A stretch of 64,000 bases of DNA from Arctopsyche grandis (Eukaryota; Arthropoda; Insecta; Trichoptera; Hydropsychidae). The notes under the pieces are model-generated. The model was not told the DNA's origin and made no database searches. It saw only the letters and a list, made by a program, of their open reading frames with translations. The position numbers and the translations under genes were made by a program. The stretch is taken from NCBI RefSeq assembly GCF_051622035.1, contig NC_135362.1:24141001-24205000 (forward strand), given 5' to 3'. This document shows positions 1 through 64,000 of this stretch, in pieces; position 1 is the stretch's first letter, and each line of letters starts with the position of its first letter.

Positions 1-76
1 CTTGTTTGTTGAGCGATCGAGCCACGTGGTTGTTTTTATTAGTGTCGAACTGATGTTCCTTGCCGATTTCACCCAT
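1..76 (-). CDS. Possible first coding exon of an unidentified gene running off the left edge
   Basis: On the minus strand an ATG at 76 sits in a good insect start context (CCAAAATGG) and opens a frame beginning MGEIGKEHQFDTNKNN that is still open at the window edge, 25 codons later. I do not recognise the protein. The alternative is on the plus strand, where a frame is open from base 2 to a TAG at 164-166 with an AATAAA about 40 nt further on, as at the end of a gene. Both frames have similar GC at third positions, so the strand cannot be settled. I prefer the minus reading because of the start context. Confidence 0.3.
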   Translation of the reverse strand, partial: MGEIGKEHQFDTNKNNHVARSLNKQ

Positions 77-535
77 TTTGGAGGATTGGAAGGGAAAGCT
101 CCTACCAGAACCGAATCGTTTAAAGGCAAGACGATCTTTGTCGCCAAAAGTGATGCTGGATGTTAGTTTTGTAAAATTTTCCAACGTTCGAATTAAAAGA
201 GCAAATAAATGGTGATAATAGCTTTTGCAAATCCTTGGTACTACCAGTCAAAATAAACGTAAACAACTTAATGCTCAATTAGTGCATGTTGTAGTTTACA
301 TTTCATTCCGTGTATTGGTCTGTTTATTGATTGGCGATAATATGTTGACTTTCTATTAAGGTAAATTGAATGTGACATCGTTTAATGTCTATTTTAATTT
401 ACAGACGTATGCACGTACATACTACATACATATGTACATTGGTGGAAGATAAACGTTTCTGCAATATAATAACAGTGGATCTTGGTTGTTACTGAATAAT
501 TCCATATATTGATTTTATCAATCTACAATAGTGTG

Positions 536-905
536 TCTTGAAAAGCGATGCGGTGCAAACAATCGACAAGCGCCAGACAAACTGAACTACAGATTAACGA
601 CACGTGTACCTTATGCGTGCGCACTGCTCGCACTTACACTAAGCGAAATCTACCCGAAGTCCCGACATACCTACCCTGTATACGTTCTGTGCTTCTGATT
701 CTTTAGTTCCGAATTTTGCCTTATTAAACTCGCCAGAAAGATCCAACTCAATTTTAATAATTGCATCTGTGCACATCGAAAGGTTACTCGTCATCTGATG
801 TGCAATCTATCATTTGTGAAGTCGAGAATTGCGTTTAAAGCAGCCATCCAGTTAATCTGTGGTTCAGTCTGTCTGGCGCTTGTCGATCGTTTGCACCGAA
901 CCCCT
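536..905. repeat. Palindromic MITE-like element
   Basis: About 60 nt at 541-600 recur as a nearly perfect reverse complement at 843-905; both contain GACAAGCGCCAGACA or its complement. The middle has no coding potential. This is the structure of a short inverted-repeat, non-autonomous DNA transposon. No target-site duplication was recognised. Confidence 0.6.
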
Positions 906-1179
906 TGAAAAGACCCAGTTTTTTTTTCATGAACCCATTGACAAATAATAATATTAATGAACAACAGCTGGTGCTTTTCTTGGCAAAAGTGTTTCACAAT
1001 TGTTTTTATTTTTAGGATTGAACTTTTCAGTTGGGTTTTTTTAGATTTTTTATTAGTTTCACCGACCGTGCTCATGGCGCAATATTTGTGAGCTGATTTT
1101 GAACCTCTTCTGTTCTTCCGATCGCTTTGATATTTTACCGACATAAAGGGGGTTAGCTCTCATTATATTAAGCAAATAT

Positions 1180-1556
1180 TAGCCAGCAGCATGGCTCGGA
1201 GGTTGCGTTGATAGTAAACACCGAGAGGTCGCCGGGTTCGATTCCGTGAGTATAATCTTTAATGCTACTGGTCACACTTGGATATTTGTGACTCCAAGTT
1301 GATCGTTTCCTATCAGAGTTTGCCAATTTATCTGATTGAAATCATTGTTGAAGCGGTTCCTCCATCAAATTGGCAAACACCATCCTATCCATTATGTCAC
1401 CCCTATTTGAATATGATTTCAAAAATTGATTGTCTATAACATATATGTCTCGCTAATTATCTTATATATATAATATTTGTATAATTTTAATAAGTCTGGT
1501 CACAGTGACGCGTTACGAGTACTCTATAATGTCACTGTGGCTATATGTACATAAAT
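1180..1556 (+). repeat. tRNA-derived SINE, full copy
   Basis: The copy starts with a tRNA-like head containing an A-box-like stretch and a clear B box (GGTTCGATTCC at about 1233). A conserved body follows (TGACTCCAAGTTGATCGTTT, then GTTGAAGCGGTTCC), and then an AT-rich tail with a hairpin around CACAGTGACGCG and an A-rich end. The same body recurs at least nine more times in the window on both strands. It is a retroposon, not a functional tRNA gene. Confidence 0.8.
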
Positions 1557-1839
1557 AAAAATAATAATAAAATAAAACACACGTCGCACGATTATCGCGT
1601 TCCTGTATGAGCATGCATGGCCGACCTTGCCTGAAACATCTTCGTTCACACAAGGGCAAAGACAAGATTCGACTCGCTCTACATAAACAACCTCGACACA
1701 ACCGACAACCTACCAGGATATAAACTATCGCACTAGCCCCAGATCCCAGTGAGAAGTTCAGCCAGCCCACTCCTCTGAAGTCGAGCAACTATCTCCTTCA
1801 CATACAATGTTACTTGTACAATAAATAATCTACCATCTT

Positions 1840-2012
1840 ACCCACTATGTCACCTCTATTCGAATATGATTTCAAAAATTTATTATCGATAACATATACA
1901 TATGTCTCGCTAATCATCTTATATATAGTATTTGTACTATGCTTATATGTCGGGTCACAGTGACGCGTTAGAGTATTATGTAATGTCACTGTGGCTAATA
2001 TGTAAATAAATT
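1840..2012 (+). repeat. SINE tail fragment
   Basis: The segment repeats the 3' part of the SINE at 1180-1556: the TATGTCACC...GAATATGATTTC stretch and the CACAGTGACGCGTTA hairpin, ending in an A-rich tail. The head and body are missing. The intervening 1560-1840 is a moderately GC-rich unidentified sequence, perhaps another inserted repeat. Confidence 0.6.
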
Positions 2013-3570
2013 AACGAAATCATTAAAAATTTCAGGAATCATCTGTCAGATCGACGGGATGACAGCTAGCTATCTAAAAACACCTTTCTACCGCTCCTGC
2101 GCAACTCACAGACGAAACAGTTGAACAATAATTATAAAAATGAATTTTTTTACTCATATAAACTTAATATTACAAGCTTTCACACCTTCTCATATACGTA
2201 CTTTAATTCAGTAATAAATTATATAAATAATTATTTATATTTACATATATCGGACAATTTGTACGGTATATCCAGATAGCAAGCTCGATATACATATGTA
2301 CATATATGTAACTGAATTAGTGCATGGGAAATTGATTGAACGGAATTTATTGTAGTTTATGTTCGTAAAAAAATGGTACTACTTTACTTGCCCTTGAGCA
2401 AATTTTATCTACCAAATTTTTGAGCCAATTTTCGAATACTAGAACTTCCTGACTAGATGAGATGTAATAAATTTTATTAGTAGTTAAACCAGTTTCCATT
2501 CGGCTTTGTATTCGAGTGGAATGTTTTATTTTAACATCCTCTTCTATTCATTTAAATTATGTAGAGATATGAGATATGATGAAATCGATAATGCACATTT
2601 CAGCATAACGTGCAAAGGTAAACGAAATTATCTAAAGCAAACAATTGTCTTCTGACAGGCTTGAATCACAATTCGTGCAAATTAATACTTAATGTGGATT
2701 TAGATTGTGAAATTTCACCAATGTAATTGACAGTCGCCTGTGATAGATGACAAGTTAAAGTGCATACGATAATCTACAACCTATGTATTATGTAGTAGGT
2801 ACGTGACGCAAAAGTCCAGATTACATTACCCAGAAGTCTTACAATACGACGAACTATATGTATATGTATTTGAAGGTTCAAGGTTGGCTGCTCGCATAGT
2901 ATAGTAACTTGAAAGAATGTTCAAGATGACATAACTACCGTTGTAACGTTGTAATAATAAATAATATGTCCTAATTATAAGTACATATTTACAATCCCAA
3001 CAATATGACTGCCAAAAATGAACTAGACCTTACGTTCTAATTATAATATCACACACGGTTAGAGAACGATTATATCAGAGGCGTGCAAACACACTCGAAC
3101 CGTTTCGAGGTCGTGATAGAAAATTTGAGACGGCAAAATTTTTCGTGGAAATGTGAGCATTTTCTGAAAATTGCGCGTACGACTTGTCCGGATAATTCGG
3201 GCAAAGCAGTCGACAAACTTGAAGGTCAAGATTTTTAACAAACTCTGATATGAATTCAACGAATAGAGGAATACGAAATTAATATGAATTCAACGAATAC
3301 AGGAATACAGTGGAACCTCGATTTACAAGTATAATTCGTTCCCAAAACGTACTAGTAATCCAAAACACTCGTATATATGTATGTATATCAAATTGTGCAA
3401 ATTGTCGACGTATGTAGATTTCTAAGAACATCTTGCGATGTCGGCCACTCGCATGTTGGTGCTTCTCGATAATTTTCTTCTCAACTTATATCGTGATCAA
3501 TGATCACGATAGAAATTAAGAAGGAGAAGGATTATCAAGCCAAAATTTTGCTTGTATCTCGGAACACTCG
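2013..3570. other. AT-rich intergenic stretch, no gene seen
   Basis: Only short random frames and simple AT-rich sequence are visible. No splice-compatible coding segment or recognisable domain was found on either strand. Confidence 0.5.
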
Positions 3571-3859
3571 TAAGGGCGAAATCACACAGGGAAGAACTCG
3601 TACGTCGTGTGCTTGGCTCCCCGCTGTGGGGGTTATTCTACATTTCTTCAAATATGGGATACACCGTTATCGATCACTGTCAAGCAAGGATAAATACAAG
3701 GATAAAATTTTACCGAAAACACACCAGGGGGTGATTTTGGAACGGTGTGTGCTGGGCGTGCCATGAATATGTGCAAGGCATGCCACATTTTTTTCGCATG
3801 TTTAAAAGTATCTAAAAAAAACATGTACCCCGTTCCTTTTTGTGTGATTTCGCCCTTAT
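3571..3859. mobile_element. MITE of the TAAGGGCGAAA family (copy 1)
   Basis: The element begins TAAGGGCGAAATCACAC and ends with the reverse complement GTGTGATTTCGCCCTTA. It contains the family's inner motif CGTTATCGATCACTGTCAAG. Related copies lie at 33605-34462, 48246-48584, 51000-51506 and about 61547-61786. It has no transposase and is non-autonomous. Confidence 0.75.
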
Positions 3860-4228
3860 AGTGCGGCAAGCGTTATCGCAGATACACAGGTACACAGACA
3901 GAATAGCGATATTTTATTTATTTATTAATTTATTTATAGTTAGTTTTGGATCATTGTGGCATTACAGGAAGAACCTAATACGCCACAATGGCCTATTTAT
4001 GATAACGTTACCCAAAAATCAAGGTTGTGTACGCTAAAAATGCGGACCCGGGCAACGCAAGTATAATATTTATAACTAAGCAGTTTTTTCATGGGTATAA
4101 TTTTGTTTAATTTAAAAAAAGCCCTATGACATTGCTGAGAGCTAATTGATACTAATTGATATCAATCAAATTATTTTCCCTCTAATTGATACCAATGTAC
4201 TATTTTAGTTCGAGTGGTCAATAACTAT

Positions 4229-4621
4229 ACCCTGGCCAACTGGGTCTACCTTACGGGACCGAAAGTGAAACGCAACGATCGAAAATCGAAAGATAAAAAA
4301 AAGGTCTCTCCCCTCCCCCCCCCCCCCCCCCGTCGTACATACTCACTTAATTTGCGCGAGCAAGATACAACAGTAACAAGAGGAACAGGCTTTTCCTCCC
4401 GTATTCTGCGCGCGCACATTTAACAAGGCTGTATGACAAAAAGAGAGATGATTTCACCGCATGCCACTCACATGTACATATTATATATACATAGTACCGT
4501 TTACCATGCACCCTTTTTTTTTGATATTTCGAATTAAGATCTTTCGATTTTCGATCTTTGCCTTCCGATATTTGCGTTTTCGGGCGTTTCACTTTCGGTC
4601 CCGTGAGGGAGACCGTGGCCA
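4229..4621. repeat. Inverted-repeat MITE
   Basis: The left arm (CGGGACCGAAAGTGAAACG near 4255) is mirrored near 4587-4607 as CGTTTCACTTTCGGTCCCG, and the flanking parts of the arms also pair. The interior holds a poly-C run (about 4314-4331) and a stretch related to the GTGGCGTGCGGTGA palindrome at 26511, so a second element may be nested inside. Confidence 0.55.
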
Positions 4622-4666
4622 ACAATATCCTCAATCTAATAATATGAATATTAATTATTTGAATGT

Positions 4667-5167
4667 TGATTTGTACGATCATACAAAATTTTCTAATACA
4701 TCAATTTGTGACCAGTATTAAATGTATGTTCTTTTGTTTCTTCAATACTTAAAATGAATACAAAATGGAAGCCAAACTCCATTTGAATTTCATAACGTCA
4801 ATCAATTTATTTTCAATAGCAAACAATACATATGTATATATAAAAAAAAAATATATTTTTTTAACTATTCAAATTTCAATCGTCATAATTGTTCGACCAA
4901 TCAAATATAATACTTGATTTGTACGATCATACAAAATTTTCTAATACATCAATTTCTGACCAGTATTAAATGTATGTTCTTTTGTTTATTCAATAATTAA
5001 AATGAATACAAAATGGAAGCCAAACTCCATTTGAATTTCATAACGCCAATCAATTTATTTTCAATAGCAAACAATACATATATAGAGAAAAAAAAAATTT
5101 TCTTTTCTTATTTAAACTATTCAAATTTCAATCGTCATAATTGTTCGACCAATCAAATATAATACTG
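4667..5167. repeat. Two-copy direct tandem duplication, period 248 bp
   Basis: The segment starting TGATTTGTACGATCATAC at 4667 restarts at 4915 and runs to the same AATATAATACT end. The copies differ by a few substitutions and by a different poly-A/T insert length. There is no open reading frame. It is a local duplication of unknown origin. Confidence 0.8.
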
Positions 5168-5303
5168 TGGCAAATTCTACAATATAGTTGCTTTTGCTTA
5201 TACATAATTCATGGTAGAAAACGACTACATTCTTTCAGCAACGATTAAAACTTCGGCTTGAGAAGCGTAGGAGCGTAGGAACTAGACAAGACGAAAACTT
5301 TTC

Positions 5304-5309
5304 TTTATT
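5304..5309 (-). promoter_or_regulatory. Poly(A) signal of the small gene at 5467-5796
   Basis: TTTATT on the plus strand reads AATAAA on the minus strand, about 160 nt past the TGA at 5467-5469. That is a normal distance for a compact gene. Confidence 0.45.
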
Positions 5310-5466
5310 TTCGTACGAGTGACGAGAGACGAGAAAAACAACCGTTCGAACGCTTCGCGCTAATGAAAAGCACATCAGTGACGAAAATATTATACCACGG
5401 GCGTGTAAACAAGCTTCCAGGTGTTATCAAGCGTCACTTCATGAATGAAACACGCATTATAATAAC

Positions 5467-5796
5467 TCAAAAGACGAACATATCGTACCTGTTTTGATTT
5501 CCGAAGAAGTGTTCGAAGGCGTAGAAGCCAGACTTGCCTCCATGGTGGCTCATGGGACCCACGGAAACGGGCCGACACTGAAACTGCCAATGAAAACATT
5601 CCTCAAATCGTGTCAGGACATATCATGTTTCAGGACTTACATAGTATTTGCTACTTACCCTGGTGGTTGGTTTTCGATCCACATCGGTCTGTATGCGCGT
5701 TCTGGCCACATTGGGCGGTCTGATTAGGGTCGACGAGGGTCTGGAGATGGTGATCTGGTTGGCGAGGGTCAACAAGGACCTTCTGTTGGGATACAT
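5467..5796 (-). CDS. Small two-exon gene for an 84-residue, probably mitochondrial protein
   Basis: Exon 1 (5659-5796) starts at an ATG and ends AGG|GTAAGT; exon 2 (5467-5583) starts after TTGGCAG and ends in TGA. Both are in phase 0 and separated by a 75-nt intron. In exon 1 the chosen frame is rich in C or G at third positions, unlike the AT-rich surroundings, which argues for real coding. The first 37 residues (MYPNRRSLLTLANQ...) have many Arg, Ser and Thr and no acidic residue, typical of a mitochondrial targeting presequence. The C-terminal part contains MSHHGGKSGFYAFEHFF and ends YDMFVF. The GC-rich block up to about 5900 looks like the 5' UTR and promoter. I do not recognise the protein. 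A GT at the AACAG|GTACGA site could instead splice onward, making this only the 5' end of a longer gene. Confidence 0.5.
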
Positions 5797-5909
5797 TTCG
5801 AGGTCCAGACAACTAGTTGACACCCAGCGGCGCGCGCACACGATCTATAACAGCCGCTGCCGAATTTACACTGGCAGTGGCGGCACGAGACACATTTTTA
5901 TCTATGTTT

Positions 5910-7106
5910 ACCCCGCCACTGAATCACCGTAGAAATTCCCTCGATTATAATAGTCATATACGTATGTATATCTATATTATGTACACGCTTAGGATAGTTT
6001 TTTGCGTGACTGACACGCGAGTTCATCCATTTATAATGTGTTAGGGGAGTATTATTTTCAGCTGGTGGTTTCGCACGTGTTCTATTCGAAGTGCTCGGCT
6101 CTTCCTGGATGACGTAATTGATTTCTATACAACTTTTTACAGGTGTTTTATTTTTAATAGTTTCTAAATAAAATGAAAAATACGTTTTTGTTGTGTCTTA
6201 TATTATCATTCTGGTGAAAATATACTATTCTTTGGAGTTTAAGTCTGCATACAAATAAATTCACTTCGAAGGTTATGAATCCTATTCTAGTTTTCATTGG
6301 GTTGGTTGGATTGGAACTGCATATATAGAATTTTAGAACTTGCCATTTCATTACGAAATAAAAAACCATCTCGATGCGTATGTAAAACTTTGTGAAGTTC
6401 ATTAAGATGGCTGTACACCCGAAACCTTAATTTTGTTGCCGTTCCTTTCTTCGATATATATATTGAGTGAATGCGACAATATATATATTGAGTGAATGCG
6501 ACAATATATATATTGAGTGAATGCGACAGTTGCGCTTCGACCAGATAATACGTATTTTAAATCGACAAAATCGAGGTTTCGTATTCTCCAATTTTCTCCT
6601 CCGAAACTGGACTAATTAAAAAAAAAAATTCATCATCGGTATGAAAAAGATATTTTCTATTCAACTGTGCGCGTATTTTTTTTTAAATCGACCGTTAAAT
6701 AAGCACGCTGGACTCTTTTCGTGGGTGTAAAAAAGAGGCGATTTTATAGATGTTTGGCGGCTCCTAGCTCCTATAAAAGATAACTAATCAAAAAAATAAA
6801 AGCATAGATGCATGCCAATGGTGGATATCCATAGCATATTAAAAAATAATTTCTCTAGTGCCATAATTGAGGAAGGGAGAAGTGTAATACGTTTGTATGG
6901 ACAAGGCGCTGGTGTCAGCCCTCTTAAGCGGATTTTTCGCTTTTATGTATGTAAGTATGTAATATATAATAGAATTTTCAAGCAGTTTCACTACAGCGTA
7001 GTTGAAATTCTATGAAAGAATTTTACTCCTTTTATAAAAGGTTTATCAGTCATTAATATATGAGCCGTTATATTATCTCGAAATATTTCATGGTTTTCGT
7101 TTAACA
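5910..7106. other. Intergenic sequence with a short tandem repeat, no gene seen
   Basis: Apart from the 25-bp tandem repeat at about 6455-6530, this stretch shows only AT-rich sequence and short unsupported frames. Confidence 0.45.
6455..6530. repeat. 25-bp minisatellite, three copies
   Basis: The unit (ATATATTGAGTGAATGCGAC plus a short AT-rich linker) occurs three times with a spacing of exactly 25 bp. The copies are contiguous, without unique spacers. Confidence 0.9.
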
Positions 7107-7110
7107 ATAT

Positions 7111-7651
7111 TGTAACGTGGGAACATAAAAGAGAGTATCCACTGTCTGCATTCGTGGGTGAAAATATAGACCCCGGATTAGGCTAACGGGACTCAGTAAG
7201 TTCCCTAGAAAAGGATACGCTGAGTTTTCACAGACCAGGGCGAGTGCGTGCGTAAGCAATAAACTCGCCAGGATATATCTTTAGGTACCTAGACCACTGG
7301 TTCTTAACCTTTTTGGAGGTACTTACCCCCACCAGTTTCATATGCGCATTCACCGAACCCTTCTCAATTGGCACCCAAATCATATGAGTCGGGTGTGTGT
7401 CTTGACATCTGCCGAACCCCTGAGACTGACTCATCGAACCCATGCTAAGAACCACTGACCTAGACAATAGACACATTAATGGATCGGGGAAGCTATGCTG
7501 TGCAACTTGTCCTTTATAAGGAGGTACACAAGGTAGATCGGATTATTCTGGAGTGAGCGGTGGTTCCGTGGGGACCTCTGGAATCGTTAAATAAATGCTG
7601 TGAAGCGATTTTGGCCTTTCATTTGGATCTTGAACCCACCCCTATGCAACA
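7111..7651 (+). mobile_element. Solo LTR of a gypsy-like retrotransposon, interrupted by a hAT MITE
   Basis: The sequence starts TGTAACGTGGGAAC and ends CTATGCAACA. It matches a second copy at 36368-36741 over its whole length except for the insert at 7295-7457. It contains a polyadenylation-like AATAAATG near the 3' part and no internal retrotransposon genes, as in a solo LTR left by recombination. The flanks ATAT and ATAC are compatible with an aged 4-bp target duplication, typical of gypsy elements. Confidence 0.8.
7295..7457. mobile_element. hAT-type MITE nested in the solo LTR
   Basis: The terminal repeats are CACTGGTTCTTA and, at the other end, TAAGAACCACTG. The 8-bp target duplication ACCTAGAC is exact on both sides (7287-7294 and 7458-7465). 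The uninterrupted LTR copy at 36368 carries a single CCTAGAC at the corresponding place, which is the empty site. The CAGTGGTTCT-type terminus and 8-bp duplication are hallmarks of the hAT superfamily. Confidence 0.85.
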
Positions 7652-7655
7652 ATAC

Positions 7656-8583
7656 TTAAAAAAAAGAGCCTTGTAAAATACTGGTGGCCTGTAATACGTT
7701 TATTTTGCTTTTACGAGATTCTGGGCATATCGAATTTAAATAAGTAAACTGAATCAAACAGAAAGTGTTTTTGGAACTGAAAATTGAACTTCCACCACTT
7801 TCAAATATAACGGCTTATACTCGAGTTTTTTGAATTTTGGAAATCAAATCAACGTTCACAAATCAAATTCTATTGATTTCGTGAGTCATCAACGTTTCTA
7901 ATCTAACGCTTCTAAGAACTGTGTGAGCATATGATGACTTTCTCTTAACATCAAATAACCTTGTCCATGCAAAAAAGCGAAACTATCACACAAAATTTGG
8001 GTCAAACAAAATTTTTAATACAAAATAATCAATAAAATACTGCGAACTGCATTAAAATATAAACAATTTTTAGGAATAAGTTTGAATACCCCAGTACCGA
8101 TATAATAAGAAACCAAAATCAACAAGTCTTTCAACAAATATATGTACATAAAAAATCTACACAATGATTATTCCAAAAAAGTTAAGCATGCTAAGTGTTG
8201 AGATATTTAACTGTTTTGAATTTGCTGAACAAATTTGAAATATCAATCAACGATCGATTTTTGAAAAACATTTACCATTCCGTAAAATAAACATATTTAC
8301 ACATTTCACATGAAAACTATTCCATGACACAAAATAGGCACAGGAGTATCAAAGGATGAGTCATTTTGGGAGTTGCTTAAATTAATATCTGACGTTCAAC
8401 ACAAATTGATAAACAATATCACTAGTGGTACTATGTATAGTAAACCACAATGGCATTTCAAATCATTCATAAACTTCCTGTTAGAACGCCAGGTACCGAT
8501 TAAGAATCCATCAAATGTAATATGTACTACATATGTATATAAATAAAATAAGATTGTATTATAAAAAAAATAATACACACATG
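7656..8583. other. AT-rich intergenic stretch downstream of Nup188
   Basis: No coding exon, repeat or terminal inverted repeat could be recognised here on either strand. Confidence 0.4.
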
Positions 8584-8589
8584 TTTAAT
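8584..8589 (-). promoter_or_regulatory. Candidate poly(A) signal of Nup188 (ATTAAA)
   Basis: TTTAAT on the plus strand gives ATTAAA on the minus strand, about 40 nt downstream of the Nup188 stop. No canonical AATAAA is seen closer. Confidence 0.35.
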
Positions 8590-8627
8590 TAGAAAATTCA
8601 ACACTTTCGCTAAGATAAAACATTACA

Positions 8628-11600
8628 TTAGTGATCAGTCTGACAAATATACAAGAAAACATTCGAAAGAAAGTGTAGATAGTCTTCTTCGATCATTTGA
8701 ACTTCAGTTAGCGGACAATATTCCGGATCAGCAGGACTCAAGAGTACGACATCGTCTTGAACAGGTAGCGATTCGTCCCATGTGACGTGTTTTGTAGACC
8801 GACTCGTGCTTGGCGTCGAAGATATACTCGATTTAGATGTGAGCAAAGATGGCGGGCTTTGCTCCGGAGACTCTTTAGTGCCGGGCGACTCTCCAGTAGT
8901 TTTCGTCTTGTCTAGGTGCAGTTTCCTGACGACGGAGACTCTCATAGAGTCGTGGGAGCGTTTCGGAGGAGGCGGCGGCGGAGTGTGCAAGCCTTCGACG
9001 TTCTCGGGTCTCTCCTCTTCGTCTTCCGATTGGATCATCGACAAGGATTTGTTCTCATCTTCATTCGACAGTAACGGATAACTGCCATACTTTCTTCGGC
9101 ACAGATAATTCTTTGGATGAGAGAGATCGATGACTTTCTTCTTCACAAAGTCGTGGAATACTGGAAGTTCAGCGCACAGTTCTCTGCGGATGAGCTGTTT
9201 GTCCCGATTGGACATCATCGGATCTTTCGCCGCCAATAACGCTTGTGAAGCGAGCAGCGTGAGCAAATTTTCTAATGTTATAAGTACTAGTTTTTTATCT
9301 AGAGCAGCGAGACAATTAGGATTTATCGAAGTGCTTGTCGTCGAAGACACACTGGTGACGCTGTCACTACGGAATGATCGACGACGGATGCCGTCTTCGC
9401 AACCTGATCCACCAGATGTGCGTCTCCTCAAGGAACTCCTCTTTCCGACGTATCTTTTTATATTGTTCAACGGAATATCTTCAGCGTGATAGTTCTGAAA
9501 GTGTTTTTACGTTAAATTACATGTCAAATAAATCATTCCAGCGGTTCAATAAAAGACACTTACGTAATTCAGCGAGCGTGTCAAAAGACATACAGCAGAC
9601 ATGACCGTGCCGAAGGTCAATTGAGGAAACGGATCCGAAGACAACTTTGGAGCACCAAATTGCAGCTCCATTAACGGTTGCCAGTTTGAAGTTTCAAAGC
9701 ATGGATCGGTCAATATATTTAGCAGGTTCGGGCTGAAGGATCTCAAGCACATGGCGGACAAATTCATAATTTCCAACAATCTAAAAAAAAACATGCAATT
9801 TATAGATGCACCATTATAACTACAAAACGGTTTTTATGGACCATAAAATTTCAGATGTACGTGTATCTAATTATATAGAAAAACAATTATACATAGATTT
9901 GATCTAACATAGAATTGCTAGTTTAAAAAGCATGTAGTAAATTAGAATCATATTTCCAGCTATTTGCTTATCAAGCGACGTTTGAAATGACTTGATTACG
10001 AATCACTATCAGCTAATGGTTTAAGTCTGATTTATTCGTTAATTACACTGAGCAACAAAAAATCACGTTTTTGAGTTACCAGAGCGGAGACCAGCCAATC
10101 TTTACTAAGTTTGACCCGCTGAATTGGAATATGATATTGATTTTTGTTGGTGGGTGATCGTTTACGAGATATGAGCGTTTAAAAAAATCCGTGATTTTTA
10201 CAGTTTTTTGGTTTTAGGGTCTTTAACTCGAAATTTAGGATTGTTACGATCAAAGTGAGTATTGGAATCAATAGTCAGATATTTTTCCTATTAGTTTTTA
10301 TATTTCATTGCTTTAAAATACTTCTAATTAATTGTCTAGCGAATTTTAAAAGTCAAAAATATATTTTTTTTTACGGATTTTTTTTCCGTGCTATTTTTTA
10401 TTTATTTGGCAAATTTTTTATTTCTCCACGTTTATAAGGATTGGTTTTCTATCCCAATATTTTTATTTTTTATCTTAACGTACTAACTCGAGCGGTTTTT
10501 GCGTAAGAAAGATTTTCATTCAGATCCCGTGAAAATAATGAAAATCAAAAATAAAAAATAAAAAATTTGCCAAATAAATGAAAAATAGCACGGAAAAAAA
10601 ATCCGTAAAAAAAATATATATTTTTGACTTTTAAAATTCGCTAGACAATTAATTAGAAGTATTTTAAAGCAATGAAATATAAAAACTAATAGGAAAAATA
10701 TCTGACTATTGATTCCAATACTCACTTTGATCGTAACAATCCTAAATTTTGAGTTAAAGACCGCAAAAGCTAAAAAACTGTAAAAATCACGGATTTTTTT
10801 AAACGCTCATATCTCGTAAACGATCACCCACCAACAAAAATCAATATCATATTCCAATTCAACGGGTCAAACTTAGTAAAGATTGGCTGGTCTCCGCTCT
10901 GGTATTTTTTTTTTGTTGCTCAGTGTTATTGAGTCTGGTATTAGTGAAATACTGTCATTATCGTGATAGTCTTAATGCACCATTAAATTTAGAATAATGG
11001 CTAACACCATACATTTATATGAGGAAAGCTGCATTTTTCAAGATATGCAATTGTTTTTTGTTAACACTATAATACATACTTATTTAAAACTGCGATGACT
11101 TTCGGTGACGGGGCACTATCTACCTCATCTATCGTAGGCAATGAAGATGGTGGTTCAATGGCTAGATGTATTCCTCTCGGTCTCAAAATCAATGTGACAC
11201 AATAATGAAGACACATACTTATACTCCGCTATATATGTGGAACAAAAACATAAAGTAAAGCATAGTAACATTGTATTGTACGATAAATTCAAATAGTTTT
11301 ATATAATTGAACCAACCCAATCGATAAAATTTTAATAGTCATCATTTCATGGATGATTTTTGAATAATAGAAAAGAAAATTTAACGACAGTAAAGGAAAT
11401 TATTAGTAAATGGGAAGGTTAAGCCTAAATAAAAAAAGTCCATACAACGACGTACCATAAAATTCAGCAATGACTGATAATGTTCATGCTTCCATTTAAA
11501 CTCGTACTTGGTCAGCTGTGAGATGAAATACAAAGCAGTGTATGTTAAATTCAAAGCCTCCATGTCCAACGACTGCCGCACCAGCAAAATCGACTCCGTC

Positions 11601-14600
11601 AAGTACTCTTCTTGAACACCGGCAAAGACGATAGCATCAGACGAGAAGTAGTTACCTTGCTTCTCCAAAATAGCCGTGACGAGCTCGATTCCACAACGGT
11701 AAGCTTGCCACCAATTTCCCACCTGCCAACATTCATTCGAGTTTTCCAAAGTCGGGTGAGCCAACTCTTTCGGCGGCAAAAACTTCAACCACAAATTCTG
11801 ACCGATGTCACAGTACAGCAACTCTTGAGAAAGTTTGCTACGAGCGAAAGCCGTCAAGCAATTCAAAGCCGCCAAAGACTGCCTGAACAAAAAGTGCTTT
11901 TGGATTGAATTCGTAACACAATATACCAATTTACTTATGAGACTCCTCGATATGAAGTAGTTTTCCCATAAGAAGCCGTCTTTGAATATGTATAAGCTTT
12001 GCTCTAATAATTTCAAAACCATCACTGATGAGTTGGAATTGCCGTTGACAGGTTTGTCTGTATATCCATTGATATAGAGTTTGTCTAGTTGAGAGGTAGC
12101 GATATGACAGACAGCTCCGATTACTTCCAATGAAAGCTCTTTATCGCCTTTCAGGTCATATGCTAGAATATTAACGGAGAGTGTGCATATTGACAGTATT
12201 GAGTATTTTGCTCGGTGATGTAAGCTTTCGAAGGAAGATGATGTGTGATTTAGTAAGGCTGTGATTTGTTTAACGTGTTCTTGTCTGTCTCCGAAGCAGT
12301 CGTCTTTCCAATTCGAGAAGTACGTTACATACATTTCAGCAAGTACGATGACGATTCTGTTATCGCCGACAGTTGCCATCTCCCTATTAAGGGTCTCCAA
12401 GCAAAGAGAGACCATTGTTATTTTATTCTTGGTATTGATCGGAAATGGTAGGTATTTTATGATGATGCAAACAAAGTCCTTCCACGAGGTAAGTAGACTC
12501 AACCAACTAGGGGTTTCGTCTTGTATTTCGTCTTCGATTTGACGACCTTCGAAGGAGAATATGTACTCGATCCATTTCTTTAAATAGTCGTTGTTATGAT
12601 TGAAGAAATTCTCCAACGCACCTTCTAAACTTTTGTCGACTTTACCTTCGAAGATGAACAATTCAATTCCGACCATGTTGAAGATTTGCGAGTACGCTTT
12701 CAAGTCTGGTAAGATCTTTTGGAACAAAGGACTGCATAAGTATTCCCAAAAGTCAGGGTTTCCTCTCAAGTCTTTGACAAGCATTTGCATATTGTTTTTC
12801 CATAAAGCATGAAACAAGCTCATTATTCTACTAAGCAATGGATTGTAAAGGCTGTTTGTATTCTGCAAAAGAAATTACAAAACTTTAATAATACAAACCA
12901 ATTTTTTATGCATATGTATTGTAATGCAAAGTCTTACGTCTTTAACAGCTGATAGATACTCCGCCATATAAGTGAGGATTCCATCGGTCTGCTCATTTAC
13001 GTCGTTCTTGAGGAACATTCTGCTCTCGTCCTGAGGGTGTGACACTTTGAAGAAGACTTCAGTGAGACCCGGTTGATATTCTACGCATGACGCTACGAAC
13101 TCTAGTATGACAGTCTTCAACATTGGAGACTCAGTCTCGTCTCGCAGTCGTTCTAAGAACATGATGCGAATTTGGTGTGGTGACATGTCCAGGCATACTA
13201 AAAGCGACATACGAGATTCCTGAAATGATAAAATATTTAATATACATCGCAAGTAGTGAAGCAGGTTAGGTTACATGTTGGAAAACGAGTTGTCAAATAG
13301 AATAGAGTTGTGCAAAACTAACCAAAGCGAATCTTTTGAGTAGTTTGCAAGCCGTATTTGGGAGATTTTTGTTGAAAACGTGATTCATATAACCGGTGAC
13401 TGTCGGGACAATCTTCAAAGTGCCTTTTTGTTTCGGTTGAGTGTAGATCAAATGCTCCAGCGGACTGAATGAGGACTTGTCGCGAACTAGATGCTTCAAT
13501 CTCAAGACTTGCATCAACGCCGACATCGACATTTGAACCATTTTTATAGAATCGAATTCCAATCCGGTCGTCCAATTAGTCTCGTCTTCCATCAGCGACT
13601 GTATTTTGTCTTCACCTGGAATTATTTATTTATTTTATTCTAAACAGACCATTTTGGCATAACAGGAATTCCTAAAGCGCCACAATGGTCAAAAACATAA
13701 CAAAAAAAAAAACAAAATAACAATTAAACACAAATCAATACACAACGAAAATCACCCATCAATTATAAACCCTTATTTAATAATTATAAACAATAAATCG
13801 ACAACATTTGATAATATTTGTACATACCAAAAGCGACTAGCTTTAACAACGCCATAGCATTTTCTAAATTGAGCAGACTATGAAGGCAAGTCTTATTCAA
13901 CAGTCTATCTACAGGACGTGTACTTTGCTCCGGAGACAGTTGCAAGATTTTAAACAGATAAGATATACACTTAAAGTATAACTTTCGCTTCTGTTGCGCC
14001 GATTTAAAATACCACTCAGACATGTGTGGGAACACTTCCCTCAATATGAATATCAATCCGGGTAATAAGGCTCCCGTAGCAATTTCTTCACTATGCTCAC
14101 ACTGTAAACGAGAGACTGGTGAGTAACAAGTATGAATTTTAGCTAATTTCATTGTATGTATTTATAATATGAGAACTCACTTCGCAGAAGGCAGATATTA
14201 GATTCAGATATGAAGTGAAGACTTCGTATTCGCCTGATGGCAGTTCTACGTTCACCAGATAGAGACCAATCAGCGATGAATGGAACGACTCGCCATTAGA
14301 ATATTGAACTTCGGTCAAATTAGGATAGTCGACGTATGGAAGAAGACCAATGTTCATCAATCTATAATATAATATACATAACGTGTCAAAATTAGGTTAA
14401 TTTTTTAAGCTTGAGTCAAAGTGTAATCATTTCAGTTATGTTGTCAATACCTGCCGAAAATTTTGCTGGAAAATTTGGGCACCAAAGCCACGGAAACGTC
14501 TAAACAAGCGGAAATCAATGAAGGATACGGGGTTTTAGAATTGCAAAATCTGACTAAGATATCGAAGACGGTCTCGCAAGGACCGACCAACGAATCAAAT

Positions 14601-16849
14601 ACAGCATCGTTCGATTCCAATTGCAAGAGTACTGAATGTAAAGCTTTGATCCCCCAAATGGCTCTTTCGATATCTTCTGCGATGTCTAAATTTCCACGAA
14701 GGCAATAGTTGACGAGATGATTCAACTCTTTGTGCAGTATTTTCCAATAGGAAACGTTCACTCTGAAATGAATGAGAGTGGCGTTTCTTCTGTCCATTAT
14801 CGACGCTTGGGTTCTGCTTTTGATGACAAAGTCTTGATCATCATATGGACAGTAATCTTCAGTCAGTCTTACGCTATCTTCATTATTCATAACATTGGAA
14901 ATGGTGACCGCTCTCGGCTTATATCTTTCAGTGTAAAGCGGTAGATTATTTAATTCACGCAAGAGCTGAAAGCCAAATACAATAAAATATGATATCCACG
15001 TATTACAAAAATGATTTCAATTGAAATAATGGATATTACGATTTGCAAACTGTGCGGTGAAGCTTTCGAAAGTCCGATGATGAAAATTGAGAGTGCTTTG
15101 AAGTCGAACGGAAAGAACTCGAGAGCCGTATTCCATAATGACACTAGTCCAGCAGATGCAGGCTCGTCGATCGACTGCCAAAAGTTTTTAGCTAAGGTTG
15201 AGTCGATTAATAGTTCGCCGCAAAGTTCGATTGCACAAGGATGCAACGATATGGAGCCATCATTGTCGAAACGGTTGCATATGTTACACAGCAGTTGATA
15301 TACAGAGTTCCGGAATATAGAAGCGCACCTTGTGTTACCCTAAAATTGAAAATCTATTTTATTGAGCGGTATGATTTATTCTTTTTGATAAATTGTCTAA
15401 ACTTACGGAAAACATTGAATGTTTGCACATATTGTGTAGGAATTCAAATACTCTAAGTTGTAGCGCTTTTGTTCCGAATTGTTGATATTTATTTATGAAC
15501 GTTTCTTCGGCAATGGAATCCTAAAGCACATTGAAATTGATTTTAGTATGGCTAAATCAATGCATAAATATATTTAAGCTTTATAAGTGCAAAAACAAAT
15601 ATAAACCTCCAGCAAAAGTAGCATCCACGCTAGTAAAAGTGCACCGTGTTCTTCATTGTGTTGTAACCGAATGAGTTCATTCTCTACATCATCTTTTATA
15701 CTTTGTATTATAGTAGGCACTGCCGATCTAAAACATATATTATTTCAACATTATTAAAGTGTGTTTGTTAATAATCTATTACGAAATTACTGTCCACACA
15801 CCCTTTAGCATCGTTTACTATCTTAAAGAATATCGCAACTTCAGCGTAAATTATCTTCAAGACGGTTAACTTATTGGTGTCATCGAGATGTTTGTGGTAA
15901 ATGGGTTGCCGTCCAAAGTTGTGCATTTTGAATGTGGAAAACAACTGTTTGAATTCTTGAACGTATAGCTTATTTTCATCAATCACTAGTAATATGAGCA
16001 TCAACACTTCAACCTGCTCGCGCAAATTCCGTTCCATCCACAGCTTTTGCATTTCGAAAGTGACAACATCGCCATTTTTCGATTTGATAGGCGGATTCTC
16101 GGCGACCAAATACTCGAATTGTTTAATCAGGGATTTGCGTACATTTTCTAATTCTATGCTCTTTATGACTGAATTGAATTCGTTGTGGTACATATGATCA
16201 GAATTTTGTTTGAATTCTATTATCAATTTGAGCTGATTCAACATAAATAAACGCTCCGAGTTGTAAAATACCCAAACGTCTAATAAAAGTTTATTTGTTA
16301 GAACGTCCATAAATGAGAAGTTTTTCAACGCGCTTTCAACGGAACCGTGAAATTGATTCGATAAATAGTGACAAAATATATCCCACGTTTGAAAACTCTC
16401 CAAATCCTAAAATTTGCAATGTGTAAATTCATAATGGTTTATATAAAAAAAAATTTTAAAATAAGTTGAAAAGATTACCATAAACTGTTGTAGTTTTTCA
16501 ATGAATGATATAACTTTAGGGTATTCATTTTTTTTCGCAGCTAATTTAGTGTATGATTCGGGTGAACTAGGTTGAAAAAAGCACAAGCCTTTTTCCAATT
16601 GATTTTTGACGGTGTTAAGCTTTTTAGTGACTGTGCTACGATATGAGGCATTGTTCGAGCTGGAATTTGAAGTTAACCGCCAAAGTTCCCTCCAATAACT
16701 ATAACGAAATCAAGATATAATAGATTATAGGTTATGTTCAAAATATCAAAATGTCATTTGAATAGCCTTTTACAAGCGTACAAAAGATTTAAAAATAATA
16801 AGATATTAAAAATAAGATTGCAATACCAGACGGATTCGTGTTCTGCCAT
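8628..16849 (-). CDS. Nup188: Nucleoporin Nup188
   Basis: Nup188 is a large alpha-solenoid scaffold of the nuclear-pore inner ring, a partner of Nup93. Fifteen exons join in consistent phase: 16827-16849, 16479-16698, 15802-16406, 15607-15727, 15407-15520, 15040-15339, 14451-14965, 14181-14361, 13828-14101, 13323-13615, 12938-13219, 11456-12862, 11080-11228, 9564-9780 and 8628-9494. The total is 5568 nt, about 1855 residues; the human protein is about 1750. Recognisable blocks include YKPRAVTI (after the SH3-like region in the human order), LEFVASCVEYQPGLTEVF, LFHALWKNN followed by GNPDFWEYLCSPLF, and near the C-terminus MMSNRDKQLIRRELCAELP, all colinear with vertebrate NUP188. The ATG at 16849 follows a non-coding stretch and begins MAEHESV. 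The last about 175 residues are a Ser/Pro-rich tail with a poly-Pro run and a KHVTW motif (residues about 1802-1806). Exon 3's donor (AAAGG|GTGTGT) is the least certain junction. One intron carries the 880-bp fold-back element at 10046-10925. Confidence 0.93.
10046..10925. mobile_element. 880-bp fold-back element in a Nup188 intron
   Basis: Two arms of about 435 bp (10046-10480 and about 10490-10925) are near-perfect reverse complements. The ends are CACTGAGCAAC and GTTGCTCAGTG, and TTA flanks both sides (10043-10045, 10926-10928). This resembles a palindromic PIF/Harbinger-type MITE, whose target duplications are 3-bp TWA; a larger snap-back family is also possible. The element lies wholly inside the intron between exons 13 and 14. 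Identical short frames on both strands are a product of the symmetry, not genes. Confidence 0.8.
13630..13790. repeat. Short intronic repeat shared with about 3920-3995
   Basis: The intron between Nup188 exons 9 and 10 contains TTTATTTATT, then a CATAACAGGAA-like stretch and CGCCACAATGG. The 3920-3995 region has the same order (CATTACAGGAAGAAC, then CGCCACAATGG). Both look like fragments of one small repeat. Confidence 0.4.
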
Positions 16850-17750
16850 TGAAATAGATTGTAATCAAAGAAGGACATTAAAAACAAATTGGAAGCTGCA
16901 ATGACGGTTGTGGCGGCAATAGGTTATAAACGTTTGACATTAGTGAATCAAACATACGTCATCTAACGACCATATACAGAAATAATATAAAAATTTATTT
17001 GGGCATGACGTCAATGTTGGATCATAAAGAAATTAAAAAAAAAACAACACATTAAAGCAGGAATGGTAAATACATGGCACGCGTGATAGGTTGGAATTCA
17101 TTTATAATACGTCGAAATCGTTATTTTTGACTGAATACTTGTTATATTATACATGTTACGTACTATTACGTGGGGGTAATGTGGGAGTTATTTTTTATTT
17201 ACTTTTATTTATCTAACTCAGGTCTACCCTAAACAGCTGCTCGCTCAAAAGTTTTACAACTACTGTTTATAACTCATTGAATGCATTGGCCATTTAGAAG
17301 GTTTTCTTCCGATTCTTAACCAAGTGAGTGAGCACTAGTAGTAATTCGAATTAATTTGATCCTATTCAGATTTGTGTCCGCGCACAAAATCTCTACATTA
17401 ATGATAAAATCCAAAATATGCCAACAGTATGTATGATATGATGCCAGACGTAGTGGTGTCACCTTAATGGTTTCCATGGGTTTCCGGAAACCCGTTGTTA
17501 AAAATCAAAAGTTTCAGGAAACGCGTTATTTAATCTAAAAATTCATATAATTCTTGTCAAAAATTATACAAATCTTGAAAATGTAATGAACTCTCATGTA
17601 ATAGTGCCTTGGACGAAAAAAAATGCATGTACATACATATATATATTTTCAAAATAATTTTATTGATTGAAAAAAAAAACCCCGTTTCCATACTACTTCG
17701 AGGGTCAAGAATTTTCAAAGTTGTACCTGTATGGATTATTTGATTTGGTA
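16850..17750. other. Nup188 5' flank, no other gene seen
   Basis: This is the 5' flank of Nup188, holding its presumed promoter just above 16850. No recognisable core promoter motif, repeat or additional coding exon was found. Confidence 0.4.
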
Positions 17751-17751
17751 T

Positions 17752-17994
17752 GTAAACGGTTCGGTGATTACTAGTCAAATGTGAACCGGTCACAGGACAA
17801 CCGGTCGCTCTAGATCGGTCACAAGTGATCACCCGTCACACTAAAACTGGTCACGAGAAAACTGGTCACACCCTAAAATCGGTCAACCAGTTTTTTCGTG
17901 ACCAATTTTAGGATGTGACCAGTTTTAGTGTGACCGATCAAGAGCAACCGGTTGTCTTGTGACTGGTTCACATATGACTAGTAGTCCGTTTACC
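17752..17994. repeat. Palindromic MITE built of TGACCGGTT-like units
   Basis: The left end GTAAACGGTTCGGTGATTAC and the right end, in reverse complement GGTAAACGGACTACTAGTC, pair along almost the whole element. The short motif GGTCAC or GTGACC recurs many times in both arms. No open frame is present. It lies between the divergently transcribed Nup188 and Adk2 genes. Confidence 0.7.
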
Positions 17995-18024
17995 ATGTAA
18001 ACACATCCAATGTGCGCTCGACCT

Positions 18025-18414
18025 AAAGGTATGTTCATACCTATCCAGCACGACCCGTATCCTGCAGGTGTCATGCAAGTGCGGATAGTATTCTTTAATA
18101 CATTCTATATGGACGCGCATGAATGCGTAAATGCGCATGCGCAAATGGATTATGAATACGTCCATATAATGTACCAAAGAATACTATCCGCACTTGCATG
18201 ACACCTGCAGGATACGGGTCGTGCTGGATAGGTATTATGGGGGATGAACGAATGAGACGACTGGCATGTTAATGCACGTGTTTATTATATGACAGCTAAA
18301 GGCAGAGTGAGTAGTGGCTCTCCGAACCCAGCCGAGTTGGTTCCCACTCGCAGGAAGGCAACCAAACTCGACCATGTCGTATAAGCGAGCCGCCACAGTA
18401 TGAACAGACCTTAA
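18025..18414. mobile_element. MITE with a long internal palindrome, upstream of Adk2
   Basis: The arms at 18031-18113 and 18159-18237 are almost exact reverse complements (for example CTGCAGGTGTCATGCAAGTG). The whole is bounded by AAGGTATGTTCATAC and, at 18414, GTATGAACAGACCTT. A related element spans about 29268-29998 with the same GTCTGTTCATACTATCCAGC terminus. It ends about 300 bp upstream of the Adk2 start codon, so it could influence Adk2 expression; that is inference. Confidence 0.65.
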
Positions 18415-18710
18415 AACGACGTGGAACGGATGAATTTGAATAGGTCCGTACTTGTATTAAAAATTCCAAAGGTAAAGTACTTAGAAATGAATATTTTAGC
18501 ATGCCAATAAAATCGTTTTCGCCATTCCTGTCTTAGGTTTAGGTCTATCAAGTGAACGTTATTTGGAAAGGGCATTTTTGTAAATTTGCATAGTTGGCAG
18601 CGAGCGGGGTGACGTTGGCAGTGTTGAGTGCACGTTGTCAGTCGGCGTGCGACCGGCTTGCGTGACAGTTGTCGTTGGGCCGACTCATTCCATTCCATTC
18701 CCCGTTCAAA

Positions 18711-21700
18711 ATGCCACCAGTGAGCATAGCCGAATTACGTGGCGCCTCCCGGGAAACTGGAATCAGGGCCATCCTGATGGGGCCTCCCGGATCCGGCAAA
18801 GGGACTCAGGTCACTCAATCATTCAATCACTCGATCACTTTCTCTTGCACCTTCACCTTGAACCTACTCACAATACCTTTCGCGCCATACATAACCTAAC
18901 CTAACCACTATTACTTATTACATAATGCAACAATCGTTACTGATTTACACCTCATTCTCACAACCGATACTGGCGATTTCATTTTTCATTTGATTTTTAT
19001 ACAATACTTATGATTTGTTGCACAAACAAATATTTTGCTTGTTGCTTTCATATACGCGTCAACCGTTCAAGCGAAACGACACACTGTTTTATATGTGTAT
19101 GAATTGCTATATAAAAACGCAAATATATTTCCTTCAAAAAATTACGAAGCTTTTTCCAAATACTTGTGTGCTTATTAGAGAACCAAAATAATTTATAAAC
19201 TTTTGTACAAAATTATGATTATTCTAATATATGTATGATATTCAGTCGTTTTTTTTCTTTTGTAACTTTGTCCGAAGTTTAATCATTGTATTTTATTTTA
19301 GTCCAACATATCACATGTTAATGAATTTATATACATACATAGGTATTGAAAATATATGTAGGAACTATGAATTATGATAATTGTATTATCTAAAAAAAAT
19401 ATTTTCATTTGACCCCAGCAACTAGCAAATACACCCGGCGTTGCCCAAGCCATAATAAGCTAGCAATTTGTTATTGTTATTTTACATATTTTATTTTATT
19501 TCAATCGAACATGTACACTCGCCTTTACAGATCGCTTCAAAGCGACGAGTGTACTAATACAGATACAATACAATCAATACAAGCATTTATATACAATGCG
19601 AATTCTTACAAACATCTTCCACAGTGACATCTATGGAGAAATTTTTGCAGCATTTTATTATACAAATCGAGGAATCTCAAGACGCTGAATAATTTGAAAT
19701 TTGCAAGAGGTATTGAAAAGGAGATGCCAATTTTACAGGAACCGTTTCATTGAAAATCTGATAAATAAGCAAACTCTAATAGGAAACGATCGACTTACAA
19801 ATTATTTATTGATTTACATTGATATATACCAGGAAAGCCTAACAGGTAGACAATTAATTACAAACATTGCAGCATTTTTATTATATAAAGCGCTGTATTT
19901 CGAGATGCTGAAGAACACGAAATTAATTAATGAATTAATTCATAGAGATGTCTATGGATTTAGATTTCAATATAAATTTTTACATATTGTACATAAATCA
20001 AATTCAGATATTGGTGACATAGTGGGTCGGATGATTTTTGCCATTTTGATGGTGGAACCGTTTCAACAATGAAATCAGATAAATTGCCAAACTATGATAA
20101 GAAACGATCGACTCGGAGTCACAAATATCCAAGTCTGACTAGCAGTATTAAAGATTAGCACGGAATCGAACCCGGTAACCTCTCGGTGCTAAACATAAAC
20201 ACATGGCTGATCAGCAGCATTGAAGATTATACTCGGAATAAATTCTTTTCAATCGAAGTCAGCTCACAGGATCGAACCAGGTGACCTCTCGGTGCTTAGC
20301 ATAAATGCAACTACCGAGCCATTCTGCTGGCTAATTATATGAAAGTTTATAAATATACCAACGTATATTCAGAAATATGTGTACCTGGCGTCGCCTAGGT
20401 CATAATTTTCTTTCAAAACTTGCAAGTTTTGTTTCAAATCAATCACTCCATACATTTGATGATTGAACTTTGTTATATATTGTGGGAATTTAACCTTTCA
20501 CCGTGTTGCGTAAAAAAATAAAACGACACAGAATCTTGACAGTCTCATCAAACATTGATATCAACTGATAAAAAATGGGTATATATTGTTTGATATGTCA
20601 AACGATCAAAGAACAAAAATCAAACTTTCCTTATCGATGAATCAATAGTAACAATTACAATGTATCGAAAGTTGTAACTGTGTGATATTTGGAGGCTGTT
20701 GACATTCTATTTGCTGTATTATAGATTGTACGTGATCGAATTATTCGAGTGACATAATCATGTGGAATTTTGGTTTATTGATCAATGTTTCAATACGGAC
20801 TCGTTTTTTGAACACTGCATACAATTAAAAAAGTTCATTTTGCATTGTACTTTTTAGGCATCTAGAGTTAACCAGCGGCGTGGATTAGTGGTTAGTATAT
20901 GTTTTCGAGCAGAGTGGTCACGGGTTCGAGTACCAGTAGAGTCCGGCTGCTGGCCAGAACTTAGTTTGTGACTCCAGGTCGATCGTTTCTTATCGGATTT
21001 TGCAAATTTTTCTGATTTTCATTGATACAGTTCCTGTAAAATTGGCATCTCCTCTCATATCTCTCTTGCTAATCTCAAGTTATTCAGCATCTTGAAGTTC
21101 GTCAATTTGATTATAAAATTCTGCAAAAATTTCTCCATAGATGTTTGTATGAATTCGCATTGTATAAAATGCTTATGTATATTGATTGATTGTATTGTAT
21201 CTGTATTAGTGCACTCGTCGCTTTGAAGTGATCTGTTTTCTACATAGTCTCCAACTTTTTCAATATGCATACGTTCCAGTTGTCCACAAGCTTACGTATT
21301 ACTTCCAAGAATAAGGTTTTCGGCTAATGATGTACACGTTGAAACTATCTGTGTGTAAATAAATTGAAGAACGGAAGATGTAGAGAAGCTTTAACTCCCT
21401 CATATAATTGAAATAATTGTAGTATCTTATTCTTCTTCTAATGCCTTATCCGCATCCGGACGGTGGCGACCAGCTCGTCGATCATTTGTAGATATCCACA
21501 TGTCTTCAGCGGCTCGGAACAGACCTTCTGTGCTCATTGCTCGGTCGTTAAGCTTCTGCTTAGCGTCGAGAGGCACCGGGTTCGATCCCATGAGCTGACC
21601 TCGATTGAAAAGTATTTTTCTGTAGTGCTGATGGTCAGACTTGTATATTTGTGACTCCAAGTCGATCTTTTCCTATCAGAGTTTGCCAATTTTCTCTGAT

Positions 21701-23551
21701 TTCATTGTTGAAACGGTTCCCGATTAAAAATTGGCTAAAAATCCTTCCTACCTACTATGTCACCGCTATTTGATTGTACAATTAAATTTATGTATAATTC
21801 ATAAGATGTCTCGTAATTCAATGACTTGTAATAAAAATGCTGCATTGTAATTGTAATTTGTAATTGGTCAGGAAGGCGCATTGGGGTTTACCTGTACGGT
21901 CTTCCTGGTATATATGTAAAAAAATAAATATTAGCCAGCAGCATAGCTCGGTCGTTAGGCTTCTGCTTAGCACCGAGAGGCGCCGGGTTCGATCCCATGA
22001 GCTGACCTCGATTGAAAAGAAATTTTCTGAGTACATCTGTAGTGCTGCTGGTCAGACTTGGATATTTGCGACTCCATGTCGATCGTTTCCTATCAGAGTT
22101 TGCCAAATTTTCTCTGATTTCTAAATTTCTGATTTCCCGTTTAAAATTGGCCAAAAATCCTTCCTACCTACTATGTCACCACTATTTGAGTATGATTAAT
22201 GTACAATAAAATTTATGTACAATTCATAGATGTCTCGTTAATTTGCTAGTTTTTCAATGTCTCGTAATTCAGCGACTTTTATAATAAATAAAAATCTGTA
22301 TTGGTTGTAATTGGCCAGGAAGGCGCATTGGGGTTTACCTGTAAGGCCTTCTTGGTATATATGTAAAAAATAAAAATATCAGTACACATTCGCATGTTTC
22401 GAAGCCAAGAAATCTTCTCCCTGCCAATCCATTTTCTACTTTCTATTCGTATTTTGGACCCCGTGTCATCTTTCTCCGCTTGATGACAGAAACAAGTCCC
22501 CTGCCTATCCCTATAATGCCTAGGACAGCTATATTTGAGACTTTTTTGGTCCATGGGATCTTCAGCATACGCCTGTAGACCCATCCTGGGCTTCAGAGTA
22601 CACGTTTCACATCCATATAGTAACACTGACGAGACGTAGCCCAAACGCGGACGAATTGGAGTATAAATCAGTAATATTTTCATTGAAATTAATATTTAAA
22701 ACGCAAAATTTGCATAAAAATTTCTTTATTTGGTTATAAATAATATAGAATGTCGCGCTATTGATAAATATTTCAATGCCACACATACATTTGCACACAC
22801 TATACATACATAGAATCCACTTGTTGTTGAACGATATTTTAAAACTGTTCCAGGCGCCGCTTTTAAAAGAAAAATTCTGCGTTTGCCACTTGGCGACAGG
22901 CGACATGCTCCGAGCTGAAATATCTTCTGGATCTGACTTGGGACATGTTCTCAAGAAGGTCTTGGACGAGGGAAAATTAGTCAACGACAATCTAGTCGTC
23001 AATATGATCGAAAAGAACTTAGACAAGCCTGAATGCAGGAATGGCTTCCTTTTAGACGGTTTCCCACGAACAGTTCCTCAAGCGGAAATGGTAATAATAC
23101 AGGCGACAAACACCGACGTCTCGCGATTGAAGAATTCATTAATCATTTTGATTGACGTTTTCAGTTGGATACGTTGTTGGAGAAGCGACGCGCGTCATTG
23201 GATGCTGTTATCGAGTTCGGCATCGACGATTCATTGCTGGTGAGGCGCATCACCGGCAGGATGATCCACCCGTCAAGTGGACGGAGTTATCACGAAGAGT
23301 TTCATCCGCCGAAGCTGTCGATGACTGACGACGTGACCGGCGAGCCGCTCATCCGACGGTCGGATGATAATGCCGAGACTCTGAAGAAGCGACTCACTAC
23401 TTACCACTCGCAGACCAAGCCGTTGGTCGACTATTACGCGTTGCAAGGTCTCCACTATAGGGTAGACGCGTCCAAGTCGGCCGACGAGGTCTTCAGCAAA
23501 ATCGACAGCATATTCTTGAGGAGGAGTTCCGCTAGGCTCATGCATAAGTAA
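18711..23551 (+). CDS. Adk2: Adenylate kinase 2 (mitochondrial intermembrane space)
   Basis: AK2 interconverts ATP + AMP and 2 ADP in the mitochondrial intermembrane space. The exons are 18711-18809, 22854-23090 and 23165-23551, all joining in phase 0: 33 + 79 + 128 = 240 residues, against 239 in human AK2. Exon 1 carries the P-loop [10 protein letters not shown], split from the rest by a 4-kb intron directly after GTQ. Exon 2 starts [20 protein letters not shown] and ends with the AMP-binding [16 protein letters not shown]. Exon 3 has [17 protein letters not shown], the start of the LID, then [16 protein letters not shown] and LKKRL, with the LID arginines intact; it ends RLMHK. No N-terminal targeting signal is expected for this family. 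The ATG follows CGTTCAAA and is the only start close to the conserved beginning. All catalytic motifs are present, so the gene looks functional. Confidence 0.96.
19400..20430 (-). repeat. SINE cluster in Adk2 intron 1 (minus-oriented)
   Basis: At least two SINE bodies in minus orientation are visible, near 19720-19800 and 20060-20335. The second seems to carry two tRNA-like heads in series: two B-box complements, GGAATCGAACC and GGATCGAACC, about 100 bp apart. Motifs such as CCCGGCGTTGCCC near 19435 and CCTGGCGTCGCC near 20385 resemble SINE or Helitron ends. The whole block lies in the intron and has no supported coding sequence. Confidence 0.6.
20868..21060 (+). repeat. SINE with an alternative tRNA-like head
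   Basis: The body (TGACTCCAGGTCGATCGTTT, then GTTCCTGTAAAATTGGCA) is the common one. The head is different: TGGATTAGTGGTTAG as A box and GGGTTCGAGTACC as B box. The same second head appears on the minus strand at about 29770-29830. Two tRNA-like promoters attached to one body suggest two subfamilies. Confidence 0.65.
21530..22375 (+). repeat. Two tandem SINE copies in Adk2 intron 1
   Basis: Copies at about 21530-21920 and 21930-22375 share the head (GGTTCGATCCCATGAGCTGA), the body and a 3' tail of GGAAGGCGCATTGGGGTTTA ending in an A-rich run. They lie head to tail with only about 10-20 bp between them, and are the most intact copies in the window. Confidence 0.8.
22380..22690 (-). pseudogene. 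Fragment of a non-LTR retrotransposon (end of reverse transcriptase ORF)
   Basis: On the minus strand the frame reads [20 protein letters not shown] followed by ETCTLKP, the pattern ([12 protein letters not shown]) found just past the reverse-transcriptase core of many insect LINEs. Downstream the frame is disturbed and the finger-like part is lost. It is a dead fragment inside Adk2 intron 1. Confidence 0.6.
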
Positions 23552-23728
23552 CGTCGTTAGAACAATTTCAAATTTTTGTATGTATGTATGTATATACATA
23601 CATTTACAAATTTTTATAAGTTTACTATATACCAGTTTGTTTCGATCTTATATTTTTTAGTTTTATTATTTTTTGTTACGATCCATCTTCATTATTATGT
23701 TTAATTTTCGATTCCTTGTACATAATAT

Positions 23729-23734
23729 AATAAA
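23729..23734 (+). promoter_or_regulatory. Poly(A) signal of Adk2
   Basis: AATAAA occurs about 180 nt downstream of the Adk2 stop codon on the sense strand, in an AT-rich 3' UTR. Confidence 0.5.
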
Positions 23735-23954
23735 TATAATTTACATTTGATTTTATTATTATTATTTATTCATTCATATTCCATGGTTGCTTCATAACCG
23801 ATGATACAGAATTTTAGCTTTAATATAGGTAGATTAAAATTCTTAAGGGTTTTTGTGCTTTTTGAAATATTAATAAGTTTTAAATCTTATTTAAGAAAGA
23901 GTGGTAGTATATTTTAATATTAATAATATATTTACTATATGCATATATGTTACA

Positions 23955-24470
23955 GTCCAAGTGTACACTTCGATCTTTCATGAACATACTAGTTTGTTCA
24001 TACACCAATCTACCAATCTAGCTAGTGTACACAAAAGAACAAATTGAAAAACGAACTAGTTTCTTCATACACAAACCAATCTAGCTAGTTATAGTGTACA
24101 CAAATGAACAAATTGACAAACCAACTAGTTTGTTCATGCACAAACTATTAGGCATACGTTTAAGTATTCTCAATCTCAATGGCGTTGAAATATTTTAAAA
24201 GTTGCGATTGAATGTTGTACTGCGTTTTCTATAGAATTTCACTTTTAAATACTTGGTGTTTTGACAGTACAAAGTTTCATGCGACACCTGGTGAGTCTAT
24301 TTGAAGATTAACTGAAGTAAGTCTATTGAAATATTTAATATTTCATTTAATTTAATTTATCTAAATTGAGTCTATTTGAAGATTAAATTAAATTAAGATT
24401 GACGGTTAACTAAAATTCGTGTATGGACAAACTAGTATGTTTACAAACGAACCGGAGTGAACACTTGGAC
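23955..24470. mobile_element. 516-bp MITE with about 50-bp terminal inverted repeats
   Basis: It starts GTCCAAGTGTACACTTCG and ends ...GAACACTTGGAC. The outer roughly 50 bp of each end pair (ACATACTAGTTTGT...). Inside, a unit of about 75 bp containing CTAGTTTGTTCAT and GTGTACACAAA is repeated about two and a half times (23990-24145). No transposase is present and no convincing target duplication was seen. Confidence 0.7.
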
Positions 24471-24735
24471 GGAATCAGATATATTCTTTGAATGATGAGA
24501 AGGGGTCTAAATTGGTAAATATGGATGAGAAGTATGGTCGAGGCAACATTGAGCTTTTAATAAGGTGCTAGAATGGCATTGAAGAAGGTATAAAAGAAAC
24601 TAAAGAAAATGTATGTAATTGGGGCTATCACGTTAGATGTCATTTATCTAATATTGGGCCAATCCTAAGCGAAATTATACCAATGGTAGAAATGTTAATT
24701 CAACAATGAACAGTGGCAGTCAATCATTTGATTAA

Positions 24736-25305
24736 CCCTTTGAGTGCTGACGTCTTTTCTGTAGAAAGCCCGCCACGCTGAAAATTACGACAACATTTCA
24801 ACTAGAATTATTTAGAAATCCAATAGAAAGCAGGTATAAAAATTGTATCTAATCCAAACAAACCCTAGATAACTACCGCCGAGGATTTCGAGTTTTGTAA
24901 AGGTGTGTTTAGACTCCCTAATATATCTTGCAACAATATAAAATAAAAAAAATAAGTCTATTAATGAATGTATTTTTCCAGAACTAGTTCCATCTTCTTC
25001 ATTGTTGTTAAAATGTAATGCTCACAATCTAAATGCCAAGCCACAATCTAAAATACTCAGCAGTTAGGGATTTCCATCGGGAAATTCTGCTATGGTTATA
25101 AATTCAGAAATTCCGGTGTAAACCAGTCTTTATAAACGTTGACAAATTAATGACACAGATTACACGACCCATGTTCAATGCTACCTGGAAAGGCTTAGCC
25201 GGTAGTATTCTTGTTTACTTTTTACATGCCCAAAATACAAAGCCTTTTTCAGGTCCATGGAATTATTGGCAAAACGCCGATCGGCGTTGGTCAGCATTCA
25301 AAGGG
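24736..25305. mobile_element. piggyBac-type MITE (copy 1)
   Basis: The ends are CCCTTTGAGTGCTGACG and GTCAGCATTCAAAGGG, flanked on both sides by TTAA (24732-24735, 25306-25309). TTAA duplication with CCC/GGG termini is diagnostic of the piggyBac superfamily. The interior carries no transposase. A close relative lies at 42201-42731. Confidence 0.85.
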
Positions 25306-25602
25306 TTAAATGGTAGCTTTAAATGCTCTAAAATAGGAACTGAATAACAATTTCGACTAATTGGCATTAATATCATTGATTGCTGCCAACTGGTAGACAT
25401 GAATATATTAATTTACCGTAAATTATTATTCAAGCGGCCAATGACTATTGTTTACTGGAATTGAGGCTGTCAAAATGTATCGACTATTCTTCAGTTTCAG
25501 GCTTGATTCTATATGGAATTGTATTTCAAATCAATGATGAACGGATATGATTGTTTTTGGTTACTTGTGGAAGTGTGGAATTAGAGCTGTTGTAATCTCT
25601 AA

Positions 25603-25887
25603 GAGCCCAACCACACCAGGCGACTTGCGGGAAACTCTGTATATGACTTCGTTCCGCGAGCAGATCAAATGTATGCAGTTGTATGGAGCATACCACACCA
25701 GGCAACTCACCAGTTGCCCAGGTAGTAAAGTTACCCAACCCGCGAGAAAAAACTATGACCATGTGAGACTATAGTCATGTATTGAAAACTTTTATATGTG
25801 GGTATCAGTGGGCGGATTCTTGGTTGCTTCTGGTTGCCCAAGAGTGGAAATAGAGTAACTTGCAAGTCACCAGGTGTGGCCTGGCTT
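25603..25887. mobile_element. MITE with CCACACCAGG termini
   Basis: The left end GCCCAACCACACCAGGCGAC pairs with the right end GTCACCAGGTGTGGCCTGGC. A further CCACACCAGGCAACTC copy occurs inside at about 25692. Non-coding, superfamily undetermined. Confidence 0.6.
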
Positions 25888-26473
25888 TAATACTAGGCAC
25901 AATCGTACGTTGAATTATCATATTGTGGAGGTTAGAGCTTGATTGGTGTATCCTGCGCCTTTTGTATGCTTTTTATCCTTCTGCAAGAAGTGTGTTGATG
26001 TGTTTAGAATGTTCACGTTCTGATGAAGAAAATGGAGTATCATTGAAGTCATGTCTATGTATATATAGAGACCGATCAAGTTCAAACCCGTACGGGAAGT
26101 AGTTTCAGTATAGGATAGATTCAGTAGTGGAATACTTCAGGTTGGACGGAGAGTTCTTGTAGTATTTAATATTGAAAAGGCGGTCACATTTGAATAATTT
26201 ATTTTTTCAATATACAAACTTGATAAAACACGTCTATCAATTGACACTGGAATATCCTAACAATACAATAAATAGTAAAATTCGCAACAAACGTCCATTC
26301 AAGGCAGAATTATCAAACAACGTTTACACACGAACAAGCTCGTTTAAAAGTCGCCAACGATCTCAAAAAATTATTTCCGCAAACAAAACAATCATTTGTA
26401 CTTTTTTTTTTCCTTCATTATTTTCACATCATATAATAAATCTAAACCGTTACATATTTACACACACACACAC

Positions 26474-26666
26474 ACACACGCACTCTTATACAAGTTACAT
26501 ACATATATACCAGTGGCGTGCGGTGATATTCTCTGTCTTTTTGTCATACAGCCTTATTTAATGTGCGCGAGCAGGATACAAGGGGAACGGCCTGCTCCTC
26601 TTGTATCCTGCTCGCGCACATTAAGTAAGGTTGTACGACAAAAAGAGAGAGAATTTCACTGCACGC

Positions 26667-26740
<74 letters not shown>
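26474..26740. repeat. Palindromic MITE between (CA)n and (TA)n microsatellites
   Basis: The element at 26511-26670 starts CAGTGGCGTGCGGTGA, ends TCACTGCACGCCAC and is one long palindrome (GTGCGCGAGCAGGATACA and its complement around the centre). A short CA repeat precedes it and a pure TA repeat of about 70 bp follows. Terminal CAGTGGCGTGC is typical of hAT-like MITEs. Confidence 0.75.
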
Positions 26741-26745
<5 letters not shown>

Positions 26746-27854
26746 TAAACAATAACACTAATCAGTACAAATCAACAAATTATAGATTATAGTTTTTAAG
26801 GTTATACATTTTTTCAATTCGATATAAATTTGATTATCAGTTTGTATATGTGTCAAATATATTATATATATATACATTATTACATAAATTTCATAATAAA
26901 AATTGATTGAACGGGTTATTTATATGTATACTATTTTTTTATTGTTTATTAAAAGTAAAAATTCTTCAATGCTTCATCACATTTCTGTATTGTTATTGTG
27001 AGAATTTTCACTTTGAATATATTGTCTGTACAGCCAAAAGAGTTTTTGACGAGGTTTTTACTGGATTATTATCATAAATAACAATATTAGAAGACTAGGC
27101 TGCTAGAAAATATTACCGTCGAACGTCTTCTACTCAACTTCTACAGTCCGACGAAGATTAACATTGCTAATTATCCAATTATTGTAACAGTTTGAGGTAT
27201 AGGAGGAAGAAAATATCTATGCTCTAAATTTTTACTATGAACCGTCTTCGCATCTGATGAACGATGAAGTCTTGACGCAGAAGCGTCACCGAGCACATTC
27301 CAAACATATGAGAATCTTAACACACATAGTATATACGACAAAATTAAATAAATGCATTTCAATATATAGGCATAATATGATTCACACATACCCACATTAA
27401 AATTTTTGACTTAGAATTTCATACGGTGTAAAACGCATTTTATATAATAATAATATTAAAAAAAAGACACTATTTCAAAAGGCAATTAATACTATTAATA
27501 CCATTATACTATACAAAGAAATATAAACATTCATAACTAATACCTAATCCTAATATGTACATACATACATATGTATATGCATCATCATATATTACGCTTG
27601 CCAAATCATCCATCATCCATTTTTGAATTATTTTTTTGGTTATTTTCATATAAGCTACAAATATAATAGAAACTAATGGAAATTAGTATCTACAGTCGTG
27701 AATCGTTATTATTGTAGAACATTTCAAGTACCTGAGCCGTAATATTATACGTACATATCATTACTTTATATATTTTATATGACGCTAAGCGCAAGAGAGC
27801 AATTTCATTAAAATGTATCCAAATTAAGGCATAATTAATATTATTTATGTTGTA
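26741..27854. other. AT-rich sequence downstream of the RhoGEF gene
   Basis: No supported gene or dispersed repeat was found; the stretch is mostly AT-rich with ATGTACATAC-type simple sequence. Confidence 0.4.
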
Positions 27855-27860
27855 TTTATT
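27855..27860 (-). promoter_or_regulatory. Poly(A) signal of the RhoGEF gene
   Basis: TTTATT on the plus strand gives AATAAA on the minus strand, about 50 nt past the stop at 27909-27911. Confidence 0.4.
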
Positions 27861-27908
27861 ATGTATGCATAAATATATTATTATTATATATATAAATATG
27901 TTGAATAT

Positions 27909-30900
27909 TCAATCGAGTCTATCCTGGGAACGGCTGGAAGACCGTGACGTCTTGAGATGGTTCAAGTAAGCGGCCGGTGCCCATCCTTCTCCTGTACCTC
28001 CTTAGCAACGGAAAAAACAATAAAAATCAGGAATTGTTATTGATAGGACGATTTTACAAGTTAAATATCAAATGATTTACCTATGAGTTTGACAAACCAC
28101 CATCCGGCGCATCCGACCTTTAACAATTCAACTCGATCCCCGTCTCGTAGCGATACTTCTGAAGGTCCTACGGCGCAGTAGTCGGCCAGGGAAACGAGTA
28201 CACTTCCTACTGCCTAGTTTTCAAAAATTACAAGAAATATATAGTAAAACAATACATGCCTTAAAAGTTAGCATGTATTATATGTATGTATACGATCATA
28301 TAATCCTTAAGTGCAATAATATTATGTAATAATAGGTACTCATTAGAAAATCTAAAATTGCAAATCATTTTTGTGCCGGCGAAAACCTTACAAACCATTT
28401 TTTATAAATATTTTTTTACAGGTCACAGTAATTGGCCAGTCTAAGCATAGTAGTTAGCCACTTGAAACGTATTCTTATGTTGGAAAAATAATTGCAAATA
28501 ATACATTTAACCGTTTGCCCGCGGCCGTCTTCTATGGAAGCTTTGGGCGACAAGTTTGTAGCGCGGCTGTCTTCCATAGAATTTCTGAACTTTGTACGGG
28601 ATTTTGAGGCTTATATGCGCCTATTTCAACTGTTTTAAGGTTCAAAATTGGTTGAATATATTACTGAGAGTTGAATGCCATCTATTCAATTTGCTTAAAA
28701 TGAATATATACCAGTCAAAAATTAGTTTTTTGTGGAACCATACTGAAACCTCGTTTATGTGACGTCACGTCTTCATACAATTATGAAGAATGATTATTTG
28801 ACAATTAATCCAAAACTACGAGATATATTATGTATTTTATTGTTTAAAATAATACTTTATGTGTTAGTTAACATATCTAGTTACTTGAGTAAATATTAAA
28901 ATCTGTATTTAAGGTCGAAAACTCGATTGCCAAATTCGCGAAAAAGGTACCGCGTACAGGGCTTGTTCGCTATATTTATTGCCGCGGGCAAAGGGTTAAT
29001 AATTTTAAATCTGCTTCTCCTGAATTTCATATAGAATTCTTTACTTTTTCACTTACGGTGTGTATGCTTAATAAATAGCATACATATTTACATATTTACA
29101 TAATGCATGGGTAAATTAAATTAAGTAAAGCAGAAACAATTTCCGACTACAATGCCACTTTTTTTAACTGCTAATTAAATCTTCAGGTGGCCAACCACTA
29201 TAGACCAATTGATGGCCGTCCTGAATCGTTAAACTTTTGACAGAAAATTACAAAAAAAGGTTTATTCATACTGGTACAGCACATACCGGCAACGGCACGC
29301 AAACAACAGTTCGAAAAGTATTATTTGGTATATTCTATATGGACACATTCATATGATCCGCAATGTGTACGTGGCGTAGCGTAACAGCAGTAGCCGACAA
29401 AATCTATTCATATTACACAGCAGTACATGTCACTGTAACTCATCAAGCAAACCCAGTTTTCTTTAGCCACTGTGGAAATGCCCACACGTGATGTGACGTC
29501 ACAGTAGCGAGTGCACGCGTACTAACGAAAGTGCGCATGCGCATATGAATATTTTCTGAAACGCCATATTGTGACAATATTGGTATCATTGCTTTCTGTG
29601 ATGTATATCTTTAATTTATACCAGGAAGGCCTATTATGAAGAGAAAATAGCTAAGGTTGCCAATTTGTTGGAACCGTTTCAATGAAAATCAGATGAATTG
29701 GCAAACTCTGATAGGAAACGATCGACCTGGAGTCATAAATCCAAGGTTTGGTCAGTATAAACCAGTGGGATTTGAACCCGTGACCACTCTGTTCAAAGCA
29801 TTATATGCTAACCACAAGTTTATTCTGCTGGTAAGCCGATTTTGTAATGTAATGTATATGTGAGCCGATTTTGCCTTGCACGCAGTCAAAACAAGTCTGA
29901 ACGTGCGCTGCTGTATAGTGTGAATTGAAGTAGTCTTTTCCGTGCACTGCTGTGCCGGGCTGTTGCCTTGCAGTGCTGGATAGTATGAACAGACCATTAA
30001 GGGTTTGACATATATAGTTTTAGACATAGCTTGTAAGGTTTACATCGTATAGTATATTTTTACATAGAAAGTGCATGAACTTTCTACATATTGCATTGAA
30101 TAGTATTCGAGATTGAAAATTCAAAGCCAGTTTTATATATGTATATAGGGTGCTTAAAATCTAATCTAAATAGATTTATGTGCTTGAATAGAGTGAAAAG
30201 ACCCGGAAGATTTTTTTCTATATGTATTTCTTTCCCCATATATATAGTTTTACAGTTTTCTTTATGAGTACTAATGAGAGATTATAATATTAATATTGGT
30301 TAGTATCACATCCACAAACATACACAAAGTTATGATTGAAAAACAACCATCACCACTGTTAAAAATAAACATGCAAATTGCGGTTAGATAGATGTATAGT
30401 AGATGCAAACCGTTTCATAGCAAGTTAAAGCTTATATTAGACGGACGGCAGCCGGTAGAGCGTATTGCAGACTTTGAATTGTTATGTAAAGCTGTTAAAT
30501 GGTAGATATGAGTTTGTTTATAATTGAAATTCTCAATTTGATACATTTAATTGTTTGTACGCGTATTTTTTTTGGCCTTGGCAACTTGTTATTGAAAACT
30601 TGGGTGATGTTAGGTATATTTACTTATTTTCAATAAGTTTTAAAACAAATTTCATCCGCAAGCTTTCAAACTAGTGAATTTATGTAATGTATGAATAACA
30701 ATACAATCTTGAATGTATGTAGGATTCAAATTACGAATGTGAAATGCACCAAATGAAAGTTGGTGCTACTTTAGTATACGGTCTACCTTAGCATGCGATC
30801 TACCTTGTAGCAACGAAATGTTTATTACAATTTTTCTTTTTTCCTGCCGCTCCATAATGTTGTCGAAGCATTTCTATCAAAATATCGTCAACAGATACAT

Positions 30901-33900
30901 ATCTCTTAACCAAATCTTAAATGAATAGGGCCAACCTTAACTTAACCTAACCTATCCTGACCTTTAAATAAATAAGTGTTGGCTGATAAGATATGTTTTT
31001 TTTTGTGAAAATATTGATAAAATAAAACTTAAAAAAATATATCTTAGCAGCCAACACCTATTTATTTAAGGGTTAGGATAGGTTAGGTTAAGTTAACCCT
31101 TTGGCTGCTACGAGGTTTTTCAATGTCCAAGCGAAAAATGCTAACATTTGTAATTATTTTGAAAAAAAATAAATATAATATTTTTTTTTTACATACTTAC
31201 TTCGCCGAACACTCGTAATTTTTATAATACTTTATATACATTTTTAAGAAGCAGTCGTGGACTCGTGCTCTCTCTTTCTGTCTTGCTTTTACATGCGTGC
31301 GTGCGAAAGAGATACCTACATATATACACTAAATAAGTTTTGACGATTTTTTTCCGACGCTTTATTCTTTTCAATAATCTATTTTTAGATATCGATGTAT
31401 CCTTACAACATGCGATATATTCGAAACAGGTAGCGGTCTTTCTCTCTTTCTTTCTTGGTTTTAATTGTGTACGTGTGAGCGAGACACACAAGGATGCGAA
31501 GTTTCTAATAATCAAATAATTTTTCAACATGTATCATAAACATTTTGTATGCATTTCAGTTGCATTTGATTGATTGCATGAATTCGTGACGTCTCGTGAC
31601 CTATATAATTGAAAGCGGATTTCTATTGTTTATTGCCATTTATTTTAACTCTGCAAAATGATATCGGACAGTGAAAGTGATGAAAGCGAAATAATAGCTC
31701 CTCGCCGAGGAACTCGACAAATCAGCAGCTCTACTGATTCTGAAAATGAATTTATCGACAATAATCAATTCCCAAGTAATAACTCCTTATATGACATTGA
31801 CAACGAACCCGAAATTTACTTTGATGATGAACCCGAAATTGAAGAGCTTTTATTTAAAAAATTGATAAATATTTATAAAGCTTGATTGAAAAATAAATAT
31901 AAATACGTATATAAAAAAAATGTTTCGTGCCACTGATGCGCTGGTGGCTCAAAGAAAGTATTGAAATACGACAATTAATGACGTCAACAACGATCGTCGT
32001 AGCAATCTTCGCCGATTTCAAAACAACGATTTATCGTTGTTGTAGCAATCAAAGGGTTAAGGTTGGCCCTATTAATTTAAGATTGGGTTGTTAGGGTCGG
32101 TATTATTCAGTCTCAGTGTCACACGCGAGAGCTGAGACAGTGAGACCGCATATTAAAGTAAAAACGTGAAGGTAGATCGCATACTAAAGTAGATATGTGA
32201 AGATAGACCGCATACTAAAGTAGCACCTGAAAGTTTAAGTTAGTCAGTTTGTATCAAAAGTCCATGTGGACAGATGCTTTTGCAATGAATAATGGGTTTA
32301 AACGAGTCTAATTTCGTTACTCCTGCCATTTGTCCTATCCGATAGGATCCTAAAATAGTGTCTAAGTTACGCTCTGTCCGTTACCGACCGAAATATAGAC
32401 ACAAAACAATATCCATTTTTCACATTCTCCAAATTCGTTAAATCAAAAATAGTTAGAAACAAACGTAATAAAAAATTATGTATTGCATTCCTCAAATATA
32501 ATTTAAAAAAGAAATAATAAAAAAAATATGATAGTGCATAGTTCAAAGCAAATCAAATATCATCGGACTCATGACAACAAAACATAAATCAAATATAATA
32601 GAAAACATAAATGAATGAAAACCAAACTTACTGGTTGATTTGCGTAAAAGTGATGATCGATGATGAGCAAAAGAAAGGCTTTCAAAATCTGCACATTATG
32701 TATATATATATATATATCTATATAGGCGGCAGCAGATCTTCGATAATTTAGATTTATATAGACATAGTTAATTATTGGATAGAAGTTATGTACAATTTCA
32801 TTCATATATGTTTATATATATAAATATGTAGGTGTATGAAAAGATTCGTTTTAAAACAAACAACACTCAGCGGTCTTCTCAATATTGAGAAACGTAAAAC
32901 GTAGACGTGCTTTGCGTGCTGCCGATAAAGAATTGAACCATTCTGTGAATTGTGCCCATCGTCTCCACCACCTGTCGAAATAACAATGCTCAGTGCCAAA
33001 ACGAACCCGGCTACATATATACACAAGTTTATAATTTTATCTTTTTAATATTAAAATAAATATAACATCAGTGTGGTTGTAAATAGTATATACGTGAAAT
33101 TGTGTATATATAATATATATAAATATAATTATTGAAACAAACTTTCTTTCAATCCAAATTAGCTTGAAGCGTTGGTAAAAAAGTTAATCTGAAAAATTTA
33201 GTGAGTTATTTATAGAGTTGTATGCATTTTTGAAAAATTATAATTTAGAAAAATATAAGTAAATAATTTGCATGAAATGTGAATGAAAATATAAGAAAGA
33301 GCCGATTCGTGTTGAAAAAAATAATAATGTGATATAACGGTCGATTTTGAGTAATAAATTTTTTATTAAAATTAACGACACTACGACTATGACTTTCAAT
33401 TTTTTAATAAATTAAATTTAAATTCCACTATAATAACTTCAATATTAAAAACCAATAAAATCGAAACTAATTTTTTTGGGAGTAAATTTGCATTAGACAT
33501 TTACATATAATCAACGCTCGAGGCGAATCAAATCGTGATTGTTCAGTTAAGGCCCAGTTTTAGAAAAACCCATATATTGAACGGGGTTCGGTGATTACTC
33601 CGCATAAGGGCGAAAACACACTGAATAGTACGGAACGTCACGTCCTTGGCTCCACGCTGTTCCCCAAACTGAATTCGGGTGTAGTTGCACGTGCAGAGTG
33701 CATATGTTTCTCCTGGTTCGGTGATTATAACTCACAAAGCGCTCGCCCAAGTCACATAAATCTCTATAACGGAACATCTGCCAGCCGAAAAGTCCATCAT
33801 ACTAACGAAAAGTCCATCATACTAGTGCCAAATATTCCGTATCCGCGATTTTCATGACAGAAATTGTCTTTTGGGCGATCGCTATGTGCGTAATAATCCA

Positions 33901-36900
33901 ATTACCGTTTCTCCTACATTTTTTCAAAAATGGGATTCACCATTATCGATCACTGTCAAGCAGGGATAAAATATAACCGAAAACACTCCAGGGGGTGATT
34001 TTTGGGACTGTGTACCATGTATATGAGTTAGGGGTGCTGCGTTTTTTATTACATACCTCATTTACGTTTCACTTACGATTACAATTCAGGAAAAAGTTTG
34101 CCTCTTATCCGATCGTTTTATTACTTTGCCATATTGCTCATTTTGGTCATCAATATAAGTAAATTGATCCTCCGCCATTACGATGGTGCAAAAATATCGT
34201 GTAAGACGCGTTTGATATCTGCCCGGCGAGATAGTCGTTGACGTTTATCCATCGTTTGTTTAATAGTTTTAAGCATAGATGGCAGTAGTAAAATAAAATT
34301 ATTGTTTTTATTCAAAATAATAATTTTATATACAAATTACAGAAGAGGTATGTTTTTAAAAAACTTTTTTTTATTACTAAGTTTTACCCATTAATTTTTT
34401 CGCACGTTTAAAAGTATCCAAAAAAACACGTACCACGTACCACTCAGTGTGTTTTCGTCCTAAAGCGATCTCGCACACGTCATTAAAATCTCAATTACGG
34501 AACATCTGGAACCCGAAAATTCCACCCATCAACTATCAACTATCATACTAACGAAAACTTAAGTGCCAGATATTCCGTATTCGCGATTTTTGTAGCAAAG
34601 ATTGTCGTTTGCGCGATCGCAATGTGTGAAATAATCCGTTTACCGTGCAATGAGACTTGAAGCAACAGCAGATTGTAACTACTGATAGCAGAGAGATGTA
34701 ATAAGAATAGAGGGGCCCTTACGAATAAATAATTGTTGTCAATTTTACGCGGCACGTCTTTATAAATACGCTACATCGCACGGAATACAATCGGATCAAT
34801 TTACTTTTAAAAATTTATCCCATGTTGTTTATTGTGTGTTTTTGAATGTATTGTGCAATTTTTACCGATGCTTGCCCATCTTGCGAGTAATATAAACAAA
34901 CAGAGAAGTTTTTATCGGACATAAGTCGAGTACCAAGCGTCAAATACGACTGATGCTAAAATTATTTAGGTCTGTCCGTGGACAGAATGTCACTTGACAA
35001 CAATATAACACTTAAAGCCACTTCTATTAATATTACATTTCTCTGACTGATGCCTCACAAACACATTTGTTTTCTAGTGGAGAAATAATAGCAAAAAAAA
35101 TTCTACAAATCTGTAAAATTTGTAAAATACTAATATATGGCATTCGGAAATTTCAATACCGACATATGAAGCGATTGGCCACATTGATCTGGGGAAAAAA
35201 TAGTTCCATGTACAAAAGCTCACTTCAATTTTTCAAAACAGATGTTCAAAAGCAACAGCCAATGCATGATCCTAGCATTGCACATCTTTTCCATGAAGTG
35301 GGGGCGGGCTTTTGTAAATGGAACAACTTCTTTTGGCGAATCAAACGTGGCACGTACACACGAAGCAACAGAGAATCCCACCATGTTTACCAACTAGATC
35401 TACTGGCACTTCAATTAGCCTTGAACTGACAGTACACAGGATTTGATCACCTCGAGCACTCATTATACCACTTAGAAATTTATTATGAACATATAAAATG
35501 ACAATCCTTCACCAAATGATGATTTATTAATAATAATTAACGTAAACATAAACGGTGCATTAAAACTAGAATCATATGAAAGTATCATACGCACATCAAA
35601 ACCGAGATTAGTACAAAGCGTTAAGGTTAATGGGACGTTTACATCGAAAAATATTGATCTACAATCTATATTATGTATAGCATAACGTTCCGTCGGATTG
35701 CAACATGCCGTTTTATATATCGCACATGTCTTCCATACGATTCAGTCTTTTTATGCACATGGTATTTATTTATACAAGTTAAAAAATTTCAATTAAAATA
35801 TGAATTTTTCAACCACAAAATCCGGATACTCACGGGAGCCTGATGTTGTTCGGAGACTGGCGTTTCTTCATCGTCGCTATTGGAACAGTCGGAAGACCAC
35901 GGTTCATCGGACGATGCCGCCGTCGAGTGGGGGTGGTTCGGAGTATCACAACTTAGAGCACGGGTTGTGCCACCTACGGGACCACCCATACCTCCTCCGG
36001 AATCCCAAGACGCTGCCGTACGCAACGATCTACGAACAATCGAGTATAAAAATACCCACTGCCTATGTATAATTACAATTACAAGTTTCAGTCGCTTACC
36101 GATGGTTGGGTTGGTGGTGATAGTATTGCTTTACTCGTTCACCTTTGAGTTCCTCGAGTTGTTCCAATAGCACTCTTTTGATTTGTGCTACCCATGCTTG
36201 CCTTACGGCTGCTGTGGAAGCTGTTAAAGTGTGCACCTCGGCACGACCCTGAAGCCACACTTCGAATCGTCTAGGATCGCCCTTCACAGACTCGGTCAAA
36301 CCTATCTGTGACATCTGCAAATAAAAAGACACTATTATAGTTTAAGAAATTGAACATCAAATAGTAATGTAACGTGGGAATATGAGAGAGTATCTACTGT
36401 CTAAATGGATTCGTGGGTGAACAATAGAGACCCCGGATTAGGCTAACGGGACTCAGTAAGTGCCCGAACAAAGGATTCGCTGGAGTTCTCACAGATATGC
36501 GCGAGTTCGTGCGTAAACAATAGACTCGCCATTGTAAACCTTAACGTGCCTAGACAATAGACACACTGACAGATCAGGGAGGCTGTGCTGTGCAACTTGT
36601 CCTTTATAAGGGGTTACACACGGTAGATTATAGATTCTGGAGTGAGCGGTGGTATCTGTGTGGACCTCCTGGATCGTTGAATAAATGCTGTGAAGCGACT
36701 TTGGCCTTTCATTTGAATCCTGAACCCACCCCTACGCAACAGTAACATCATCATCTTCAACCAGTAGCATTTTTGACTTTGCAGCCCAATTTTTTGTGAT
36801 GGAGTTAAATGTATTGACAGCTAAAGTAGAACTATCATTAGACAACCTCCAGTTGATCAAATCATGTGTACTGAAAGATATACTGCTGGTTAGACTTGGA

Positions 36901-39900
36901 AATTTGTGACTCCAAGTTGATCGTTTCTTATCAGAGTTTGCCAATTTACCTGATTTTCGTTGTTGAAACGGTTCCTCAGTGATTTATGTAATAAAAATGC
37001 TACAATGTTTGTAATTAATTGTCTAGGAAGGCGCATTGGGCCTTCTATGTAAAAAATAAAATACCGTGTACGGTACTATGGCGCTTTTTAGAAGGTTGAA
37101 CACCATACTGCACAGTTATAGATCAGCGTATGTGTAATAGTGTTACTATGATTCAATTTGGTTTGAGTCCAATTTGTTATACGTTTTCAAGTAAAGTCAG
37201 GTTTATGTCAATGCAAAACCCTATATGATTGTAAGTAGACTTCATACGTACTTGAAGATAGTGCTTAAAGTGGTAGGTGGCTTTATTATGGCTGGACTTG
37301 GCTACGGCTGGTTTGCAAAATAGTACAGCTTTCTGATAGAGGAAGACATGCCGCTGACGGGCACGGAGTCGAAGTCTCATGTCGCGTTTACTGTCCGTGA
37401 CGACCGAAAAAGAACCTTGCATCAATAATTCACCTTGTTGACTGAGATCCACCTGGAAAGTATACAAGACTTCATTTCATAATGCGAATTCGGCAGACAT
37501 TAATTAGTGCAATAAATCGGTACTCACAGGAAATCCTGTAATAGCAATTTGATGCATGGAATCATTGACACACTTGAGCACGACTAGCATGCACTCCAAA
37601 GCTTCTTGCAAGCCTTTACTGGTCGATCCACTTTCACTATATCTTAATAAATCCTGTAAATCGGTCGAATTATTATTAGTATTGCATTGTATGTTATATG
37701 TAATGTATAGAATTGATTTATTTTTGTCCTGTACCTTTAAAAGTAATTGGTATTTTGTTATCCTTTGAACTGGTTTGAGCAAATATGCAGCCAAAGGAAG
37801 TTTATGTCCTAATTTTAACTGACACGCCTGGAGGAATAGATGAGTGTCTACTAGAGCGGAACGTAGCCTTTCCGAGCGTGGTATGTTCTGACAATAGTAA
37901 CTATATAATCGGAAGAAGGTATCTCTCTAAAATAGAAAATAGAAAATAAACATAAAACACATTTACATATATTTGATATAAAAAAATATGAATTTGAAAG
38001 CTGATAACAAGTGGCAATTCAGAGGAAGAGGAAGTAGTGTACGCTGTTAAACCAAAGATAACACGAAATAACAATGAATAAATACCCAAAGCCTCATTAA
38101 AATAAAAAAATTGTCAAATTTGTAGTATATTGAAATTTTTTGATTATAACAGGTTTTTGAGATTTAACCAGCTTATTATACTTTTAAGTAGGACGCATTA
38201 TCATTTTTTTTTGTGTTGTGAAGTCTTCCAAGTAAAAGCTCATAAAAGATCATGGAAAAATGAATATGTACATATATGATTACTCCGTAACAAGCGATCT
38301 CGCGCACGTCACTAAAATTTCGATCACGGAACATCTGGCACGCGAAATATTGTACCAAAAAGAACCTGATAAGAAGTGCCAGATATTCTGTATTCGCGAT
38401 TTCTGTGGCATCGATAGTTGCAATGTGCGCAATAGTCCGTTTATCGTATATGTATATATAATACATAATCAACAGACAAGAAGGGATACAAAATATGTGA
38501 AAATTTAACTTACTTTCTGAACAAAACATAGAGCAACAAGTTCAGTAGTCGATATGCAATTTTCAATATCTTTCAAAAACACCTCCGAGTGAAACGTGAA
38601 GATTTCATCTAGATTACCGAAGAGTACATTCACTTTGTCGGTGAGTCCAGGTGGGATCAGAGCCGTATTATCCGGATTTTCCACTTCTTCTTTATAACCC
38701 TGAAACAATCAAAATTGAAAGATTAATACAATATAAGCCAATTGAATACTTAGTAGGTGATAAAATATTACAGAATCATCGGAGAGAGTGCTGAAGGCTT
38801 CAGTCCATTCCCGTAAACGATTATCATATAAATCGTATAAAGATTTCAAATCGTCTTTGCCGTTTTTATTAGTATAACTCTTCGGCTTATGAAGTTTGTG
38901 AGACGGTATGGGATCGGTATAAATGTTGCTTTTGGCCGATTGCCATTTCATATTAGAATAATCTCTATTGTTATATTTGGATAGTATTCGTTTGCAGGTC
39001 AGAGTTGAACTTGACGTTTTGGCATTCCAATCTGATGCTTTTTTAGTCTTGGCAAAGTTCGGCAAAGTGCTGTAGTGATCGCTCATTGTACTATTCCATT
39101 TGTTCATCTTTTTAGTATAGTCTTTAATCAAGGATGAGTATACATCGTCTGAATTCTTCCTGCAACACTTTTTAAGCGAGGAATAATGATCCGATTGTAA
39201 AGAGTTGCACGATGTTAAGTTTGGCAATGATGAATATAACAAATTGTTGTTTTTCAACGATCTAGTATAAATACTTTGTTTGAGCGTTGTCGTCGAAGAT
39301 GGAATTGACTTCAGTGAGGATTTACAAGATTTATTTTGAAGGTGTGGAGCGTTGCACAACCGAGTACAGCATCCGACAAAAGGAGAACCGAACGTGACGT
39401 TGTCGTTTAAAAAGTGTTCAAAATTTAAATCAGAAACATTGACTTTGGCAATATCTTTATCACTGGCACACTTGTAACTTCCAAAGCACATGATTTTAGA
39501 CTTGATCTTCGAACATCGTTTCTTTGTCGCACTGTAATCGAACAGTTTAACTTGGTTGGCGTAGTCACTGAACAGTGTCGATTCGGACGGGGTGCGTAAA
39601 AGTCTATTCTTTGTCCTCAATGCCTGCTTGAACTTTGTCAATCCACCGCATTCTGAATCCTCGTGCTGATCCATCCACTTGGAGCTTTTATCCAGACTGT
39701 ATTTGCCATGTTTCATTTTGGTGCTTTCACCACGAGATCGTTGCACCGACTGACTAGAATTTGCCGATGCAATGTTTATCCGACACGCTCGGAAGGACGC
39801 CGTGGTCTGTTAACCGTATTAATAAGTAGATATCCGCGTTCGTCTCTAGAGCGTTCTTGATTTATTATAGATTATATAAAGTAAGGTTACCTTTAATATA

Positions 39901-40031
39901 GCGCCGAGTTCTTGGACGTAAGCTCGCTCGGTGTGGAGGAGTTCGGCGAGGACGTGGCCCCGCTTTGCTTTGCGTGCTTCACTGTCTTCGGTCGAAGTGG
40001 TTGAACTCTCTGAACTGGCCGATGTTTCCAT
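27909..40031 (-). CDS. Mcf2l: Dbl-family Rho guanine-nucleotide exchange factor, MCF2L/DBS type (DH-PH-SH3 part; 5' incomplete)
   Basis: The DH-PH unit catalyses GDP release from Rho-family GTPases at membranes; DBS acts on RhoA and Cdc42. Core exons: 39891-40031, 38514-38699, 37735-37926, 37528-37653, 37252-37452, 36100-36314, 35834-36029, 28081-28213 and 27909-28000, all with matching phases. The DH starts in the first (HVLAELLHTERAYVQELG), continues GYKEEVENPD and VLFGNLDEIFTFHSEVFLK, and has the signature LLKPVQRITKYQLLLK and VNDSMHQIAITGF. The PH has GELLMQGSFSVVTDSKR and VKGDPRRFEVW, with the C-terminal helix QAWVAQIKRVLLEQLEELK. A Ser/acidic linker precedes the SH3 (LADYCAVGPSEVSLRDGD, GWWFVKL, GEGWAPAAYLNHL). 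Order and wording match vertebrate MCF2L closely. The acceptor at 40032 shows upstream exons exist; no CRAL-TRIO or spectrin exon was found to the right within the window. The last intron but one is 7.6 kb. The extra exon 38772-39806 is listed separately. Confidence 0.9.
28422..29225. mobile_element. MITE of the GTAGTTGGCCACTT family carrying a piggyBac insert
   Basis: The left end (AATTGGCCAGTCTAAGCATA, then GTAGTTAGCCACTTG) pairs with the right end (CAGGTGGCCAACCACTATAG, then CCAATTGATGGCC). A shorter relative is at 40097-40260. The middle is taken up by the piggyBac-type element 28511-28995, so the host MITE was originally about 315 bp. Confidence 0.6.
28511..28995. mobile_element. piggyBac-type MITE (copy 3)
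   Basis: The ends CCGTTTGCCCGCGGCC and TTGCCGCGGGCAAAGGG are flanked by TTAA on both sides (28507-28510, 28996-28999). No transposase frame. It lies in the long RhoGEF intron and inside another MITE. Confidence 0.8.
29268..29998. mobile_element. GTCTGTTCATAC-family MITE with a SINE inserted
   Basis: The left end (TTTATTCATACTGGTACAGC) pairs with the right end (TGCTGGATAGTATGAACAGA). A minus-oriented SINE of the alternative-head subfamily occupies about 29600-29850. The family is shared with the element at 18025-18414. Confidence 0.55.
31097..32056 (+). mobile_element. Internally deleted piggyBac-like transposon
   Basis: Terminal CCCTTTGGCTGCTACGA and TCGTTGTAGCAATCAAAGGG-type ends are flanked by TTAA (31093-31096 and 32057-32060). 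At 960 bp it is far shorter than an autonomous element of about 2.5 kb, and it keeps only a short reading frame resembling the acidic start of a transposase (31658-31885). Confidence 0.8.
31658..31885 (+). pseudogene. Remnant of piggyBac transposase N-terminus
   Basis: The frame encodes 75 residues starting MISDSESDESE, followed by a short basic patch and several DNEPEI or DDEPEI stretches. An acidic, Ser-rich N-terminus of this kind is usual in piggyBac transposases. The catalytic DDD core is wholly missing, so it cannot be active. It lies within the TTAA-flanked element. Confidence 0.5.
33605..34462. mobile_element. TAAGGGCGAAA-family MITE (copy 2, long)
   Basis: It starts TAAGGGCGAAAACACACTGA and ends CAGTGTGTTTTCGTCCTAA. 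Internal family motifs such as CATTATCGATCACTGTCAAG and CTCCAGGGGGTGATTTTTGG are present. At 858 bp it is longer than the other copies, probably through extra insertions. It is within the RhoGEF intron. Confidence 0.65.
34689..35045. mobile_element. hAT-type MITE (copy 1)
   Basis: The ends CAGAGAGATGTAATAAGAAT and ATTAATATTACATTTCTCTG are inverted. The flanks ACTGATAG and ACTGATGC agree in six of eight positions, an aged 8-bp target duplication. An inverted second copy with an exact duplication lies at 41900-42185. Confidence 0.7.
36368..36741 (+). mobile_element. Solo LTR (374 bp) in a RhoGEF intron
   Basis: It starts TGTAACGTGGGAATAT and ends CTACGCAACA, with a perfect 4-bp duplication GTAA on both sides (36364-36367, 36742-36745). 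It is the same LTR family as 7111-7651. No internal retrotransposon sequence remains. Confidence 0.85.
36868..37066 (+). repeat. 5'-truncated SINE in a RhoGEF intron
   Basis: The common body (TGACTCCAAGTTGATCGTTT, then GTTGAAACGGTTCC) and the tail GGAAGGCGCATTGGG with an A-rich end are present. The tRNA-like head is missing, consistent with incomplete reverse transcription. Confidence 0.7.
38772..39806 (-). CDS. 345-codon in-frame exon inside the DH domain of the RhoGEF gene
   Basis: This exon lies between the first two DH exons. It has an acceptor (GGTTAACAG|ACC) and a donor (GATTCT|GTAATA) and is phase 0 at both ends. It is open for all 345 codons in AT-rich DNA, with coding-like codon use. 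The encoded segment is basic and Ser/Lys/Tyr/Asn-rich, with no domain I recognise. It contains repeated short motifs (LYSSLPNL, HYSSLKK, VYSSLIKDY, HYSTLPNF) and eleven or so scattered cysteines. The flanking introns are 84 and 72 nt. Options: an included insertion between the ELGAILK and GYKEEV halves of DH helix 1, a cassette exon, an alternative first exon (for example from the MKHGKYSL methionine) or a last exon (stop at 38709-38711 if unspliced). The sequence alone cannot decide. Confidence 0.7.
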
Positions 40032-40096
40032 CTGTAAAGATAAAAAAAGTGTTACAATTAATACAACGTACGGCTTTGATTCACATAAGAGAGAGA

Positions 40097-40260
40097 TTAT
40101 AGCAATTGGCCGGGGCATAGCATAGTAGTTGGCCACTTACATAGATCTCCAACTCAAAAGTAGTCATATTCCCATTGATAAACGTATCATTTTGGGCATA
40201 TAAGATTCTCTCACTAAGTTCAAGTGGTCAACTACTATATACTACAGACCGGTCATTTAC
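40097..40260. repeat. Short MITE of the GTAGTTGGCCACTT family
   Basis: The left arm (CAATTGGCCGGGGCATAG, then GTAGTTGGCCACTT) and the right arm (AAGTGGTCAACTACTATA, then ACCGGTCATTTAC) are inverted copies. It lies immediately upstream of the first visible RhoGEF exon. Confidence 0.6.
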
Positions 40261-41899
40261 AATTCATTTCAATTTTATAATCAGTAAATTGTACATATGT
40301 TATAGATAGAATATGAAAGCTAGCTTTCGATAATAAATCATATGTAAATGGGACCAAAAATTTATTGATCATTCGATATGGAATATATTGACCTGGAAAG
40401 CAATTTGAGCTAGCTTAGTCTACCTTTTGCCTAATTAATTCTGTCATTAATTTTAATGCAAATTTTACTTAAAAAATAAAATCTTACTTATAGCATTATA
40501 AATAAATGGCATGGTTATTAAAAATATATATATACATATGTAACAAAAGTTAAATTCATAATATAATAAATCAGGAAAATAAGCAACATGTTGTTTATTT
40601 ACAATAGTGTTTTAGTATGAAATTTAATAAGAGACAATTTTTGGCCAGTTGATATTGTAGGAATTGGGCATTTGAATTAAAGCCTAAAATTAAAATATTG
40701 CAGATTGCTATCAGTAAGAAGTGAGCAAGAGCACCATGGATTGCACACCAGGTACATATTATTTATTATATGTATATAAAATTTAGCATTAATATTGATC
40801 AGATTAAAAATAATTTAAAACCTCATAATATTTCTCTAATTAAAAATTGTATAAGCATATGAATTAAAATACAGGTAAATTAAATTTAAATAAAGAGGCA
40901 GAAACAAAATCCCCTTTACTTCATTATGATGAAATAATTTACTTTTTATTAGAAGCTGTCAAACTCAAATAGAAAGTCTCATCTGAACGATTATAACCAC
41001 AATGTGAACTCTCTAATCGTCAAAAATTTCATCCGCAATAAAACACACGTTTTGCAATAAAAATATATTGAAAACGGACATGGTCACAGTCGGTCACCTT
41101 ACGGCGCCATTATCAACTGTCATTTCAAACATCAAAATCAAAATGCCGGCAATTAGCAATAAATTACCATTCTAATACACATAACATAAACCCATATTGA
41201 AATTTGCACAATTGTAATTCGGCGCCGACAATTCGACTTTGAGGTTACGAATGCAAATTTAAAAAAAGTCGTTACAGGAGGTCGTAAACCGAGAGACAAT
41301 ACACGTGACAAAGGCGGCTCGTGAAACACACGAGTGAATAAACAATATTTTAATATTTAAAAACACAGTGGCGTGCCTTTTTTTCGAGCAAGGGAAACGC
41401 GTTAAAAAGGCGATATCCACATTTGAACACTTCGTATATGGGGTCGTCCATTTCACAATAATATAAAAATATACAATACAACCGAACGCCGACAAAAGGG
41501 GCGTTCAACTGCGGGCTCGCGTACCGACAGGGGTAACAAACGCCATTTACGTCCTAACGCGCACTTGGGAAGCGCTCCTGCAACTGGGGGACGCGACCCT
41601 TGTAATATTTACCACAAAACCCACAATATGAACTAAGTGTTGCGTCCTTAGAAGGCAAATACGATATCTCTACATTACCTAATTCATCGGAGCATCGTTT
41701 GAAAGATTACAAAAAATAATTTTTCATTTGTAACAATTACAAATGTAAAATTTCCCATTTGTGTTTTGCCCGTTAATATTTATTTCAACGGGTGATTTTG
41801 GACAGGAATCGACATGTAAAAATTTATAACTTTTGTACATTGCATTGCCAAAAAATGTGACGTTATTTTGAAAAGTTTAATGAAAATAGGAACAAAACT
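40261..41899. other. AT-rich sequence upstream of the first visible RhoGEF exon
   Basis: This is presumably intron of the RhoGEF gene. A more GC-rich patch at about 41080-41650 holds no convincing exon. No Sec14 or spectrin coding was recognised. Confidence 0.4.
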
Positions 41900-42185
41900 C
41901 AGAGAAATTTAATATTAATAGAAGTGTCCTTAGGTTAGGTGTTCTTTTGTTGTCAAGTGACATTCTGTCCACGGACAGATCTAAATAATTTTAGATGGGC
42001 AAGCGTCGGTAAAAATTGCACAATACATTCAAAAACACACAATAAACAACATCGGATACATTTTTATAAGTAAATTGATCCGATTGTATTCCGTGCGATG
42101 TAGCGTATTTATAGAGACGTACCGCGCAAAATTGACAACAATTATTTATTCGTAAGGGCCCCTCTATTATTATTACATCTCTCTG
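41900..42185. mobile_element. hAT-type MITE (copy 2) with exact 8-bp duplication
   Basis: The ends CAGAGAAATTTAATATTAAT and ATTACATCTCTCTG are flanked by ACAAAACT on both sides (41892-41899, 42186-42193). The internal sequence matches the reverse complement of copy 1 at 34689-35045. It abuts the piggyBac MITE at 42201. Confidence 0.85.
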
Positions 42186-42200
42186 ACAAAACTACATTAA

Positions 42201-42731
42201 CCCTTTGAGTGCTGACGTCTTTTCCAACTAGAATTATTTAGAAATCCAATAGAAAGCAGGTATAAAAATTGTAGATAATCCATACAAACCCTAGATAACT
42301 ACCGCCGAGGATTTCGAGTTTTGTAAAGGTGTGTTTAGACTCTCTAATATATCTTGCAACAATGTAAAATAAACAAAAGAAGTCTATTAATGACTGTATT
42401 TTTCCAAAACTAATTCCATCTTCTTCATTGTTGTTAAAATTTAATGCTTACAATCTAAAATATTCAGCAGCTAGGGATTTCCATCGGGAAATTCTGCTAT
42501 GGTGATATATATTCAGAAATTCTGATGTAAACATGTCTTTATAAATGTTGACAAATTAATGACACTGATTACACGACCCATGTTCAATGAATTTTTTTTT
42601 GAATGCTAAGGCTTAGCGGGTAGTTTTCTTGTTTACTTAGTACATGCTCAAAATACAACGTTTATCGGCGTTTTTCAGGCCCATGGACTCGTTGGCAAAA
42701 CGCCGATTGGCGTTGGTCAACATTCAAAGGG
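42201..42731. mobile_element. piggyBac-type MITE (copy 2)
   Basis: The ends CCCTTTGAGTGCTGACG and CAACATTCAAAGGG are preceded by TTAA (42197-42200) and followed by ATAA, one base off. It is highly similar to 24736-25305 along its length. Confidence 0.8.
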
Positions 42732-44480
42732 ATAATGGCTCAATTTGGACAAAGCGTGGAGTTACGTATATTATTGTGTATCTTTGCGTTCTCAGCGTTA
42801 TATTTTGATGTGGACGTTCCGCATTTTTGGCGGAACTCATTATAATTTATAATGTGAATGTAAAAATAAATTATGCAGTGTTAGTATTTGAATGGGCAAA
42901 TTGCAAACAAGTCGTAAACCCAAATTTAATTAATTATGCGTTATAACTGTGTTTTTTTACTATATTTTTTGACGTGTCGTTGATGTGTCCGTTTGTTTGT
43001 ATAACGACTTCCGTTGAGCGGTTTTTAGAGAAATTATGATAAAACGTTATTAAACAAGTCTTAGTTGATTCATCACGATAAAGATTATTGGGTAGTTTTG
43101 CGCAATGGTCCTAACCTTTGAGAGTATTATTTGTATTTGTATATATTATAAAATATGATGTATGGACACGAAATTTGGGAATTGATGTCAGAATGTTGTA
43201 CAATGCACTCAAATAAGTATAGAGCGTTACATATTTCTTAAAAAAGTGAAAAAAATAATGGTATGGGAACAAGAAATAAGGTTAAATTTAAGATGTGTAA
43301 GGAATTAATATTAAAAACAATATTTTCAAACTATACACATTTAGTCTAAAAGTATAAAAAAGATTTAATCTAAATACACAGTTATTATTTTATTAATATT
43401 ATATGCATTAGTAAACAACAGTAATGTAATTTTGAAGCATTTTTGAAATATGTGGGTAGGGTCTTTTTGTGTAATCCATACATGCATATTGCCAGCACTG
43501 ATAAATAAGTATATCATTAATATCTATAATAGTGAAAGATTTATTATGTACAACTTGTTGCTACCATAATACGAATATGAAAGGGGTGCTTTCGTTAAAT
43601 GTTGAGATGCTCTGGTAAGCAAGGTACAACGGCATTTTACCTTGAGACGCGAGGGGAGGGATCCCCAAAGACAGCTGGTCCACACAAGTGGTACAAAAAA
43701 TAACAAGGGCAAAAAAAACGAACCGCTAAGAAAAGTTGGGTTAACACAATTTAATAAATCATATCCAATTACAATAAAATAACACAAATAGTAGCAAACA
43801 TAGTATTTATGAAAATATTATGACGAAAGTATTATTAAGGATTACCGAAAAGGGATGGTAGAGGACCTTAGGAATGCGATGATGGCCTCTGGCCCAAAGC
43901 CGAAAACTAATCGTAATTTAGGAGTGCGCCAAACGGAGATTGATAGGTATTTTTTTTAGTCTCCATGCTCGACTAGGAATCACAAAAACTTTTTTTTGTG
44001 ACCAACACACGACTCGACAAATGAAAAGGCGATTTCAAGAAATTTATATGAACGACTCGACTTTAGAGAGTCTTTAATTAATATTATGTATTAGATGTAT
44101 TATGAACATTTATAAGGATTGTAAATAGGTTTTTGAGCTCTTTTTCCTATTATGCTTTAGATTAACATTAGAATAATATAATACTGTGATTACTAACCAA
44201 ATTAAATTAAATTGTAAAATAGAAAATGATCAGTAGATCAGTAGCTATTAAAATAGATATAAGATGTATTGTGAACATAATTTCGTAATAATAAAAAGCA
44301 TTTAAAAATCAAAAAAATATGAACGACAAATAATAAATAAAGCTCGAATAATGAAAGTGCACCAGTGTTGGCATTCCCATTTTTACTAACCTCTTATACG
44401 TTTTACATGGTTTTCGTTTGAGAAGTCATTTTTATATCTGTTATCTCTTCCGATCGTTTTCATACTTTTCCATATTGCTC
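42732..44480. other. AT-rich stretch, no gene recognised
   Basis: Only short frames. A moderately GC-rich patch at about 43580-43700 gives no recognisable protein on either strand. Confidence 0.4.
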
Positions 44481-44489
44481 ATTTTTGAA

Positions 44490-45115
44490 TATTATTGCCA
44501 GAAGTAGGCGTTCGGTCGTTGCTTTTCGCACAAAAAGTGATTCACTATTGTCAACCATGCTTTTTTGCTCTCTTGCATTGAACACTGATGGAGCGGTCTA
44601 TTGTTATTTGAAAAGTACCCAACCAACGCCGAAGACTAATTACTGCTTCGAAATAAGGAATTACTGCGAAGACGAAATAAGGAAAATGTGTGGGTTGAGA
44701 TGGATGAGAGTTGCGCAAAGCAGAAACGAGTGGAAGCGTTTTGGAAAGGACTTCATGCAGCAGTAGATGGTGAATGGTTGTAAATGATGATTATGATGAA
44801 GCCATAACTAAGAAAAGGCGGTCAGGATGCTTTTGCCCAGAAAAATCACTTCAATTTCTATTATCAACCTTTTTTTTTACTCTCTAACTTTGTAGAACAA
44901 TAGTAATGGACAATAATTAACTCTTTTTCTTAGGAAATGAAAACTCCACCGCTGAAGACTAGTCATAACCAAATATCAACATTGGGACGATGGTTTTTGT
45001 ACAAAAAATGGTTCACTATTGTCAACCATGCTATTTTACTTCCTTGCTTTGAACACTAATGGAGCGGTCTATTGTTATTTGAAAAGTACCCAACCAACGC
45101 CGAAGGCTAGTCATA
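44490..45115 (+). repeat. Direct repeats around a LINE 3'-end fragment
   Basis: About 125 bp containing TTCACTATTGTCAACCATGC and GGAGCGGTCTATTGTTATTT occurs at 44515-44642 and again at 44993-45112. Between them, 44685-44766 encodes RWMRVAQSRNEWKRFGKDF before a stop, matching the C-terminal tail (WRRIAQDRxxWR pattern) of many LINE reverse transcriptase ORFs. The region is therefore LINE-derived and duplicated. Confidence 0.55.
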
Positions 45116-47047
45116 ACTCATAACATAATTAGTCGTCGGGTTAATTGCGAATAACAATAGACCATTCTATAATATAAGTGATCAAAGCAAGACAGCAAAA
45201 AGGCTGGTAAAAATGTTTTTTTTCTAAGAAATAAACAAAAATACCCTGATCCCTAGCCTAAGTCTAGTCATAAGTCATAACTATCCTTAAAAATTTAGTG
45301 GTTTCTAAATAATAAACAATACTTTTCTAGTAAGTTGCCGTAACCTTGGAGAAGAATTAAACAAAGAAACATGTTTGGAATCCAATATTTGGTTAAAATA
45401 ATCTGATATAATAAATGATAATATGTTTACTACATAATTAGATTCAGTTTGTGAGATTTCCTGAGAATCCCTCACTAAACGACCAGCGGTGTTTTTTTTT
45501 TGTGGAAAGTTTCCTTTATTAACTTATTTTAAAATGAGTTTATTTTTGACCTCTGATAAGTATATAAATGTCATAATAAAACTGTATAGAAGATATACAT
45601 ATAATCAAAAGAAACTACTGCAGCTATTCTTCATATGAATCAAATTAGAATTAGTGATAAAAAAACTATAAAATTAAATCTGATGAACAAAAAAAAAAAA
45701 AGATAATAATTATTGAATTTATCGAGCGTAAGAAATATTTCGCCAATTGTGCGTACAATTAAATTACATATTAATTATTGTGTTTTACATTTTTTTGAAA
45801 TGAATACGTACGCTTGTGCGCTTTAATTATTCGAGGGCTTCTCATAGTGCGTGAGAAAGTATACTGGCAATTAGTATAGAAAATGTCGTGTTGATTAATA
45901 ACTACTACAGCAATATACCTACATATATAGTAAACATAGTAATAGACAAAATTTTGCTATTACGCACAATGCGTAATTAATTATTTATTACTACCAAACA
46001 TTATTATTATATTAATTGAATAAATGCAAAACAAATTGAATCATAGCGGTGTGTACATATGTATATGTTATAGGGTCAAAATGTTTAGCTCGTTGCCGTG
46101 TAAAATCAAGTTTCGCCAATTAAATCACCCAAAATCCAATTAACCCGACGATGATTGACGAGCGGGTTAATCGAGTCGCTTCATTATACGGTGGTGGCCG
46201 GCACGATGTTTCCATTTGCACGATATTTAAAGACAGTAGTTTAGAAAGGCATGGCACAAATGGATAGCGCGCGCACTCGCCGACTTGATTTCGTTGATGT
46301 AAAAGTAAAAGTGACAAGTGATCGATGAAAACTTTCCAAGTTCGCCTTGAACTTTACCAAGCATATCAAGCTGATGGACCCATGCAAGGTCTATTCGTTC
46401 AAGTCACGACCTTCAACTATTGATCAGACAATATGTATGAAAATTGTCGAAAACAGATTTTACAAAAAGTTCTTGATTACGACTAAAACAATAGTATCCC
46501 TGATGCATGTGAGTAGCTGTGTAGTATTGTGTATCAAATTGAGAGGTAAATCACTCAATTTCGGTAGGGCAATTTGTTTCAGGCAATAAATCAATTACAA
46601 GACCAAATTGAATCAGACCTAGACATATTTACAATTGAACAAGCAATTGTTAACAAAAGGTTTGGACCATAATTAAGCTGAAACGTCTGGTATATTATTA
46701 AATATTAATTCCTTGAAAGACCTACTACCCAATAGTTTATTGTTATTAATATTAGCATTAACTTAAAATAATATAAATAGCGTCTGAATATAAAAAAAAA
46801 CACACACAAAGTAAGGGCACAGACACAGAGTGGTACGCGGTACGTGTTTTTATTAAGATAATTTTGCACATGAAAAAAAAACGCTAGCACGCATGATCTA
46901 TGCCAGGCTAAAACTCGCCCCTAGGGTGTTATCGTGTTATCGCTGATATATTTTCCTTGTATTGATATACATAGGTTTAAACAGTCATTTCCATATTTGA
47001 AGAAATGTAGGAGAAACTAGATAGTACGAATTAAAAATGACATAAGA
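45116..47047. other. Gene-poor AT-rich stretch
   Basis: No supported exon or terminal-repeat element was found. A more GC-balanced patch at 46080-46330 has no convincing open frame. Confidence 0.4.
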
Positions 47048-47530
47048 CAAGCATCGGCAACCTATTTTGGCTGCGGGTCAAAATTAACCAATAGGTATGT
47101 GATTATTAAGTAGATGTTTCGGGTCAGTGGATATTTTCATTTTAAAACAGTTTTTATTGAATAATTATGTAACGTAGAGATTATTTGACACCAAAAAGGC
47201 CTCAAGCGTATAAACGAGCCGTATACAAGAACCAATAAGGTCTTGCGACCAATCGACCAATAATCTATCTGTTCGGAGAGTATGGATATCAGAACATTTA
47301 TACCCAATGGGTATAAATATTCGGCGGTTTTGATCCGTGCTTTATTCGGAGCTGTCAGGCAGACGGATCGAGAACAATAACTACCTCTACCACACTGTGC
47401 GTCTTTCACTCCGATCTCGGAAACTTCTCTACACGTCCACGCTACATTGGTGTCAGACAAATCTTAACGACAAGTGATGTCTTAACAAGTGAAGTCACTC
47501 GGTGACCCGCGGGTCATAGGTTGCCGATTG
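47048..47530. mobile_element. hAT-like inverted-repeat element carrying a gypsy-type LTR piece
   Basis: The ends GCATCGGCAACCTATTTTGG and GGTCATAGGTTGCCGATTG are inverted copies of a CxxCGGCAACC-type hAT terminus. Inside, 47168-47446 begins TGTAACGTAGAG, ends GCTACA and is followed by TTGGTGTCAGAC, the usual junction of a gypsy LTR with its primer-binding region. No clear target duplication was seen. Confidence 0.6.
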
Positions 47531-48245
47531 TTGAAATAATACACGTCCATTCACAGCTGGAGTTTACCTAGGCATGCCGTGCTGTACGATTAAATTCAAG
47601 CAGCACTTATTAAATTTGAAACGACACTCATATGAGTTACGTTACTTTACTAAAAACTCAAGTCGTGTTTATTTTATTTTATAAATAAAACATTAAAACA
47701 CGTAGAGAAAGAATGCAATGGAAATTCCACTGATAATGTCCGACTGGAAAAAATCCCTCGACACGACCGTAAAGCTTTATTATCTCTGCGTGCTTTTTGA
47801 ATTTCGAATTTTTTTCATAATAAATCTCGTCCAAAAGCGAAAGAAAGCCATACGTGCCGGGTCGGTCAGAATTCGCACTTGCGGATGAGACTTGTTCAGG
47901 ATGGGAAAAGTTTAGGCAAAAAATATCAGAAAAAAAATGGGAACGATAAACCGTATCAAAGCGATAATTTGGAACATCGACAGCCGTGAACAATACTGCG
48001 GATCATCGATTAGCCTTACAACGGTTATAGCTGAAGAAGCCACCGTAATGATGATGAAAATGATGGACGTCCACGGAGATGCAGAACCAGTCAATCAGCG
48101 TGTAATAAAAAAGTAGACGACGACGAATGAGTCAAATGATTCGTTTCATTGAAAGGTTTAAATCATTGGGTCAGTTGTCGATGACTATTATCAAGATTAA
48201 TAATTTTAATAAGTTCTAATTATTACTATGAAAAGGTAGAGAGAC

Positions 48246-48584
48246 TAAGGGCGAAAACACAATGAGCGGTACGTGTTTTTTTATATACTTTTAAACATGC
48301 GAAAAAACGCAGCACCCCTAGCCCATATACACGATACAAAGTCCAAAAAATCACCCCCTGAAGTGTTTTTAGTGATATTTTATCCTTGCTTGACAGTGAT
48401 CGATAGCGGTGAATCTCATATTTGAAGAAATGTAGGAGAAACTTGTCGGTTGCACATGGATATTCATACACGTGCAACTTCCCAAACATATGTATGAATC
48501 CTGCACGTGCAAGTACACCCGAATTTGGTTTGGGGAATACTCACAGCGAGTAGCCTCATACCACTCAGTGTGTTTTCCCCCTTA
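48246..48584. mobile_element. TAAGGGCGAAA-family MITE (copy 3)
   Basis: It starts TAAGGGCGAAAACACAATGA and ends CACTCAGTGTGTTTTCCCCC followed by TTA. Internal family motifs TCACTTTT-free core CAGTGATCGATAGCGGTGAA and ATTTGAAGAAATGTAGGAG are present. Confidence 0.75.
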
Positions 48585-50999
48585 ATCTGTGTGTAGGATC
48601 TTTCACTTCGGAACATTTCGTAGACGGAGATTTATCGGCAAGCTTGTCTGTAGACAACCTACGAAAAAATGAATGTATCAAAACTAAAATTTAGTTTAGG
48701 TTGGCCTACCAAAAGAGCAACGTTCAATACAAATTTTAGTGTGTGCATGTTTTCCTTCGAGTTTTCCGTTGTAAATGGATAATTTTTTATTAAATAAATT
48801 CAAAGTTTGTCCTCACAACATGTACTTCTTTAAGTTAAGTCAATTTTATGATGCAAGAAAGGGTCAATCAAAGTCGATGGCTATTTTTAGACCTATTTTA
48901 AATTCAGCAACGGAATATCGAATTGTCGATCGACTCCATACGTGTGCCGGCTATAAATGGACGTATACGGAAGTGAAAATGTTAATTATGTCCATTTAAA
49001 AAACCATTTTCATCTGCCGAACGCTTGTAGTATCAATAAAAAAAATTATTGCCGCACTATCTTATAAGGTCAGAGTGTGCAAACTGGTTTTTATATCTCC
49101 TTTGGGTCGTCGAGATCCAAAAATACACAGCAGTGTCATCGTCCCTTTCGAATCCTGTTCCATATGTTAAGTTTATTTACTTTTTGTCTTCAACGCATGT
49201 TGAATTTTTATGTGGCGGTTTGAGTCTAAAGAAATACAATGTATGTAATGTAAGAAAGAAAGTCTTCAGCTATAACATCTGAAGCATTCGTGTGAAGCCA
49301 ATACTATAAGTACTATCAAAATATATGTATATAGTTAATATATGTAGTTACATAACTTTAAACTATGAAGCTGTATTTTAAAAAGGACATAGGAGTTTGA
49401 GCAGAAAAACTAAATGAGGATTCTAAGAGAAATGTATAGACTGATCTAGCTGATCTACATACAGCAGTTACTTTTAGATTCTAATAGTTTCAGATATAAC
49501 TAAAAAGGAAAACTAAAACAAAATGTTGATTTATTAACTAAATTAGTGAGATTTGTGTGTTTTTAAAAGCAAATTTGCAGAAAAATGTCACTAGTCAATA
49601 CTAGCTGGTCAAAGTTTTGCAGTCAACGTTTCTAAAGTCAATGTTCAAGGAATGAGATATCTCAAGGGAGGAACAAGACGGGATCAAATACATACCACAA
49701 TTTAAAAATCGATGTATTTCAATTAGAGAAAATTGAGAAAAGGTTGCTGAGACAGAACTTTATCGACTGAGATGGAGATTAGTTCAATCTGTAAACTCTA
49801 GTGGGAGTACACAATATATTTACCTGGATTTACATACATAGTTGGAACTTTTACTCATATTATGTAGATACATAAATAAATATATAACATTATTTCAAAT
49901 TAAATTGAACACACTAGGATAAACACAACAGTTATTAATTACTTCGGTAAGACTGCTTTTCACTAACAACTGATATATTATTTTTTCGTCAGTATATTGT
50001 TTCAATTCAGTGGGCAATAACTGTGTATATGCTGGCCAACAATTGTAGCATTCTTCCAAATTTGTTTTGTTTTCAATAAGAATTGTATTGTTGCAACATA
50101 AAAGCAAGCATTTTATTATACGCAACATTAGTTATTTACAAAAACTGCACTACATAAAATAGTAAATGCGGTCAAAGTCATAAGTGTTTGAAAAGATACG
50201 CAACCGCGTTCATATATTACTTTTACGATTAGGAACAATAGAGTGGGTTCTAAAGAACAAATGCACGTTTGAATGCGCGACTTTTTGTTGTTTTTCTTTT
50301 CCGTCGTAAAAAATAACAAAACTATGTCAAACGTATAGTTTCTGCACGAGCGAAATGTGACATAATTTTGCGTGAAAAAATTACAACACCATATATAATA
50401 TAATAATAATTCAACTCGGCAATTGCAATCACACTACTTCCCTACATTTAAACGAATGCATTTTGTTCCACAAAAGATGTTAATAATACCCGAAACAGTT
50501 AGCCCATCAGTGCTCACAAAAAACGATTAAATGACTTACTTTTCCCATTGTAATTACGATTACACTGAAATTTGAATCGGAAACGCTTTGCCTTTTTTAC
50601 CACGAGAAACTTACAATCCGTACAATCGATTACATTGTATTTTAGGGTAGGGAACTGCGTGGAAATTCGTGAAAATCGATGCGTTTCAGTGAAAGTGCAC
50701 GCGATGCATCAGTGCGTGTGAAAATTGCACTGATTGTCTGTCTCTTTTTTTTTTAATACATGTGCACTTTAAACACATGTAACAATTTCTTTGAATGATT
50801 GTATATCTCATTAGTATTATACGTATATACATACGTATATTGATTTTATTTAGTTCCATGAGTGTCCACGTTCGTAATTGTTATAAAACGTACATTAATT
50901 TCATAAATATAATTTGACCATGGATTCATGAAAAAATTGGTATCAAATTAACCTTCTCAAAAGACTTTCTCATTGAAAAATCAAAATTGACAAGGACGT
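48585..50999. other. Gene-poor AT-rich stretch
   Basis: Only short frames lacking splice context or recognisable motifs. I see no gene here. Confidence 0.4.
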
Positions 51000-51506
51000 T
51001 ATGGGCGAAAACACACTGAGTGGTACGTGTTTTTTTTTTTTGGATATACATACATACGTACAGTCCCAAAAATCAACCCTTGGAGTGTTTCCGGTGATAT
51101 TTCGGTTATACAGCGATCGATAACGGCGAATCACACATTTGAAGAAATGCATCAGAAATCTGTCGGTTGCATATGGATATGCATACATGTGCGACCTCCC
51201 AAACATATGCATTCTGCACGTGCAACTACGCCCGAATTCAGTTTGGGGAACACCCACTGTTTGAGGTCACGGAACATCCACTTTTTACAAGCTAGGACCG
51301 TGACGTCCCATAGGGCCGGGCCGCACCGCTCAACTCGCGAACAACTTGGTTGAGGGCGACCAGACCAATGCATGCAGGTAGATGGGACATGCCACACTCG
51401 TCAACTTGTTTGTCGCACACATTTCCATACATTTTTTCGTGTCGCGCAACAAGTCGGCCGACAAAGTTGCACGGTGCGGTCCGGCCCTTAGTGTGGTTTC
51501 GCCCTA
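51000..51506. mobile_element. TAAGGGCGAAA-family MITE (copy 4) with a nested GC-rich MITE
   Basis: The outer ends are ATGGGCGAAAACACACTGAG and GTGTGGTTTCGCCCTAA. The nested element 51311-51490 runs from TAGGGCCGGGCCGCACCG to CGGTGCGGTCCGGCCCTTA; its arms pair and its GC content differs sharply from the surroundings. Confidence 0.7.
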
Positions 51507-52987
51507 AATCATCGTTATATGGGAAGGATTGTGAAATTCCCTGACAGTGTTTTTAAAGAGTACGTAGTTAGAAAGAAAACATTTTACGTAGAAACACATT
51601 TACCATTGAAAGTATCAGTGTAATCGACGTTTAACCATCTTCATGTCCATAGCATAATAAAACTTCTACAAATTTCCTCATGGCAAGAACACACACAAAA
51701 AATCGGCACGGGACGTGTTCGTGGTTTCCAGCTGTGATGGGGGTATCTTCATGTCAATTTAAATTCGTACGGTAAAATATCAAGTGTTTGCCAAGGATTG
51801 CGACGGTAAAGATTAGGCGTACTTGCGGTTTTTATGTGGGAATATATAGTTGAACTTTATTTTTAATCGTATTTACTAAGTAGACAGAACTTTATTTGAA
51901 ATATTTTTAACTTAAAAAAATAGATACTATTCACTTGATACACCTTGTACACTTGTTTTATTTTCAATACTGATACGTCAAATATCACGTTAAATATACT
52001 TGTTTACTTTATTTTCAATACTGATACGTCAAATATCACGCGCTTAAATCTAAAAAAAATATCTTCGAAACCTGGGTTAAAATTTGTGGTTATATTAAAT
52101 AAATGTTATGCTTAGTATTATGTTAATGCATTGTCAACAATCTTATTAACGTTGATTAAAAGCGAATGAAGCAGATTTGATTCATCACTGATATTACGAG
52201 TGGTCTCGTATTAACTGGGTTCAAATGTGTACACATAGTCGATTCCTCCGAACCAATCGATGCAGCGATCAGCTTTAACTGTTTGCCTAGTGGTTACTTT
52301 CAAAACTGTATACTGCATATTGAATCTCGGAAACAGGACTGACTAGGGAAGTTCACCAGGTTGGCGATACTTTGCAAAGCCGCTACTCCGACCTTGACTA
52401 TGAACTAGGTATTTATGTAATACGAAACGTGCTTATCCTGACCTGCTAACAGTTCTGCTAGCGGTTCTACTAATCCAGAGACGAGATCTGTAGGAGCCGC
52501 CAGTTGCATCACGGAAGGACACTGGGTCGTATCTATTAATTATGATTCAACTAACGGTCCCATCCAAGTATCCACATTCCTAACTACATATTACTATTAC
52601 TACTTCGATGAATATTACAACATGGCCATAAAGTGTACTGATTCATAGCTCATGCCAAAGCTTGAACAATTCAAATGGGTAGGTATACCAAGTTATGATT
52701 GTATGTATGAATTTGAGTCTGTGATATTCACAGAATTCTTCATATTCTCATATGTTGGTTCAATCCTCAGTAGAAGCTGATGTTACCGATTTTTCTTACT
52801 CTCCCTATAATACGGTAGATATGTAGGTTCTGTGGTATGAGAAAAAGTTTTATAAGAGGGACTCACATAGATTGAATGATCAACCTGTTTTTTTAATTTA
52901 TTTACGTATGTATGAGGGATTTCTCGTGCTTCAGATCCTCAGATACTAGCTCTTTCCCTCGGTTTACTTTCTGCCTCAGTTTATACA
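51507..52987. other. Gene-poor stretch with a short tandem duplication
   Basis: TTTTCAATACTGATACGTCA recurs about 60 bp apart near 51961 and 52013. A more complex patch at 52330-52620 has no sustained open frame. No gene supported. Confidence 0.4.
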
Positions 52988-53201
52988 TCTAATATATAAT
53001 TTCGAAAGAGACTTTGTATGTAACTATGTAAGGTTTGGGTGGGAGCATCGAAAACAAATCAAAGTTTCTATGACGACGATTTTTTTCGATTCAAATAAAT
53101 TTAATAAAAAAACAAATCAATGTTTACTATTAGATTATTTTACCATGTTTAAGCTGTTTATAGTATTAAAAATACCGAGCGAAGCCGGGTAAAACCACTA
53201 G
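52988..53201 (+). mobile_element. Non-autonomous Helitron
   Basis: It starts TCTAATATATAATTTCG, has a 3' hairpin-forming CCGAGCGAAGCCGGGTAAAA and ends exactly in CTAG. It is inserted between A (52987) and T (53202). A TC start, CTAG end and A^T target without duplication are the standard Helitron marks. It is 214 bp with no Rep/helicase gene. Confidence 0.85.
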
Positions 53202-54600
53202 TATACAATATTTCATAGATAGGAATGATATAAAATGAGGAAAAGATAAACTTTTTATAAAAGTTATAAGGAGGAAGCGTGTTATAGGGGGGGGGGGGGG
53301 GGAGTAGGTTTAATTTAAAACTGTTTTATGCACAATTTTCCCTCTTTTCAAAAAAAGTATGTGCCTGGAAGCTATTGAAAAATACTGCACTATCAGGATC
53401 TATACATAAACAGATTCTCCTCTCAAAATCATTGCCCCTACCCAAGACTTTTTTGTATACGATTCTCACGTTGCAACGCTCTACGTATGATACGCAACAT
53501 TTATCGTTCGTATTTTATATACGACGACTAACTAGAGACAAACGTGTAATTAAAATCAAAATGTCAGCATGGAAACTCATAATATAATAGGTTATGCAAT
53601 TATTCCATTGCACAATTGACTACCTTTTTTTAATTATTCGCTTGCTTGTCTTTGCCATTATTTATTGTCTACCAATTTCACGAGATCAACGAACCGACCG
53701 CCAAGTCTCCGATTTCCTTCTATTGTTCCAGATGCGATTCTCCTGTCTGTTTTTTCCTACTTCTTTTTGTTTCGTGTATCTGTCTTATTTACACACGTAG
53801 GCCGTTGTTCTTCGACGCGATGGAATTTCTCCCGTTCTTCGTATATAAATACCGATGGCAATCGTCTCGATTCAATTATGGTTACATTTCTTCAACGTGG
53901 GGGGGAAGAAGGTCTAGCAGTGAAATTACGCCATAATTATCTCCAGTTTCCCACCCGTCGTCGACAATGGATGGTCGCCGTATGTACGTTTTTGTTCTAA
54001 AAAGCGAAACTGCGAAGTCTCCACATCTTTTGACTCTTAGAAAGTTCGCTCAAGATACGAAAATGGAAACTGATCAATAAATCGAACGATAGTGACTCGC
54101 CTGCTTCTATTATTATTTACACATTTCTAGAGACGTATGTATGTACATACATACATACATATGTACATATGTGTCAATGAAAATTGATTCTATCGCAGAT
54201 CGTATGCTGTGTTAGAAAACAATTATTTATGATTGGAAAACTAATATGTTAGTTTTATGCAATTTCTATGATAATGGTCGTTGCTGTAATACAGCTCAAG
54301 CTGAAGAGATTAATCGGGCTATACTAGCAACTAGCTCGTTGACCATACTGGTGACCAAATAAAAATAGCAGGAGGGCTGCAGCCCCGCAGCCCCTATGGA
54401 CAGCAAAATACCATGCATTTTACTATACTTGGGAGGTTGCAGCCCCCGCAACTTATATGGCCGACCCACCACTGGTAGTAGGTCTTTCAAAGACTCAAAA
54501 TATTATAGGTATGCAAGTACAGAAAGGTAATGTTGAAAGTTGAAGATGAAGTGAATTTCTAAATGTATTAAGTTGTCGAACCATTTGTCTTACCAATATA
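53202..54600. other. Gene-poor stretch with a poly-G run
   Basis: A run of about 16 G occurs near 53287-53302. The 53800-54000 patch is GC-richer and open in more than one frame for about 40-110 codons, but shows no motif I recognise and no clear splice sites. Confidence 0.35.
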
Positions 54601-54627
54601 TCGATCATATGTAAGTGATCAACATTA

Positions 54628-54745
54628 CCAGCAGCATAGGTCGGTGGTTGCGTTAATGCTAACCTCCGAGAGGTTCCCGAATTCACCATTATTTGAATAT
54701 GATTACAAAATTTATAATCTATGAATTATGTAAAAAATTTTATAT
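54628..54745 (+). repeat. Internally deleted SINE
   Basis: The tRNA-like head (ACCAGCAGCATAGGTCGGTG, then GAGAGGTTCCCGAATTC) is joined directly to the 3' tail (TTTGAATATGATTACAAAAT). The middle body is missing. Confidence 0.6.
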
Positions 54746-56141
54746 CATACATAGGTGTCACTCGGGGCAGCTTGAAATGGCATCATGGGAAAAATATAAA
54801 ATTGGGTCTATGCCACCTTTCCCAAGTATTAAAAAAACAAAAACCAGTAGGCACATGTATACTATTTAAAATATTAAATAATATATGTACATGAGACCTA
54901 TGGCTCGATTGTGGTCAAGACATTTTTATACCTTTTCGTCAACAATTTGTTAATCTGATTTTTTTTCTTCAATATGACCTTAAAAATTGCATTTTTCAAA
55001 GGAATCTATAAATATTATCCTAAAAATTGGGTCAATTTATCTATTAATATAAAGATTTTCATCCCATATGTGGGACCGTTATTTTTATAGTTATACATAG
55101 TTCGTTTGAACTTTAATCTTAGTATGAGTTCACTTCCTTTGTAAATACAATAAACAGAAACATTTTAAATTGAACGTCTCTCACGAATATCTCTTGCCTT
55201 TGATACAGACGAACAATTGAGTTAAATAGTAACTAACTAACGAGTGAAATATTTGAGCATATCTAAAAGTGTCATCGTGAAGCTGTGTGAATCTCATTTT
55301 TATTTGAATGTCGCATTGTGATCGCCGACTGTATAATTTTCCATCATTTTTCATGAGTCCAAGATGACTGAAATGTGTAGAGATTGATTGCTATGAATTT
55401 GTTCGTTCCTTATATGTAAAATCCGTTACATATTGCTCCTATGTACATACATACACGATGTAATAAAGAGGTGCCATAAAAAATTACAGCGATTGTAATG
55501 TAACATAAATTTGAATTAGTCATCTTTAAATTACGTATAATGGTACCTTTGGATAGGCGTACTTAAGTAATCTAACGGTACTGTGCAGTTCTAGAAATGA
55601 TCTTCTGGGCCTCACTGTCGTAAACTCGTAACCAATTTGGTCTCCGAAGTTGAATAAATTTAAAATAAAGAATATATGTATGTAGACGTATGAAAATGTT
55701 GGAACTTTCTTTTATATACAAACTTTAATTTCAAGAAATCATTTCTAATCAACATTGAGTTGACATGTTAGAATTCGTTCACAGAAATTTCATCTTTTTG
55801 CATAATATAGGCAAATTGGACTCAAACCAACAGCCACAACATACACTGCGAGTTGCACTAGTATAATAAACGTAAACACTGTTTGTCCAAAACTTACGAT
55901 AGATAGGCAATAAGTTGGATTTACTTTGATTTATCATGTTTTCAGAAATGATACCATCACATATTCGCAATATTGAGTCTATGCAAAGAGATTTTATTCT
56001 TAACAACCATCAGATGTATCCTAAAATCATGCATACCTATGTACTTCAATGGACATAAAAACATTGTCACGATCTTGGGAAGCTTTTAATTTTTTTCCCT
56101 TAAATTTAACTTATATTTTTCCCATGATATCATTAACTATG
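54746..56141. other. AT-rich stretch, no gene recognised
   Basis: No supported coding, repeat or structured feature was found on either strand. Confidence 0.4.
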
Positions 56142-56772
56142 CAGAGCCGGCTCAAAAGTGCAGCAGACTAGGCATGTGCCTAGTCTGCTGCACCTTTGCA
56201 CTATAGACAAGGGGCGCTGCAGGTCACCCCAATTTTTATTTTTTTGATTATTAAATAAAAATAATAATTTGGCTTTCTTTGACCATATAAAACATTTTAT
56301 ATTCAACTTAATTTTTCTACAATACTGATTTTAGAATATAATTTACGTAACATATAAGTAATAATACTGATTGTAAAATATAATTTACGACGAACGCGGG
56401 AAGTTGACTGTCAAATATCAACGATTCACGAATAAAACTCGTAAAACAACAAACTGTAATTTGTAAACTGTAATACTGCTGATGTATGTACATATGTATA
56501 TATAAATATTTATCAGGGATAGATTTGCTTCATGAAATTGAATATCTTAACCAATCATATTCGAAAGAAGAAATGTCACTATATAAAATTTTTCAATTCA
56601 TTGTTGAATATAAATTAATGTCTTCATTACCGAATTTATTCGTAATCCCTATTTCATTTCATATTATTCATTGTTTTTGTCTTAATATATTTTTCTTCAA
56701 CATAAAATTTAACGACCTTTCATGAAATTTATTGCATTAAAATTTAAGGGAGGGGAGGGGCGCTGAAACCAT
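56142..56772 (+). mobile_element. Truncated hAT element with ZMYM1-like transposase tail
   Basis: It starts CAGAGCCGGCTCAAAAGTGC and keeps a frame with DLLHEIEYLNQSYSKEEMSL followed by LYKIFQFIVEYKLMSSLPNL. This is the segment just before the ...FPNIxxALRILLTIPVS dimerisation region of zinc-finger-MYM-type-1-like hAT transposases. The conserved end of the transposase and the right terminus are lost. It is closely related to the complete-ended element at 57857-59110. Confidence 0.6.
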
Positions 56773-56814
56773 TAAATTTGGCATTAAACTTGTACATATA
56801 TAAATTTTTGAAAT

Positions 56815-57075
56815 CATATTTAAATAGTGGTGACATAATGGGTTGTAAATTTGATGAGGAACCGTTTCAACAATGAAATCAGATAAATTGGCAAACTCTG
56901 ATAAGAAACGATCGATCTGGAATCACAAATATCCAAGTCTGACCAGTAGCACTATGGAAATACTCAGAATAAATTATTTTCAATCACGGTCAACCTAGCG
57001 CTTGAACTCGGAAACCTCTCTGAGATTAGCATTAACGCAACCATCGAGCTATATGTAATGCTGGCTGTTTTAAAT
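56815..57075 (-). repeat. SINE, minus orientation
   Basis: The body (GAACCGTTTCAACAATGAAA, then AACGATCGATCTGGAATCAC) and a tRNA-like head with a degraded B box (GCTTGAACTCGG) are present in reverse. It abuts the broken right end of the hAT element. Confidence 0.7.
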
Positions 57076-57856
57076 GTATACTCGGCGTCACCCAGTTTAA
57101 ATAAAATATTATTAATGTGAGATTTTTTAACATATATTGTGAATATAACTTTAGTATTTAAAAACGTGTTATTATATACTCAGCGTATATGCTCCAACGT
57201 TTAAAATAAATCGATGGGATTATTCTTATCGTAGGCCATTGAAACGCAAACCCATTGAAATATGAGGCTTCCGAGACACCCACCGTGAAAGTTTATTTCC
57301 ATACAAAGAAATATTACGTGATTCATTCGCTTTTTTCGTCTCTGCGAGACGCGCTCCAGTATTCCAGTTTAGCCGCACATCACCTGTGTTTATTTACTCG
57401 TTACGAATCATACGACCTACCGCATCATCGCATGTGATACACATCGAAAAGTATGCACAAAAAGGCCTCGTTCGTGACTTTCACGAGAGCTTGAGTTCGC
57501 AGACGATGATCTTATCTAAATTGGCGTGGAGAGTCGGGTCCAAAATTGAAAACTGGGTACCATTTTGGCGCGCGGTGGAAGAATACCGACCGATTGACTA
57601 CTCGTTTGTTTATTTATTATTGGGTCATGGTGTGTTTACGTGTGTAATTTTGTGCTTATATGCCTCGTCAATGTCGCACCAGTTGATTGCATGTATGTAC
57701 ATATATGTAAGTAAGCACGATCCAAGTTACCCAAGATGTGTGAATATTAAGTTTGAAACATTGAAAAGTGTGACTCACATCTCAAAGCAATAGCAAGTGG
57801 CGACAAATCAAAGCTGAATCGCATGATGTAAACCCAACGAGGTGTTTTCATATACA

Positions 57857-59110
57857 CAGGGCCGACTCAAAGGCATGTACAGCAGACTAAGCACATGCCT
57901 AGGGCGTTGAGAGGCGCCCCCATCTTTCTTTTTTTGAATTTATTAAATAAAATAAAAAAATTGGCTTTCTTTGAACTTCTATATCCAACTTAATTTTTTG
58001 ACTCGAAGTAACAATACTGATTGTAATATATTGTAATTTACGAGAAACGCAGGAAGTCGACTGTCAAATATCAACGACTCTCGAATGTAACTTGTAAAAC
58101 AGCAAACTGTCGTCGGTACAAATGGTAATTTGGACTTGTATTTTATATAAAATAACACTGAAACATAAATAAAAATTTAAATAGAGGGAGCTGTTGTATT
58201 GCATTTTCAGTCAGCATTAATATATTACAGTGCTAAACATCATATATATAATATCACTATTCTGTCTGTGTGTCTGTCTGAGATAACGCTCGCCGTACTA
58301 TAATAGTCGTTTCAATTCGACATACATATGTACGTCACAGCTATACCACTGCCAAAACGTATATGCGAATACAATAACAAAATAAATAATTTCTATATAT
58401 ATATATACTATTTCCTACTAATGTTTCCTCTTGGCAGAGAATTTACCGCCATCCATTGAAAATTTATTTAATTAATTAATTTTTCAATTGATGTTTTAGA
58501 TTGTTTACATGTAGGTAGGTAGGTAGTTTTTACCATTTTTACAAACCTCCTTTACGTTTTTTCTTCATATTAATATTAAATATAAATATAAATATTAAAT
58601 TAAATATATTTAAAGGGTATTTCAAAAAAATTCGACTGCGTGGGGACCGAACACATGACCGACGACACATTTCTTTTATTTATTTTTTATTTAATAACTT
58701 AATATGCCAACACCCATGCGATGATATGTCATCGGGTACAACACTAGTACATACATTTATACATATACATACACATATCAGAGATGGATTTGCTTCACGA
58801 AATTAAATATATTAACCAATCATATTCGAAAGAAGAAATGTCACTCTATAAAATTCTTCAATTCATTGTTGAATACAAATGAACTCTTCATTATCGAATT
58901 TATTCACAGTTATCCGTATTTTATTCATTTTTATACAGAAAACGTGCCTATTTTCAATAAAAAATTTAAATTTAATTTTTTGTTTTGGTTTTAATATATT
59001 TTTCTTCAACATTTAAAGAACTTTCATGAAATTTATTGTTTAAAAAATTAAGGCGGGGAGACGCTGAAACCAATCTGCCTAGGGACGCCATATACCTTGG
59101 GCCGTGCCTG
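57857..59110 (+). mobile_element. hAT element with exact 8-bp duplication, carrying a nested Helitron
   Basis: The element starts CAGGGCCGACTCAAAGGC and ends CTTGGGCCGTGCCTG. It is flanked by CATATACA on both sides (57849-57856, 59111-59118). A decayed transposase tail matching the one at 56519 lies at about 58785-58870 and stops early. Between its halves sits a Helitron-like insert ending in CTAG at 58747. It cannot encode a transposase. Confidence 0.85.
58254..58747 (+). mobile_element. Helitron-like insert within the hAT element
   Basis: The left part TCTGTCTGTGTGTCTGTCTG followed by AGATAACGCTCG is a common insect Helitron 5' end. The right part has a hairpin (GCGATGATATGTCATCG) shortly before ACACTAG and is followed by T. 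The exact left border is uncertain by about 10 bp. Confidence 0.6.
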
Positions 59111-59201
59111 CATATACAGAGTCCTTTGCTGCGCCAGGCTTTAACTTAGACACAGATCGAGTATACAACAACCCAAAATTGAGTAAAGATAGATAGATCA
59201 C

Positions 59202-59351
59202 CTTGTCACTGCAGACGCACACATAATCCGGATTGCAGTAGGAGCAGTCGCATTCTGCACAGTCGTTCCAGTAGATCTCCCCATTGCATCCGACGAGGCG
59301 GGCGGGCGAAGGGCGCTGCCCGCCCACTTCCACCCACACGGACTTGCTCAT
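59202..59351 (-). CDS. Cysteine-rich coding exon of an unidentified gene
   Basis: The frame from an ATG at 59351 to a donor GACAAG|GTGATC gives 50 residues, starting MSKSVWVEVGGQRPSPARL and containing CNGEIYWNDCAECDCSYC followed by NPDYVCVCSDK. There are eight cysteines in about 30 residues. Third codon positions are overwhelmingly C or G, a sharp contrast to the AT-rich surroundings, so this is very likely real coding. The frame is open further upstream (to about 59423), so the exon may begin there with an acceptor instead of this ATG. It ends in phase 0 and lies upstream, on the same strand, of the RhoGEF's first visible exon (also phase 0), so it could be an alternative 5' exon of that gene; it could equally belong to another gene. 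The spacing resembles small cysteine-rich extracellular modules, but I cannot assign a family. Confidence 0.5.
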
Positions 59352-59423
59352 CCGAACATGCACTCGGAAAAGATCATCCAAGGCAAAAAGTGAACCTTTT
59401 CCAATCTTAAAGTCGCGACACAA

Positions 59424-59705
59424 GAATCAAAACACAGCACACACATTCACCAAAGTTTACACGTCGAAAACCGGATGGATCTAAAGAGCATAATATCGCG
59501 TCTTTAGAACGCAATACTGATAACTCCACAACACATACCTGTTTAGGGCAAAGGTTTAAATATGAATACTTTGGAAAGACAGCATAGCCAATGGACCCAA
59601 TTTTACATTTTCCCATTATGCTATTTATCTTTGGGTTGCCCCTGAGCAACATGTATGGTATACTTTTACACATGTACATATATGTATGTCACAGTGAAAT
59701 AATAT
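59424..59705. other. Short flank between the cysteine-rich exon and a SINE
   Basis: No further exon with matching splice sites is evident here. Confidence 0.3.
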
Positions 59706-59995
59706 TTAAGTGAATATATATAGTTTGAAATCATATTCAAATAATAATGACCGAGGGAAGGATGGTTTTTGCCAATTTGACAAGGAACCGTTTCAAGTAT
59801 AAAAACGGATAAGTTGGAAAAAACAAACTCTTGATATGAAACGATCGACTTGAAGTCACAAATATCCAAGTATGACCAGCAGCACTACAGAAATACTCTG
59901 AATAAAATCTTTTCAATCGAGGTCGACCCACAGGATCGAACCCGGCAACCCCTCGGTTGTTAGCATTAACGCATCAAGCTATGCTGTTGCACAAA
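59706..59995 (-). repeat. SINE, minus orientation
   Basis: The body (GGAACCGTTTCAAGTATAAA, then AACGATCGACTTGAAGTCAC) and the tRNA-like head with complementary B box (GGATCGAACCCGG) are clear. The tail is the AATATGATTTC-type sequence in reverse. Confidence 0.75.
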
Positions 59996-60669
59996 AGAGG
60001 TCACTATTTTTAGAAAAACCATGTCTTGGTTTGTAAACTAATGGAAAGATATATTGTTATTTGTAAAAGTAACTACGACTAGCCGCTTTTCACTGATAAG
60101 GCTTGTGCTAGCAAGTATTAAATAATGTGTTGAACTTTTAAATTTGGGATGATAACGTTTGAAAGTGATTTCAAGCTGTTACAATTTGATAAAATATACT
60201 TATTCAACAGAAAATTCTCAATTGAGATCGAGCGATTTGTCTATCGATGTGTCCCTTGTCAGGGTCGGTCGTTGCTACGAAAAGTTTCGTAGACAGCAAT
60301 TTATCAGCTGATTGATTGGGCCGCTTAAGTTCCTTTGACTTTTATTTTCTATTAGTATTTTTCCAGTTGATAATGCAATGGGTGGTTTTGGATACGTGAT
60401 TTTTAATTCAAGGTAAAACTTTTGTAGATTGTATTAAAAAACAAAATGATACGTTATTTTGAAATGTTTCTAATAGAATATGAAAACAAGAACAAAACTG
60501 CATTAATATCTGAATCGAGCTAAATTGTGGAGTAATTGTATTTGTACTCTAAGGACGCGATATATTATTGGGTACCAATTGAAATAGAAATCAGACGGTA
60601 ATATACATACGTACATACACAGTTGTACAATTAAAATAACCGTGCATACACATAGCGCGCTATGCCAGA

Positions 60670-60912
60670 GAACGAGAACATCTAACGACTTTTGCGCGGA
60701 AAACTGAACCTGGGACGATTTCACCTTCGGTCTCTACAGTAACCAACTTGTGGGTTTCAAACGTAAACACGTGTTCCATTGTGTTCAAGGCGCACGTTTT
60801 CACCGTCCTTTTCAAAAGTGGATCTAAACGTGCTCGTCCTATACTGGAGAGGACCCACTTTCGGAACAATCACTTGTCAATGTGGTGGATCACTTTGTCC
60901 TGGTTTCCCATG
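60670..60912 (-). pseudogene. Possible decayed or partial coding segment
   Basis: On the minus strand a frame starts MGNQDKVIHHIDK, hits a single TGA, then continues in the same frame as LFRKWVLSSIGRARLDPLL and later MEHVFTFETHKLVTVETEGE. The second half also has its own ATG in a good context (ACACAATGG). The composition looks protein-like, but I recognise no family. It could be a disabled gene copy, a first exon starting at the second ATG, or chance. Confidence 0.25.
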
Positions 60913-61439
60913 TGTGTATGTATGATGTTTACAATTGAGGACTCATTTGAGGAAAATTCGGAGTGAGATTTACGTCACATGCACAAAATGACTAGAGCTC
61001 AATTGAATATTTATCAAATTTACTAGATTAGTACTTATCCAAGTCAATATGTTTCAGATTGAAACATTTATGCTACGCTAACGACTAAGACCCAGCTATC
61101 TAACCGAAAATTTGGTAATTTCCCCAATGAGTATATTGAATAGTTCTAGCACTACTCAGAAGAGATTGAGGTACAAATAGTCAGGATTTGGAACAGATGA
61201 GTCTCGACTTTGAATGTACAAAATATTATTGTCGAAATATATTTTAATATCTATAAAAACAATGCTTTTAAAAAAAGATTAAAAAATAAAAACAGTTCCG
61301 TTTTTTGTAACCTAGTATGAGTAATAAAGAGCATGCATACTATTATAATAATAGAGTCAATACTTGTTTTACACATGAAAGGGGGCGTTTATAGAAAGCA
61401 AGTAAGATTCAAACCCGTTCAAAGATTGACAAGGTTGTT

Positions 61440-61550
61440 TAAAAAAATTAAGACTAGAAATGAACAAGTATTGTTTTTTGTCTGTAATGACTTATGGATG
61501 TGAAATTTTAGCATTGAACGCTAAAAAAGTGTGGAATGTAGTATGCTCGG
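61440..61550 (+). pseudogene. LINE reverse-transcriptase fragment
   Basis: The frame includes CFLSVMTYGCEILALNAKK, matching the conserved VLPVMTYGAETWTL block of RTE/jockey-like LINE ORFs with substitutions. The rest of the element is not recognisable nearby. Confidence 0.45.
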
Positions 61551-61786
61551 TATAACGAGAAGATACAGGAAGTTACAGCATAGCCCATATATGTACATGA
61601 TACACAGTCCCAAAAATCACCCCCTGAAGTGTTTTTGATATTTTTTCCTTGTATGTATCCTTGCTTCACAGTGATCGATAACGGTGACTCCCATATTTGA
61701 ATACATATAGGAGAAACATATGCACTCTGCACAGCGTGGAGCCAAGGACGTGACATTCCATACAATTCAGTGTGTTTTCGCCCTTA
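61547..61786. mobile_element. TAAGGGCGAAA-family MITE, partial (copy 5)
   Basis: The right end CAGTGTGTTTTCGCCCTTA and internal family sequence (CACAGTGATCGATAACGGTG) are present, but the left terminus is missing. Further family-like sequence (CCTGGAGTGTTTTCGGTGAT) lies at 62130-62220, beyond the hAT-like insert. Confidence 0.6.
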
Positions 61787-61790
61787 ATGT

Positions 61791-62034
61791 CAGGTGCGGC
61801 TCGTGCATAGGAACTGCGGCGCTGCAGCACCCCCAGAAAAATTACAAAAAAATCACATTTACAACTTGTATTTAGATATATTTGACATACTCATTAATAA
61901 TGATTATGTGAAATATCTAATCATTCTTATTTAAATAATATTCACAAGTTGTAAATGTATACAGATGGGATTTTTTGTATTTTTTCTGGGGGTGCTGCAG
62001 CACCGCAGTTCCTATGCACGAGCCGCGCCTGCAG
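61791..62034. mobile_element. Palindromic hAT-like MITE
   Basis: It starts CAGGTGCGGCTCGTGCATAG and ends CTATGCACGAGCCGCGCCTG. About 50 bp at each end pair, including the GC-rich GGGGGTGCTGCAGCACC stretch. TTAATGT occurs on both sides (61784-61790, 62035-62041) as a likely target duplication. Confidence 0.8.
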
Positions 62035-62229
62035 TTAATGTACATAAATACGACGTTTTTTTTTTTTTAGATAGTATTGCATATGCAAAAAATGGTCAAA
62101 TCTGTACCGTCGCGTTCCTTCGCAAACTTCACCCCCTGGAGTGTTTTCGGTGATATTTTATCCTTGTATTGAAATAAGTTTGACAGTGATCGATAACTAT
62201 GATTCCCATATTGGAAGAAACTTGTCGAA

Positions 62230-63880
62230 AAAATAAGATCGTATGTATTAATAATGACATGAAGAACGCCTCTTACAGTTGGAGTTCACCTTCGCGTCCC
62301 GTGCCGCACTTTTGATGGTGTTTTTTTTTAATTTACTACTTTTTAATTAGTTATCAATCAGAGTATTTTATGAAGGTATGCTCGCGGGCATATTACAAAT
62401 GAATCGTCGGATTCAAATCTTTCAAACAAGCCGCCAATTAAACACACAGACACACATTCACTGCATCCTGGATGCAATTAAAAATCAAGCCAACGAACTC
62501 TGCTGGGCGACAGGACGAACAATAATGGCATTAAAACAGATTGAATCACTTGCCCTTAATTTGCATCAATAAAACAGTCACGAAATCAACAAACAACGTA
62601 CTTTCTTTGGACTAAAGTTCTACCTGTGTAAAGCTTCGCATATATGCGAGTTGATCACTGTATGGCCGGTCACACGCGACTAAAAACACCAATCAATTCC
62701 ATATGAAAAATATAATAATAACAACATTCAAGTTCAATGTTGATAAACCTTATCCACAAACAGTCACTCATGCGTACAATCAACCGCAACACTCAATAAA
62801 AAAATCACTATAATTCCGACTATTAAAATTTTTGCATTAGTCATACATTTATTCGTTGACATATGCGATTATTTCATGTGCATATCCGTTTATGATTGAT
62901 GCTAACAGAATAATTCCGTTTTATTATTCATCATATAATCAATGCAGACTTCTAATGAATTTCCAGAAATCCTTAATTCAAAATTTCACATATAAACTTT
63001 TGCTTTGTGCATATATAAAAATTTGGCAATGTGTTTTTGAAATATTTGCAATGGAATAAATTTGAAGTTAAATCGTGGGTCTTTATGGATATTGAATGTT
63101 CATTTTATTACTTGTTATAGTCATGTCTATATAATCATCGTCAGTCACTCTACATACTTATATGGAGTTGTAACGAATGTAACGATTTTACCCGAGTACT
63201 GACAAAATGCGCTTGTATGCATCGGTGCACGGTTAATTCAATTATGGCTGTTATGCAACGCTAGGTGTGGTTCTTTTGTATCGGAAAAATATTATGATTT
63301 CGTAATTTGCTCTCGATTCGATTGTTTGCGTGTGCAAATTTTGAGAACGAGTGCTGTAAGGAAAGACGTGCCTCAGATGGAAACTTTGCATAATCAATCA
63401 AAATATGTATGCGAAACGAGTGTCACTTTTATATGTACATGTACTAATGATTTGCATTAAAAAGTATATATGTATATGTATATAGATGGGCCGAAAGTCA
63501 TGGAGGAATTTGTTTAAAAGTTAACTATTTGATAAGATTATATTTGACATGATATGTGGTCCATTTTATAATACATATTTTTCCCTGAATAAAATATTGG
63601 GTAAATAAAATTGTATTCCTAAACTATTTTTAATGGATATACAAATACATAAGGCACAGTTCAATATGAAGGGCGGAGAAATTAAGAAATGTCACCGAAA
63701 CAAAGAATCTTTTCCGTTCAAAGAATAGTTCCGTATTTTAAAAGAGTGATCATTTATGTATAACGAGGGTATATGTATATATAAGTTTTTTGTATATGGA
63801 GTAAGCAATCAAAAAAACATAATGATTTGTAACGAATTAGCTTGGAGTTGAATTAAAAATTGATATTTTATTTTTTTTCA
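62230..63880. other. AT-rich right flank, no gene recognised
   Basis: Only short unsupported frames. No exon of the RhoGEF's missing N-terminal domains was identified. Confidence 0.4.
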
Positions 63881-63889
63881 TATATTTTG

Positions 63890-63990
63890 ATGCGGTTTTG
63901 TCCTTCAACGCATTTTGCAGGGGCGGTTTTGTCGCGGCGCGGTTATATCGGGGCGCTTATTGACCGAGCGGTTTTGACTGGATACCAAAA
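63890..63990. repeat. Short GCGGTTTTG-rich repeat at the right edge
   Basis: GCGGTTTTGTC or a close variant occurs several times within about 90 bp (GATGCGGTTTTGTCC, GGGGCGGTTTTGTCGC, CGAGCGGTTTTGACT), in contrast to the AT-rich flank. It is probably the beginning of a repeat cut by the window edge. Confidence 0.4.
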
Positions 63991-64000
63991 AAAAAAAACG

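Follow-up and report, generated by a model that had tools for sequence, protein, structure and literature searches.

A candidate cassette exon of 345 codons between two DH-domain exons of a DBS/MCF2L-type RhoGEF gene in Arctopsyche grandis

The 3' part of a RhoGEF gene was found on the minus strand at 36-40 kb of the window, a 64-kb stretch (C8:24141001-24205000) of the Arctopsyche grandis genome (475.7 Mb, 189 contigs). Between the first two DH exons of this gene lies an open segment of 345 codons that is very probably protein-coding and in frame with both neighbours. With moderate confidence, the segment (E2) is interpreted as a cassette exon with weak splice signals in a DBS/MCF2L-type RhoGEF gene; it would be skipped by default, and its inclusion would interrupt the DH domain with a basic, disordered stretch. 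The organisation of the locus in window coordinates is as follows.

39891..40031, minus strand: E1, DH exon with conserved region 1 (METSASS...HVLAELLHTERAYVQELGAILK); 141 nt, phase 0/0, ends ELGAILK; DBS alignment; Pfam RhoGEF 0.0095, below cut-off
39807..39890, minus strand: putative short intron; 84 nt, GTAACC...TTAACAG
38772..39806, minus strand: E2, candidate cassette exon; 1035 nt, 345 codons, phase 0/0; basic Ser/Lys/Asn/Cys-rich insert
39714..39716, minus strand: Met31, the first ATG of E2 that is in frame; context CACCAAAATGAAA; could serve as an alternative start
39063..39236, minus strand: stretch of E2 with four YS[ST]L motifs; residues 191-248
38700..38771, minus strand: putative short intron; 72 nt, weak donor TCT/GTAATA, strong acceptor, GC 24%; if retained, in-frame TGA at 38709-38711
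38514..38699, minus strand: E3, DH exon GYKEEVENPD...CFVQK; 186 nt, phase 0/0; DBS alignment; Pfam RhoGEF 0.00062, below cut-off
37735..37926, minus strand: E4, DH exon RDTFFRLY...YQLLLK; Pfam RhoGEF 1.5e-13 on the ORF holding E4; DBS alignment
37528..37653, minus strand: E5, end of DH; DBS alignment
37252..37452, minus strand: E6, PH domain part one; Pfam SOS1_NGEF_PH 4.5e-15 on the ORF holding E6
36100..36314, minus strand: E7, PH domain part two; Pfam SOS1_NGEF_PH 1.6e-11 on the ORF holding E7
35834..36029, minus strand: E8, presumed Ser-rich tail exon; open up to a good donor CCC/GTGAGT, boundaries by inspection, no domain

Joining of E1 and E3-E8 with the segment skipped gives 419 codons without a stop, and joining of E1-E8 with the segment included gives 764, also without a stop. 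In a PDB search, the joined DH-PH peptide of 313 residues lacking the segment matched mammalian DBS (1rj2/1lb1) over residues 1-311 (E 1.5e-95), and conservation at this level suggests a working GEF. DBS is the nearest of the solved RhoGEFs, at 323.6 bits versus 194.9 bits for Trio. In both DBS alignments examined, the E1 and E3 sequences are contiguous with zero gap at the ELGAILK/GYKEEV junction, in agreement with the sequence-only reading, which had described the flanking DH exons as contiguous in MCF2L. The locus thus resembles DBS/MCF2L (1rj2, 1lb1, 1kz7) in its aligned DH-PH residues and in a Sec14 exon upstream on the same strand, but differs from it in the 345 codons that separate the two halves at this junction. 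The DH domains of Trio and Kalirin (1nty, 5o33) are related (E 2.6e-56 and 2.4e-35), but the match is clearly weaker than that to DBS; judged by their ranges, these alignments (2-308 to 13-309 and 2-182 to 6-179) leave no room for an insert. A search of the prokaryote and viral collections with the DH bait found no relatives.

The Sec14 exon (CRAL_TRIO_2, E 4.7e-10) lies beyond the window, some 61 kb upstream of E1, at approximately 24.2427 Mb of C8 in the region designated L006. Thus, the host gene is probably a Sec14-DH-PH gene of the DBS/MCF2L type, and the Sec14 exon and E1 would be parts of a single mRNA, separated in the gene by about 58 kb of intron sequence. No N-terminal domain was detected within the window, as a Pfam search with three minus-strand frames of 39999-64000 gave zero matches. 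Upstream candidate exons (ALEKFSGLM... and RYTSLKEEIL...) resemble spectrin repeats by eye; the Pfam scan of L006 gave no spectrin match. An open stretch of 107 codons, with abundant P, E, D, S and T, is located between the Sec14 exon and the spectrin-like stretches (L006:2162-2482; C8 24242162-24242482, minus strand) and is possibly a second disordered exon of the same gene. The available part of a spectrin-repeat survey lists Trio but no Mcf2l in Bombyx and Drosophila (PMC12193018), whereas the A. grandis genome has a DBS-type gene.

The segment belongs to a 366-codon stop-to-stop ORF (38709-39809, minus strand) that ends at the TGA at 38709. The proposal of a 345-codon in-frame exon of phase 0/0 at 38772..39806 was borne out, as all 1035 nt are open and E1, the segment and E3 are all multiples of three in phase 0. 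In 60 order-1 and 60 order-2 Markov-simulated windows of 64 kb, the longest ORFs reached 253 and 204 codons, respectively. None of 3,000 order-1 copies, 3,000 order-2 copies and 2,000 shuffles of the segment stayed open, and its other five frames contain 15, 29, 20, 17 and 18 stops. The Fourier signal at N/3 was 6.84, and the highest value among 454 overlapping background segments was 6.38; fragments of three long ORFs elsewhere, presumably coding although lacking a Pfam match, gave 5.08, 6.04 and 2.3. The simulated windows and the three-base periodicity rule out a chance ORF.

Codon usage was less consistent with the open frame. With a training set of 1,222 codons from six long ORFs, two of them Pfam-supported, the open frame scored -0.014, which none of 1,362 background frames reached, but a second forward frame and one reverse frame scored 0.045 and 0.069, respectively. 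When only synonymous choice was scored, the open frame gave -0.034 (2 of 1,362 background frames were as high) and a second forward frame 0.044. As the same score placed the true forward frame first in four of five DH-PH exon pieces, the failure of the open frame is a real point against the segment. The coding signal is also ambiguous in the first 30 codons of E2, upstream of Met31 (LLR -7.1). At the other end, the 20 codons past the donor scored -19.0, lower than any of 59 bins within the segment (minimum -12.2) and than 95% of 378 open noncoding bins (5% point -15.1), which indicates that coding ends near 38772. The GC content drops near the same position, from about 34% to 17-27%.

Splice sites of eight exons were scored with generic position matrices not trained on A. 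grandis, and percentages refer to 3,624 GTs and 2,855 AGs. For the segment, the acceptor is mediocre, as 6.1% of AGs score equally well (0.1-8.5% for the other seven exons). The donor TCT/GTAATA has neither the guanine at -1 nor that at +5, is the weakest among the eight exons, and is matched by 45.5% of GTs (0.8-10.6% for the other seven). Hence, the splice sites called plausible in the sequence-only reading were half right, with a mediocre acceptor and a donor that scores like a random GT. A better phase-0 donor was sought and rejected, since the sole phase-0 GT with a positive score within the ORF, at 39747, is close to the ORF start. The donor of E1 is good and the acceptor of E3 is strong; weak sites on a frame-preserving exon placed between them are as expected of an exon that is skipped by default. 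The flanking gaps of 84 and 72 nt are short, as had been pointed out, and their sizes fit three (81, 75 and 70 nt) of the five other introns that the gene has in the window, the remaining two measuring 587 and 937 nt. However, the routine inclusion proposed from these sizes is unlikely given the very weak donor, and regulated or rare inclusion fits better. Notably, a strongly periodic open segment ends here at a random-like GT with neither flanking guanine (38771-38772).

The encoded peptide consists of S 16.2%, K 12.5%, N 7.8%, T 7.5%, Y 4.6% and C 3.8% (13 cysteines), with K+R-D-E of +28, consistent with its earlier description as basic, Ser/Tyr/Lys-rich and cysteine-containing. Its charge-hydropathy value of 0.402, compared with a boundary of 0.442, falls on the disordered side of the Uversky line; judged by composition only, the segment is probably mostly disordered. 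The four YS[ST]L motifs reported before are present at residues 191, 208, 223 and 245. Four such motifs occurred in 0 of 20,000 shuffles, yet some 3-of-4 word occurred at least four times in 1,038 of 2,000 shuffles; the repeat is therefore enriched only if the motif is fixed beforehand, and this is suggestive only. Five Grb2-like Y-x-N matches were also noted post hoc.

A Pfam search with the segment gave nothing above the curated cut-off (PF08126 at 0.018 and PF04899 at 0.078 were below it) and a PDB search nothing significant (three flavodoxins, E 2.5-2.7), and a known domain was ruled out on these grounds. A phage, viral or prokaryotic origin was likewise rejected, as there was no match in such collections, two of these searches reaching close relatives only. 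Genome searches with the segment gave a single match at the protein level, with E values allowed up to 10, and a single match at the DNA level; these counts are lower bounds, and very common words were skipped. Matches to the rest of the window were at chance level only. With a single copy found by both searches and no sign of spread, an ORF derived from a transposon or repeat was discarded. A membrane-anchored nested product, considered on account of the hydrophobic 20-aa end at LIFQF, is unneeded, as some other pre-acceptor stretches translate into similarly hydrophobic sequences.

The closest known case is exon 8 of Drosophila Pebble (Ect2), which encodes 458 residues in isoform Pbl-B, is alternatively spliced and lies in the middle of BRCT2 (PMC10238489). 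In that paper, exon 8 is predicted by AlphaFold to be unstructured, apparently without hindering the BRCT2 fold; it is present in 233 of 948 orthologue sequences, almost exclusively from insects, and is more diverse among drosophilids than the remaining protein, and the long and short forms are used to a similar extent (PMC10238489). Both cases concern a RhoGEF with one large in-frame exon (458 aa in Pebble, 345 in the candidate here) that interrupts a conserved folded domain; the Pebble insert is predicted to be unstructured, and E2 is probably so by its composition. In A. grandis, the putative exon has 1035 nt, phase 0/0 and a gap-free DBS junction. They differ in that the Pebble insert is in BRCT2 rather than the catalytic DH and in another RhoGEF family. 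For Pebble, the splicing, the protein and a distinct localisation were shown experimentally, whereas E2 is known from sequence alone. If spliced, E2 would be of the same kind as Pebble exon 8, in a new position within a catalytic domain. The claim that no Dbl-family protein with such an insertion had been described thus needs to be narrowed in view of Pebble (PMC10238489), but it held for the DH domain itself: among the literature matches listed (titles and abstract starts, with subscription journals largely missing), there was no published insert inside a DH domain, nor any insect MCF2L exon. The accessible part of a Tribolium flipflop paper (PMC5649079) was unrelated to the RhoGEF locus and was set aside.

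Some splice variants of human MCF2/DBL carry a short insertion close to the DH, which is a lead only. Conserved region 1 of the DH domain contacts the GTPase switch region. The insertion point of the segment is located after conserved region 1 and, from DH anatomy, presumably in the first DH helix. By default, the donor of E1 would be joined to the acceptor of E3, and the resulting DH-PH would be an ordinary one. The segment may be included between its two minimal introns in a particular tissue or stage despite the weak sites, presumably with the help of splicing factors. Inclusion would keep the frame and introduce a 345-residue basic, mostly disordered loop into the first DH helix. Such a loop would either be tolerated or break the helix and silence exchange, and a mid-helix insert could destroy the fold outright. 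The insert would most likely add docking or phosphorylation sites and localisation signals, and lower or gate exchange activity; the favoured reading is that inclusion is regulated, reduces or gates activity and alters location.

The cassette-exon reading is favoured by an ORF beyond chance with strong periodicity, by phase 0 on both sides and by the intron-like gaps. It is further favoured by the single copy, the end of coding near 38772, the absence of AATAAA between the TGA at 38709 and 37722, the position on the disordered side, and the precedent of Pebble. The random-like donor, the off-frame codon usage and the ambiguous first 30 codons count against it. The last of these would be accommodated if transcription started in or just before the segment and translation at Met31 (39716), with splicing to E3. 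The product would begin with 315 aa of unique sequence, would lack conserved region 1 in its DH-PH, and would probably be GEF-dead or a scaffold. The Met31 context, CAAAATG, is a good ATG context for insects, and an initiator-like TCAGTC at 39753 is the sole one in 39600-40300. However, such matches are common (90 on the same strand of the window), an in-phase acceptor is also present at 39806, and the same weak donor is needed; an alternative first exon is therefore considered unlikely. A constitutive exon, by which the DH of DBS in this lineage would be permanently interrupted and either tolerate the segment as a loop or be catalytically dead, appears a little less likely again. It agrees with the preserved frame and with short introns on both sides, like three other junctions of the gene, but not with a donor weaker than any other scored beside a good E1 donor and a strong E3 acceptor, nor with the conservation of the remaining DH-PH.

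Use of the acceptor but not of the very weak donor would make the segment an alternative terminal or retained exon that stops at the TGA at 38709, giving a protein without DH-PH or a transcript targeted for decay, and the frame is indeed open for 20 codons beyond the donor. These codons, however, score as intron and are hydrophobic like several other pre-acceptor stretches; the TGA is just 9 nt from E3, and the nearest downstream AATAAA, at 37722, is about 1 kb off, beyond E3 and E4. Such an exon is judged improbable. The same 9-nt spacing and distant AATAAA weigh against an independent single-exon nested gene on the same strand, as do the phase match with both neighbours and the intron-sized gaps; despite an orphan ORF with one genome copy found and its own well-placed ATG, this alternative is very improbable. 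Least probable of all is that the segment has no function today, being either a coding exon that decayed recently or an exonised relic. The weak donor, codon usage that is not frame-specific and the lack of a homologue in the collections searched would suit it, but 345 open codons with strong periodicity would not.

A more specific form of the cassette-exon reading, in which splicing of a 345-aa disordered module into the first catalytic helix would gate or inactivate an otherwise active DBS-type GEF, and tandem Tyr motifs (YS[ST]L and YxN) would permit phosphorylation-dependent control, is put forward as a speculative proposal that is rather unlikely. If it is true, we know of no earlier example of a large natural insertion in a DH helix. 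Presence of the segment in real transcripts would mean that a Dbl-family catalytic helix can bear a natural module of several hundred residues, and would provide a splicing switch for Rho signalling. Together with Pebble exon 8, it would point to disordered cassette exons in the interior of folded domains as a recurrent means of RhoGEF diversification.

Several further features were observed. In the genome, RhoGEF matches on the small contigs C171 and C153 (L040 and L041) cover nearly the whole profile in uninterrupted frames of 474 and 1717 aa, unlike most matches on large contigs; these contigs are perhaps from a contaminant or symbiont. Interspersed repeats occur within and near the RhoGEF gene. 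Much of the E6-E7 intron (36317-37251) matches elsewhere in the window, e.g. at 7108-7294, 7459-7654, 20054-20148 and 56855-56949, and the intron after E3 contains a repeat (38292-38447) with 69-71% identical copies at 34463-34646 and 33737-33851. A 78-aa ORF at 31649-31885 (LCKMISDSESDESEIIAPRRG...), which has no Pfam match and which we take to be piggyBac-like, is also an interspersed repeat; its identical amino-acid sequence is found again near C8:24263.6 kb on the other strand. No RNA families or tRNAs were found within the 64-kb window. Exons of a Nup188-type nucleoporin are located at 14444-16406 on the minus strand (Nup188_N 9.1e-08; Nup188 subdomain III 0.0001, below cut-off), and the adjoining 497-aa ORF at 11381-12874 has no Pfam match. 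Adenylate kinase exons are located at 22749-23551 on the plus strand (ADK 1.8e-29, ADK_lid 1e-14).
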